Assembly (NCBI GenBank): GCA_025403435.1
Contig: CM046337.1
Span: forward strand, 4,657,501 to 4,721,500
Source of the DNA: Artocarpus heterophyllus
Lineage: Eukaryota > Streptophyta > Magnoliopsida > Rosales > Moraceae
Direction of reading: 5' to 3'
DNA: 64,000 nucleotides
This document shows, in pieces, positions 1 to 64,000 of this stretch (position 1 is the stretch's first letter; the number at the start of each line of letters is the position of its first letter). The position numbers and the translations under genes are program-made. The notes under the pieces were generated by a model. It was not told the DNA's origin and ran no database searches. It worked only from the letters and a program-made list of their open reading frames with translations.

Positions 1-98
1 TCAAATTACATATGATTTGAACTCCGTTCCCAAATTCTTATTAATAATTTGTAAAAAAAAAAAAATAATGTATAAGAGAGAGTAATGTATTATATTAC

Positions 99-656
99 CA
101 TTGTCACGCCTTGCCATGAACATGCGCAAATGGGGGTCAATAGGCAAACCCATTTCTTCATACAGTGGATCATAACATTTGTTTCTGATTGGCACAGACC
201 TGTTTGCAGATTTTGAGCTTGTTATCATATTTCCATGACAATGACAAATTAAAAGTGGAAACTATCATTAGTTACGATGAAATAAAGTTATTAATAATTA
301 CCTTGAGCTTTGAGAGGTAGTAGGGTTATTGTTAAAGGAGTTCTGGCCTTCAGAAAACCAGCTGCCGAGCTGAAGACTAGGTGATGGTGGGAGATTATTG
401 TCACCTTGCCGAGCCATTTTCCTCTATATATACATATTCATGTAAAATATGAAAGTGTAAATCAATTAGACATTTCACATTAAGAGGTAGAAATATAATA
501 GTATGACACTTATATGTGGATAGGACAGCTAAAAAGAACTCTTGATCAGGAAAGGGAGAAAAAAAAAAAAAAATCTCACCTTGGGAGACCTCAGAGATGA
601 TTCTCCAGCTTCGAATTGGTTGTAGTTCACAAAGTTTCCATGACTTCCAAGCTGAA

Positions 657-690
<34 letters not shown>

Positions 691-3681
691 AAGAGAGATT
701 TATAGGCCATTAAGGAAATGTGTCTGAATCAAAAAGATATCAGTTTATGTTATAGCACTTTAAATTTTATGAGGGAAAATATTGTAAAGAAATAAGTTTG
801 AACTAATTTGAAGAAGTTTTTTTGTTCAAACTCATTTTTAAAATCATCATCATCATCATCAGCATCATCATCATCATTATTATTATTATTATTTTGCAGA
901 AGAAAGGCTAGTGTAGGGGAAAAAAAACCCCTCAAAGCACGATTATTTCTTTTGCAATATTACAATAAGATTTTTCACATTTTATTGCATACCTTGTTCT
1001 TGCTAATACTACTGGATGACAGACATTCAAATGAAAGAGGCAGGGATGATCCTGAGACATAGGGACCCATTCCCTGTAGAGGCGAAAACAAGTACTCAGA
1101 GAGGTTATAATAATAAGAAAGGAAAACTTCTATAAAGAACCAACCAGAAATATTTTGGTACATAATACCGGCTGATTTGGCATGTTTGGGACTTGAGCAT
1201 GGCTTGAGCTGCCAGCACCAGCGAAAAAGTTACTTGGTCCATTAATAGACTGATCCAGCAAACCCTGGAATTGAATTTCTTGTGTCCTGCAAAAGTGAAA
1301 AACTTTGCTAAAGGATATTCTAATTGCACATTAAGGCCTCGTTTTGGTAGGAGGAAAGAGGATGGAGGAGGGATAATGGAGAGAAGATTATTTGGTTTAA
1401 GATTTATACTTGTTTGGTAGGATGGATAAAAGAGAGAAGGGATTGGATTGAAGATTTAAAATTTTTTATGGGACTTTACTTTTGATACTCCCAAATTAAA
1501 AGGATCAGAAGACAGAATCTATACCAAACACAACAAGATCGAGAAAGGTCCTTCCCTTTCTCTCATTTTTCCTAGCTTAAATAATTTTAGTTGTAAAGCC
1601 AGAAAATCATTTACAATGAAAAAAAATGAAGGAAAGTTTTTATTAAATTGGGACTTAGTTATATATTGTTGAGGTGATATATTTTAATTATTAAATAGGG
1701 TATAGTTACAATTACTTTTATAAAATGAGGTCCCGCTCAATAAAACGTGGCTCCCCCACTTGGTTATATGTTGTAAAAACCCCGAAGTAATTAGCTAGTC
1801 ATGCTTCACAAACTTACTGTATCTACTAGATCAAGAAACGCTATTTCATTTCTTCCCATTTTCTTTTCCTCTTACCAAACACATCCAAAGACACGTAGGT
1901 TGTTCTAAAGAGTTTTATAAGACACTCAATTAGTACTAAAATACCATGAGCTAGAATGTAATAAAAAATACAAATGACATAAATAGGACCGTAAGGAACT
2001 AAATATACCCATTTGCAGTTGGAGGGCCATGCAAGGAAGTTTGGCTCTGGGGAGGCCAACTAGTCCATTGAGGCTTTCTGAATCCACCATCCCCTCTATC
2101 AGGCATTGTCTGTGTCAACAAAAGAAGAAAAAGGACAAAGCAAGTTAAAACAAGGCACAAAGTAAAAAAGATGAAAATATGACAAGCATGAAGGTAAGGA
2201 ACTATAAAGTTTTTAAATGAAATTCCCCAATTCATGTACTTGAGGGTCTTGCTGCAGAATCTGGGGTGGCACATGAACCCTAGACGAAGATTCCAAGCGG
2301 AATTCTGAAGGCAAGTTTGATATAGGAAGATGGTAAGGATTGATGGCCCCATGACCTTTCCCAAAGTTTTGCATTGCTTCATTGGCTGGGAAAATATAGC
2401 CGCCATGGTTCTCCATTCCCACTGGATGACACCTATTTTTGTGTGCATTGGAAAGTTTTCACAATGTTTAATAATATCACTAAAATTATAACAAATGCAC
2501 CAAATATAGTGAAAATTGCCATTATTTGTGTGTGTGGATCATATAAAACGCGCTTACGAAGAAGACTGCTGCCCAGCACGATTGCCAATTGGTGAAGGAA
2601 CAATCTGTCGATCATCATTTCCAACTAAAAAAATCACGTTTTGCGCGGACGGGATATCGCCATTTGTTGAAGAAAGACTTGGATGATTAGGATGCAACAA
2701 GCTCATGTGTTGCTCGGGGTTATCGAGTGAATGAATGCCTGCTTGTTGAGATGAATCCACCTGATAATATTTCAAAATTCGGTTACTCTTTTCTTCTTTT
2801 TTTTTTTTCTTTTTTTCCTTCTTGTATTTAAGTTCAAAAGCTAGTTATTGAATTTGACATAAAAATATGGGGAGCCCATGAAAATGATCATACTATAGTT
2901 GGAGGGAAGAACTCTCCCGATGTCCCTGCTGATGCTAGATTAGCCAGCGCTATATTTGCTCCTTGTTGGGCATGAGGTATGCTTATTGGACCACTTTGAA
3001 ACCTTTCTTGGTGTCTATGATATAGTGCACAAAAAAAAAAAAAAAAAAAAAAACCCAAAATCAGAATTCAGAGAGCAAGTTTCAGATGGAAGAAAAGAAA
3101 AGAAATAGTACTTTTCTTTGGTATGCACAACTTTTACATAGCAAATTGAAATTCCAATAGAGAAATTAAGCGTGCGAATTGATATACGTTATGAATTTCA
3201 TCAACTCTATGAGATTATATGATGCTATGTATAACTTAATTTAAGCTAGTTATGAAATGAGCTCCAACATTAACACGAAAAGAGACATTTTTTTACATGA
3301 ACTATAATGAAAGAATCTGCAGAGGAAACAAAACATACCCTTGAAGCGAAGGTGGCCTTGCTTGAATAGAAGTCACATTATTTGGCCCAAATTCGTTACT
3401 TTCATCCGAGGAAGAAGAGGATGACCCGCCTTTCAATTCTTGCTCCTCATTGTCCTGCGACTCAAAAATCGACTTACAAAATTCCTGTTTAGAGCAATGC
3501 TAGATAGTCCTATGACTATTTTTTTAGTTATGTGCCGATTATAATTTACACATATAATGGAGCTAACCCAGTTGGTGCTTTGAGCATCAGTATCAATAAT
3601 AAAAGTAGTTTAGATATTAAATACCTCGCTCTCAGCCTCATGTCGTGACTGCTCTAGCAAATCATCCGTTTCCATTGACAT
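99..3681 (-). CDS. Unrecognised low-complexity, probably nuclear protein (3' end outside window)
   Basis: Eleven coding exons can be placed on the minus strand with consistent GT/AG borders and phase: 3681-3625, 3454-3339, 3002-2894, 2760-2558, 2432-2240, 2109-2009, 1286-1169, 1073-993, 651-580, 423-302 and 217-99. Together they give about 430 residues. The start is the upstream ATG of an ATG-TCA-ATG pair. The N-terminus is acidic and is followed by a run of Ser and Glu/Asp; the rest is rich in Ser, Pro, Gln and Asn with no catalytic motif. The most conserved-looking block is in the last visible exon, ending GLPIDPHLRMFMARRDN. I do not recognise the family. Composition suggests a transcription co-regulator or other nuclear protein (inference). 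Intron 1591-1168 and its neighbours contain ordinary AT-rich repeat DNA. The gene continues to the left of base 1, so the C-terminus is missing here. Confidence 0.72.
843..890. repeat. CAT/ATT trinucleotide microsatellite
   Basis: An interrupted run of CAT units followed by ATT units lies in an intron of the minus-strand gene. It generates spurious poly-Ser and poly-Asp reading frames on the two strands. Confidence 0.85.
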
Positions 3682-3789
3682 ATCTCAGATCTGATGGCTT
3701 AAAATGAATCGCACTTTTTGAAGATGTTCCTAGAATGCAAATATTTACAGACCATCAGTTATTGTAGAAGAGAAACCCGGAGAAATAAT

Positions 3790-5190
3790 GACAAAGAATG
3801 AAAAACCAAACAAGACGAAAACAGAAGAATAAGAGGATTTTTTTACATGACATCTAACAAAAAAGTATCAAACAATGCATTTCGTAACATCTAAAACGCG
3901 AGAAAAAAGTTGTAAATTTATGACATTTTTCATGAACCACAAAAAAACAACCTTGTTGCCGGATCCAAATGAGAAAAACCTCAAATATTTTAGAACAGAT
4001 GATAATAATAAAAAAAAAAATCACGTATAGAAAGAAAGAATGGATGATATGGAATGATTCTTTGCCTGACTGAAAACGACTAAGGTGACAACTATTTTCT
4101 TACTTGTCGACGAAGTTATCCTCTATAGTGTTTGTTTTGCCAACAAATTCAATAATGGCAGAGATATCAAGTGGATTAAATAGAGCAAGATAAAGTTGTT
4201 CCAATTAATACCAACAAATAAAAAATAAAAATAAATACTTTTCATATATCTCGGATTTTGTTCCTCACCAATGAGAATCCAATATAGATTTGTTTTGATC
4301 CTCGCAAATTTATGGTTACAATGAGTAATATTGTAGAACCAAGTAATGCATGCTTTACAAATGTCTATAGAAACCCAAGTGGCTTTTCTCAACCTCTAAC
4401 TTTCAATATATTAGAGAAAGTCAGATTTCAAATTTTTTGCGAACTTCCCACTGTTTTTCATGCATAATATGGTAAGTTTTTCAAAATTTTTTTGTTTATC
4501 TACCTAAAAAACCAAGAAAAACAATGGATTCTAGTTGGATTTTTTATTATCTTTTTTCCTTTTTCCTGCGTGTGTAACAAACTTAGCAAAGAGGGATTTG
4601 GTCAAATTTCATTATGGGAAATGTTTTTGTGATTTCAATGGTGTGAAACAACCTTGGATACGCAATTATGCACATACTAAGAATGGATATAGAAATGCTA
4701 AAATGCAATTTTTTTACCTAATAAATAAAGTTTTTTTTGACATACCTTTTCGAATATGCGCATTTTCTTTTGATGAATTTCAATTTTTGGCCTTTTTTTC
4801 CACAACACATTAATGGATGTGTCCTTGGCCAATGGCTGATTTGCTTTCTCGGTGGCATCCTTAGACATTATCGCTTTCTAAAGAATAAGATAAGAACAAA
4901 AAATATATAAAATCAATCAGAAATAATAGATATATAGCACTTGAAATTAAGTGAATAATATTCTTAGAATTATTTTGCAGCAAGATTTCCTAAAAAAAAT
5001 CAAAATTTTAAGTAGGCAAGAACAAATTAAAAGAAAGTATTCAAAACAACAATATTGATGAGAGAAATAGAGAAACAGTTATACCTATCTGATCGTTGAA
5101 TTGAGTTAATAATTCTCAATAAAAGCAAACATAGAATATAAATTAATTCAAAAACGACAATCATACAAAATATAGAGAGACGCATACTTT
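3790..5190. other. Intergenic, AT-rich, no gene seen
   Basis: Upstream of the unrecognised minus-strand gene. The open frames here (for example 4123-4392 and 4535-4813) have no recognisable domains and a composition expected of AT-rich non-coding DNA. Confidence 0.6.
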
Positions 5191-6540
5191 ATATGGTTCG
5201 ACAATTTGTCTACTGTAAATTTACAGTGACAAAAATCAATAATGACCCATTAACCTAAATCTTTATTTGTCTTAATGAAGAACATCTTTTTAAACCCTTA
5301 TAGATTTCTGGAAAAAAAAATCTGATACATGATCAAAAGAATATAATTCAAAAAACAATTTATAAAAGATATGGGTGCAAAAGTTTTTTCAAGTTCGACA
5401 ATTTGCCTACATCCACGTCAAAAAGATAATGAAATAATCCCCTAAGCAAAAATAGAAAATATCATTACACTCTTTAATCATTCAATATTAAATTGTAGGG
5501 TTCAATTCCTCAAAAAAAATGTAGGGTTCAGGGAAAAAAAAAAGAAGAAGAAGAGTGGATCAAGGTAAGAAATTTGAAAAGAAAGCAAATTCAAATAACA
5601 ATTGCAAACAAAAGATAGAGTCACATAAATTTTATGATGTTGGACAATTTATCATCACATCCAGAAAGACAATAATTAATTCACAAAGCGCATGGACTGG
5701 AAAATCTTATTACGTCCTTCACGTGATGAATGGAATTCAAGATTTACTAAGGGGTGTTTGGCAGTGGTGGGAACCACTCAGTTCCTACCACAATCTCAGT
5801 TATGAACAGTGCAAAGTTCTTATATGCTACAGTAACAATAAAAAAATATACTACAATGTAAAAATCTCACGTGCTATAGTAAAAGTGGTTCCCACAACTT
5901 TTCCAAACACCCTATAAGAAAATTATTTCAAAGAACATGAAAAAAAGTTATCAAAGAACAATTACATTTTAATCTTTAATCTTTCACCAGGTCGATAATT
6001 TACCAATGTCTATGGTGGAAAGATGACAATTTAATCTGTTAAAAAAAACCTAAGAATCTATCATACTCTTTAATCGCGAATATTGGTTTCAAAAATTCCT
6101 GAAAGAATAAACATAGAAAAGAAAAACAATTCAAAGAAAAATTGCTAGAAAAAAGAGGCAGAAAATCTTTACAGAGTACAATTATCTTGATCAAGTCAAG
6201 AGCCGAAAAAAATATTATTATCAGATTAATTAGAATTTCCAAGAAAAATTATTATCCTTACACGTCTCGATTATTCACCTACATCTATGACGAAAGGATA
6301 AAGATATAATTTGTTAAGAAAAATCAATAGATCTTATCACACACTTTAATCGATATTGGATTCAAGGATTCCCAGGAAAATTAGATTAGGCAATTCAAAA
6401 AATTACAATAATTCAAAAAATTACAGAGCAAATAGTTGTTGGAGTTCGACAATTTGCCTACATATTCTACCAAAGAAAGATAATCCACTAATTGATGAAT
6501 TATATTTTCTCTTCTAAATTCCAAAAAACCCAATGCACCA
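5190..6540. repeat. Degenerate tandem array, left part
   Basis: The phrase TTCGACAATTTGCCTAC or a decayed form recurs at about 5197, 5394, 5640, 5992, 6265 and 6445. Each copy is followed by a block resembling 'CTTATTACACTCTTTAATCG...ATTGG(A)TTCAA'. Spacing is 197, 246, 188 (after removing an inserted MITE), 273 and 180 bases. The same units continue at 19395-20215, on the far side of the LTR element. I do not recognise the family. Confidence 0.75.
5751..5914. mobile_element. Short TIR element (MITE, PIF/Harbinger-like)
   Basis: The ends are inverted repeats: GGGGTGTTTGGCAGT.GTGGGAACCA on the left and TGGTTCCCAC...CCAAACACCCTA on the right. A TAA trinucleotide flanks both sides (5748-5750 and 5915-5917), as expected for PIF/Harbinger target duplication. 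It sits inside one unit of the degenerate tandem array, so it is younger than the array. No transposase is encoded. Confidence 0.65.
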
Positions 6541-6829
6541 AAGAATTGCTCAAATATTCACTTTTCATAGTAGCCTTTTGATAATTTTCTTTTGAAGTTG
6601 ATTAAAAAAAATGATAAAAAATGTTGTGCTATCAATATAAACGTCAAGAACGGTGTATTGCCGATGTAAACGTCAAGGATGGTGGGCTATCAATATGAAT
6701 GCTAAAAGGAAGGGGGAAAGATTAGAAACTATAAATGCCCCACTCCCTTTAGTTATTTAGCATCCTAAGGAGAAGAGAAAATCTCTTAAGCATGTAGAAT
6801 ATTGTGGGGGCATTTAGCTCCTTAATATG

Positions 6830-7464
6830 TGTTGAGGGTGAGCTCGGCGCCACCGTCAAGAAAATAAACTTCGGTGGTCGGCTAATGAGCTCGGCAGAAC
6901 ACCAGCAAGCTTGCTATCGGCCCCCGATGCGTCATACACCTTTTCGAGGTGCCTCCCAGGCATCCAAGGCTACGCCCCAAGTAGGTTGCCACTTCGGTAT
7001 ATACAGTAGCTCGGGTTGGTCCAATCTTACTCGCAAGCAGGCTGTTACTCGCCATTATAGGCCAGCACAAGGCAGATAACTCGCCGTCCGATGGAGTTCA
7101 ATCCGTTGGACGAGGGGCGCGACACTTGTCAATTACTGCCTGACACGTCTTGATGTGACACCCGGCTAGTGGGTGAAACTCGTCTTACACCCGATCTAAG
7201 TGGTGGCCTATAAATAGGATGCATTTATGGCATTCTAGAGAGAGACTTCTTCTTTACACCTAACTAGCTGCCGATCTCTACCGAGCAACCCCTGCCTTGA
7301 GCATCGGAGAGCCCTTGTCTGTTAACCCACTTTTCTATTTTCTCCGAAGCATCCCTCCTCTTGCAGGTGTGTCCGCCCGGGCAAAGGCGAATCCAAGGAG
7401 AGGTCAGACCGTGCGCAGCCGCATGGAGTGTTGATCCGACACCGGATCACGGTAAGCATCAATA
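6830..7464 (+). repeat. 5' LTR of Tat element
   Basis: 635 bases, TG...TA ends (the 3' copy ends CA). It contains a clear TATA box CTATAAATAG at 7208-7217, the likely sense promoter. It shares sequence with the 3' LTR and the solo LTR at 40245-40883. Confidence 0.93.
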
Positions 7465-7485
7465 TTTTGGCACTAGGAGGAGGGC
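7465..7485 (+). promoter_or_regulatory. Probable primer-binding site of Tat element
   Basis: TTTTGGCACTAGGAGG directly follows the 5' LTR. Many Tat and Athila elements begin their interior with TTGGCGCC-like sequence matching a tRNA 3' end. Here it is degenerate, and the priming tRNA cannot be assigned. Confidence 0.5.
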
Positions 7486-7533
7486 GCCTACGCCTTCACC
7501 CAAACCTTAGCTACATCACCTCTAACGCCCGAG

Positions 7534-8870
7534 ATGACGACTCGAGGAAACGTCAGAGACGATACAACCCAACAGGAGGGGTCAGACGATGTAAGAAATA
7601 GGCAACCAAACATAGGTAGGCCTAGGGGACGTCCCCAGACCACGAGGTCCCGGTATGGGGGGCAAGGAAGCACGGCCAGGGCTGAGCCAGCAGATGCCTC
7701 GGCCGCTCAGGACCTGATCTGGGAACTCACGAACGTAGTGCGGATCCTAACGCAACAGCTCGCGCAGCAGGCTCAGCGCCAAGCTGCACCAGCTCTGCCA
7801 CCCTCAGCCCAGGTTGACCAGGCTAGAGGTCGGATAGAGCGAAGTGCAGCCGACCTTGAAGAAGCCCACTCTGAGCAGTCTGGAGGATCCATCCGTGGAA
7901 TCTCGGCCAATAATAGGTTGGTCCAGGAAGGTTGTCTTGGACGCTAAGCAGCTCGTGCTCCCTCGCCACAAGGTTCTAGAGCCTCGGTATTTGACCGGCT
8001 CGAGTCTCAAGGAGCAAACCAAAACCGCCAGCCGAGAGCTGGAGACCGTGTTGAGGGCGGAGTACCCTATAGGGTCAAACTACCCGAAGACACTAACAGC
8101 TGCCAGTTTCGGGCACTGCAGCGCCAAATCGACGAGATTCAAAATTGTTGATTTGGCCTAGACGAGACAGAAGCTCAAGACCCACCTTTCCCGGATAGCA
8201 TAATGCGGGCCCCTATGCCACCAAAGTTCAAGGTACCACAGATCAAGTCCTACGACGGGACGACAGACGCTGATGAGCATGTCGAACTCTTCCGGGGGCA
8301 CATGCTACTGCAGAACGCCAGCGACGCGGCGATGTGTAAAGCTTTTTCACTCACGCTTATGGGCCCTGCTTGGCAGTGGTTTCGACGACTCAAACCCGGA
8401 TCAATTTCTTCCTTTCGGCAGCTGGCTGACGCCTTCTCTTTGGCATTTTCCACAACCAAAACACGGAGGAAAGAAATAACACCTATATGCTGTCAAGCAG
8501 GGAGACGACAGCGTAAGGGATTACATTAACCGGTTTACCCGGGCAGCTCTCGAGGTCAAGCACGTCGAAGACGAGACCCTCAAACACATTTTTGTAGGGG
8601 GTCTCCGAGATGAAAAGCTGACCTGGTCTCTGGCCTTTGAGCAGCCGAGCACGTTTTCCCAAATGCTCGGATATGCCCAGAGACATGCTGACACTGCCGA
8701 ATATATGGAAAGCCGTCCGGAAGAAGCTGGCCCGAGCAGAACGAAGAAGGATAAGAAGCAGAAGAAAGCGCCGAAACAGAGCAGTGCTGAGTAGAGCAAG
8801 AAGTAGAAAAAAGAGAAAACCGAGAAGCCAAAGGGGCCGACCGAAAAGTTCCAAAGCTACACACCGTTAG
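7534..8870 (+). pseudogene. Tat element gag, frameshifted
   Basis: The reading begins at ATG 7534 with a basic, Gln/Ala-rich N-terminus, breaks near 7850-7950, and resumes at 8203. There a retrotransposon gag domain is recognisable (phrases FKVPQIKSYDG, GPAWQWFRRL, SFRQLADAF). The frame shifts again near 8450 and continues as DYINRFTRAALEVKH and VGGLRDEKLTWSLAFEQPS to a stop near 8795. The capsid-like core is therefore readable only across several frames. A degenerate zinc knuckle follows in the next ORF. Confidence 0.85.
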
Positions 8871-8950
8871 TGGCAACCATCGATGAGGTGCTCGCCTAGG
8901 TTAGTGGCAAGAATTTCCTAACACCACCACCCAAGCTTCGAGGGAGCAAG

Positions 8951-9829
8951 GTGAAGCGAAATCAGTCGAGGTTTTACGAGTTCCATAAGGATGTGGGGCA
9001 CAGTACACGGGAATGCATCCAACTGAAGGACCAAATAGAAAGACTAGCCCGAGAAGGTCATTTACAGGAATTTGTTGAGCGAGTTATAACCACGAGGTCT
9101 ACCTCAGAAAGGAATGATTTGTCGAGCCGAGACGTACAGAACCGTCCTAAAACCGACGCTAGGAACACCTTGGATCCCCCGAATATTGTTCATATGATAT
9201 TCGACAGGCCTGTTACCGGGGACACGTCGAGTGGGCGGCGATCGTATGTTAGAGAAGCTCGACGGATCGAGCAGGGTGAATTCATAAACATATCCGAGCA
9301 CATCAACAAGGTATGTCGCAAAGAAGACACCTCAATCACATTTACCGAGGAGGAAGCAGATCGATTAATGCACCCCCACAACGATGCCCTGGTGTACGAA
9401 CTGTCCATCGCCAACAACGTAGTACAGCGTGTCCTAATCGACAATAACAGTTCAGCCGACATCCTCTTCAAGCAAGCTTTTGACAGATTGAGGATAAGCA
9501 ACACCCCTCTGGTCCCGGTTCGGACCCCGCTTTATGGCTTCGCGGGGGAATGTGTCCGAGCTATTGGAAAGGTTGGTTTGCCCATGACCTTCGGAGAAGG
9601 AGCAGCTCGGGTCACTCGGGTTGTTGACTTTTTAGTCGTCGATAAACCATCGCAGTATAACATCATCATCGGCCAACCAACGCTGAACGCTTTGAAGGCC
9701 ATAGTGTCTACATATCACCTGGCCATGAAGTTCCCGACAGATGGCGGTGTTAGAGTGATCCGCTCATCCCAGGTGGATTCCCGAGCTTATTACGCCAATG
9801 CCGTGAGAGCAGCGTCAGCTCTCCACTAA
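8951..9829 (+). pseudogene. Tat element nucleocapsid remnant plus aspartic protease
   Basis: An open 292-residue stretch. Near the start RFYEFHKDVGHSTREC is a gag-type zinc knuckle whose first Cys has become Tyr. The retropepsin-like domain covers roughly residues 145-275. Its active-site loop reads LIDNNSSADIL where D-(T/N)-G-S-S is expected, so the catalytic Gly is lost. The region ends at a TAA immediately before the reverse transcriptase. This is the longest unbroken stretch of the decayed gag-pol. Confidence 0.85.
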
Positions 9830-9859
9830 GGCGTCTCGGCCATCTATTCGGTTGACGAA

Positions 9860-12800
9860 TTGGACCTCTCTACCGACTCGACACCCATGATGCTGGCAGA
9901 CTTAGACCCCAGATTGCCTGAGGAAGAGGTAAGAGTCACTCCGGTCGAAGACTTGGTGCTGTTCTTTCTAGACTCTGAAAGGCCTGAACGCACTGTCCAA
10001 CTCGGATCACAGCTGAGACCTGAGATCCGGGCCGACCTGAAAAGGCTCCTTACCGAATACCGAGACGTTTTTGCATGGTCTCATGAGGACATGCCTGGCA
10101 TTGACCCAAGCATCATTAGCTATCGACTCAACGTCCAACCTAGCCACAGGCTGGTGATACAGAAAAGGAAGGCTTTTAACTCGGAGTGGTACGCTGCAAT
10201 AAATGAGGAAGTCCAGAAACTCCTCAAGGCCAGATTCATCAGAGAAGTTAAATACCCGGAATGGTTAGCAAATTTTGTCCTCGTCAAAAAGGCGAACGGC
10301 AAATGGCGGGTCTGCATTGACTACACCGATCTCAACAAGGCCTGCCCAAAGGATTGCTTTCCACTTCCCCGGATAGATCAGCTCGTCAATGCCACTGTCG
10401 GCCATGAGCTTCTGAGCTTTATGGACACGTACTCTGGGTACAATCAGATAAAGATGGCCGAGGAAGACCAGGCGAAAATGGCCTTCGTTACCGACTAGGG
10501 ATTATACTGCTACGTGGTAATGCCTTTTGGCCTGAAGAACGCTGGGGCTACATACCAACGCCTCGTCAATAAGATGTTTGCTCAGCTGATCGGGAAAACG
10601 ATGGAGGTCTACGTGGACGACATGCTGTAAAATCAATCCAAGCAGAAGACCACATGGCCGATATCCGAGCAAGCTTCGACATTCTTCGTGAGTATGGGAT
10701 GAAACTCAACCCGACGAAGTGTGCCTTCGGTGTCAGCTCGGGTAAATTCCTCGAATTTTTGGTTAATTGGAGAGGCATCGAGGTCAACCTGGCAAAGGCC
10801 CAAGCGATTATTGATATGCATTTTCTTCGGACAACAAAAGACGTACAACGGCTCACTGGCATGGTGGCAGCTCTGTCAAGGTTTGTCTCTCGGGCTACCG
10901 ACAAGTGCCACCTATTTTTTAAGGCACTTAAGGGGAGGTTTGAGTGGAGCAGGGAGTGTGAGGAAGCTTTCCAAGGCCTGAAGACCTACTTAGCTACACC
11001 CCCGCTCATGTCCAAACCTTTGCCCGGCGAAGCTTTAACTGCGTATTTAGCCGTGTCAGAGAGAGCCGATAGCTCGGTCTTAGTTCGAGATGAGGACGGA
11101 GTTCAAAGGCCCGTTTACTACACAAGCCACGCATTCCAAGGCATCAAGGAGCGGTACCTGTCGTTGGAGAAGCTGGCTTTTGCTTTAATTACTTCGGTCT
11201 GAAAATTGTGTCCGTACTACTAAGGCCATACCATCAATGTCCCGACTAAATTTCCTCTTCGGCAGGTACTTCAGAGCCCAGAGATATCGGGCTGTATGAC
11301 CAAGTGGTCGGTAGAACTCGGCCAGTACGATGTGCATTTCATGCCGAGAACAGCCATCAAAGCTCAAGCCCTAGCGGATTTCATTGTTGAATTCATGGAT
11401 GCCGGACAAGCGACTCCACTTATTGAGAAGTCACCCATCAAAGTGCTCGATGCACCCAGCTGCAATGAGGACAGTCTTTCCCTAGAGTCGGACTAGAAAC
11501 TGCATGTCGACGGCTCTTCTTGCATCGACGGATCAGGCGCCGGGCTGATCTTAACCAGCCCAGACGGTTATAAGGTCATCTACGTCCTCCGATTTGACTT
11601 CAAGGCCTCCAACAATGAGGCAGAATACGAAGCCCTGCTGGCCGGGCTTCGGATTGCCCAAGATCTCGAGGTAAATCGCATCACCATCCACAACGACTCA
11701 ATGCTTGTGGTTCAGCAGGTCACTGGAGGGTTTCAGGCCCAAGCAGACTCCATGGCCGCATATTTGCAAGAAGTGAAACAACTACTCGGACAATTTAAGT
11801 CTTATTCTTTCAAGCAGATCCTCGGCTCAGAGAACGCGGAGGCCGACGCTGTTGCCCGACTAGCTTCCGGCTTGGGCAGAAGTGATTTAACTTCGGTCCC
11901 CATTGAAAGACTCATCGAGCCGAGTATCCTCAAGGAAGTTGTAAGCATAGCCAAAGAGCCCGAGACAACGTGGACGGACCCGATCATCCGATACCTAACC
12001 ACAACCGAATTACCCAACGACCGAGAAAAAGCAAGTCGGGTATGCAACAGTTTGGCCCGGTATTCGATGATCAGTGGAAGATTATACCGACGAGGCTACA
12101 CCACACCATGCCTGAGATGCTTGGATCCCGAAGAGGCCAAGTACCTAATAAGAGAGATCCACGAAAGACTATGCAGCAATCACTCCGGAGGATGCTCTTT
12201 GGCCCAAAAGTGCCTCCGACAGGGCTACTACTAGCCAACCATGCATTAGGACTGCGAAAATTTTGCTCAAAAATGTCTCAAATGCCAGCAATTTGCTAGA
12301 ATTCCTGGCTCTCACGCCGAGCCGCTCACTCTAGTGACTTCGACATGGCCATTTGCAAAGTGGGCCATCGACTTGATCAGACCCCTCCCTCTGGCCCGAT
12401 CATAATTCAAGTACTGCATCATGGCCATAGATTATCTTACCAAGTGGATCAAGGTTGAACCCTGTACCAACAAAACCGAAGCCAAGTGCACCAACTTCGT
12501 GTGGAAGAACATCATTTGCTGGTTCAGAATCCCGTACATGATTGTGACCTACAACGCGAAGCAGTTTGAATCTCTGGGTTTCCACGGCCTATGTGAGAGG
12601 CTCAACATTAGGAAGGTCTTCTCCTCCCCGAGCTACCCATAGAGTAATGGCCAGGTGGAGGCCGTGAACAAAACAATCAAAGACAACCTAAAGAAAAAAC
12701 TTGAGGGGCTTAAAGGTGCGTGGATTGACGAACTCCCACAAGTGCTCTGGGCATACCGAACAACTGCCTGGACAACGACTGGTGAAACACCGTTCTCCCT

Positions 12801-13199
12801 CATATACGGAGCAGAGGTTGTCATCCCAGCCGAGGTAGGGTTGCCTAGCTTCAAAATTGAACAGTACGAGGTGACACTGAATGCAGAGTTGATGATGACC
12901 GAGCTTGATCTACTAGAAGAAAAAAAAATCAAGCAGCGGTTCGTAACGCAGCTCGAAACTAGGTAGTAGCTCAGTATTACAACAAGAAAGTCCAGACCAA
13001 AAGTTTTAAGGTTGGAGACTTAGTACTGAAGAAGGTCACGGTTCAACAGCCTGGCCTCGGGTCCTTTGGTCCAAAGTGGAAAGGTCCGTTTAGAGTTGAA
13101 GACATCATACGATTAGGCACGTACATATTATCTGACATTGAAGGGAATCTGCTCAGACATCCTTGGAACACCGAGCTCCTAAAAAGATTCTTTTGTTAA
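9860..13199 (+). pseudogene. Tat element pol: RT, RNase H, second RNase H, integrase, with many breaks
   Basis: Reverse transcriptase runs about 9860-10900, with WRVCIDYTDLNKACPKD, MPFGLKNAGATYQRLVN and the catalytic YVDD near 10615. Ty3-type RNase H is about 11030-11440. A second RNase H with DGSS, NNEAEYEAL and DSMLV acidic residues is about 11500-11870. Integrase is about 12060-12970, with the HHCC zinc region near 12150-12300 and DDE core remnants near 12360-12680. Breaks visible: TAG at 10496, frameshift near 10628, TGA at 11200, TAG at 11494 and 12232, further stops near 12246 and 12404, TAG at 12640, and TAG near 12964. In the integrase core the second Asp position reads VTYNAKQF, so Asp is replaced by Tyr. 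Most stops fit C-to-T or G-to-A decay of Trp, Gln or Glu codons. Inactive. Confidence 0.92.
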
Positions 13200-13422
13200 A
13201 TTCAGAGCAAGAAACTCCTTTTTTGACCTCTAGCCAAAATTCTTTTGTAACTAGACCTACCAAATAAGACTAGAAAAATTCATGAACATATCACATTAAT
13301 GGAATATAACTTTCCTACACCATTCCACTTGAGCAATGTGTTTAAAAGAAATGTGGATCCAAAATGCCGTAACTCTAGCTCGGAGGACAAGACAATAACT
13401 CCCGACAAGGGAGAGTCATCCT

Positions 13423-13447
13423 GATTAACCAGGCTGGGGGGCTGGTC
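13423..13447 (+). promoter_or_regulatory. Internal polypurine-like tract
   Basis: AACCAGGCTGGGGGGCTGG after pol resembles the terminal tract AACTGGGGGGCTAA that precedes the 3' LTR. It could be a second plus-strand priming site or a relic; function is inferred only from resemblance. Confidence 0.35.
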
Positions 13448-13611
13448 GGTATACCGACCTTAGGTCTGTTGCCGTACAGATAACCCAGTAATTTGCTTGA
13501 CACAATAGCGTGCCCGATGAGACCTACACTTGTAAAGCTTCTTCAAAACTTAAATAAGTCTAGGAGGCAACAGGGTAAGAGTAGTCATACGTCGTTTGTG
13601 CTCTACCCGAT

Positions 13612-13843
13612 CGAGATTAGAAACCTAAAACCTGCTCGGATTAACTAAGCAGACAACGATAACTACTCGGATTAACTGAGAGAATAGAGGTGCTATTCAC
13701 CTCTACTTGGACAACTCGATAGCCGTGCCGAGATCAAAAACCTAAAACCTACTCGGATGAACTGAGCAGACAAGGAAAACTACTCGCACTAACTGAGAAA
13801 ATGGGGGATATGGCATCTGCTCAGGTAACTTGATAGCTATCGA
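13612..13843 (+). repeat. Two tandem copies of a 117-base repeat in the Tat 3' region
   Basis: Copy 1 starts CGAGATTAGAAACCTAAAAC at 13612 and copy 2 starts CGAGATCAAAAACCTAAAAC at 13729. Both contain CTCGGAT.AACT.AGCAGACAA and end near ACTCGATAGC/ACTTGATAGC. Tat-lineage elements often carry such tandem repeats between pol and the 3' LTR. Confidence 0.8.
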
Positions 13844-14129
13844 GGCGAAACGGGGTCCCAACCTGGAATCCTCCCCGAGGAGCATCTAACTTGGAAAATA
13901 TGGTTATTTGATAGTTCATAACGGTAACCGTAAGTCCGAGGAATCCCTCATGTCAAAGCAAGAACACAATAACTCGAGAACACTTGCACTTGAAAAATAA
14001 TGTAGAGCAAAAATGCACACAACAATCTGAGAAGAGTAAAACGGGAAATAAACTTTTATTTATCGAGGAGGTACAATAGACCGGACACCTCCCGAGCTCG
14101 AACACAAAAAAAAAAACAACAAAATGAGT

Positions 14130-16672
14130 CTAAGCCTGGGTCTCGCCTCTGCCTCTGCCTCTGGCTGTGCTCTGCCCATCCCCATCATCATCGCCATCCA
14201 CCACGACGACCTCATCCTCCTTGCCCTGCTGCTGCTCGACAGCACCTTGATCGGGTTCGATAATGACTGACCAATCGAAGCCCACGGCCTCGGGGTGCTA
14301 CCCGATCAGATGTTCGCGAAGGTCGGTCATGTCGTAATAGTAGAGGTCGGCATATTCTGGGGATGCCTTGAGCTCGTCCACCGCTCGGGACAGACGCCCT
14401 GGTAGCTCATCCACAAGGTGCTGATGCTCGGCCTGGAGGGATGTCAGCTGTCATTTAAACCGTGCAGCTTCATCCTTCGCCTCTCTAGCCTGCCTCAAAG
14501 CCTCCTCGGCCTCGGCCTTAGCCTTCCGGGCTTCCTCTTGGGCCTAAGAAAGAGACTCCTGGGCCTGAGAGAGAGACTCTTTGGCTTGGTCTAGCTCAAT
14601 GTTCTTGGCATTGAGCTTCTTATCGGCATCCACCTTCTTAAGGAGGGTTTTCTTGTGCATCTCCTTCTCCTTATGGATGTCTTTCATCCCGGAGGAGTGC
14701 ACCATGTGCAGAACAACACTCATCTGCAAAGATTAAATGTCAGTGCTCGGTGGCATAATAAATGGGGAACTTAAATGACCGATTTGGACAAATTCTTATG
14801 GAGGCAGCGGCTTAGAAATCCGTATTGCAGAGACTCTGGAAGTCCTCTCCGCGGATATTCATAAAGAAGTCATCCTGAGGCATTGCGTCCCCGAGACGTT
14901 CGAGGACGATGCCGTGGTAGTTCGGGAGCCTTCTCTGCAGATCCTCAGACGAGCCCCTAGCCGTCTCGTCGACTGGCGTCACCTCCGGTGCATCCCTGGT
15001 CGGCTGTGGCGTGGCTGGCGGTGCTTGGACTGATGTGGAGACTTGCTTGGGGTGAGGGGGAAGCTCGGGCATGGGCGTCCGCTTACGCTTCTTTCCGGTC
15101 GCGATGGCCTTGCCCTTCTGCTTTCTTAGGCTCTCCATCAGAGCCCGTCTACTAGCGTGGGAGCTCGGCGCCGACGACATCTTTGCACAATGAAATCTCA
15201 AAGTCAAAACGAGGTTGGCAAAAAAGAAAAGGGAAAAACAAAAACAATACTCGGGGCTGACTTCCTATCCAGAGCTGGCGAGACGGGTATAGGAGCCGAA
15301 TCACGTCCTCGAGATCCTCATAGGCTATGGATGGCCCCGCATCGAAGGAGCCACTCAACGAGTCCTCAGAACTGGATGATGAAGGCTCCCTCGTTGGCCA
15401 CCCAGATCGAAAAGTGCTTGGTTTCGGGACGTTAGCGGCACCAGACCGAGCAATGGTAACCTGCCCGATACTTAGGGCAGGGCGGACTGCTTGGGGATTT
15501 ATTCTACTGGATTCTCCAAACCACCCATAACCGGATAAAGTGTCCTTCCTTAAAAGGAAGGACTGCTGTCTGGCCGACTCTAACTTTTCAAACAGTTCAT
15601 CGACCGCCCTGATCACGCGGCTCGGTGCCTAGGGACGCTTGGTCTACACATGCCCCTGCTCGAATGACCTCGGCACGTGTTGGTCTGCAGGGATGGTCTT
15701 ACCAGCTCGGGCTAGATAATTCCCCCTGACGTAGAACCATTCAAACTTTCAAAGTTTGTCCGAGTCGGGGTTGCCCAAGATGAAATCTTTTCGGAAGCCG
15801 GTGATGTAATACCAACCCTGTCGAGGAAGCTTCTTCATCTTGTACACTTACTTGAAAGCTTCCAGCGGCATCTCGGTGTCTCGGTGGTACCTCCATAATA
15901 TGTACATCCCGATCAGCGACCTGTAGCTGTTCGGGTTCAGTTGATTCGGGCACACGTTGAAATCATTAAGTGCCTGGCGGAGAAAGGGGTGGAACGGAAG
16001 ACGCAGCCCAGCCCTGAAGAACTCGACATAGAGCGTGATGCATCCTTTCAGTGCGTTTAAAGGTGAATCTCCCTCGTTGGGAACGGTAAGAGTCACGTCA
16101 CCCGAGATGCCGTACTCGACGCGTAGATTCTCCAGCCGTGACTCCGTGATGGCGCTTGTGTAGCTCGTCACTGAGGTTTGCCTGGGCCGGGTTACCCGAT
16201 ACGCCGTCACTCCTCGGACGCGGGTGACCTGGACCTCTTGCTCCATCTTCGGCTGCTCCGCCTCCACCTCCTCGGCTGCTTGTTCCTCATCGGAAACATC
16301 AACCATTATCACCCCCGCAACTTGTACTGGGGCTCCAGCGTCCCGACCAGATGTGCTCGGGGCATTCTCGCGCATTGGCATCTCGGCCCTCTCCCTTGGG
16401 AAAACTCAGGATGAGCCCATGGTAGCCTACTCGATATAAGGGTCCTGCTCCCTAGACAGCCTAATCAGCCTTTGCCCATCCAGCATATTCAAAAATTCCT
16501 GCTCGGGTACCATTTGGGAGTTGACCCTAAGGATTTGCTCGAGCCGGCCGGCTCCATCCCGTCCCGGAGGCACTTCCTCGGTGTCGGTTTGGGTGCTAGA
16601 TGAACTACTACTCTCTACACTACCGTCCGACCAAGAGACCTCTACATTTTAGGAATCGCTCAAATCACTCAT
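14130..16672 (-). pseudogene. Antisense ORF of the Tat element (PF04195-like), decayed
   Basis: Read on the minus strand from ATG 16672. The N-terminal part is Ser/Glu-rich. A domain resembling the 'putative gypsy type transposon' family follows (about 16180-15700; phrases LRLPFHPFLRQALNDFN and SYRSLIGMYILWRYH). Next are a Ser-rich part (15616-15255), a basic segment from 15180, a coiled-coil (about 14730-14420, many Ala, Glu and Lys) and an acidic tail near 14180. A likely intron lies at about 15251-15182 (CGA|GTATTG to GCAAAG|ATG). In-frame stops occur near 16651, 16436 and 15855, and later, so it is no longer intact. Such antisense ORFs are known in Retand/Grande/RIRE2-type elements; their role is unknown. 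Confidence 0.75.
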
Positions 16673-16818
16673 TTTGTCACCTCAAAGAAGTTACCTGCTC
16701 AGGTTCTCGGAAGCTCAGAGGAGATACAATCCTCGGGTATATAATTGTAGCTCGGCTGCTAAAACTCATCGGGTGCAAAAATTTTGAAAATGAAGTGAAA
16801 ATAACAAAGAGGATGGCC

Positions 16819-16828
16819 CTATTTATAG
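16819..16828 (-). promoter_or_regulatory. TATA box for the antisense ORF
   Basis: On the minus strand CTATAAATAG lies about 150 bases upstream of the antisense ATG. It is the same 10-mer as the sense TATA box in the LTR, so the element carries convergent promoters. Confidence 0.65.
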
Positions 16829-17040
16829 CCATTTCATGCGGAAATTCGGGCCCAAAAAACCAGGAGGCGTGATCATTACGCCTGTCAGGCGGCACAGACG
16901 GCCACAACATGACACTCATCCTCCGTCTGATCCGCGAGTCCTTTCGCCTCACTCCCCTTCGAAGCGTCGTTTGACCTTCTTTCTTTAAGCCGACCTCACC
17001 CACTCGGCATAGTCCACTCGGCTGAACACTAACCAGGTAA

Positions 17041-17053
17041 ACTGGGGGGCTAA
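17041..17053 (+). promoter_or_regulatory. Polypurine tract of Tat element
   Basis: ACTGGGGGGCTAA lies directly before the 3' LTR, the expected place for plus-strand DNA priming. Confidence 0.8.
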
Positions 17054-17687
17054 TGTTGAGGGTGAGCTCAGCGCCACCGCTGAGGAAATAAACTTTAGTG
17101 GTCGGCTAATGAGCTCGACAGAACACTGACAAGCTTGCTATCGGCCCTCGATGCATCATACACCTTTTCGAGGTGCCTCCCAGGCATCCAAGACTACGCC
17201 CCAAGTAGGCTGCCACCTCGGTATATACAGTAGCTCGGGTCGGTCCAATCTTACTCGCAAGTAGGCTGCTACTCGCCATTATAGGCCAACACAAGGCAGA
17301 TAACTCGCCGTTCGATGGAGTCCAATCCGTTAGACGAGGGGTGCGACACTTGTCAACTACTACCTGACACACCTTGATGTGACACCTGGGTAGTGGGTGA
17401 AACCCGCCTTACACCCGATCTAAGTGGTGGCCTATAAATAGGATGCATTTATGACATTCTAGAGAGAGACTTCTTCTTCACACCTAACTAGCTGTCGATC
17501 TCTGCTGAGCAACCCCTACCTTGAGCATCAGAGAACCCTTGTTTGTTAACCCACTTTTCTATTTTCTTCGAAGCATCACTCCTCTTGCAGGTGTGTCCGT
17601 TTGGGCAGGGGCAAATCCAAGGAGAGGTCAGACCATGCGCAGCCGCACGTGGTGTTGGTCTGACGTCGATCACGGTAAGCATCAACA
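17054..17687 (+). repeat. 3' LTR of Tat element
   Basis: 634 bases, starting TGTTGAGGG and ending AACA, with TATA box CTATAAATAG at 17432-17441. It is followed by the ATATG target duplication and the remainder of the older 5' LTR. Confidence 0.93.
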
Positions 17688-18836
17688 ATATGCATACAAA
17701 TAATGCTTGATAAGCAGTATTTTCTTGAGATCATGTATCCAATCCCATAGAGAGAAAATTGAGTAAGAAATTTCTATCTGTAATTGGGTTTTAGGTGTAA
17801 GAAAAATAACTAAGAGTGTAGTCATAACAATTTTTCACATAGTTAATTTTTCTCTAGTTGTCTTTGACAACGACCGTAGTCTTCTCTGGTTTAGGAGCTT
17901 TCTACATAAATCCTTGTGTTGTATTTTTTTAATTTCTCTATTTTTTCTTTATATTCTACAAAGGAGGTTCCTAGGAGGGAATTTTGTGATCTAAATTTCC
18001 TAACAAGTGGTATTAGAGCCTTGGTTCCTTGGTGTACAGTAATTTTGATAATGGACTTATAAGTTTTTTGCAAAGTTACTATTCATGTAGATAGTGAAAT
18101 ACGTATGTGAATTGTAAATTACTATTCAAAGGTACATTGGTACTATTCAAGAATATGGTGGTACTGTTCAACAATACAATTCCTTGAAAAAACTTAGAAC
18201 GATCCAAAGAAGCCATATCTGAAGCAGATATTTAAGAGGTTGTTTCAAATTGTGTTCAGTTTGAGGTGGAGAAATTTGATGAATAGATTTATATTGACTT
18301 GTGTTGAGTTCAAATCAACAGTAAGTTAATCTAGATTACATAAGGATTTGATGGTGTGGACACCTCAAAAAAATTGTCAGAAGGTGGAGCCGCCATGGCA
18401 AATTGCTTCAGGGTTAGTAAATGGAGATACTAATATTGTCGCTAACAATGGGTCTCTTTTCTCTATGAGAGACTGTGATGATCTTTTTGACTTGTTGCTA
18501 AAATCTTCAAGTTTTCATGAAAGAGGATGTGATATTGTTGGCGGATCCATAAGTTTACACAAGAGCATTGGTTGGCATTGATGCAAGGTGTGTGGTGGAA
18601 TTGATGTCGAGGCTGATGAACTTTTAGGAAAGCCAACATGAAAATTGTATCATAATTTTTCAGCAGGTTTATTTGGCATGTCCCAAGGTGAAATTCTTAG
18701 AAAGGTGGATTCTAAGTGTGTACACTCTTTATGGTGGAGTATGATAATTCTCTATGCTGAAAATTATGACTGTTGGTTTAAACAGTATTGCAGTGGTTAA
18801 AGCTATGTTTATTTATTTTTTAACCAAGGTGGAGAT

Positions 18837-19390
18837 TGTTGAAATTGATTAAAAAATAAATAGTAAAAAGCGATGTGCAACCAATATGAACGTTAAAAAC
18901 AGTGTGCTACAGGTGTGAACGTCAAGGATAGTGAGCTATCAATGTGATTGCTAGAAGGAAGAAGGGAAGGATTGGAAACTATAAATACCCCATCCCCTTT
19001 AGTTATTTAGCATCCCAAGGAGAAGAGAATATCTCTTAAGCGTGTAGAATATTGTGGGGGCATTTGGCTCCTCAATATGGGTACGAATAATGCTTGGTAA
19101 GGAGTGTTTTTTGGGATCATGTATTTAATCCCATAGAAAGAAAATTGAGTAAGCAATTTTTTGGGTGTAATTAGGTTTTGGATGTGAGGAAAATTACCGA
19201 GAATATGGTTGTAACAATTTTCCATATAGTAAATTTTTCTCTAGTTGTGTTTGACAACGACCATGGTTTTTCACTGGTTTAAGAGTTTTCCACATAAATC
19301 CTCGTGTTGTATTTTAAGTTCTTTATTGCTCTTTGATATTTTGCAAAGGAGGATCCTAGCATGAAATTTTGTGATCCAAACTTCCGAACG
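18837..19390 (+). repeat. 3' LTR of the non-autonomous element
   Basis: It starts TGTTGAAATTG, contains ACTATAAATACC and ends CCGAACG, followed by the TTTCT duplication. It is colinear with 6591-6829 plus 17693-18005, which shows exactly where the Tat element inserted. Confidence 0.82.
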
Positions 19391-19394
19391 TTTC

Positions 19395-20215
19395 TTCTAC
19401 AATAAGAATTACTGCCCTTTAATTGATGAATAGAATTCAATAATTACAAGAAAAATAGATTAAACCAAGAACAGGAACGAAAGCGTTCAAAGAACAATTA
19501 CATTTTTAAAAAAGATAAATCATGGACAATTTTCCTCCATCCATGGTAGAAAAGATAATATAATCTGCTCAAGACAACCTAAAAAATCTTATTATACTCT
19601 TTAATGGATGAATATTGGGATAAAAAATTAAGTTAAAATATTAGGTAGAAAAAATTCCTCAAAATTAAAAAAAAAAAGAAGATAAATAATGCAAAGAACA
19701 GTCACATAAAAAAAATAGAGGCACAAAAAATTTTTGGGGGTTTGATAACTTCCATACATGATGGCAGAAATTAAGACAATTATTATCAACTAAGAAAAAG
19801 TAGGAAATCTTATTGATCATCTTTTAATCGATCAATGGAATTCGATAATTTCAACTTTTTTTAAAAAAATAGATTTATTATTTTCTTAAGAAAAAAACTA
19901 AGACATATAATTTCCCTACATCTATGACGAAAGGACAATAATTTAATTTGTTAAACAAAATCAAGAAATATTATTACACACTTTAATCGATATTAGATTC
20001 AAGATTTCCCAGGAAAATTATATTAGGCAAGAATAAAAATAAAATAATTTAAAAACAATTATACACAAAAATTAGATGCACAAACCCCTTAAAAAAATTA
20101 GATGCACTAATAGTTTTTGATATTCAACAATTTGCCTACATTGATCGACAAAATAATAATAATAATAATAATAAACTAATCAATAAATTCAATTGCTTAA
20201 AGATACTCACTTTTC
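19395..20215. repeat. Degenerate tandem array, right part
   Basis: Continuation of the 5190-6540 array, with the recurring phrase near 19523, 19740, 19901 and 20123 (spacing 217, 161, 222). The stretch around 19900-20060 is closely similar to 6280-6420. An AAT microsatellite lies at about 20152-20173. Confidence 0.72.
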
Positions 20216-20249
20216 ATACGAACCTTTTGATCACTTGTTTGCTGTAATA

Positions 20250-21538
20250 AGAATGCAAGTTTGTGAGTTTGGAAAATTTGGGTAGCCAACCCTAAAACTC
20301 CACTTATCTTCTTTTTCTTCTCTTTTTGATCTCAATTTCACGGTCTCTCTCACCGGATACAGAAATCTCTCTTTTTTCTTCTCTTCTTGATCTCAAATTT
20401 CATGATCTCTCTCACCAGATACAAAAATACCTCTTTCTCTGGTAGATTTGTTCTTTTATTTTTCATTTTATAGTCTTTTCTTTTTATTTTCATCTCAAAT
20501 TTCGGCAATCTTTCTAACCGGATAGGAAAGAAATCCCTCGTTCTCTCCGGAACGATTTTTTTGTTCTTTTTAATTTTACCTTCTTTTGTAGTTTTAGTAT
20601 TTTAATAATGAATAAAGACATATGCACACACACCCAAAAAAAAATTCCTTCCTTTTCTAGCAGGACCAATGGTCTATCTTTCAAGGTGATTCGAATCCTT
20701 CACTTTCTAGTGAAGTCTAGGTGCGAAATTATCACTAGACTATATATACTTGTAACCGCATGGATAAATTTCTAAGCCCATAATTGTCATATTAATGTCA
20801 GTTTAGTGAAATTAAGAATCTTCGTTTAAAAATTGCAAATTTAGACGTCCCTTGTATGTTAACCCTTTCTTACATGATAGGTAGTATATGACGTGCCGCG
20901 GCTAGAAGAGTCTTATCTACTTTATAATTTTACTTACGTGACATTCACCAATATCTAATTTGTAATTTTTTAAAATTCAAAGAAAAATAAAAGATCTCAT
21001 CTTTCACCAATATCTTTTAATTATATCAATTTATTTTGCTTATAGCTAATTAGCGAGGAAATTCTCATTTTCACTTGGTTTATTAATTACAATTTCCTAC
21101 AAAAACATTCAAATGTTTTATTGACGAATTTTGAATAGTTAGTAGCAAAAAAAAAAAAAAAAGCCAATAAAAATCTCTTTGTTGTAGTGATTCTTGGTGT
21201 TCAAAATTCAACAATATTTAATAAAAATGTATGGTTCGTAAACATTCACTATGTATAGTGTATTCGAATGTTGACAAATTAAGTCTAATAAAATTTGATC
21301 AGTAATTATATATCTACTTCTAATATATTTTTATGAGGCCTGGATTTTCCCAATGTCGACTACGAAAATGACTTTATTGGCTATATGATTAACGCCGACA
21401 AAATGATGTAAATTACGGAATTACTGGTACTACGACAATGCAAAAAGGAGCAAAAAGTAACACATGGCCTGCTTGCGGCCAAATTGAAAAATAAAATAAA
21501 ATAAGAGCATAGTGAAGGGTCGGAGAGAAGCATAAAGT
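20250..21538. other. Intergenic, no gene seen
   Basis: AT-rich DNA with two similar pyrimidine-rich blocks near 20300-20420 (CTCTCTCACC(G/A)GATAC repeated), ending at the LEA-like gene's 3' side. No domain-bearing frame was seen. Confidence 0.55.
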
Positions 21539-22530
21539 TTAAGCTTTTGTCTCTTTGGTGTTCATGCCCTTCTCAACTTGCTCTGCATGTTCTTTCACGT
21601 ATTCCTGGGAGACATCAGCCCTGTTCTCAACTGTTTCTTTGGCCCTTTGGGCTGCATCCTTTGTTGAAACCCATGCGTTCTCTGCCGTCTGCTTTGCTTT
21701 CTCAGTTACGTCTCGGGCCTTTTCTGAAACTCCGGCAGCCACGTCTTTTGCCTTCTGAGTCACCTACAATTTCATGAAACAAACAGTCGTAAACATACCC
21801 ATTTTCCATTGAAGGTCACCTTGTGAACAACTAAAGATGCATTAGACCCAAAAGACATGCAACGAAAATAAAGTGGCTCTCTCCCTCAAACAGAACACCT
21901 AGAAGTAAAAAAAACGTAATATGATATTTATGAAACGTAATATTAACATTAAAACTGCGTAATATAGGTTTTAAATGACTAAATTTTTTGTTGTTATGTC
22001 AATCCAATATTGATAGACATTGAAGGTGTGTAATGAATTAATTTTTTTGGTATTACATTCGAATATTGATGTTAAGTTTAATGGCTGTTATGTTATATTT
22101 TTCTCTCGAGAAACCAATGAACTGTAGAAAGGCCTATACATACATATATATCTAATAACAAAGCATGAAACAACTAGCCAGATTCATAGTGGTAAAAATA
22201 ATCGTTTACATCGTCTGCAGCAGAGCTAGTGTTGTCTTTGATGTTTTCTTTGGTCTCCCTAGCTTTTTCACAAACCGAAGAATCCTGACTTGAACTTGCC
22301 TGCAATGTAGTAATATGTGTTGTTAAAATCAATTGCCCAATAAACTTAAACGATATATACACACACCTATATTTATATATGTGTGTGTGTACGTCTATAG
22401 TAGCAAATATTATTCTCACGTGAACACGTCTGCCAGCGGCAGCCAAAAGTGCAGTAGAATTTATGCGGGCTTTTTTTGCACTTTCTGCTCCAACTTGAGC
22501 AAATTTTGTGAACTTGGTGACGCTTGCCAT
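21539..22530 (-). CDS. LEA-like protein (late embryogenesis abundant, group with Ala/Lys/Glu helices)
   Basis: Three exons on the minus strand join in phase: 22530-22420, 22299-22210 and 21763-21539, giving 141 residues. The N-terminus (MASVTKF, AESAKKAR) is weakly basic with Ser and Ala. The rest is a highly charged amphipathic repeat with phrases such as QKAKDVA, EKARDVTEKAKQTAEN and AQRAKETVEN, typical of LEA_4-like proteins that fold on drying. Cys occurs only once and there is no membrane segment. A TATA-like TTTATATGTA lies about 65 bases upstream of the ATG (22594-22603). It resembles the small Arabidopsis LEA protein UNE15, but I am not certain of orthology. Role: probably protection during dehydration or in seeds (family knowledge). 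Confidence 0.85.
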
Positions 22531-22881
22531 GATATCTGTCGATTGTTTCTTTTTGATTCTTTGTATTATTTATTTGTCTGAAGAAAGTTGGGTACATATA
22601 AAGAAGCAGAAGAAGATAATGAGAGTTTTTTCCGCAGTTGATTGGTTGCAGAAAGCCATCGTCAAGCGGTCAAATAGGATCCAGTAACTTCTAGGACAGG
22701 TTGTTATGGACCATTCCTATAACTTGTTTTTAGGACATGAGGAGAAAATTGTGCTGACCATACATCAGCAATCTGAGATTGGGACTCACCTTGCCTCATG
22801 ATCAAGGGATATCTGGGCACATGCTCAAATTAATTAATTTGCCCCTCCTTTCTTCTATTTTGTCCTCCCGATATTTTTGAA

Positions 22882-23243
22882 TAAATTGCATTGCTATATC
22901 TTAAACTATTCATTTTTTGTATACCTTGAACTTTCAATCTTGGCAAAATTCACTCTGAATTTTGAAATAATTGATAATTGAGGTCTAATAGCTAACAAGT
23001 GTTTACAAGTATAGACAATTTTAATCACGAAATTCGTACGTGATTTTTTTTAAGGGTAGAGCTTGTCATTTTAAGAAAAAATTTAAGCTTAATATATAAA
23101 GAGTACTTCTTGAAAAATTAAAAGTAGCTATTGGACCTTATTTGCTAATGATTTCAAAGTTCAATATATATTGTGTCAAGATTGAAAGTTTATAGTGCAT
23201 TATACAAAAAATATATAGTTTAAGATGCAAACAATGCAATTTA
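22882..23243. mobile_element. Foldback MITE with about 90-base terminal inverted repeats
   Basis: The left arm TAAATTGCATTG...ATCTTAAACTAT, then TTTTTTGTATA and CTTTCAATCTTG, is repeated in reverse complement at the right end. The match continues to TTTGAAAT on both arms (about 22882-22972 and 23147-23243). The 175-base middle has no ORF. Target duplication is not clear. Confidence 0.75.
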
Positions 23244-23307
23244 CTTTATATTTTTTAATTTCATACTTTTCGTAGTATCCTTAATTTTTTTTCTTTTAAA
23301 TAAATAC

Positions 23308-25281
23308 TGTGACACCCGTTATTCTCCTAACGGGTATTGAGGTAATTAAATTAATTTTTAATGTATAAAAAAAATTGCTTCATTTAAATTTATTTTATAA
23401 TATTTATTTTTATCTATTTTTAAATTTTCTAAAATTCTCCTATATTTATTTAGTATGATTACTAAAAAGCCTTAGAACTTCTAATAAATCTCAAAAATGT
23501 CATATTGGCATTATGTGTGTTAAAGTCTTTAGATGAGACATAAGGATATCTTTTCCAACTACTCTTGACCCTCATTTTCTTTATTTCATCCGTGACATGC
23601 TTCAACATGTCTCCTCTATAATTGTTTCTATCACTTCTTTTCAAAGACTTCATCTTTTCTTCCTTTCTCTTCCACGGTTCCCACACTCTTCTTCTCATTT
23701 CTTTGCTGAAGCAAAATACTTAGAGAACTTCTTCAAGGCAGCCATAAAAATCAGCCACCATCACCTCCATTTGAGCAAGAATTTCAGTCATACCGAAGTA
23801 AAGGAACCTGTTTTGAAGCCATTTCAAGCTTCCAACTAACCATAATCCGAGGTTAGAATCTTATGAACAAATTTAGTCTTTCATTTATAAATTTTCTTTT
23901 ATACTAAAGGATTATTCAAATTTGCGTTCTTAAACCTAAGTATATGTTTGTTGCTATTTTGGAGCATATGTATGAAGTCTAAGTGTATATGCCCTAGACA
24001 GAAAATTTATATTGTTAAACTTTATAATACCTCTATGGGCAGTGGTTATTTCTTGAAATTCTAAGATTAAATTAAAATAAATTTTATGAATGTAGTTGTA
24101 TGTTGTGCTTTAGTTTTAATTGTCCTTATGCACGCCTTAGGATCAAGGGAGTATGGAGCTAACGTTAATTGATTCCAGGATTAAGAGACTGTTGATAAGC
24201 TTGAAAGGTAGGGATTCTATTACTCATCTTTTGTGAGGTTTTTATAGAATTAAAATTGATTGTTTTGCCGCAATATATATATATCTATGTTGAACTGATA
24301 TTATATGTGTATCACATATGAAACTATGACATGGACTCGTCTTGTATTGTACGGCGAGGAACATAATGAATTGACACATGTTATAAATTGAGAAGCATGG
24401 TTAGGAAAATTAACTCTATTAATAATGATTTAATATAGAGAAATTGTGAGACATGAAAAGGGCGACGGTTACGTCCTTGGGCATGAATACCCTAAAAGGT
24501 AAAATAGGGGGAAGGTGATGACGCTTCCTTGGGTTGAAAGTCCCAGAACACACTGTACAGGAATTGATTTGGTGAGGACTCGGGGCTTGATGTCCCCTCA
24601 CCGGAACACCCTTGGAATGTTTATAGGGTGATCAAGTGCGCCCATTTGGGTTTCGATGAGTTGAGTGATACTCAATTTAACATGGATACCTAGGAACAAT
24701 GATGATTGGTAATATTTGTATAAATGTGTAATTATGACACTTGGTAATGATTAACTACGGTATCCATAAGATGTGATCATAATAAACCTCATAATCTGAA
24801 ATATGATGTGACTTACTGACCATGCAGATTTTAATGTGGTAATGATAAAAACCTAAAGGTGAGTAATGGCTTTCTCTACTGAGCATAGTGTTGCTCATTC
24901 CCTTATGTTTATATCTTTTCAGGACTCACTAAGTGTGAGGTGGCTACGAGAAATATAGTTGAGGAAGTGATGTAGCTATATTACATTGGGACTGCTTCAA
25001 TCGTTGAGAATGTTCTTCATGATAATGTAAGCATCAATTGTTACTTTCTGTGACTGTATTACAATGTGTTGAGGGTTAAAATGATGATGACAACAGTTTA
25101 TATTATTAAATTTAAGGTGCTACATTAAAACTGTGGTTTATTTATCGTTTATATTTTTATTTTTGAGTTGAGAGTTTTCATTTAAGTCCCGGGCAAATTT
25201 TAATCTTTAAGGTTTTACTTTTATTATTTATTTTTATTTTATCTCATTAAAAACTGTTAACCCCCATATAGGGGCGTTACA
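23308..25281 (+). repeat. 5' LTR of cargo-bearing element
   Basis: 1974 bases. The first 30 bases form an inverted repeat (ACCCGTTA, six-base loop, TAACGGGT). The last 30 hold another, CCCCCATATAGGGG. TATA-like sites occur at about 24380 and 24718. Short frames in it (60-80 residues) recur exactly in the 3' LTR and have no recognisable domains. Confidence 0.93.
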
Positions 25282-25290
25282 GAATTTTTG

Positions 25291-25303
25291 GTATCAGAGC
25301 CTA
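25291..25303 (+). promoter_or_regulatory. Primer-binding site (initiator-Met tRNA)
   Basis: TGGTATCAGAGCC lies about nine bases after the 5' LTR. It is the standard plant PBS complementary to the 3' end of initiator methionine tRNA. Confidence 0.88.
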
Positions 25304-26238
25304 GGTTCGGTTAACCTAGGGAGTGTAGCACCACTTTAAAAATATATTTTTGAGATGGTTTTGAAGCTGAATTTTCATTGTCATCATCAAAATGAACCTT
25401 CACATTGATTTATACAGTCTAGAAGGATGTAACATGGAAAGGCCATAGAATGAAAATATCAATAGTTATATGAGGAAATTATATATTGTATAAGTAGAAT
25501 TGTGGGGATTGTAGATGTTCTTAAGTAGTAACATCAAGTGTCTTTGTTCACTGATATGGTCTACGTTGAAAGACGTAAATCGTATTGATTTCAAGGTTAG
25601 TCGCATTCTAAACCCTTGGTAGTAATGATGATGAATCCATTGATAGATGTTGAGTATTAGGAATAACATATGGGTGTATGCATTGTTCAATAAGGTTTTG
25701 ATTAAAACAAAATATTTGAGTTGCTGGAAGATTATGTTGTTATGAAATGATTTTAAATATCATTCAGGAAGATCCTTGTTGTCGTTAAATTAGATTTGTT
25801 GTTCATAGTTAACTTTATCTATAGTGGGCTTTAAATTGGGTTTAAGATTTATACAAATTGGTTTTCAATTTTATGTTTGTTATTTAACTCGTTCTAAATG
25901 TGTTAAGGCCCGAAACAACCTGACCATTTTCAACTAAGAACATTTGGGCCTAGTTTAAATCCTAAATCAGTTTGATTCACACTGTCTCTCCCACGTGGTC
26001 TCTATACGTGTCATATACAGTGGTTTAATTAATGTTTACAAATACGTTTACTGTGCATAGGAGCTTATTTCTCCGAGTTCACTTTTTCTCTCTTAATTTG
26101 TTATTTTCTCTCTAAATCGCAAATCCTCTTCTTTCTCATTAAAAATTCTTCTTTTCCTCTAAAAGAAGAAGGAATTCTAGGATTCTACAATTTACTATCT
26201 TAATTTTTCTTTTCTATTTACTCTTCTTTCATCTCATC
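25304..26238 (+). other. Leader of the cargo-bearing element
   Basis: About 930 bases between PBS and first ORF, where gag would normally start. No gag-like frame was seen. The last 150 bases are pyrimidine-rich (many TTCTCTC and CTTTTC), like a leader or a 3' splice region. Confidence 0.6.
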
Positions 26239-26760
26239 ATGGACCCAAAGTACCAACACCTGAGAAAGTATTTCCCATCACTCTCCCAAAAGATTCTTAG
26301 AAAGAAATACAAGGCTAGAATTACTCGGTTGTGGATTCTTATGCGTTTTGGCATCCCTTGTGATGTGAGAATGTTAATAGAGGGGAAAATCCGTCCGAGT
26401 GACTTTAGTCAAGATGTCGGTTTACCAGGAACAGGTACCAGTCGTAGTGCAATGAAAAGAAGAGCTCGTGCCATCGTGGTCACTTGTAACAAATGTGGAA
26501 GACAAAATTGTAACGGTAAATGTACTTCACCTGGTTATATGTCTACGAATAGAGAGGATAAAATAAGGTTTTGTAGGGATGGACTTTCAAAGGAGAACTT
26601 GGATAGCATCCATCCTCCTCTCCACGGTCACCCTAGTGGATATGTTCAAGGAGCTATTTTTAAACTCTGGCCTAAATTTTATACAGAAAGACAACGCCTC
26701 AGGAATATGGTATTTCTAGATCCTGTTTGCCAAGCCATAAGAAAACTGGATGGGGAATAA
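26239..26760 (+). CDS. Betaflexivirus-like Cys-rich nucleic-acid-binding protein carried by the LTR element
   Basis: Intact 173-residue ORF from ATG 26239 (context ATCATGG). The N-terminal 30 residues are very basic. Residues 30-45 are hydrophobic (LWILMRFGIPCDV). A basic patch KRRARA at 73-78 leads into a Cys cluster C83-x2-C86-x4-C91-x3-C95 resembling a zinc-binding knuckle, then PGY and an Arg/Phe-rich stretch (KIRFCRDG). This order (helix ending 'IP.DV', KRRAR, Cys cluster, 'RF...G') matches the nucleic-acid-binding proteins of Betaflexiviridae (carla- and vitivirus type), which bind RNA and suppress silencing. Residues 115-173 are extra and not recognised. The assignment is by eye and needs a profile search. 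The ORF is the first of two in an LTR element lacking gag-pol. Possible roles are cargo that shields element RNA from silencing or packages it (inference). No break is seen. Confidence 0.62.
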   Translation: MDPKYQHLRKYFPSLSQKILRKKYKARITRLWILMRFGIPCDVRMLIEGKIRPSDFSQDVGLPGTGTSRSAMKRRARAIVVTCNKCGRQNCNGKCTSPGYMSTNREDKIRFCRDGLSKENLDSIHPPLHGHPSGYVQGAIFKLWPKFYTERQRLRNMVFLDPVCQAIRKLDGE

Positions 26761-27402
26761 GTCATCGCACTATAAAGGTTATTTAGTCTTTGCTTATTTG
26801 AAGCAGTTTTAGCTGATGTTCAACAGTTTGTGTTTTTCTTTTACTCAAAATATTTGCTTTTGTGTTTGAAATAATTGTGATTATTAGATTGATACAGTAA
26901 GTGTTAATATCTTATTTAATTTATGATTTTCTTAAATATATATATAATAAAATATATTATCTTATCAGACACGTCACATACGGTACAGTAATATGTTTGA
27001 ATTTTGAAAAGCTTATCCAGATATTTCAAGATTGTGTCTCAAATTTCAAAAGTTCTACAGTATTTGTCGTTTATATTAAATTTCTAGACTTGGTGTATAT
27101 TTGTCAAAAAGTCTACAGTTGTGTCATGAGGGTCTTCTGTCAAATTGTTCTCAATTGTCAAAAGTTATACAATTAGAGTCTAATCTTTTTCAAAAAGTGA
27201 ATCAGATTTTCTGTAAACTATCAATCACCTTATCTTACTTTCTTATCCGCACAAGATTTTGTTTAAATCTTTGGATTACCTTTTCATTACCTACTCGTCT
27301 ATCTCTTTAGCCCTTTTTGTATATTTCTCATCTTTAAAAACTCATGTAGAACCCGAAGTCTAAGTGGAGCAGACATTAAGCAACCACTTCTATAAACCAA
27401 AT
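26761..27402 (+). other. Spacer between the two cargo ORFs
   Basis: 642 AT-rich bases with no recognised domain. The second ORF would need splicing, a separate promoter or internal initiation to be translated. TATA-like ATATATATAATAAAATATA lies near 26936. Confidence 0.5.
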
Positions 27403-28053
27403 ATGTCTACCTCCCAGTCCACGAAGAAAATAAAGAATGTCTGTGTCTTTTGTGGTTCCAGCCTTGGAAAAGATAAAGCTTATTTAGAAGCTGCAAATCA
27501 CTTAGGGCAAGTCCTAGCACGCAAAAAGATTAACATAATCTATGGGGGTGGTAGTATAAAAATGATGGTAAATATGGCACTAGCAGCTAGGTCTAGTGAC
27601 GCTACTGATGTAAGAATTTGGCCTCATATTCCAGTTGAAGGAAACCTTTGTAAGGAAGCCATAGGTAAGGGAGAAGGAGTCAGGAGTATCCCTAAAAATT
27701 TTAAAGACATAATCTATAATTCCGATGCTTTTATAGCATTACCTGGTGGTCTAGGTACTCTTGAGGAAATATTTATAGTTGCTTGTGGGCAATTGTTGGG
27801 CTTTTATTCCAAACCTTTGGGTCTGCTGAACGTAAAGGGTTTTTATGACGGTCTTTTGAAATTTCTAGATTACGCTGTGGAAGAAAACATCACTACAGAA
27901 TCGGAGAGACAAATCTTTGTCACTGCTTCAACAGCTGAGGAATTGATAGATAAAATGCAAATCATACATCCAGAATCCGACACTGCAACATCCAAGCTTG
28001 AATGGGAAAGGGAAAGCCGGGAGCGGCCAATTGATTTGAATCTCCATCTGTAA
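27403..28053 (+). CDS. LOG-like cytokinin riboside 5'-monophosphate phosphoribohydrolase homologue, intronless cargo
   Basis: 216 residues from ATG 27403; an in-frame GTG lies upstream but the ATG is preferred. The fold signature of LONELY GUY enzymes is clear: VCVFCGSSLGKD (13-24), IIYGGGS (45-51), DAFIALPGGLGTLEE (108-122), KPLGLLNVKGFYDGLL (137-152). LOG enzymes cleave cytokinin nucleotides to active free bases in the cytosol. Differences matter. The usual Arg-Lys pair before the helix leading to the PGG motif is not seen (IPKNFKDIIYNSDAF). The PGGYGT Tyr is Leu. GGGSVGLMG is GGGSIKMMV. The Glu after PGG.GT remains. Activity is therefore uncertain. Plant LOG genes normally have several introns; this copy has none, suggesting capture via RNA. 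C-terminus ends DLNLHL. Family membership is secure; function is not. Confidence 0.88.
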   Translation: MSTSQSTKKIKNVCVFCGSSLGKDKAYLEAANHLGQVLARKKINIIYGGGSIKMMVNMALAARSSDATDVRIWPHIPVEGNLCKEAIGKGEGVRSIPKNFKDIIYNSDAFIALPGGLGTLEEIFIVACGQLLGFYSKPLGLLNVKGFYDGLLKFLDYAVEENITTESERQIFVTASTAEELIDKMQIIHPESDTATSKLEWERESRERPIDLNLHL

Positions 28054-28192
28054 TCTTTTTGTTTTATCTTTGGCATGTAGGCATGTGTGTCTGTATTTCG
28101 TGTGTTACGAATAACCGTTTGCCTTGTATTCTGTGTTTCTTGTGGTACGTCGTTGTTCAATCTTTTAGATTCATTGAGCCTAATGCCGGGAT

Positions 28193-28336
28193 GGCTGGAT
28201 ACGGAGTACTTGATGCTCTCGAAACGCATCCTTCTTAAGGTCCGATCTTTTGTTTATCGATGTTTTTGTATCCTCTAAGCATGCATGATATGGATAGCTG
28301 GTATACGGAGTGCCTTGTACTCTCGAAACGTATCCG
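28193..28336 (+). repeat. Duplicated motif downstream of the LOG-like ORF
   Basis: AGCTGGTATACGGAGT(GC)CTTG and CTCTCGAAACGTATCC recur in two near-copies at 28193-28231 and 28296-28336, spaced by about 103 bases, in otherwise AT-rich non-coding DNA. Confidence 0.7.
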
Positions 28337-28903
28337 TATTATGTTTGTAATGTGTAATATTCTGTTAATATTATGTGGAAGTACCAGAGTCAGTTATGAG
28401 GATATTCCATATGAAATATGAGTATATTATTTGGATTGAATGTTTGTGTCATGAGGATAGCTGTTTAATGAAAAATATGCCGGGTATGTTTGCAACTCTG
28501 AGATTCCGTTTAATATCTCTATGAGTAAGTTTAATGTATAGTTTTGAATAAAAGTGTTTGTGATATATGTTTTATGATTATGTTCTAGTTTATTAGTTGA
28601 GGTATGAAATCAAATATATTTGACTTTTCCTTACTCAAAAAGGAAAAGGAACCTAAAGATGAAGTATATAAAATTTCTCTGGCAATCTCCTTAAATGTAA
28701 TTGTAAATCACAGTCCATGGACAATGAAGGACTGGAATCATGGTATGGTCAATATGTATGCCTGATCAGATTCTTAGACTATTATACGGTGTTACAAGTT
28801 GAAACTTGTCAGAAATACTCTTATTGAAGGATTTAGGAGTAAGATTTATTATGCAAGTAAATAAGTGGAGATACGATGACTTAAATTTCGAGGACGAAAT
28901 TTC

Positions 28904-28920
28904 TTTAAGGGGGGTAGAGC
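28904..28920 (+). promoter_or_regulatory. Polypurine tract of cargo-bearing element
   Basis: TTTAAGGGGGGTAGAGC lies immediately before the 3' LTR and is preceded by AATTTCGAGGACGAAATTTC, the usual pre-PPT phrase of Tekay/Del elements. Confidence 0.85.
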
Positions 28921-30894
28921 TGTGACACCCGTTATTCTCCTAACGGGTATTGAGGTAATTAAATTAATTTTTAATGTATAAAAAAAATTGCTTCATTTAA
29001 ATTTATTTTATAATATTTATTTTTATCTATTTTTAAATTTTCTAAAATTCTCCTATATTTATTTAGTATGATTACTAAAAAGCCTTAGAACTTCTAATAA
29101 ATCTCAAAAATGTCATATTGGCATTATGTGTGTTAAAGTCTTTAGATGAGACATAAGGATATCTTTTCCAACTACTCTTGACCCTCATTTTCTTTATTTC
29201 ATCCGTGACATGCTTCAACATGTCTCCTCTATAATTGTTTCTATCACTTCTTTTCAAAGACTTCATCTTTTCTTCCTTTCTCTTCCACGGTTCCCACACT
29301 CTTCTTCTCATTTCTTTGCTGAAGCAAAATACTTAGAGAACTTCTTCAAGGCAGCCATAAAAATCAGCCACCATCACCTCCATTTGAGCAAGAATTTCAG
29401 TCATACCGAAGTAAAGGAACCTGTTTTGAAGCCATTTCAAGCTTCCAACTAACCATAATCCGAGGTTAGAATCTTATGAACAAATTTAGTCTTTCATTTA
29501 TAAATTTTCTTTTATACTAAAGGATTATTCAAATTTGCGTTCTTAAACCTAAGTATATGTTTGTTGCTATTTTGGAGCATATGTATGAAGTCTAAGTGTA
29601 TATGCCCTAGACAGAAAATTTATATTGTTAAACTTTATAATACCTCTATGGGCAGTGGTTATTTCTTGAAATTCTAAGATTAAATTAAAATAAATTTTAT
29701 GAATGTAGTTGTATGTTGTGCTTTAGTTTTAATTGTCCTTATGCACGCCTTAGGATCAAGGGAGTATGGAGCTAACGTTAATTGATTCCAGGATTAAGAG
29801 ACTGTTGATAAGCTTGAAAGGTAGGGATTCTATTACTCATCTTTTGTGAGGTTTTTATAGAATTAAAATTGATTGTTTTGCCGCAATATATATATATCTA
29901 TGTTGAACTGATATTATATGTGTATCACATATGAAACTATGACATGGACTCGTCTTGTATTGTACGGCGAGGAACATAATGAATTGACACATGTTATAAA
30001 TTGAGAAGCATGGTTAGGAAAATTAACTCTATTAATAATGATTTAATATAGAGAAATTGTGAGACATGAAAAGGGCGACGGTTACGTCCTTGGGCATGAA
30101 TACCCTAAAAGGTAAAATAGGGGGAAGGTGATGACGCTTCCTTGGGTTGAAAGTCCCAGAACACACTGTACAGGAATTGATTTGGTGAGGACTCGGGGCT
30201 TGATGTCCCCTCACCGGAACACCCTTGGAATGTTTATAGGGTGATCAAGTGCGCCCATTTGGGTTTCGATGAGTTGAGTGATACTCAATTTAACATGGAT
30301 ACCTAGGAACAATGATGATTGGTAATATTTGTATAAATGTGTAATTATGACACTTGGTAATGATTAACTACGGTATCCATAAGATGTGATCATAATAAAC
30401 CTCATAATCTGAAATATGATGTGACTTACTGACCATGCAGATTTTAATGTGGTAATGATAAAAACCTAAAGGTGAGTAATGGCTTTCTCTACTGAGCATA
30501 GTGTTGCTCATTCCCTTATGTTTATATCTTTTCAGGACTCACTAAGTGTGAGGTGGCTACGAGAAATATAGTTGAGGAAGTGATGTAGCTATATTACATT
30601 GGGACTGCTTCAATCGTTGAGAATGTTCTTCATGATAATGTAAGCATCAATTGTTACTTTCTGTGACTGTATTACAATGTGTTGAGGGTTAAAATGATGA
30701 TGACAACAGTTTATATTATTAAATTTAAGGTGCTACATTAAAACTGTGGTTTATTTATCGTTTATATTTTTATTTTTGAGTTGAGAGTTTTCATTTAAGT
30801 CCCGGGCAAATTTTAATCTTTAAGGTTTTACTTTTATTATTTATTTTTATTTTATCTCATTAAAAACTGTTAACCCCCATATAGGGGCGTTACA
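28921..30894 (+). repeat. 3' LTR of cargo-bearing element
   Basis: Same length as the 5' LTR and apparently identical throughout. It is followed by the AATAC duplication. Confidence 0.93.
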
Positions 30895-30899
30895 AATAC

Positions 30900-32041
30900 C
30901 ATTATTTTGATCAAAATTGGATTACACAGCTACTTAAGTTTCTATTAAAGTAATACATCAACAGACCATTTTAAGAACCCTACTTTAACAAAATCATATC
31001 GTTTCATAGTTTAGGATTCCGTCTATTTTTAAAATTTAAATATTTGTAGTACTTGTCTTTTTTTTAATTTTTTTAACTTAAGATAGAAAAATTCAAACTC
31101 TACGTAAGAATCTTATGGAGTCAAACACAGAATGATATGTTGATCATTATGAAAAAGTAACAATCTTTATGATGATAACAACATTTGCATATTGTACAAA
31201 CATTGTCATCCTTTTATTATGATTTTCTTATTTCAGTATCATAAGAATGCAATCTTCATGCTATTGTTCATTGTTTATTGTAGAAAGTAGAGTTTTCTTT
31301 TGTTGATCATGATGGTAAAAATTATCATAAAATTCCCGGGAGGTCCCTTGATGCGTCGGGGATTGCAACCGAGTCCAAAAAATAAAACTTCCATGCCAAA
31401 AGTCGTTTCAGCTTTTATTTTTATTTATTTTTATTTGTTTTACGGTTTCCTGTCTTTTTTTTTTTGGTCACTGTTTTTGCAAAAGAAAAAGAAGCTATTT
31501 TTTATCCTAAAATATGGAAATGAAGTTCCTAAGCTCCAACCCATGTCGTAAGGGTGGATGAGTTAACGAAGGCTGAAATCCTGATAACAGCTAGTATATT
31601 GTATTTTTTTTAAAAAAAAAAGTTCCCCAAGCCTAGGGAACCTTTAGTGAATACGGTAATTTTAGTGAGTTTGGGAACCATGTTTACATTATCGTCAGGA
31701 CGTGCAATTTTGGCTCAAGAAATTGACGATCCTGCTGCAAAAAGGGATTTAAAGGCCACGGAAACACTGGTTTATCAGTCAATTCCTTCATATTATTCTA
31801 ATTGTGGCAAGAAAAAACATGCTTGACTACTTTAACGCCAATCAAATTGCAACATAAAACGAGAGAAATAAGCCTCTTCACAACAGCCAAAAATATGCAG
31901 TTAATTTATTCCTGCCCCCACAATGCCACACTGAATGTGTCAGCTATACGTTAGTAACAAGATGCAAAATAAACATCACGAACTGATGAAACAAGCGAGT
32001 AGCAAAAGAAACAACGTTTGTGAAAAAAGGCAGCATCAAGT
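30900..32041. other. Intergenic, no gene seen
   Basis: AT-rich DNA between the LTR element and the RGP gene. It probably includes the RGP 3' UTR and polyadenylation region near 31850-32041. No domain-bearing frame was seen. Confidence 0.55.
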
Positions 32042-33094
32042 TCAGGAAGAGCTAGATCCCACTGCCCTCCAGAGCCTAACCCAATCCACCATGGCTTCGG
32101 CTGCCCGACCAAATACAGGATCCACCTTCCCAAGCTGCTCCTTCACTTCTTTCGCGACCTCGATCACACAATCCTCTGCTTTTACCATCGTTCGCTTTAA
32201 CCTCAGCGCCTGGAAGAAAGGAACCACTTCCTCCATCAGCTTCACCCCTTCCCACTCTTTTCTCAGGCTGTCTATAGCATTGCCCCTTTCTGTTCTCCAT
32301 ACATATGGCAGCCCACTTTTCACTCCAAAACCAAGATGATCACAAACAACCTTTGCGCACATCCCAGACCAAATATCTTCCATTGTTTCCCACCTGAACT
32401 TTCCCTCTCCTGCCAACTTCAAAGCTGGAAATAAAGCCGGCCCGACCAACTCACGATCGAAAGCAATGTTGATTCCGCTCAAAGGCATCAAGGCCCTAGC
32501 TGGAACAGTCATCACAGCGTCCACATATCGTGAGTTCCTCTGCTCTGGTTTGAGAGCTTGTGTTGGTGCATCATAGTCGGCCAAGTTGAGCCACAGTCCA
32601 CATGACAGAGCACATTGAACCCCACTCCGCAGGCTAAAGGGGTAGCCACGAACAAAGTCTGCTCCCTTTCGGTAAGGATCATAAAGTGTGTTGAAAAAGA
32701 AAGGAGTGGCCGGGGTTGCCAGGTTGACGACATGCTGGGCCACGATATCCACTAAAGAGCCATCCTTGTCCTTGGCTGGGAGACAATCATCATCCACAGA
32801 GACAATGTACTTCTTCCGGGACACAAGGAAGCCAAAATACCGGCATGAGTAACCATAGAAGAGAATTGAAGAGGAACCCACCAACCGGTCTATGTCAGTT
32901 TTTGTATAGATATCCACGTTAAAGCCTGCTGGTATTTTGAGTTCCTCTTTCAAATCAGGTTCTTTGACTATAATCAGGTGGAACCGAGAAAAAACTGGCC
33001 TCCAATCATTCATGAACACCGTCAGGTCAGAGCGGAGGGCGCCAATCACAATGTCAATCTCATCATCCTTGATGTTAATGTTTGAATGAGACAT
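32042..33094 (-). CDS. RGP5: Reversibly glycosylated polypeptide / UDP-arabinopyranose mutase, class 2 (RGP5-like)
   Basis: Uninterrupted 350-residue ORF from ATG 33094 to TGA 32042. Family hallmarks are in order: EIDIVIGAL (12-20), KIPAGFNVDIYTKTD (53-67), SCRYFGFLVSRKKYIVSVDDDC with the DDD metal/nucleotide motif at 101-103, FFFNTLYDPY (132-141), DFVRGYPFSLR (146-156), which contains the conserved Arg region used in self-glycosylation, and LPYVWR. RGP proteins interconvert UDP-arabinopyranose and UDP-arabinofuranose for cell-wall polysaccharides at the cytosolic face of the Golgi. The sequence resembles the RGP5-type class 2 members, whose mutase activity is less certain than that of class 1. 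The upstream 33100-34300 region probably holds 5' UTR and promoter. Confidence 0.93.
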   Translation of the reverse strand: MSHSNINIKDDEIDIVIGALRSDLTVFMNDWRPVFSRFHLIIVKEPDLKEELKIPAGFNVDIYTKTDIDRLVGSSSILFYGYSCRYFGFLVSRKKYIVSVDDDCLPAKDKDGSLVDIVAQHVVNLATPATPFFFNTLYDPYRKGADFVRGYPFSLRSGVQCALSCGLWLNLADYDAPTQALKPEQRNSRYVDAVMTVPARALMPLSGINIAFDRELVGPALFPALKLAGEGKFRWETMEDIWSGMCAKVVCDHLGFGVKSGLPYVWRTERGNAIDSLRKEWEGVKLMEEVVPFFQALRLKRTMVKAEDCVIEVAKEVKEQLGKVDPVFGRAAEAMVDWVRLWRAVGSSSS

Positions 33095-33838
33095 CTTTCA
33101 ACCAATTTAGAAGAAACAACAAAAAGAAAAACCTGTGCGGCCTTGATCTCTGTGTCAAAACGTTATGAATTGTTCCTCAAGCAATTACGATCAAGTTTAG
33201 AATCTTTCCGAACACCCTGAAACGAAGTTTCAATGTCAGAAGCCGAGTGCTAAAATATTGGCTCAAAGCATAAAGCAAAGACAATAAAGTGCCAAAACTA
33301 TCGATCAGAATGCTAGACAAGAGAAATTTTCAGTCACAACATACTAGTTGGAAGTACAGGATCAACAAGTGGCTGGATATTAAGTGACCGGATTAGTGCA
33401 AGGACTTCATCTTTGCCAGTTGCAATGAACAGCTTTAGAACTTTCTCGTTTAGCTTTCCAGCTCTCAACGTTTTCTACACGTATGAAAAGATTTGCTACC
33501 ATATAAAAGAGGGAAAAAGAAAGAAAGGGATAGAGTACTCGCATGAGTTATAGTCACAAGAATCAACAGGAAAAAAAAAAAGCGTAAATAGCAAGAAGAT
33601 CAAAGTTCAAATTCATTGGGTGTGTGCTTTGTTGTTCAATTCTTTATAAATTGACGTGGGATCATATGCCTGAAATATGTAAGAAATCAATGTCCAAACT
33701 TCATATTTCAAGCAAATAAGAAAAGTTCTCCCCTAAAGAATAGATCATGAACTAGCAGTAAATCTACATAGAGTTCAAATTCCCAATCTCAAGTCCTTTT
33801 AAAAAAAAAAGGATTTAATACCTAATTTCCACCAAGAA

Positions 33839-33862
33839 TATATATATATATATATATATATT
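33839..33862. repeat. TA dinucleotide microsatellite
   Basis: About eleven TA units lie in the upstream region of the RGP gene. Confidence 0.9.
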
Positions 33863-34329
33863 GAATTGAGCATATTCAATATCAACACCACATAATCTAC
33901 CCATCTATCAGCCACTAAAATTCAAAATATCCGTAGAAACCCATTTAATATCTAAAATACCGAACTTTCTCTATTTCCCATGAAGATCAAAAAAGAGACC
34001 CATTTCCCCGCCTCAAAATAAAGTGCAACGTTCAGTTCAAGAGCGGATATGGAATTGGAAACATGCCCAGAAATAAACAAACACTCGCAGGGATAAAATT
34101 ACAAGAAATTCACAAACCCAGGAAAAAAATAAAAAAGAAAGAGAAACAAAAAAAAAAAAACAAGAAAGATTACCAGGAAAAGGTCAAGAAGAATGTGATC
34201 GGGAAGAGGAGAGAGATCAGGGATGTTGGAGAGATTGAGGAGAGCCAAGTCAACTGTAAGAGAGAGCAGAGATGGCGGAGTTCTCATTCACTCCTTCATC
34301 TATATGTGTAAGAATATAACCAAAAAAAA

Positions 34330-36350
34330 TTATTAAACTATAATTCTCTCTATGTCTGAACCAATTTTTCGCTCTCTCTCTAAAAATAAAAATTGAAAAG
34401 AGAAACAAAGAGAGAGAAAGGGTCAGAGGGGGCTTCGTCCTGGAATTGCGGACCCCAGATCCTTCGGATGGCTTTTGTTTGTGTTACAGCTGTGATTCGT
34501 TTTTGGTCTCTCCGTCTCTGCAGGTTCACAAGAGGACCGACAAGACTTTCTCGTTCTCTTTTTTCCGTTTCTTATACACGTATGTTCTCTTCCCACGTGT
34601 CTGTCGTGGATGAGATTGGCCTCCATTATTTTTAATTTTTTTAATTAATTTTAATTTTTTGTAATTATAATAATAATATATCTAGTTATCTACTAAACTA
34701 CGTGCTTACAAAATACGGAAACGACATGTTGTGTACTTCCCATTTATTTTCAGCACTAAAAGAAACTGCAGCCAGCTGCACATGACGGTCAAGCCCAAAC
34801 ACGTTCCATTTTTCCATAATAAATAGCGTATAGATTATACTTCTTTTGGTAACGACCAGTCAGTTTCTCGATTATCGCTCAACTCATTAGGACATTGCGT
34901 GCCATTTCTAGCCACTTTTGGTCACGAAACAGGGATAGCAGTCAGGCAATCTATTTTTTTTTAATCGTAAACGACAATCTATTTCCTGACCACAATTAAC
35001 ACTGTGTTTGGCCGAAGTTGTCGTTTAATTTATTTTTTTTATTGAGGAGGATTATCGTTTAATATTACGACCTGTTTTTTACTTTTCTCCTTTCATTTTT
35101 AAAAATCACTATAGCTCATTTCAAAATGACGTGTCATTTCTATGAAGAAATTGAGAAACCAGTCGCGCGACAATCGCCTCTTAAAATCGACATGTTTACT
35201 TCACAAACGACAATACATTTCATCCATTCTGTCGTTGCTTTGTTTGTGTTTGACATGACGTACGTTCTAACTATTAGGCCGTTTTTAACTATTAAATCAT
35301 TTAAAAAAATGGTTGAAATCAATAATTTTATTTTGAAAATTGCAACAAATAAAAGCTAAAAACGGTTAAAATCAATAATTTTATTTTAAAAACTGCAATA
35401 TATGAGAGCTTTATAGTGTAGCTTTTTTACTATAACATGTATAAATTTTAGACCATTTACAATTACTGATGATTGAAAATGCTCTTCCAAATAGTCAATG
35501 TATAGTTCAAACTGTTACAGTATAAAATCCTCACATGCTATAATTTAAAACAAAAATAACTAGTATAGCAAAAGTAAGCTTCTACTCATATGGGTAAAAT
35601 CGTGTTAACTTTTTGTTTTAAATATATTGCTTCTACTCATACTAGTAAATTTGTGTTAACTTTTTGTTTTAAACATGCTGTTAAACCTTTTGTTTTAAAT
35701 ATATTGCTTCTACTCATACGAGTAAATTTGTGTTAACTTTTTGTTTTAAACATGTTGTTAAACCTTTTGTTTTAAATATATTGTTAAACACACTCGACGG
35801 TGTTTTAAATATGTTGTTAACGCACTCGACAATGTTTATGACCGAAATTGTCGTTTAATATTTTTGTTTTTGGATTGTCCTTTAATGTCAAGGGCTGTTA
35901 TTTCTTTCTAACTCAAAAAAAAAAAAAAAAAAACCCATTTGTCGGCTATCCTTCAAAGGTTGTCGCACATTTCTTACTAAGAAACGACGCGTGTTTCTCA
36001 CGCAAAAATTGTCAGGTTTTATGTTTGTCTTTTTCTTTAAAAAATTTTAGAAGGGTCAAAACGACAAGTCGTTTATAGCTCTAACAAACGACATACATTT
36101 TCTTTATTGTCGTTTGACAGCCCAAGAACCACGTTACTTGATAACGAACATATCCATCGCGCTTAGAACCTCTTACCATCTTTCCGCCAAGGCTCTCCCA
36201 CACATCAAAACGTATTATTTTTCTTTTTTTAAAGAAACCAAGCGGCTAAACTAAAGCATTTGAACGTAAAAGCAAATATCTCTTCTCCCAAATGTTCGAG
36301 AAAACAGAGAGCCGAAAAATCTATCTTCCAGATGTACTACGCGTCTTCTA
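34330..36350. other. Intergenic region rich in TTGTCGTTT/AAACGACAA motifs
   Basis: No gene seen. TTGTCGTTTAAT follows 'GTTTGGCCGAAG' near 35010 and 'TATGACCGAAA' near 35840. Opposite-orientation AAACGACA copies lie near 35203 and 36086, and TTGTCGTTTGACAG ends near 36119. Minisatellite repeats occupy 35578-35830. This is likely a decayed DNA transposon or several of them. Confidence 0.5.
35578..35830. repeat. Minisatellite of TTCTACTCATA...TTTTGTTTTAAA units
   Basis: GCTTCTACTCATA starts at about 35579, 35630 and 35707. Each is followed by AACTTTTTGTTTTAAA and then shorter TTGTTAAAC/TGTTTTAAATAT units. Confidence 0.7.
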
Positions 36351-36351
36351 A

Positions 36352-39080
36352 CTAATTAACTCCAATGATGGACTTAAGGAACTGAAGTTTGCTGTCAACT
36401 TCGGCTAGATCAGAAGGTTCTTTGAAAGATGCAGGTGGCTCAACACCAGCGAAGATGTAGAGAGCTTTAAGTTCCTCAATGCTCGTCTTTTGAAGTGTAG
36501 CTTTATATCCCACTATTGTTCTCAACCCCTCAATCTGTTCCCATATCTTCTCCTCGCTATACGCTACCTGAAGCACAAAAAACAATTTCACTAGTAAGAA
36601 ATGCCTCAATTAGTAATACATCTGTTATAAAAATACTGCAATAGAAAAAAAAAAAAAAAACACAAACATATACAGATTTACGTAGAAAATCAAGATGAGA
36701 AAAAATTACAGGCAAAAGAAAAAAATTACTAAACTTGAAAAAGATTACAAAACAAAGCCGATTAAGGAGGATAATAGTCGATAATCCCAACTCTAACACA
36801 ATACATTATGTCTATATATATAGAGGCATAAACAAAAAAAACCTATATTTGTTCTTTTTACCACAGTTGTCGCGTTACGAGCTTTTCGGATCGAGTTAAA
36901 CTGAATTCGAGACACCATATTCTAACAACATCGTCAATTAGTATGAGTAGATCTCGAAAGAGAACTGCCCTAAATCCCGTCTCCAATGCAGAAGGAAATG
37001 CCTTCGACACTGAATGGTTAATCAAAGTCCAAGAGGTGTTTGTCTTGGCAGGCTTAAGGTAAGTTTTTGAGTGAGGGACTAAACTAAAAGAAAAGTACTT
37101 CAACCATATTGTCTAGTATATACAGTAACTGAATTATTGATTATCATCTTCGGAGACAAGTTAACATCAATAGAAGGAAATCAATAGTGACCCTGAATTG
37201 GATAGTATAGGTTGCCCGGAGAATCTAAAGTCAAAAGCCACAATCATTGTTCCATCCAATCCAAACCAGAAGGCAGTACCTCAGTGGATACCGTTCAATG
37301 CCAATGAACATTTTTTTGGTCCAAATTTTGTTTAGGTACCAATAGAACTTTTTATGAATGTAATATTACTATTTTTCTTTTTTCAGACTCCAAAAACACA
37401 TTTCGGATGCCAAAAGCATAACATCCAGTACAATCCTTGGCTTTGTTTCCTCTCTTATCAATGGCCGTTATTTGGTGTTTATACAAACTGAAAAAAACTG
37501 GTCAGAATTACTTCTCTTTCAAGTCTAAACACATCTTGAACAATAAATAGGGACTGTTCTATTTTCCCATTTTGCTGGCTGAGTTAAATCCAACAGCTCA
37601 AATACTGGGAATGGAAAGAAGTATAACTAGCTAGGGAGTACTAAAATCCAAAAGATTATCAAATTCTTGAACAGTGTACCATCTAGGGCAATAAAGAACA
37701 ACATAATTGTTGTACACCAAAAACATCAGGGAAATAGCCATGATCATGAGAAAATTTTCTAGTAAAGTCCGTCTATTTGAAACCTTCTGCTGTTACTGCT
37801 GCGGCGGCGGCGGTGGCGGCTTCTTTTCCACATTCTTCTTCTTTGCCTAAACATGATATTAGATGCAAATACTAGTAAAGTAAAACCAACTAAATGAGAG
37901 GCACCGTGACACAAAAACCTCAACGCTCTAGAGATGGGAATTTCACATTTTATTGGATCATTCAATTAGTGTGAAGTTTATATTTAATTAAAACCATACA
38001 AAGGAAAAAAAACGTAAAAAAAAAAAAAAAAAAAGGCTCTGACCTCGTTGGAGGGAGTACTAGTTTGGACCTCTTTTTCAGAAGAAATTCCAGCATCTTT
38101 GGACTCCTTTGCCACATGTGAAACAGGAACCTCAGTGGCAGCTGCACTCTGATCTTCCTTAGAAGTTGGAGTACTTTCTGCAAATTAATTCATATACATC
38201 ATGAAAATCAGAAAGTGGGTCTCGTTTGGGAACGAAGATTGTAGTTCCAACCGATTCAAATCAAATTTTGTGCGAGAAAAAATTGTAGCAAAGTTGGAAC
38301 ATGCGCCTTATAAGTTGGCCTAACTAATAACAATAGTACTAATTTACCTTGAGGAGTTTTCTCAACATTATTAGCTTTTCCCTCATCCCTGATCTCTTCT
38401 ACCGAACCCCTAGTCTCTCTCTTCATCTCCTCCTCTGAAACGCCATTCTCTCTCTCTTGACCCCCACTTTCCTCCACCACAACAGTCGTCGGTTCAACCT
38501 TGGCGGCCTCACCATTTTCTTCACCACCCTCAGCAGTCACATCCAAAACGACACCTTGTACAGCGACAGGTTCTTCTTCTCCACTCTCATCCACCAAAGG
38601 CACTTCTTCTTTGTAAACCACGATCTTTTCCTTCTCAACATCCAAATCTTCCCCGACTTCTTCCTCATACCCGTTTTCCTCCACAGAAACGACATCTTTA
38701 TCTCCTAGAACTTCATCAGTACTTTTAACACCCTCAACTGATTCAATCTTCCCCTTAACTCCTCTTTGTTCTTCTTCTTCTTCTTCTTCTTTTTCTATTT
38801 TTTCTTCAGATTCGGGAATTGGAAGCAACTTACTCATAAGCTTCTCAGAGCAAGCGTAGCTCGCCAAGAAGATCCCAGAAGGAATTGAAACGACAAACCC
38901 AATTGCCGAAATCAGCAGAAGCGGTGGAAGAACAAGTGGTGCTGAGGAAATCAGAATCCCACTTAAGACTATTTTCTTCCCCATTCCAAGACCTTTTTTC
39001 AATATCCAACTCACCCTCCCTTCATAATTTCCTTCTGATCTGTACTCTTGAATTTGCCACTCCTCGTTCCGTCTCTCCAT
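36352..39080 (-). CDS. Acidic protein with N-terminal hydrophobic hairpin; two possible last exons
   Basis: Exon 1 is 39080-38348 and exon 2 is 38177-38044, in phase. Exon 2 ends in phase 0 and can join either of two terminal exons. Exon 36567-36352 gives 360 residues ending in a conserved-looking block (EEKIWEQIEGLRTIVGYKA, ALYIFAGVEPPASF). Exon 37846-37793 gives 306 residues ending in KKPPPPPPQQ. The N-terminal part has a hydrophobic stretch at residues 37-77 with central prolines (APLVLPPLLL), recalling an oleosin-like or ER/lipid-droplet hairpin. It is followed by about 170 Glu/Val-rich acidic residues with a poly-Glu run. No enzyme motif is present. The family is not recognised; I favour the distal exon as the main form because it looks constrained. 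Confidence 0.72.
37793..37846 (-). CDS. Alternative terminal exon (proline-rich tail)
   Basis: 18 codons including TAA follow acceptor TTTAG. They encode a Lys-rich then poly-Pro/Gln tail (KKKNVEKK, six Pro). The exon is in frame with exon 2 of the preceding gene. It may be an alternative end or a chance frame. Confidence 0.5.
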   Translation of the reverse strand, partial: AKKKNVEKKPPPPPPQQ

Positions 39081-39089
39081 CCTATATAT

Positions 39090-39942
39090 ATAGCTAGTAA
39101 ACACAAAACATTAAACTCTAAACAACCAAAAACTTTTGTTTGATTCATGAGTTAAAATATTTACCTGATTGAAACAACTCTTATGTGTATAATCTTCTTT
39201 GCTCCTGCTAATTATTAGTTTAATAACAAGATATCATAGCAAAATCTGAGGAGCAGGAAGGAACCAAACTTTCCTGAGAGGCTTTGTGGGCGGAACTCGA
39301 GAGCGATTTTGACGTTTGAGGGAAAGGAAGAAGAATAGGAAACACAGAATCGTTTTTTAATGACACGCGTTGGGAGGAGGGCATTGACAGTTGCAGGCTA
39401 AGCATAACATGTTAGGCTGCTGTAGCGGCCTTTAACAGCTTTTGCCCTCCCCCCCTCCCCCTTTTTTTTTTCTTTTTGGATTTTGCATGTGACATGCAAA
39501 GTGGAAACGATTACTCGTTTGATAAGTTTCAGGCATTCCGCATTTCAACGTGGCTTCTGTGCACCGCACCACCGTCCACTGTGACTATGACACTTCATAT
39601 CATATGTCATGTCCTTGTAGGTATGGCGCTCTGCTTTTCTTTTCTTTTAGTTCAAACTCTTCGCTCTCCTTACTTGCTAACTCGCCTTTGATCTGGTTCA
39701 AACTCACGTTTTAAGCACGCTGACGGTTACTATACAATAATCAGGATTTGATATGCGAATAAGATAGATTTGATAGAAATGTGGTTAAAAAAATTGTTTT
39801 TATATTATTAAAAGCTGATTTGAAAACTAGTTAGGACTTTATTTCATGGTTCAACTAAAATTATTATAATTTTTTTTTACAAAATTTAAACCCAAAGTAT
39901 ATTATATTCACAAATTAACTACATTTCAAAACGAGTAATATG
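39090..39942. other. Intergenic, no gene seen
   Basis: Promoter side of the acidic hairpin-protein gene, then AT-rich DNA up to the retroposon. A C/T-rich tract lies near 39447-39475. Confidence 0.5.
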
Positions 39943-39951
39943 TGTCAATCA

Positions 39952-41735
39952 TTTTTTTAAGGAAAATGAAACTTCATTCCACTAGAATGAGTAAAAATAA
40001 AGTTGCATAACACCGCCTACTAAAAGCACAAATAATTTTGGGCAAACCAATAAAATCAAATAAAGCACAAGTACAAAGGACGATATTGAGACCTATGAGG
40101 GAATGATTCGCTCGACATCTAAAAAAGAGCACTTTAATGACTTGTTACAATACAGCTGATGGATGACCACAATCGACAAAAATCAAACCTATCTAGTAAG
40201 GGTGTAAACAACCAAACATAGATGCAAATCTAGCTGTTAGTCACTGTTGAGGGTGAGCTCGATGTTACCGCCGAGCAGCCTTACTCTAGGTGGTTGGTCA
40301 AGCAGCTCGGCAAAGTTACGGGGAACTAACAACTAATCCCGATGAGTTTAGATTATTTGTCCGATGTACTTTTCAGGGTCCCTCAGGCAACACTGCAACT
40401 GGTCGCCTCCTCGGGTCAGGCACCAGCTTGGGTCAGATTCTTTTCACTTGTAAGTGGACTGTTACTCACCATCACTTGCCAACAGATGGCAGACAACTCG
40501 CCGTCAGATGGGAAATAATCCACTGGTGGAGGGCACGATACTTGTCTTCTGCCTTCTAACACGTCTTGATATGACACACGAGTCATGGGCAAAACCCACC
40601 TAACACCCAGTTTAAGTGGCAACCTATAAATAGGGTGCATTTATTGCATCCAGGATGCATGCTTCTTCTCACCTAACAAGTTCCCATTCTCTGCCAAGTA
40701 ACTCTTGCCTTGAGCGTCAGAGAGGCCTTGTCTATTGATTGACCCGTCTCTTCTCACCTCTAAAGCGTCCCTCCTTTTGATGCAGGTCCATTTGATCAAG
40801 CAGAGTCGAATAGGGAAGAGCCGTCTACCATACGTAGCTGCACGTGATGTTAAATTGTCGCCCTATTACGGTAAACATTAACAGTCATCATGCTCGATGC
40901 TACTAATCAGCGGGTTTGAAAAACAAACCAAGACTGAAGATAGGAAGACCGCCTCTTTTATTACAGACTAAACAAAAAATAAAACATAAAACACTACACT
41001 CAAGGGGAAACATCACTGCATTATTGAACAAAGAAAGCTAAACATAGGTGGAATGTCAGAGTCAACGATACAAATCCTCCAAAGCAAAACCAAAATACCC
41101 CAGCCATGACCCTTCACACCAATGTCGAAATCCGTTCTCCAATCACTACCTTTCTCCTCCGTCAACTCCAACTCCGCCACAAGCCGCCAATGGGCCTACC
41201 TTCCCCCTGCCCTCGTCATTGGAGAATTGCCACATCTCTTAGATCTGGCTATATCTTCCACCCGAACAAAGAAAGCAGCCTACCTCGCCACCACACCCAT
41301 TCGACTCCCTTTGCCCCAGTCCCCGCCACCAAAGAACGGCCGCTCCACCCCATTCGCACCACCACCACCAAAAGATCCAGATCCAGTCCCGTCTACCCTA
41401 AAAGAGAAAGCAGCTTGCCTCACCACCCCCGATCGGCCCAACCCCTATGAGCGCAACCACAACTCCTTAATCCGAAAACCCAAGCACGACCCAACCGTCC
41501 AACACCCAACATATCCTCCATGCTCCACGCCTGATGAACTTGGACTATAATCACAGCAGCCAACCAAGGACCTACGGCAGATTCAGGTCCCAAGAGGAGA
41601 GGAGGACGGCGCACGATGAAGCTTTCTCCTAAATCTTAGCAAAGCTGTCTCAAGAGCAAAGCAATACTTTTGTGATGGAACGTTTATTCTTCAAGCATTA
41701 TTAGGAGGAGAAAAATTTGAGAAATTCCACAAGCA
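39952..41735 (-). mobile_element. Retroposed sequence, minus orientation (LINE 3' fragment or processed copy)
   Basis: Nine-base duplications TGTCAATCA at 39943-39951 and 41736-41744 flank the segment. On the minus strand it ends in AATGAAGTTTCATTTTCC followed by an A tail (T-run at 39952-39958). Sequence near 41050-41640 is GC-rich compared with its surroundings. No reverse transcriptase motif was found, so class is uncertain. It is interrupted by a solo LTR. Confidence 0.55.
40245..40883 (+). mobile_element. Solo LTR related to the Tat element
   Basis: 639 bases start TGTTGAGGGTGAGCTCG, contain CTATAAATAG (40623-40632) and end CGGTAAACATTAACA, colinear with the LTRs at 6830 and 17054. The flanking pentamers GTCAC (40240-40244) and GTCAT (40884-40888) differ by one base and are probably the target duplication. 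No interior remains, so it was likely produced by LTR-LTR recombination. Confidence 0.85.
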
Positions 41736-41744
41736 TGTCAATCA

Positions 41745-43060
41745 ATTTTTTATTGGGATAGAAATTTACAATGCAATTAACTCTCATGGTCCGCCTAATT
41801 TTTACTTAACAATTTACAAGTAATAACCTCAAAATGCCATGCATTGAAATTTACTTTTCCTCTTCTAAGTTTTATGTCTTTTTTCAGTGGAAGTTTTATG
41901 TCTTTTTGGAATTTTATATCTTTTTTAAATACTGCATTAATTTAAAAGAACTGAAGTTTTAAGAAAATAATACAAGGAAAAGAGGTGAACTAAAAAGGAG
42001 AACATTCTCTAATTTTCTTTATATTTAAAATAACAATTAAAATCGACTATTTAGCAAAGCTTTTATTTTTCAGGAAACCAGGGAAATGTTTTCAAGCAGG
42101 AGGGTAAAATATTCATGTTATTTTTCATCAATGAATTATAAAGATTTATATTCTCAATCATTCTTTGAAAACTCTTTGAAATATTATATTAACTTGAAGG
42201 GAGAAAAATTTTAAGAGATATAGAAATGCTAGCTAGCCACCAATAAGGATGCACTCTAATTTTCCTTATTTTTTTTATATTAATGACACAAATGACTCAA
42301 TTAAATTTATAAAATTAAAATATATTTCTAGTTTATAAGTATCTATGATTCAAAATAATATCATTAAAACAATGATTATGTGATTATATAGTAGAAAACA
42401 TGACATCATTATGATATTTTAAAAATTCATTGAATTTCAATTTTACCACGATAATTTGACTATGTGGTGTAGTTTTTGTTAAAAAAGTTACATATTATAC
42501 TACACTTTTAATGACATGTTTATTCATACCACACTAAAAAAAATTTGCCGCATAATCACTATTGTTACTTTTTAAAAATAATTAGTATGTGTTGTTTACT
42601 TTTTTTCCCCAATTAAGTCAAATAGGTAAGGGTTAACACTTTCTCAACTCTCTTTTTGTCTCTTTTTTTGTCTTTTGTCTATGAAAATATTTTTTAGTGG
42701 TATAATGAGTTTCTCTCTTTTTTGTCTTTTGTCTATGAAAATATTTTCTAATGGTATAATAAGATTTAAATATGTGTGACATTTTAAAGTGTGGTCAGGT
42801 TCTCAAAAGTAAATTTGGAAAGATGGGCTCTGTCTATTAAGCCGGGCTCAGAAAAGGACAGCTTTTTAGAGCTGGGCTTCGAAAGCAACGACTGTTTTGT
42901 GGGCTTGAGGCCCTGTCATCCTTTCTGTGGGCCCCTCAGCCATCGGGGCCATTCGCTACGCTGAGTCGTTCGGCTTCCATTTCAGTGGGGACTTCGAGCA
43001 GTCAAACTCTCCTTCTCTCTCTCCGATCAATCGAATTTGCAGAAAACTTGCAGGGAAACC
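41745..43060. other. Intergenic, ending in the Pelota promoter and 5' UTR
   Basis: AT-rich DNA without a gene. A direct repeat of TTTTGTCTTTTGTCTATGAAAATATTTT.. occurs at about 42667 and 42720. The last 250 bases are less AT-rich and probably contain the Pelota promoter. Confidence 0.55.
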
Positions 43061-46000
43061 ATGAAAATCGTCCGTAAGGACCTTGTCCCAGACGGACCCG
43101 GAAGCGTCAAGGTTATTTCTCTACCATTTGTATCTCCTCATTTTCATTGTGGAAACGTTTGGATAATCTTGAAATTGCGATGTTTCAGATGGTTCCTGTT
43201 GATTCGGATGATCTATGGTATGCTTATAACTTGATAGCTCCTGGAGACTCTGTCATGGCTGTGACTGTCAGGTATCTCCAATAATCTATTTACTTCTTCT
43301 AATTGATATTGAATTGTTTTAATTTTTGTTGGTTATTATTATTGTTTTTTTTTTGGGGAAAATTTCTTCCGCCAAACCTTATGATCCTTGGAAGGCAGAA
43401 AAGTATGACTTTTGTTATGTAGGTGCTCATGAGGAGGTTTGAACCCCAAACCTTATGGGAGCAAACCAAGGCCTGACTATTCTAACCAACATCCCTTGGT
43501 TAATTTTGTTGGTTATAGTACTATTTCCAATGAAAGTTAGGGCAAACAGAACAAATCGTGGCTCTAAAGAAGCTGTTGAGTTCAATTTTGTAGTCGTTGA
43601 AGTGTAATTTTGAACTGGGGTAGGAATTTAGTAGCAGTTTTTGCAATTTGCATGACAAAGATTATGCTTGTATAATAGGAAAGTTCTTAGACAAGCGGCT
43701 TCTGGTGGAAGAGATGCTGAGCGTGTCAAGCTGAAGTTGGAGATCAAAGTTGAACAGGTACTTTTAAAGTTTACCTTAATGTCAACGATTGGAAGCTTAT
43801 TTGATGTAACGCGGTATAGAATATTAAAAAAATTTATAGACTCATTTATGCATATTTGTATACAATATGTTTATTTTTAAGCATGTGTTTAGAATGTTAG
43901 TTGGTTCTAACTAACTACGGTGTAAAGCTCTTAGCAGCTACAGTAAAAAGCAAAAGATTACTACAATATAAAGCTCTTACATGCTATAATTTTTAAACTT
44001 AAAACTTTAGTTCTAACCAACTTGCCAAACACCCCATAAATTTGTCTCAAGATGGGTTTTTGTTTCCCTGATATCTTTTATTTTTTATTTTTTTACTTTT
44101 TATTCTTTTAGGTTGCAGATTATGACAAGGTAGGTTCAGTCTTGCGTGTACGTGGAAAGAATATCCTGGAGAATGAACATGTTAAGGTAATTGTGGCATC
44201 TCATTAAACTAAAATTCGTACATGGGCTCTTATTTTCTGCTGCATCTAAACTATCGGTATCTCACCGCAGATAGGAGCATTCCATACTTTAGAACTTGAT
44301 CTGAATCGGCCTTTTGTATTAAGAAAGGTGTGCTTCTGTTGTTATTTTTCTGTATCTATAAGATTGTATACTCTTGCAGGCTTGCTTTTGTCTGCCTAAT
44401 TCTTTATCAACTGCTTGTTCATCTTCTTACACATTTGTGGTTTCTTTTCCTTCTAGAACCAGAAAATATCATGTTAGTTTATATTGTCAATGTTATGTCA
44501 TAATTCTCTTATATGCTCGTGTAGGCCCTGCAATTTACTACTCTTCATTACTGACTTGTGGCATGTATGATATGTTTTAGGATGTATGGGATTCTTTGGC
44601 ATTAGATGTTCTTCAACAGGCTTCTGGTATGTTGTTAATCCTGTAAATTTTCAAACTTTGGCTATCAAAGTTAAGCTTTCATCGGTGTCATCTAGAGGGT
44701 TTTTGGCAGAGTCTTTCATTGTATACGTGCTTGAGTAGTGAGATGTAATTTATCAAGCCTGAAGAATTAAGTCAAGCATTGACTATGTAAGTTCTCTATA
44801 CGTTTCAGATCCTGCTGCAAGTGCAGATCTAGCTGTTGTCTTAATGCAAGAAGGATTAGCACATATTCTGCTTGTTGGTAAAAGGTATTGTGACCTTGAT
44901 CTCTCTGTGCTGTGTCTTGACCCATGCACAGATTTGTCTTGTTATCTCTTTTATTTTTTTATCATCTCTTGTATTTTTCTCCTTGATTAATTTTTTGAAA
45001 TCTCTTTAGACTGTTCTTGCAAAGCTACTTTGTTTTTGGGCCTTCTCCATTACAATTGGGAAGTGGAATGTGCACAGATTAATACTGAACCTCTTCATCG
45101 TACAGAGTCATTATTATCATTTGTTTTTCTTCTGATAACATTACATTGCACAGCTAACTAATAGTGCCGTTACTGCAGTATGACAACTACTTGTTCACGA
45201 ATAGAAACATCAATACCACGCAAGCATGGACCTGCTATTGCTGGTTATGAATCCGTAATTTTTTATCTTCCACTTTTTTTGGGGTATTTATTTGTTTATT
45301 TATCTATCCTTTATCAACTTCTGTGTTAAACTGCTTAACGTGAAGAGTGTAGCATAAGTAACTTAAGAAATTAGGATGTCAGTATGTCACATTCACCAAC
45401 ATCTTGTCTTTTTGCAGGCGTTAAATAAGTTCTTTGAGAATGTTTTACAGGTAAGCTTGAATTATCTTTAACTATGTAGCTTCTTATTGTGGTATTCGCA
45501 AGCATAGACTTATAGGGAGGATCTGGTTGGCTGAATGTTTTAGGCATTTCTGAAGCATGTTGATTTCAATGTTGTTCGTTGTGCTGTGATTGCTAGCCCA
45601 GGTTTTACAAAGGTGTGTGATCGGTCCTGACCTCTTTCACGTTAGTTTCAATCAACTTTGGTTGAATCTTTGAATTAAACTATTATGCGTTAGTTAATAA
45701 TTTATCGAATTAAATTTAGAAACGAGTAGAAAATTTTCTGAACTCTTGATTTGTTTTAATGGGTTTCAGGATCAGTTTCATCGTCATTTACTATTGGAGG
45801 CGGAAAGAAGACAACTGAGACCCATTATTGAAAACAAGTCACGCATAATTCTTGTGCATACAAGCTCAGGATACAAGTATGGTCATTTTTTTTTGTTTGG
45901 TGCTCTGTCCTCAGATTTTTTGCAACAAATTGAGATGCTTAGTCAAGTCATCTGTCCTTTCAAGATGTTTGTTTTATTAATTATTTCCAGTGGAGCCCTA

Positions 46001-47450
46001 GGATTCTGAAATATACTTGAGGCTTTTTGTGTGTTGAGTTGAACACTTCCACAAAAGGACCTTAGGTTGAGGTCCCTTTTGTTTCAATTCCTTTTGCAAG
46101 TAATAATTAAAGATCATATTTGCGACACAGGCATAGTTTGAGAGAGGTTCTAGATGCTCCAAATGTCATGAATATGATCAAAGATACTAAAGCAGCACAA
46201 GAGGTATTTTACTCGGTTTGGTTTACGTTTTGTGCTGGTTTCCTTTTGTTGACAAGTAATAGTAGACCCTTTTTTTTTTTTCACTCTTGTTCTAGGTGTC
46301 TTGAGTTATGACATGTTTATATGCATTCAACCAAATAAATAAACAAATAAATAAATAAAGAAGAAGAAGAAAGAAAATCTTATCTAGTGTTGATTGGCTA
46401 ACCTTCTTTTCTTCAGGTCCGAGCTCTTGAGGATTTCTTCAGCATGCTTTCAAATGTCAGGTTCTTTCTTTTTTTTATTTTTTAATGTCAGGTTATACAT
46501 TTTCTTATATCGTTCTGCTCCAGTAATCTATGGAAAATGATAAAAAACTTGATTTTCGTCAAATATTTTAATGATTTCAGATAAATTATTAGTCACTGTG
46601 TGGTTTTCATTTTCCTTTTTCTCCTCTGTGAAAGTGGAAGGAATTTTCTGCAAAGACTTAGATTGTAAAGTGAATTGTTGTCCGGGTTGGACAGGATCCA
46701 GCTCGAGCATGCTACGGACCCAAGCATGTTGAGGTCGCCCACGAGCGCATGGCTGTTCAAACACTGTTAATCACAGATGATCTCTTCAGGTTAGTAATGT
46801 TAAAGTTGGTATTAAGTTTAAGTTCCCGTGCATGCTAAATGGCATGTTTGTGTTACTATTACTGATGATGAATAAACTTATGGACACGTTATTGAGGCGT
46901 TTGCTAGTTGTCTCCTTCCTTTACCATCCATCTATTTTCTCTTCTTTAACCAGATAACAGGATGTAACTTTGAAAAAGTTTCATTTAACCTGTGGGGGGA
47001 CAAGAAGTTACGTTTTAAATGAGGTTTCTTGGTGGACAGGAATGCTGATATAGCTGCCAGGCAAAAATATGTCAATTTGGTCGAGTCAGTGAAAGATTCA
47101 GGTGGTACCGTCCATATATTTTCATCTTTGCATGTCTCAGGAGAACGTGAGTATTACTTTTCTGAACCCCGAGTTTTTGTTTCCTTCTAATGGCATATTT
47201 CTGAACAGCTATATTGGAAAGTCGGATTGTTAGAGGACCTATCAATCACTTGAATTTTCTTTTCAAGTGATTGGGGGTGAAAAAGGAGGTCCTTATTTTG
47301 CAAGCTACTTGTTACATTGACAATTTTTTGAAAGCCATTTTGGTCTGACCTTTCTAATTATCGCATGAATGAACAGAACTGGCGCAGATAAGTGGCATTG
47401 CAGCAATCCTTCGCTTCCCTCTACCAGACTTGGAAGATATAGAGATGTGA
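43061..47450 (+). CDS. PEL1: Pelota homologue (Dom34), ribosome rescue factor
   Basis: Sixteen exons join in phase to 379 residues: 43061-43111, 43189-43271, 43679-43757, 44112-44186, 44271-44327, 44581-44626, 44809-44884, 45179-45254, 45418-45450, 45544-45612, 45770-45876, 46131-46203, 46417-46455, 46695-46789, 47040-47146 and 47377-47450. Three eRF1-like domains are seen. The N-terminal Sm-like fold (about 1-130) has EDLW-like [12 protein letters not shown] and [18 protein letters not shown]. The central domain (about 135-265) has the conserved [16 protein letters not shown] and lacks the GGQ of true release factors. The C-terminal domain has [25 protein letters not shown] and [22 protein letters not shown]. 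With HBS1, Pelota dissociates stalled ribosomes in no-go and non-stop decay. Length and motifs are complete; the gene looks functional. A MITE lies in intron 3. Confidence 0.96.
43880..44038. mobile_element. MITE in Pelota intron 3
   Basis: Inverted ends GTGTTTAGAATGTTAGTTGG and the complement of CCAACTTGCCAAACACC flank AT-rich sequence with 'TACAGTAAAAAGC' and 'ACATGCTATAATTT'. Internal words are shared with 5751-5914, 51490-51664 and 51861-51996. Confidence 0.6.
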
Positions 47451-49600
47451 TGAAACACTACCTGAGAAAAGCTCAATCTTTTCATATCATCGGGGTGAAT
47501 CTACTGTATCTTTTTCTCCTCTGTCCTCCCTTGTATACTGTGAGCAGCAGTTGATAACCGGGTACATCGATTATTCTGATGAAGCTGCAATAGGATTCTT
47601 AGTCCTGTGGTGATTGGTCATCCTATAGATTACTTGAGCAATAGGTTTAAAGAAACCTGCATAATGGTTCAGGCATTTCCTTGTTCACTTCTTTCTCTTC
47701 TGTTAATTTTTTTTCCCTTGCTTCTAGCCTTCTACTGGCAACTGATCCGTTGTATGTGATTCTTTGATCGCATTGGTTAAAATAATCTTCAATGTGTTGC
47801 ATATATTCAATATGGAGCTTTCAATAAAGTAGTGTATTCATTCCACTTCGAAAACCTGTAGTTTTCCATGGAGATTCGAGTCCTGGCTCGTCGAAGACCA
47901 TTTTCTCTGAGATATTCACTTTTGTTTGATTTTCAAGACTTGCTTTGGTACCTTACAACTGGTCTTTTCCTGATGGAGGTCACGAGCTACTGATTTTCAG
48001 GACATTTATATGAAGTATTTCTAGTGATTCGAATTAAATAATTAATGAAAAAATACAGTAGAAGAAAGGAATATGATTACATAGGATTAAAGTGGGCAAA
48101 TAACTAAATTTGAACTTCTTGTTAGACATGGATAGGTGCATAACATAGGGAAATTTTCACAATTACTATTTTTAGAACATTATTTACAAAAGTTATATAT
48201 ATTGAAGTGTGGCACAACTGAAACATGTAATATGAAAGTTGATGTGACAACTTTAAATGTGACATGAATAAATACTTATTCCTTTTTTTTTTAAGTTTAG
48301 CATAACATGTAATTTTCTTGTTTCACCTAAGGCCGTGCTTATTGAAGAAAGGATTTAGAGTATTGCACTCTGTCCAAAAGTGGTAGCAAGAAAAATGGAT
48401 GTAGGAGAGAAACTTGCCAGCCCTACTTCTTTGGTCTTCCAATCATCTTCCACATGTGTTGTATGAGTCTTGACTTTATTTGCAACAAGATTAATAAGGT
48501 GTCTAGCAAAATGAGTTAGAATCATGGTTAGAATCAATTTTGGTTAAAAACACTTTAGCACGTGAGAGTTTTATAATATAGAAACGTTTTGTTTTTTACT
48601 ACAACACGTGAGAGCTTCTTCACTATTTGAGTTAGAAGTGTTGACTAGAAATGAAAGTATAATAAGACAGGGGGCTTAAGCCCTCCTGAACTTTTTGTTT
48701 CTTAGTATTACATATTACAGATATATGTGTGTGTGCATAAGTATATAAGCTAATAAGCCCCCTACTCAGAGCAAAAAAACCAAAGTCCCCCCCTATAATT
48801 TAATGATGTGTTGAGGAGTTGTACAAAAAAAAAAAAAAAAAAAAAAAGATAATGAAACGAAATTAAGAACGAAAAATTAAATTTTGATATATTTTTTTTT
48901 AAAGATCATTAAATATTGATATATTATTTTTTCTTTTTTCAAACTCCTCAAAAGAACATTTTGGAAGTGAGAATGATTAAGTACAAAGTTAAAAGGAAAT
49001 TATTCAGTTGTAAGAATAAAAATTTAAGTGTGTATGTAAGTGATTTTTTTTTTCATTTTTATTTTGTGCTTGTTTTTCAACCGACAGTTATTCAAAAAAG
49101 AATAGAATAGGTTTGGAAAAAATAATAATAATCTAATATGCCACAAGAGATCAATCGAAAAGATCAATTGTTAGAAGAAGAAAAAAAATATAATAAATAT
49201 TAAAAGATACTATTAAAAAAATCATATTTTAATACCAATTCTTATTTTACGAGTTTTATAGAATTAAGCTAAGACCTAAGAAATAGGATTTTTTTTTTTT
49301 TTTAGGAAAAGAAAACTAATTAGTTTGTTCAATATTTTGAATTGTAAAGGTAATTAGTCACACGATTTCTAACTTTAAGGTATAAAGAGATAATCAGTTA
49401 ATGATCCTAATAACAAGGGACCTCGACTTAAGGAGAGCCTTAGGTAACAACCTTAATACCCTTGTTCTTGAGCCAACGTTGTTTGCAACGTATCATAAAT
49501 TGAGCTTACATGGTAACAGAAATAAAAAGTTACACAGATTTGAAGTACATTTTTTTGTTACATACAAAAGAAGAGCTTATCGGAAGTTGATAATTAGTTG
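47451..49600. other. Intergenic, no gene seen
   Basis: Pelota 3' UTR, then AT-rich repeats and several A- or T-runs. A MITE-like stretch (ACACGTGAGAGCTT, CACGTGAGAGTTTTATAATATAG) lies near 48480-48660. The last 300 bases are the upstream region of the sugar transporter gene. Confidence 0.5.
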
Positions 49601-49607
49601 ATGAAAG

Positions 49608-52568
49608 ATGCCTGGAGGTGGAATGGTCGTTTCACATGTAGGAAATCACTATGCTGGAGGAGGCGTCAATGGCTTTGTTGTGATGACTTGTTTGATTGCT
49701 GCCACGGGCGGTCTCATCTTCGGTTATGACCTTGGAATTTCAGGTCTCAAATTATAACACTCAAATATTTTGTTTATATAGGTCCAAGCAGAAATTCAAA
49801 TTGTGAATTCTCCCACGGTTAAAAAAAAAATAACTTAAACAATGATTCGAACTGCGAAATAGTTATAGCTACTTAGCTTATTAGCTAATATTGGCATGTA
49901 TGGCGTATACTAAGAAAATTGTTGTAATTGCTTTGTGGCAGGAGGAGTTACTTCTATGGAACCTTTCCTCAAGAAGTTCTTCCCAGCTGTGTACAAGAAA
50001 ATGAGCGACGAATCGGGGCAAGAGAACGAGTACTGCAAATTCGATAGCCAGCTACTGACATTGTTCACTTCTTCCCTCTACCTAGCAGCATTGATAGCTT
50101 CTTTCGGCGCTTCTGTTGTAACCAGGTCGTATGGCAGAAAAATCTCCATGCTTGTTGGTGGGGTGGTCTTCTTTGTAGGGTCTATACTAAATGGTGCTGC
50201 CACAAACATTGAAATGCTCATTATTGGTCGTTTACTGCTTGGTGTTGGTGTCGGTTTTGCCAATCAGGTGTTTTTTTTTTTAACCAAATGTATATATTAT
50301 ATATCATGAATATTCTTTAAGAAAATGTTGAGACTTTTCAATCGGCCATTAGAATCTGTCATATACTTTGTTAAACATTAATCAAGTTTATATTTGCTCT
50401 TTTGTCGAAAATTTTACAGTTTTCAGATACTAGGAATTTCTGGAATACATTTTTTTAAATCCTTACAAGTGGTAGATATTTTGTAGATGAAATTTTCAGC
50501 ATAATTTGTTGAATTCTTTTATATATATATATATATATGTATATATAATTTAGTAACCTACTGCATTTTATCATGCGTATATAGTCAGTTCCACTATATC
50601 TATCAGAAATGGCACCACCAAAATTGAGAGGAGCACTCAACATTGCATTCCAAATGGCTATCACAATTGGCATTCTAGCAGCCAATTTCGTCAACTACGG
50701 CACTGCCCAAATAAAGGATGGATGGGGATGGAGGCTCTCTTTAGGCCTTGCCGCTATTCCCGCGGCAGTCTTGACCATCGGAGCCATCTTCATACCGGAC
50801 ACTCCCAACTCCCTCCTCGAGAGAGGCCATCCTGAGGAAGCCAAGGAGATGCTCCAGAAAGTCCGCGGGGCGAGCAATGTCGACGCGGAGTTTCAGGACC
50901 TCGCAGAGGCAAGCGAAGCCGCGAAGCTAATAGAACATCCATGGAGGAACATCATGTCGCCTAAATACAGGCCTCAACTCTTCATTTGCACCCTTATTCC
51001 CTTCTTCCAACAGCTCACCGGCATCAATGTCATCATGTTCTACGCCCCTGTGCTGTTCAAGACGCTCGGGTTCGGTGGCAACGCTTCGCTCATGTCTGCG
51101 GCCATAACCGGAGTTGTTAACGTCTTTGCCACCATTGTTTCCATTGTTTCCGTTGACAAGTTTGGCAGGAGAATCCTGTTCCTTGAAGGTGGCTCCCAAA
51201 TGGTCATTTGCCAGGTAATATGTATACCACCGTCTTAAACAAAGCACTACAAACATGCTTACTGACATGCAAACATAATATCAAAATATGGATGTTCTTT
51301 TTTTTCTTAGGGATCAGTAGATATGTCAGAAACATCAAGAAAATTAAAAAATTTAAAGAAAATCTTCACCATTTTTAACATTTGATTTGTTACTATTTAT
51401 TTTAAATATATCGTTTTTATATAAATTTTAAAAGTGTAAGCTATTTCCTTTCCTAATAAGATATATAGAGTATTTGAGAGAGTAATTTAAACTATGTTTG
51501 GATTTAAGAACTATAACATGTAAAAGTTTTATATTGTAGTTTTTTACTTAAATATGTGATAGCTTCAAGAACTATAACATGTAACAGCTTTACATTATAG
51601 CTTTTTACTTTAATATATGATAGTTTTATACTGTTCACAGTTAGCTGCTCTTCTAAACACCCTAATAATCAATAAAAAATATAAATTAGAATTGAAAAAA
51701 ATAAGCATGGGATCATTGAGTGTATAACTATTAAGTGTTTGCCTATTAAATATATGGTATCATTAAAAATCAACTAAAACTAATAAAATTCGTAAAATAG
51801 ATCTATTTAAGACATTAATATAAGAGAGTCATATCAAGAAAAGAAATGAGTAAAGTGTTTGGGAAGTGTGGGTGGAATCAATTTTTAGTTAAAAATATTA
51901 AAGCATGTAAAAGCTAGAATTTTTTACCTTTTATTGTAACATGTAAAAGTTTTTCATTGTTTGTTTGGTTCTTTTTACAGCCAAACACCTTAGAGAATTT
52001 CATTTTCAATCTCATTCTAAAGAGTATACAAACGTTATTCTTTTTTAAAAAATATATATGTGGACTGCATATCAATTTATAACATTCACTTGTTTAAATT
52101 TTGTACTAGGTGGCTGTGGCAATCCTAATAGGCCTAAACTTTGGTGTCACGGGCCAAGGATCAATGACAAAAGCGGAAGCCGATCTACTCTTGGTCTTAA
52201 TCTGTGGATACGTAGCAGCATTTGCATGGTCATGGGGTCCACTGGGTTGGCTAGTACCTAGTGAAATCTGCCCTCTAGAGATCCGATCAGCCGGCCAAGC
52301 CATAAATGTCTCTGTCAACATGTTCTTCACCTTCATAATCGGCCAACTTTTCCTTTCCATGCTCTGCCGCTTAAAGTTCGGCCTCTTCTTCTTCTTCGCG
52401 GTCTTCGTGGTGATCATGACCCTCTTCATTTACTTTTTCTTGCCCGAGACCAAGAACGTACCCCTTGAAGAGATGAATAGAGTTTGGAAAGCTCATTGGT
52501 TTTGGGGCAAGTATATTGCCGATGACCACCACAATGATCGGAGCGATGGAGCAAGCGAGGGGGTGTGA
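49608..52568 (+). CDS. STP-type monosaccharide/H+ symporter (sugar transport protein)
   Basis: Four exons, 49608-49743, 49942-50267, 50585-51214 and 52110-52568, give 516 residues. The start is ATG 49608 (MPGGGMVVS), since the nearby ATG 49601 is out of frame. Twelve-TM major facilitator fold. Family motifs: [18 protein letters not shown] (TM1), a Cys in [17 protein letters not shown] that pairs with a later Cys ([10 protein letters not shown]) in the STP 'lid' arrangement, [58 protein letters not shown] (sugar-binding QQ..GIN), [15 protein letters not shown] and [11 protein letters not shown]. It is a plasma-membrane importer of hexoses driven by the proton gradient. The substrate (glucose versus galactose) and exact STP number cannot be told. 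No defects seen. Intron 3 carries two MITE-like inserts. Confidence 0.95.
51490..51664. mobile_element. MITE-like insert in transporter intron 3 (copy 1)
   Basis: Starts AACTATGTTTGG and ends CTAAACACCC. Internal words ACATGTAAAAGTTTTATATTGTAG and ACATGTAACAGC are repeated in tandem. It belongs to the same AT-rich group as the MITE in the Pelota intron. Confidence 0.5.
51861..51996. mobile_element. MITE-like insert in transporter intron 3 (copy 2)
   Basis: Terminal GTGTTTGG and CCAAACACC are inverted; ACATGTAAAAG words occur inside. It probably belongs to the same family as copy 1. Confidence 0.55.
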
Positions 52569-53646
52569 GGATTAGGATCATGAAAAGATCAAGAAAGTAT
52601 TGTAGTTTGGGACATTTTCCTTTTTCTTTTTTTTTGGATCGTCCAAAGGAAAATTTTATGCAACTTTCATTCAAAAAGAAGGAAGAATGTAACGATTTTC
52701 TTTGGCTGCAATACAACACAACGGCAAAAAATTACCAGTTTCTTCAAATTTCTTTGGAGTCGTTTCCTTTCACTCTAACATGTTGAATGTTGATCAAGCT
52801 CAATTAGCTTCTTGATTCTTAGATTTAAAATTCTAATTTTTTTCCTTTCTAGCATGTTCCTTTTTGAAAGGAAAATTATGCTACCGTTAAAAAAATCTAA
52901 GGAAATAAGATGTTCTAAAATGTTAAAAAGAAAACAAAACGTACTTGCGCAAATTACAAAGCGAACGTCAACGTCGTCATAATTTTCGTCGTATAATTGT
53001 TTTGATGTCGTTTCCTTGCTGTCTGCTCTTTTGCCGTTATTTGCCTTCACCTTTTTGTCGTCGTTTCGATATTTATCGTCGCTTCTTCTTTTGTTGTCGT
53101 TTTCTCATTTGCTGCTGTTTATCTCGTTTCTTCTTTCTTGTCGTGTCTTTTTTGACCTCATTTTCCTTTTTTTGTCCTTTTGTCCTTAATTTATCATTCC
53201 ATGTCGTAATCCATGTTTTAATGTCGTTTTTCAAGTTTTATGTCATTTCCTTTTTTTTTTTTTTTTTGGGCATTGGTTCTTCAGTATCATTTCTACTTCA
53301 TGCCCATACCGTATATGTTTACTGTCGTTTCAGTTTTATGTTTCTGTTTTTTCGGTCTTTAACTCTCGTTTGTTCTCGGATGTCGTTTATATTTGTCGTC
53401 GTTTTGTTAGTTTATGCCTAAGTCAAGGTGTTTGTCGCCGATGCATCGTCATCTCCCGCTGGTTGTTGTTTGATCTTTTAGATTTAACGGCACCGTTTAA
53501 ATGCTCTAAGTGTGGGACCAAATTGGGTCACATAACCTCCTAAAAAACAAATATTAGACGACGTCGTTCTATTCGTCTTCTATGTTATCTTAAAACCGTA
53601 TCCCCTAGAGATTTGGAGTTCTCGGTTCCTCCTAATTTAGCCATTA
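52569..53646. other. Transporter 3' UTR and intergenic DNA rich in GTCGTTT
   Basis: 52950-53460 has many GTCGTTT/GTCGTC words and a pyrimidine bias on the plus strand. This yields a 158-residue Phe/Arg/Cys frame that I regard as non-coding. Confidence 0.55.
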
Positions 53647-56510
53647 ATGGCTACCCACAAGATTTTCAACCGCCTCCGCCGCTCAATTCTCACAACATAC
53701 CATCTCTCCATTCTCTCTCACTCTCGTCAATACCACCTCCTCACAAACCGTAACCCTAATTCCACCGCTCTCCTCAACCCTCTCCGTCCCTTTTCCCGCC
53801 TCGACAGACCCACTCTCGCCTCAAGAACTGCGAACTCGCTCGCCGGAGCTCCCGGTCTGTTCTACTCTCGATCGATTTTCACTCAAGCCGACGACGATTC
53901 GGAGTTCTCCGAGGCCGGTGGATTAGATGTCGACTCGATCACTGAGTTGACGGAGTTGGTTACCGAGTCGATTTGTCTACTGCCAGCGAAGAATCGATCC
54001 TTCCTGTTCGCACGCTCATTTCTATGCTTGATGGCTTCCGTGAATTCACTGGCTTGCCTTGGTAAGGTTTGTTTTGATTTTTCTCCTTAGTTTTTTTGCT
54101 TTATTTACAGGTTGCTTTGGAATGTCGTTATTCATAATTCTATTGTTCGTTTGAAAACGATTAACAGGTGGTTAGTTATTGTTTCCTCAACATTGGCTCT
54201 CAGAGCTACTCTGTTTCCTTTGCTTATCTTCCAACTTCAAAAGTTGAAACGAATTGGAGAGTTATATCATAAATGTAAGTGCTTGACTTTGCACTTCAAT
54301 TTTTCTTTTCTTTTTTTTTTTTAATGTCATTTTTCCCCATATTTGCAGCTAATTTGTGAGCTAATTACTCATTAGTGTTTGTAATTAACTTTTTTTGGTT
54401 CTAAACATCTCTTATAATGCCTTCTCCAATACCACCGCCTCTTTCAGGAAGGAGTTACATTGATCAAATTCGAATTTTTCTGAAGGAAAGAAAAGCAATT
54501 GGGTGTCCCTCATTTTTATGGTTCCTTCCTTACGTATGTGTCCAGGTATTTCTGTTCATATATTGATGGTTTGATATTAGTTTGTAACAGCTTCCTTTTT
54601 TATTTTACGTGCTTTGGCTTTAAATTCAATTTGCAGGTCCCATGCTTTGTCTTGTGGATGACAACCATTCGAAGAATGTCGCTGGATCATCACCCTAGGT
54701 TTGATTGTGTAAGGCTCTGACATGTTTACTATAATGGACTCATACATTCATAGTAACTTTTAAAGAATATGAAAAAGAGAATTTGAGTTCCAAAATTTAG
54801 AGAGAGACCCACCATGAAGTTCACTAATTCCTTATACTTTCTGGTGGAACTTTTTGTTTGGTGGTTATGCCATGGCTTATTACGTTTGCGTGTAAGCTTG
54901 CCTGCACTTGGGGTTGCTGTATTTCTTTACATTGCAGTTATAATGTTGTTGCTAGCACTTACGAATTTGTTTGATTAATGTGAAACTTTTGCGGCATTCG
55001 TTTCAGGGTGGTGCTTTTTGGTTCCAGAATTTGACTGAATCATCTCGTGGTGCTTTGGGCTTTATATTTCCTGTATTGATTGCTGCTTTGCATTATACCA
55101 ATGTTCAGGTATTTAGGTACTTATTATAGTTTAGAAATGAAAGTTATATATGCTCTTACTGTGCGTCCTCTTCCCAACTCCCTTTTTGGTGAACAAGGTC
55201 AATTCATGAGCTAGTAGATACGGATTCTTTGCCTATATGGATGAACCTGGCCATTGATGTGATATTCCTTAGTCTGTACAAATGGAACATGGCATATGTT
55301 AGCTAGAATACTAATTTGAAAAAGCATAGCTGATTTCTGATTATTCAAAATTTCAGATCGCTTTTCGGACATCTTCTGTTGAAAAAGCAACTGGCCTACT
55401 TGACGTGTTAGTAAAACTTAGTACTCACAATTATATTAGTTTGTATACTTTGCTGTGAGATTGCCATCTTATTATATCTTTTTTCCTCTATAAAATCTTG
55501 TTAGGTTGTATATCCCGTAATTAGTATGGTTAAAGTATTTTATTTCGTGAAAATGATTTGAGCCGTCAACCTCATGCAGTAGTACAAGCACTATTTGGAT
55601 TTTTTGACGCTACCTATGTTTTTTACTTCTTACTACTTTTTTCCACAGGTAATTTAATATTCCTTCAAAGATTATCTTGAACTTATATTTTGTTATATCA
55701 GATTGCTTTACAACTCTCTGAGGCATTGTATCAAGATAGCATTGGACTAATAATTGAGCAAAGGCAGTAATGTGATCTGATACAATAAGATTATTTCGGT
55801 GACGTGATAAGCCAAAAATTATTTGAGAAACTTACAAATTGTTAGATTGATTAGGCCCACTTGTTGTGCTGTGAAGGTTTTCTAAAATGCATGTGTCATT
55901 GCACAAAAGACTAAAATAAGTAGAAAATAAAGGGGGTATGTAACTGGTCTTTATTACTGATATTGCTTAACTATCTGACTGTAAAAATTGGGTTCTCCAG
56001 TACTCTACCCTGCCCTGGCAAGATTACAACGTATAACATGTCTGCATTATTTTTGCAGGGAAGTCTTCTCTACTGGGCCACAAATAGTTCACTAACTTGT
56101 ATACAGGTGAATCTTTGCTCTACGTTATCCTTGTCTAAATGTAGAGCTAATAAGATACTTTGGGACTTGACTTTTTAGTTCATTGTTTCCTTATACTTTT
56201 GCAATCAATTCCTTAGGATTGTTTTCCCAAACCAAAATCCTTATTATTTACATCAGAAATGAGGTGTCTTTCTTAGAATTCAGCAACCAGCCCCTCAATA
56301 CGTTCTTTGCTAGTTTTTATGGCCTTGCCGTGCATAAAATTCTTGGAAGTGTGATTATATAAAATTAGTGCTTTCGTTATCACACATTGCATGATCACCT
56401 TGCAGCAATTATCCCTCAAACATCCTGTTGTACGTGAAAAGTTTGGGCTGCCTGACAAGGATAACTCTAGCTCAGCTGCAGATTCTGCAGACCGCGGTAC
56501 TCCATTTGAG
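53647..56510 (+). pseudogene. Truncated OXA2-like (mitochondrial ALBINO3-like) insertase gene
   Basis: Exon-like blocks: 53647-54061, 54168-54274, about 54420-54545, 54637-54708, 55007-55108, 55357-55410, 55580-55648, 56059-56106 and 56406-56510. They encode a mitochondrial-type presequence, then the YidC/Oxa1 core (WLVIVSSTLALRATLFPL, LKRIGELYHK, GCPSFLWFLPYVCVQVPCF, GGALWFQNLTESSRGALGF, LLYWATNSSLTCIQ). Oxa1-type proteins insert membrane proteins from the mitochondrial matrix. Defects: a one-base frameshift near 53975-53990 in exon 1, no AG acceptor where exon 3 should start (near 54420), an in-frame TAG at the start of block 7 (55580), and loss of everything after GTPFE, including the C-terminal TPR part of plant OXA2. 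It abuts a receptor-like-protein fragment at 56511. Confidence 0.85.
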
Positions 56511-57017
56511 GTTTTGATCAATAGTATAATTATTGCCACTGAGATCAAGATACTCTTAACTTGAAAAGTTTTCCAAGCTCACCAGGAATTCTACCGCTAA
56601 CATTGGTGTTAGAGAGATTGAGGTACCTTAAATTGCTGAAAGAACCAATGAAGGATGTGATTTGGCTGAAGTAATTGAAACTCAGGTCCAAGTGCTCCAA
56701 CTTCCTCAAGTTGATCAGCGAACGCTTGATCGTACCTCGTGTAAATCGAATTCCCGAGTCATTAACTTCTAGAGGTGGAATACTAACTGCAATTACATGA
56801 CTTGTTTGATGGCCACACTCTACTGCTTCCCATTGGCAACACTCTCCACTCCCCCCACGAAAGCAAAATTAGAAATGCTATTTCGAAATGAGATTAGTGC
56901 ATGTCTCTCTTCCTCAATGCACCTAATCTCAGTAGCTCTAATAATCGAGTTCAATCCCAATGCCAGCAGTATTTGCAGTAACAGGACAAGAAATGTGCGT
57001 ACAGATTGCATATTCAT
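56511..57017 (-). pseudogene. Receptor-like protein (LRR) N-terminal fragment, frameshifted
   Basis: Minus strand from ATG 57017. A signal peptide (FLVLLLQILLALGLN) is followed by the LRR N-terminal cap (RCIEEERHALISFRNSIS). A frameshift near 56850 follows; in another frame ECCQWEAVECG and LRRs continue (LEHLDLSFNYFS, LRYLNLSNTNVSGRIPGELG). A second frameshift lies near 56565. The fragment stops exactly where the OXA2-like block ends. RLPs of this kind sit in the plasma membrane and sense pathogen or developmental signals; this copy is dead. Confidence 0.82.
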
Positions 57018-57827
57018 TGTAGTGGAGTGGCAGAAACAACTAGGAACGTGATCAAGATAAAAGATGAGAGAAAATGAAGAGAGAAGTGTGTATGGTTGAT
57101 CAGAAAAGTGGTTTACATATTTTTAGTTTTTTAAAGCTCAGAAAGCTAACAGACTTTGTCAAGCTTTTAGATAATCAATATATGAGAGCCGCCAGCGTCA
57201 ATTCGGCCAATCAATGAAAGATAAGAATTTGCAGTACTTGTAGATGAAATTTAAAATCTTTCATTTTCCGATCATGGCTGCTGGAATATGGGAAAAACTA
57301 CTTTTAGGAACTAAACTCAAAAGCAATAATTTGAAGACTTGGAGTATCTGTAGCCATTGGTTGCATTGGATGACTTCACCTGATCTACGTCCTCGTTTGT
57401 CATACTTTTTGCAGCATAATTAGTAACACTTCTGAATTAGAACATTTGTCAGAAGAGGGGAAAAAAAAGAAAAATCCTTAATGTGTGTGTTTTTTTAAAT
57501 GAAAAAAATAACTTTCATACATAGTATTTTTTATAATATATTAAAACGATACTCTTACATATTGCATTTGATAATGCAATTACAACAAAAAATAGAAAAA
57601 ATTTACTGTTGTGATATGTAATTATTTTATATTATAATTATTTTTATTTTATACTGTAATATATGAGTGTTTTATGTCGTAAGAGTTAAAATTATATAGT
57701 TAAAAACGGTGTTGGTAATTGAAGTGACAGCTTTTTGAGCAGCTAAAGTGACGTCACAAACTTTTTTGCTTTAAAATGTTGAAAGAATCAAAAGCGTTTA
57801 CTTTTTTCCGAAGGGAGGAAGAAAAGC

Positions 57828-58087
57828 GTGCAAATAAAGGACCACAGAAGCCCCAAGCTAGATGGCTAGCTAGGCTAAGCAATAGAAGAGCCCCTATAAC
57901 TATGTAGTTAAAAAAAGCTTTTCCTTCGTATCTATACATGTAGTAATTTCCTCAAGTGTGCAAATAAAGGAGGACAGAAGCCCCAAGCTAGATGGCTAGC
58001 CAGGCTAAGCAATAGAACGGCCCCTATAACTATATATTTGAAAATAGCTTTTCCTGCGCATCTATACATCCAGTAATTTCCTCGAGT
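57828..58087 (-). repeat. 130-base tandem duplication with a conserved short hydrophobic frame
   Basis: Copies 57828-57957 and 57958-58087 share most bases. On the minus strand each contains a frame with a hydrophobic segment, of the type YIVIGALLLLSLASHLAWGF. The copies differ at several bases, some altering residues. No family recognised. Confidence 0.75.
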
Positions 58088-59254
58088 CTTCAACACAGGG
58101 TGCAATACATTTAGACAGTCTGGGAACGTAAACATCATAATAAAATTGATATGAATTATAATTTTGTAGCCTGAACTACGTTTCAAAACAGCTAATTAGT
58201 CGTTAAAATCATCAAATTAGTTACCAACCTTGAATTGATAATATGTTGGCCTATATTCATGTTTAAATCCAACGCAAACATTATTGTTTAACTAGATTTT
58301 GGTAACTATTATGTACTTCTAAATGCGTTACACAAACATGAATGCCAATTGTCTATTAAGATCTAGAAACTTTGGTTTGGATAATGCGTCTTTTAATCTC
58401 CTGGTAAGAGGACAAAGCATAATAGATAATGTTACCAACTTTGATACGGTTCTCTAAATACTCTTTACATGAATTCCTTGCATATATGTAGAATAGAGGA
58501 AGAGAAAAGGACCGTAGAACAATTGGAACACCGTTGTTTAGGATGTCGTTGCTTGTGTAGGAAAGGTCTCTTCTAGATATCGTTATGATTTTCTTGACAA
58601 ACTATAACCATATTTATTTTCTCTTCTTCTTTTTTTCAATAAGAAAAGACAATTTTATAGTAGAGTATTTAGTGCAATTATTGTGTTACTTTAAAAATAT
58701 AAAAATTGAAAAATATAAAGTAATCTAATTAGGTTAAAAATTCTTCTACCACTTATTAGCTAAAGAAAAATCTACAACCAAATTATATGCTTCATTTCAT
58801 TTGTCTAAGTATTGGACACAGGACCTATTTTTATAACTGTCATTAGTAAAGAAGTGCGACTGCTGAACGTCAATGAAATTTTTTTAAACAAGTTGGGTCC
58901 TTCATTAGACCAAGCAAATTATATAAGAGACCTCAATTTTATTTTATTTTATTTTTTAAAAAAAAATTAGATGTAGAACAAATTTATTAATCATATTAAA
59001 ATATTCAATTTAGAATAAAACTATTAAAAATAATTACTGTATAATTTTGTAATATAAAAAATTAATGTTAAAATAATTACTATGTAATTCTTACCGCTAT
59101 TGTTTCAAATGCTTTAGTGCCGGTTGGTTGTCACTTCTCAAGTTTCTCTCACACATCTTTCCTTATATTTCCTTTGAAATAATAATAATAATAATAAAGC
59201 TCTGCCTGCAGATAAACAATTTAGTGATTATTGATGGGTCCTGAGGGGAGAATT

Positions 59255-59375
59255 CGAGCAAAAACGACAAAAGGAGAAAAGGCTGAACCACAGCAAAAAG
59301 AGGAAAAACGAGAAAAGGAAATAAAGGAGAAAAACGACAAAAGAAGAAAAGGCTAAACGAGAGCTAAAAAGAATA
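59255..59375. repeat. Two purine-rich tandem copies (about 70 bases)
   Basis: AAAACGACAAAAGGAGAAAAGGCT near 59261 recurs as AAAACGACAAAAGAAGAAAAGGCT near 59332. Confidence 0.7.
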
Positions 59376-60313
59376 AATAATGTTGGTAGATTTGATATTG
59401 TTTTTAAAATATATGAAAATATTTTAAAAAAATTAATTATTTTTAAAAATTATATTAAAAATGCTTTTAAAGTTTTTGTTTTAAAAAAAAATATAAAAAT
59501 ATTTCTCAAAATTTTAAGAACGGGAACAAATAAGCCCCGATGGTCACGGTTGGAGTTGGAGACCACTCACCATTAAAGAATCTTGGCCTCCTTCCATAGA
59601 CGGTTCTACAACACCATGTGGCTTCCATTCAATTCATTCAGGAGGTACAAAAACTCTGCTACTCCAAATCCCACTATAAAACTGTAGCCTACGCCATAAG
59701 ACTGAGAAATAACTCAAACAACTGACACTTCAAACACGTGGCAAATCTTGATTAGTCTCAACATCTACTCACAATGATCACTGCACTATCCAATATTCAT
59801 CAGCATTTTCAATTATGGTACAACTTTCGAGAAAGCTGGGCCCCTCCCCGGATCAAACATCTGGTTATAATATATTTATTTATTTATTTCTTTTTGATAC
59901 ATAATCTCCTCCCAATTGACAGCATTTAGACTTCAGGATCTCGCTCTTGACAATGTGACACAACAAAATACAGGTCAGAGAAACGAGGAGCAACGGGAAA
60001 TCCATGCACACAACTTTCAAGGTCTATCGTGTAGGAAGACACCATTTTTGAGAAGTTTTTTCAGTGCCCCCAAAATAGATCTGACACGTCCCGTGTACAT
60101 TCATTTCTCTGTCACCTTTCTCTCTCTCGAAGTCATCTAAAAGTCTTTCTTTCCCATTTTTCCATTACCCCTTTACTCACTGAAAGAACCCAAAAATTTG
60201 ATCCTTTTTCTAAAGCCTCGAGCGAAGATTTCCAACCCAGAACCCTGAAGTTATTTCCTTTACAATTCTAGAAAGGAAAAAGATTGCATCTTTCAAGACT
60301 GAATTTGGAAAAG

Positions 60314-63300
60314 ATGACGGCATGCCCATCAAACGGCATCGTTTTCAACGGGACCCAGTGCGGGTGTCCGGTCGGGCACTTGCTGAACCGGACGGCGAAC
60401 CGGTGCGTGCTTTTCACGGCTAACTCTCCGATCGCCACAGACCGGGGTGTTGATTTCTACACCGTAAGCTTTCCGGAGACAATCTTCGAGTTCGATTCCC
60501 TTAAAAAGTTCACGCAATCCCAGGCTGTTTTCTTGGAGGCCACACTTGTCTTGGTTCTGTCCTGGCTTGCCTTCTGCTTTTCGCTCAGGTTTATGAAGCC
60601 AAGCAATGATGGAAGAAGCATTGGGTTTAGGCTCAGATGGTGGGTTAGCAGATTGGACATTTGTTTTGCCACTAGGCATTGGCTGGTTAGTTTTTTTTTT
60701 TTCTATAGATTTGTAAATGTTTTTTTTTTTTCTCCTTTTGGGCAACGTTTAATTGTCTTGATAGAGGAACTAAGCTTTAGTTGTTGATTAGCTTAGTTAA
60801 AGATTGTTGTGATTTTTAAGAACTGTTTTGTTTTACTCTTTCTTGGAGCAAAGGAAGAACAAAAATTACTTCGGACACTTTTACTAAGCACACTGCTTGC
60901 GTTATTATGAATAAACTGGCATTATAAATTAGCTATGTTTATTGGTGTAGGAAGATCAGAAGGTGGTTAAAAAGAGGAAAACAGAACTTGGCGGAACATT
61001 CTCAATAGCAAGTTGGATACTCTTCATCGGTTTATTTGCTGCGTGAGTGTTTGACGTTGTTGTTATCAACTATTATCCATTATTTGATATCAACTCACGT
61101 AACAATATGTAGTGAGCTGTCATATTTTCACTAGTAGATGCAATCTTTTGATATTAATTGACGTGACAGTAATCACAATTACATGTCTTCTAAGTTGGTA
61201 TTAAATAGTTGGGATTCCTAGCATTATTCTTATGTTTAACCAATCAAAATTCTTGGTACATTTGTCGATTGATTGCTTTGTGTTCAACATAGTGACTTGG
61301 ACTTCCAGTTTCCTCTCAGGTTGTTGTACCAATTCATATCTAGGAGAACCATTGAGGTGCATAATATAAGAGCAACAAATGCACCTGACTTGGCATCCTT
61401 CATCAATGACATGGAGTTCAATATCACCACTATTTCTAGCATGAGCTGCTCAAACTTGCAAAATCTCGGTACTTTATTCACTGGAAACCCTGGCTTTATC
61501 GACTACAAAGTTGCTCCTTTATCAGATTTTGGGAATTACTCGTGCCAAAACACTAGTGAAGGACCTACTGTTATACTCAGGTGCAATGGTTGTCAGCCAA
61601 TTCCAGACAATTTGTACATTTCTTGGCAATTTGTTGATCTTCCCAACAACCCTGCAGCTGCTGTTGGATTTCAGTTCAACCTTACTACTAGGAATCATTA
61701 CAACAAGAAACATGTGAGTTTTGTCAGTGGAACCTTAAAGAACGGGACTTCTTTTGATAACAGACCAGTTACATTCAGAGGAAGGGATACAAACATATTG
61801 AAGTTCAGTTTGTTTCCACAAATTTACCGTAATCTAAAGGACCTCAGGCTCATCCAACCTCTATTTCATGAGTTTGTGCCTGGGTCTCATTTTTATGACA
61901 CACGTCAGCTCCAAACATCTCTAGCCAGCTCAAGTGATGGACTGCTCAACACCACAGTGTACGTCAATTTTCTTTCTGCCTACATTGTGGAGATAGATGA
62001 TCGTAACATTATGGGTCCTGGTAAGTAATATGATCTGCCACTTATGTAAGATCTGTCCTTTCACTTCAAGCCTATTCTGCTGTCAAAAATGCATGCGTTT
62101 TTGCCGACCTAACTTGTCTTTTTCGCCCTCTTTCAAAAACCATGCAGTGGGCTTCCTAGCAGATCTTGGTGGTCTGTATTGTATCAGCATTAGCATTTTT
62201 TTCTACTTACTGGTTCAAGTATGGTACTTCTCCCTCTTTTTGTTCTTGAATTTAGTTATAAATCATTTAATTTGAGACTTTCATTGCATAAATCTTTGTC
62301 TCATGATGCAATGTATCTGAGATGAAACTTTTTTCTTTGCAGTGCGAGTATAGAATAAAAAAAGTACGGCATGAAGATATTGTTTTGCGAAGGATTAGAA
62401 ATCGGCGAAAAGCTCTGGAACGCTGGGATAAAGTAATTTTGTTTTCTTTTCTTGGGAATGCAGATTCATTTGTGTTATCTGTATTTGATGTAGTTTCCCT
62501 CCTGTTTGGCTCATGATCTAACTAAAGTGACTGATGTGTGCGCTTTTTTAACTAGTTGAGGAAATATGTCATGTATACATGGGGCTGCAGCGCATTGGAC
62601 GATGTCATCAACAACAATAAGAAGAATGAATCAACTTGTGGTAGTGGCGTGCTAGAATCACTTAGCCGAAAAGGATCAGTCCGTAAACATAGGCAACAAA
62701 GCAGAAAGGATTCCATCAATTTTAACAAGAAAGTCACCTCTCCTAACATTCCCAAGAAGGTATTAATGTCTGTATGTGGATTCTCAAATTCTCTAAGTTC
62801 CCTTCTCTTTCCATATCCGTCTTTTCTTTACCTCTTTATATGGTTGTACACTTTATTATGTAGGTTGCTGCTCCAGATCGTTCCCAAACTAGTGGAGCAA
62901 ATTCTTCTACGTCAGCAACTGCTTTAAGAACTCTGGGGAAGACAGATCTTCAGGATGAACCTGTAAGTTGCTCTCCACACTTGCTTGACCTTTAACACAG
63001 GGCTTATTCAGTAGCAGTTTCAAGGAGAATTTTGATCACTTCGTTCCTCCCTCTTTGAATATTACAAGTCTGGTTACCTTTAACTGACCAATGTGAGCAA
63101 AACTACCAGGACCAATATACTTGACAATCCCAACTTTACTAATCATTCATTCCCTTACATGTGGCAATCATTTTAACATTGAGTTGCAAACCTAAAGTTG
63201 CTGTTTTTTTCTATCTTTTCCCCATAGTTGAAAACAAAAGAACTTGATGAATTACTTTGGATCAACCTTAGGAAACTAGCTCGTATTTTTGTGTGTACTT

Positions 63301-64000
63301 TGAATTTTATTTAACGATTTTTTTAAGGGTTTATTTCCCTGTTTTGATAGTGCTTGTAAATTTGAAATCTCAAAGTTCTCATCTTCTGCAACCTCAGGAG
63401 GTTGGCTCCACAAATGATGTAAAGCAACAATCTGGTGGATCATGTGAGGGAAATTCTTCCCGGACTGAAGCATTTTCTTTAACTAATGGCATCATTCCTC
63501 CACCGCCTACGCTAGGTAACAAACTCACTTTTTCAAGTTTTGGCCCTGTAGTCTTTTATTTTCTTTTCTTTTTGAGTGTGGTGTTTGGTATTATATTGTT
63601 TCTGTAGATTTGAGCAATGATAAGAGCATTGTTGACTAAAATGTCAGATTCAAAACCAAATTTGAACACACAAGTTGGAGTTCTTTTGCCAAGGTTTTGC
63701 AAAATGAGACCAAATCAATTTTACCCTTGCTATTGTAGTTACCGCTGCAACTAACTAGTTGATGAACATCTCCGTGAAAGCTTGATGTTTTTGTGATTAC
63801 ATTGGCTCTTGAATCTGCCATTTAGATTAGAGATGCCTTCATTTTTCCCCTGTATTATTTTTACCGGGTCCACATTGGGTTGTTCATGCAATTGTTGTTG
63901 CTTTTTCACTGCAGAGTGGAACGATGTTACTGAAATGGATATGTCAGACGTTCAGAAAAATCTCAAAAGTTTATACGAATACAATGTCATACTAAGGGAG
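60314..64000 (+). CDS. Multi-pass membrane protein with Cys-rich N-terminus (3' end outside window)
   Basis: Nine exons in phase, about 611 residues so far: 60314-60685, 60951-61042, 61320-62020, 62148-62218, 62343-62432, 62556-62759, 62864-62962, 63398-63515, and 63915 to beyond 64000. The N-terminal 31 residues hold four Cys (C4, C16, C18, C31). Hydrophobic segments lie at about 71-94, 139-162 and 390-412. Between the second and third is a 220-residue region with several N-x-S/T sites and Cys, likely lumenal or extracellular. After the third comes a basic stretch (RIKKVRHEDIVLRRIRNRRKALERW) and a Ser/Lys/Pro-rich cytosolic-type region. I do not recognise the family and assign no function. 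Splice borders are consistent throughout, so the gene looks intact as far as visible. Confidence 0.85.

Follow-up and report, generated by a model that had tools for sequence, protein, structure and literature searches.

A very large LTR retrotransposon family without gag-pol in the copies examined carries a virus-like cysteine-rich protein gene and a LOG-fold gene in Artocarpus heterophyllus

The window analysed here is a 64,000-nt stretch of Artocarpus heterophyllus DNA (assembly GCA_025403435.1, contig CM046337.1, positions 4,657,501-4,721,500, forward strand), and reading of its sequence places a complete LTR element at window positions 23308-30894. Its features, in window coordinates, are as follows.

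23303-23307, no strand: 5' target-site duplication AATAC, from sequence comparison
23308-25281, + strand: 5' LTR, 1974 bp, TGTGACACC...GTTACA, identical to the 3' LTR
25289-25300, + strand: primer-binding site (PBS) TGGTATCAGAGC, occurring once in the window and starting 7 bases past the LTR
26239-26760, + strand: ORF1, ATG to stop, 173-aa Cys-rich basic protein (CRP), Viral_NABP/Carla_C4-like by profile matches
26485-26523, + strand: C-x2-C-x4-C-x3-C cluster of ORF1 (C83, C86, C91, C95), with the basic patch KRRAR before it
27403-28053, + strand: ORF2, 216-aa LOG-fold protein by profile matches (Lysine_decarbox PF03641, TIGR00730)
27688-27702, + strand: I-P-K-N-F of ORF2 where M-x-x-R-K is expected, the presumed catalytic Arg being Asn
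27742-27768, + strand: phosphate-binding motif PGGLGTLEE of ORF2, kept
28027-28050, + strand: C-terminal tail PIDLNLHL of ORF2, with an EAR-like LxLxL at the extreme end
28907-28920, + strand: polypurine tract (PPT) region AAGGGGGGTAGAGC, adjoining the 3' LTR
28921-30894, + strand: 3' LTR, 1974 bp, identical to the 5' LTR
30895-30899, no strand: 3' target-site duplication AATAC, from sequence comparison

The LTR-element anatomy described in the original prediction was confirmed: pairwise comparison of the two LTRs gave 0 differences over 1974 bp, the AATAC duplications flank the element, and both the PBS, which we take to be of the initiator-Met type, and the PPT, AAGGGGGG beginning at 28907, are in place. 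From the LTR termini and the surroundings of the PBS and PPT, the element, although without pol, presumably belongs to the Tekay/Del chromovirus lineage. The sense strand of the interior holds just two long ATG-to-stop ORFs (173 and 216 aa), neither of them gag-pol; in 2000 first-order Markov simulations of that strand the longest chance ORF was 170 aa and none reached 173 aa. The interior contains 44 stop-to-stop frames of at least 35 aa, and in eleven of these scanned besides ORF1 and ORF2 no Pfam match to gag, protease, RT, RNase H, integrase or chromodomain was found, the only two matches being at chance level (E 0.07-0.1); a 40-aa frame at the PPT likewise had no Pfam match. The claim of two intact sense ORFs of non-retroelement type, a CRP and a LOG homologue, was upheld.

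The element is one of a multitude, and the possibility of a single-copy interior can be set aside; the high copy number and the shortening of the window copy described below go beyond the original prediction. A 32-base word of ORF1 has 2,788 exact copies in the 985-Mb genome and the PPT/3' LTR junction 1,853, with 0 control matches in either case, and, of 2,562 candidates, the 40 that were scored all matched over their full length at 99-100%. Exact 5-base duplications flank nine of ten copies, which are hence independent insertions, and the LTR pairs of 17 copies are 99.6-100% identical in the parts compared; amplification of the family is recent. In typical copies the interior measures about 4.26 kb; that of the window copy is shorter, two segments of about 525 and 88 bases, with no long ORF in either, being absent from it. 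On contig C1, ORF1 sequence lies upstream of the junction in 46 of 47 cases, the remaining one being cut by a run of N; the exact ORF1 word is found about 2,370 bases upstream in 44, two of the other three having a mismatched ORF1 and the third an assembly gap. Among the first 20 of these junctions, ORF2 and, together with the leader, the end of the 5' LTR each lie at the distance expected of a cargo-only element (20/20 for both), which leaves no room for gag-pol in those copies, with the qualification that choosing copies by their junction favours little-decayed ends. In a separate set of 20 fetched copies, the 5' LTR end lies at the cargo-only distance in 18, and L010 and L011 are without a visible 5' LTR. 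In the window and in the copies examined, two LTRs, target-site duplications, PBS and PPT are thus combined with an absence of gag-pol, as in a non-autonomous LTR retrotransposon, and across this very large family the copies examined carry two accessory genes in its stead.

No mobilising partner was found among the 20 contig C1 copies read at both ends (of 1,853 exact junctions), nor was an autonomous ancestor of the family. One junction apparently lacking cargo, L061, was a candidate partner and proved to be a family 3' end interrupted by a run of N. Transduction of host genes by a single copy is ruled out by the copy number, the recurrence of the pair and the non-host grouping of the LOG gene, and an assembly chimera by independent copies bearing their own duplications; the idea that a distinct cargo element had inserted itself into the LTR element was also rejected, no repeat pair being seen that would delimit the two genes as an insert. 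The family would be mobilised in trans, and it may be that gag-pol was swapped for the gene pair at its origin, as the original prediction worded it.

A large family of plant proteins, ORF1 among them, matches the Carla_C4 and Viral_NABP profiles, with 14 and 13 of 16 members, respectively, doing so at E<=0.1 (best E 3.5e-07). The window ORF1 itself falls below the Pfam gathering cut-offs of both viral families (16.3 vs 23 bits and 13 vs 20.9 bits), whereas its relatives P0149 (both families) and the CRP of L001 (PF05515) lie above; since ORF1 is 43-60% identical to members carrying PF01623, its homology to the viral family runs through intermediates. With a profile match found for the family, the virus-like character proposed for the protein holds. 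Among the matches listed, the C-x2-C-x4-C-x3-C spacing is present in 103 of 125 family members and KKR or KRR in 116 of 125 (alignment A1 comprised 15 ORF1 matches, a further comparison 30 relatives plus the window). Most of the aligned plant family matches the CRPs of carla-, allexi- and mandariviruses (PF01623, PF05515), as these appear in the available text of PMC12172455, in the region that holds the basic patch and the Cys cluster; it differs from them in having its own conserved N- and C-terminal blocks and in being encoded by retrotransposons here and in L001. Scans of viral contigs yielded no confirmed relatives, and a phage collection yielded none; the CRP profile had no credible PDB match, and the predicted CRP structure is poor (pLDDT 54.7), unfit for structure search. 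Viral CRPs suppress RNA silencing, according to the accessible part of PMC12172455. To judge from its sequence, the CRP may bind Zn and RNA and suppress RNA silencing in its turn.

Another possibility is that ORF1 stands in for part of Gag, coating the element RNA and packaging it into helper particles, silencing suppression being secondary or absent. The basic patch and the zinc-knuckle-like Cys cluster would suit such a role, as would the fact that ORF1 is the only putative RNA-binding protein encoded and, of five interior parts, the one with the least divergence, in a comparison biased by the presence of the CRP in the search query. However, the profile similarity is to the viral Carla_C4 and Viral_NABP families, and neither zf-CCHC nor any Gag family is among the profile matches of ORF1 or the CRP family. 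In L001 the CRP gene lies directly behind a gypsy integrase, so that there the CRP supplements an element that has pol. We regard the Gag-substitute explanation as distinctly improbable.

That ORF2 is a LOG homologue was borne out: besides its PF03641 and TIGR00730 matches it gave a fold match to 2a33 (E 1.4e-16), and it retains the PGGxGTxxE motif as PGGLGTLEE. The original prediction went further, suggesting that the LOG homologue could change the cytokinin status and cell division of host tissue; spelled out, an active enzyme would raise both and thereby multiply the cells holding the element. In CgLOG, Arg99 and Glu122 have been proposed as catalytic (PMC4979012, available part). At the place of the Arg, which we located through the M-x-x-R-K motif, without a CgLOG alignment, Asn is found in all 41 copies checked (20 + 21); the Glu is kept in the window copy. 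The same loop has Ile for Met and Phe for Lys, GLMG is changed to KMMV and Trp129 to Gly, and ORF2 deviates at 19 of the 69 family-invariant columns (the ORF1 count in this comparison left out P0001). ORF2 also misses the NCBIfam equivalog cut-off NF058542 (85.6 vs 300 bits), a cut-off that is uninformative for plant LOGs because the host-type P0130 misses it too (131.4 bits). The structure model of ORF2 has low confidence at the tail and in two loops, one of which adjoins the catalytic place. Catalysis has likely been lost, going by these substitutions. Relatives of ORF2 give a mixed picture, since of 121 LOG rows, host rows included, 113 keep the Arg while in 102 the adenine-binding Lys has given way to L, M or I. 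The accessible text of PMC12172455 reports that CVB p12, a viral CRP, induces hyperplasia, and a growth theme would for that reason suit both genes. With the fold and PGGxGTxxE motif kept as well, enzymatic activity is not without its arguments; in view of the substitutions we nevertheless hold it to be quite unlikely that the LOG homologue acts on cytokinin as an enzyme.

A different role is suggested by the C-terminus. DLNLHL ends the protein in all 20 ORF2 copies compared, corresponding to the LxLxL form of the EAR motif. Among the best 120 of 5,291 hits, LxLxL forms the exact end of 87 of 115 non-host LOGs, each with at least 3 basic residues among the preceding 12, and of none of the five host-type LOGs; 24 of the 28 non-host LOGs without such an end fall outside a length of 214-230 aa. 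The term non-host denotes a sequence grouping, for which location in retrotransposons is established for a minority at most. The placement of ORF2 within this group, which also includes Populus sequences, is unsure (branch length 1.39, with neighbours differing between trees); one LOG tree excluded P0017, P0018, P0061, P0107, P0117 and P0127, the other comprised 40 of 120 hits and one Arabidopsis fragment, and alignment A2 comprised 44 of 120. In the window ORF2 the basic stretch ahead of this tail is less pronounced. As shuffling of a single tail yields LxLxL in 2-21% of trials, the case for an EAR-like motif rests on its conservation in the family. From this conservation we infer that the tail may recruit TOPLESS-type co-repressors.

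Selection bears on whether the two genes matter to the element at all. They could be passive cargo, captured once and copied along on an efficiently mobilised LTR backbone with no benefit to the element. Among the 20 fetched copies, the CRP is intact in 20 and the LOG gene in 19, which agrees with selection but may also reflect little time for decay because amplification was recent. In these copies pN/pS is 0.27 for the CRP, whose conservation is biased upward because the copies are top hits to the CRP region, and 0.40 for LOG (without L022 owing to gaps), values that speak for selection. A passive cargo is favoured by the 20 pieces sampled by the 3' junction, in which LOG gives a pN/pS of 0.61 that does not fall clearly below 1 (p 0.065), and by the singleton variants in the fetched copies, which look near neutral. 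However, variants shared between copies are poor in amino-acid changes (for the CRP, 3 synonymous to 0; for LOG, 6 to 5, pN/pS 0.24), and divergence per 100 bases is 0.22 in the CRP vs 1.17-2.2 in the non-coding interior, a comparison with the query bias named above. Nor can youth explain why both protein families retain 40-60% identity far beyond this genome. A passive cargo thus seems unlikely to us.

The explanation that we put forward, with about as much confidence as doubt, is that of a family copied in trans, with no gag-pol in the copies examined, whose CRP is a silencing suppressor and whose ORF2, probably without catalytic activity, recruits TOPLESS. Proteins of a chromovirus-type element would copy the family members, and the CRP would be a suppressor of the RNA silencing directed at the element. 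The LOG-fold protein, its enzymatic activity likely lost, would use its tail to recruit TOPLESS-type co-repressors. Together the two genes would assist the element in evading control by the host. On the sequence evidence, a silencing suppressor with a TOPLESS-recruiting pseudoenzyme appears to fit better than cytokinin production.

Among large non-autonomous LTR elements, LARDs are not known to hold any conserved coding capacity, and gag is retained in TR-GAG elements. The family resembles both in its LTRs, PBS, PPT, high copy number and lack of a complete gag-pol, and differs in that the sampled copies keep two non-gag genes. Two Athila-like elements with LOGL4 similarity were reportedly described by Steinbauerova in 2011. 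LOG/YgdH-like domains have been reported in Citrus and Populus Ty3/gypsy elements (PMC9289625), which, like the family here, hold a LOG-family protein inside an LTR element. In contrast, those elements were found by their RT, whereas gag-pol is missing here, and the part of PMC9289625 available describes for them neither a second gene nor an EAR-like tail nor loss of the Arg. The same text describes Gypsy elements of Phalaenopsis that also carry an extra enzyme-type ORF, AlkB, a domain found in Alpha- and Betaflexiviridae too; these are 25 kb long, with one extra gene and shown demethylase activity, unlike the two-gene family here. Additional 5' ORFs of Tekay elements in sunflower and grasses likewise encode a conserved accessory protein suggested to modulate RNA silencing, but as additions to gag-pol elements, and by description their disorder and DRBM-like structure are unlike the CRP and LOG proteins (PMC11728184, accessible part). 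In the literature searched, nothing relevant was found on Carla_C4, PF01623, PF05515 or carlavirus proteins in retrotransposons, and no report of a CRP and LOG pair in one retrotransposon; on LOG or additional ORFs in retrotransposons the known Gypsy report came up, with nothing new among the other matches listed; the literature matches listed held nothing relevant on an EAR motif with LOG or a retrotransposon. The original prediction that no described family has this cargo therefore needs qualification, LOG-like ORFs in Gypsy elements having been published (PMC9289625, available part), and, within the literature searched, stands for the CRP and for the pair.

The survival of high-copy retrotransposons in the face of host silencing still awaits explanation, and the usual view of non-autonomous elements is that they bring nothing useful with them. 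A very abundant element with two conserved accessory genes and, in the copies examined, without genes for its own copying offers a natural test of whether accessory genes alone can sustain a family. The EAR-like tail provides a testable, non-cytokinin reason for LOG genes in plant retrotransposons, and the shared CRP protein family connects retrotransposons with plant RNA viruses. The CRP and LOG pair may constitute a counter-defence module shared between Ty3/gypsy lineages. More speculatively, and with more doubt than belief, this family, with its roughly two to three thousand copies, could be a gag-pol-free carrier of such a module circulating among those lineages, uniting a virus-type suppressor with a dead-enzyme EAR scaffold for TOPLESS. 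If the counter-defence reading is true, the family would be the transposon analogue of a satellite bearing only its helper's immune-evasion genes.

The LTR element of the window is anatomically whole: both LTRs measure 1974 bases and are identical, AATAC duplications flank them, the PBS lies 7 bases inside the 5′ LTR, the PPT adjoins the 3′ LTR, and the termini look Tekay/Del-like. Just two interior ORFs exceed chance length, both in sense orientation, and the interior frames tested besides these (eleven of 44 listed) gave no gag or pol match. The original prediction of a complete LTR element enclosing two sense ORFs is thus borne out. The LTR pair differs at 0 of 1974 sites (95% upper limit ~0.0015 substitutions per site); at a plant substitution rate of 1.3e-8 the age of the insertion would be under about 60,000 years. 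The window copy lacks ~525 and ~88 bases that are present in typical copies. The element and its neighbourhood comprise the following features.

23308-30894: LTR element (window copy)
26239-26760, + strand: ORF1, a 173-aa Cys-rich basic protein (CRP)
27403-28053, + strand: ORF2, a 216-aa LOG-fold protein
28199-28341, + strand: a diverged pair of 39-base direct repeats (79% alike), located after ORF2 and before the PPT
7477-12299, + strand: decayed second Ty3/gypsy element, in which a fragment of RT (RVT_1) and an RNase-H-like domain (RVT_3) lie in separate frames
14812-17105, − strand: ORFs, of which 15848-16405 matches Transposase_28 'putative gypsy type transposon'
32045-33097, − strand: host gene for a reversibly glycosylated polypeptide, some 1.2 kb away from the LTR element
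49914-51235, + strand: host sugar transporter gene, at least two exons

In addition, repeats join 6270-7462 to 17054-20055.

The element belongs to a large family. In the genome searched (985 Mb, 334 contigs), a 901-base query across ORF1 returned 2,562 first-look candidates, and all 40 of those scored were full length at 99-100% identity. An exact 32-base ORF1 word occurs 2,788 times (1,341 forward, 1,447 reverse) and an exact 32-base PPT/LTR junction 1,853 times (874 forward, 979 reverse), the reversed-control word of each having no match. Among 20 copies fetched from the 39 other scored ones, ORF1 is intact in 20 and ORF2 in 19, and the 5′ LTR stands at the cargo-only distance in 18; none was seen at the 5′ side of copies L010 and L011. 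Target duplications are exact in nine of ten copies checked and carry a mismatch in one; for copy L016 the two flanks were taken from separate reads of the copy. LTR pairs, compared in part, are 99.6-100% identical in 17 copies, ten of them at 100%.

Because the fetched copies are the top matches to the ORF1 region, their choice favours ORF1. A second sample was picked on one contig by the exact 3′ junction and not by cargo, which favours little-decayed copies. In 44 of its 47 junctions the ORF1 word is found on the same strand, 2,183-2,387 bases upstream; of the other three, two have a mismatched ORF1 (one gapped) and the third is broken by a stretch of N. At each of the first 20 junctions, 401 bases taken from the expected place of ORF2 aligned to ORF2 (91.8-99.3% identity, no indels, no in-frame stops), and 401 bases from the expected 5′ end held the LTR end and leader, again in 20/20. 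These copies thus span LTR to LTR, hold the gene pair and leave no room for gag-pol.

Window ORF1 by itself falls below the Pfam cut-offs, and some of its relatives lie above them. Aligned CRP members match Carla_C4 in 14/16 and Viral_NABP in 13/16 cases at E<=0.1, a CX2CX4CX3C cluster is found in 103/125 family members and a KKR/KRR patch in 116/125. Relatives numbered 15 in a first search and 855 in a profile search, whose best 120 were listed; their source names include Hibiscus, Populus, Xanthoceras, Acer, Rhamnella and Orobanche. At least one relative belongs to a pol-bearing gypsy element as an additional ORF on its 3′ side, because on contig L001 an intact 182-aa ORF1 relative follows a gypsy integrase ORF (rve 2.4e-16) by about 200 bases. 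That integrase ORF has no chromodomain match at E<=0.01, and from its integrase features we take the element to be Athila-like. L001 (DAIEQH010000041.1) is binned as Candidatus Nomurabacteria, yet holds a plant-type gypsy integrase and a CRP; it is probably plant DNA that contaminates a bacterial bin. By eye, a word at ~1690 in L001 is faintly similar to the 39-base repeats of the window copy. Viral CRPs act as RNA-silencing suppressors; one of them, CVB p12, has also been described as a transcription factor that causes hyperplasia (PMC12172455).

ORF2 is a LOG-fold protein (match to 2a33 at E 1.4e-16; model pLDDT 75) and falls outside the host LOG clade (5 rows, support 100/100). For CgLOG, Arg99 and Glu122 were proposed as catalytic, and Met96 and Lys100 lie at the adenine (PMC4979012). 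With these residues placed in plant LOGs via the M-x-x-R-K motif rather than by CgLOG alignment, the Arg is kept in 113 of 121 aligned LOG rows and the Lys place is L, M or I in 102. ORF2 reads Ile-Pro-Lys-Asn-Phe there (third place Ile in two copies), the motif-placed Arg position being Asn in 20/20 aligned ORF2 rows and 21/21 junction-chosen copies. Family-invariant columns are changed at 19/69 in ORF2 (10 within residues 53-77) and at 5/59 in ORF1.

The C-terminal tail LDLSLRL/PIDLNLHL (PIDLNLHL in ORF2) fits the EAR pattern LxLxL (PMC6479872) and is kept in 20/20 aligned ORF2 rows; in other plant parasites, effectors are reported to bind TOPLESS via such motifs. Among the best 120 of 5,291 LOG matches, 115 lie outside the host clade, with a retrotransposon location established for a minority of them at most. 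An exact LxLxL end with at least three basic residues in the preceding 12 occurs in 87/115 of these, in 81/85 of those of 214-230 aa and in none of the five host-type rows. Some Xanthoceras LOG predictions (P0017, P0018, P0127) are long and without the tail, and the first two resemble fusions or duplications of LOG units.

Divergence from the window copy per 100 bases is 0.22 for ORF1, 0.85 for ORF2 and 1.17-2.2 for non-coding parts. Over 21 rows (fetched copies and window), the variants of ORF1 number 5 synonymous and 5 amino-acid (pN/pS 0.27), and those shared between copies 3 and 0. ORF2 (20 rows) has 15 and 21 (pN/pS 0.40; shared 6 and 5, pN/pS 0.24), and the junction-chosen sample 17 and 36 (pN/pS 0.61, p 0.065; shared variants 0.47, p 0.075). 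Purifying selection on ORF2 is thus likely, not proven.

Populus and Xanthoceras hold both families by source names. The longest contig of LOG cluster P0065 and that of CRP cluster P0149 are each 8,723 bases, which suggests that the two genes may sit on one contig. The claim that no described family carries this cargo holds for the pair as far as the matches listed from open-licence PMC text go, none of which describes it, whereas LOG/YgdH in Gypsy elements is already published (PMC9289625); nor do those listed matches report the tail or place the CRP family in retrotransposons.

Judged from sequence, the best reading is of a family without gag-pol that keeps an accessory gene pair, each gene having relatives in other Ty3/gypsy elements, and that is likely copied in trans. 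The earlier idea of a LOG homologue altering cytokinin status is disfavoured, because the catalytic place is changed and the tail is kept; ORF2 would rather act as a repressor-recruiting scaffold than as a cytokinin producer.
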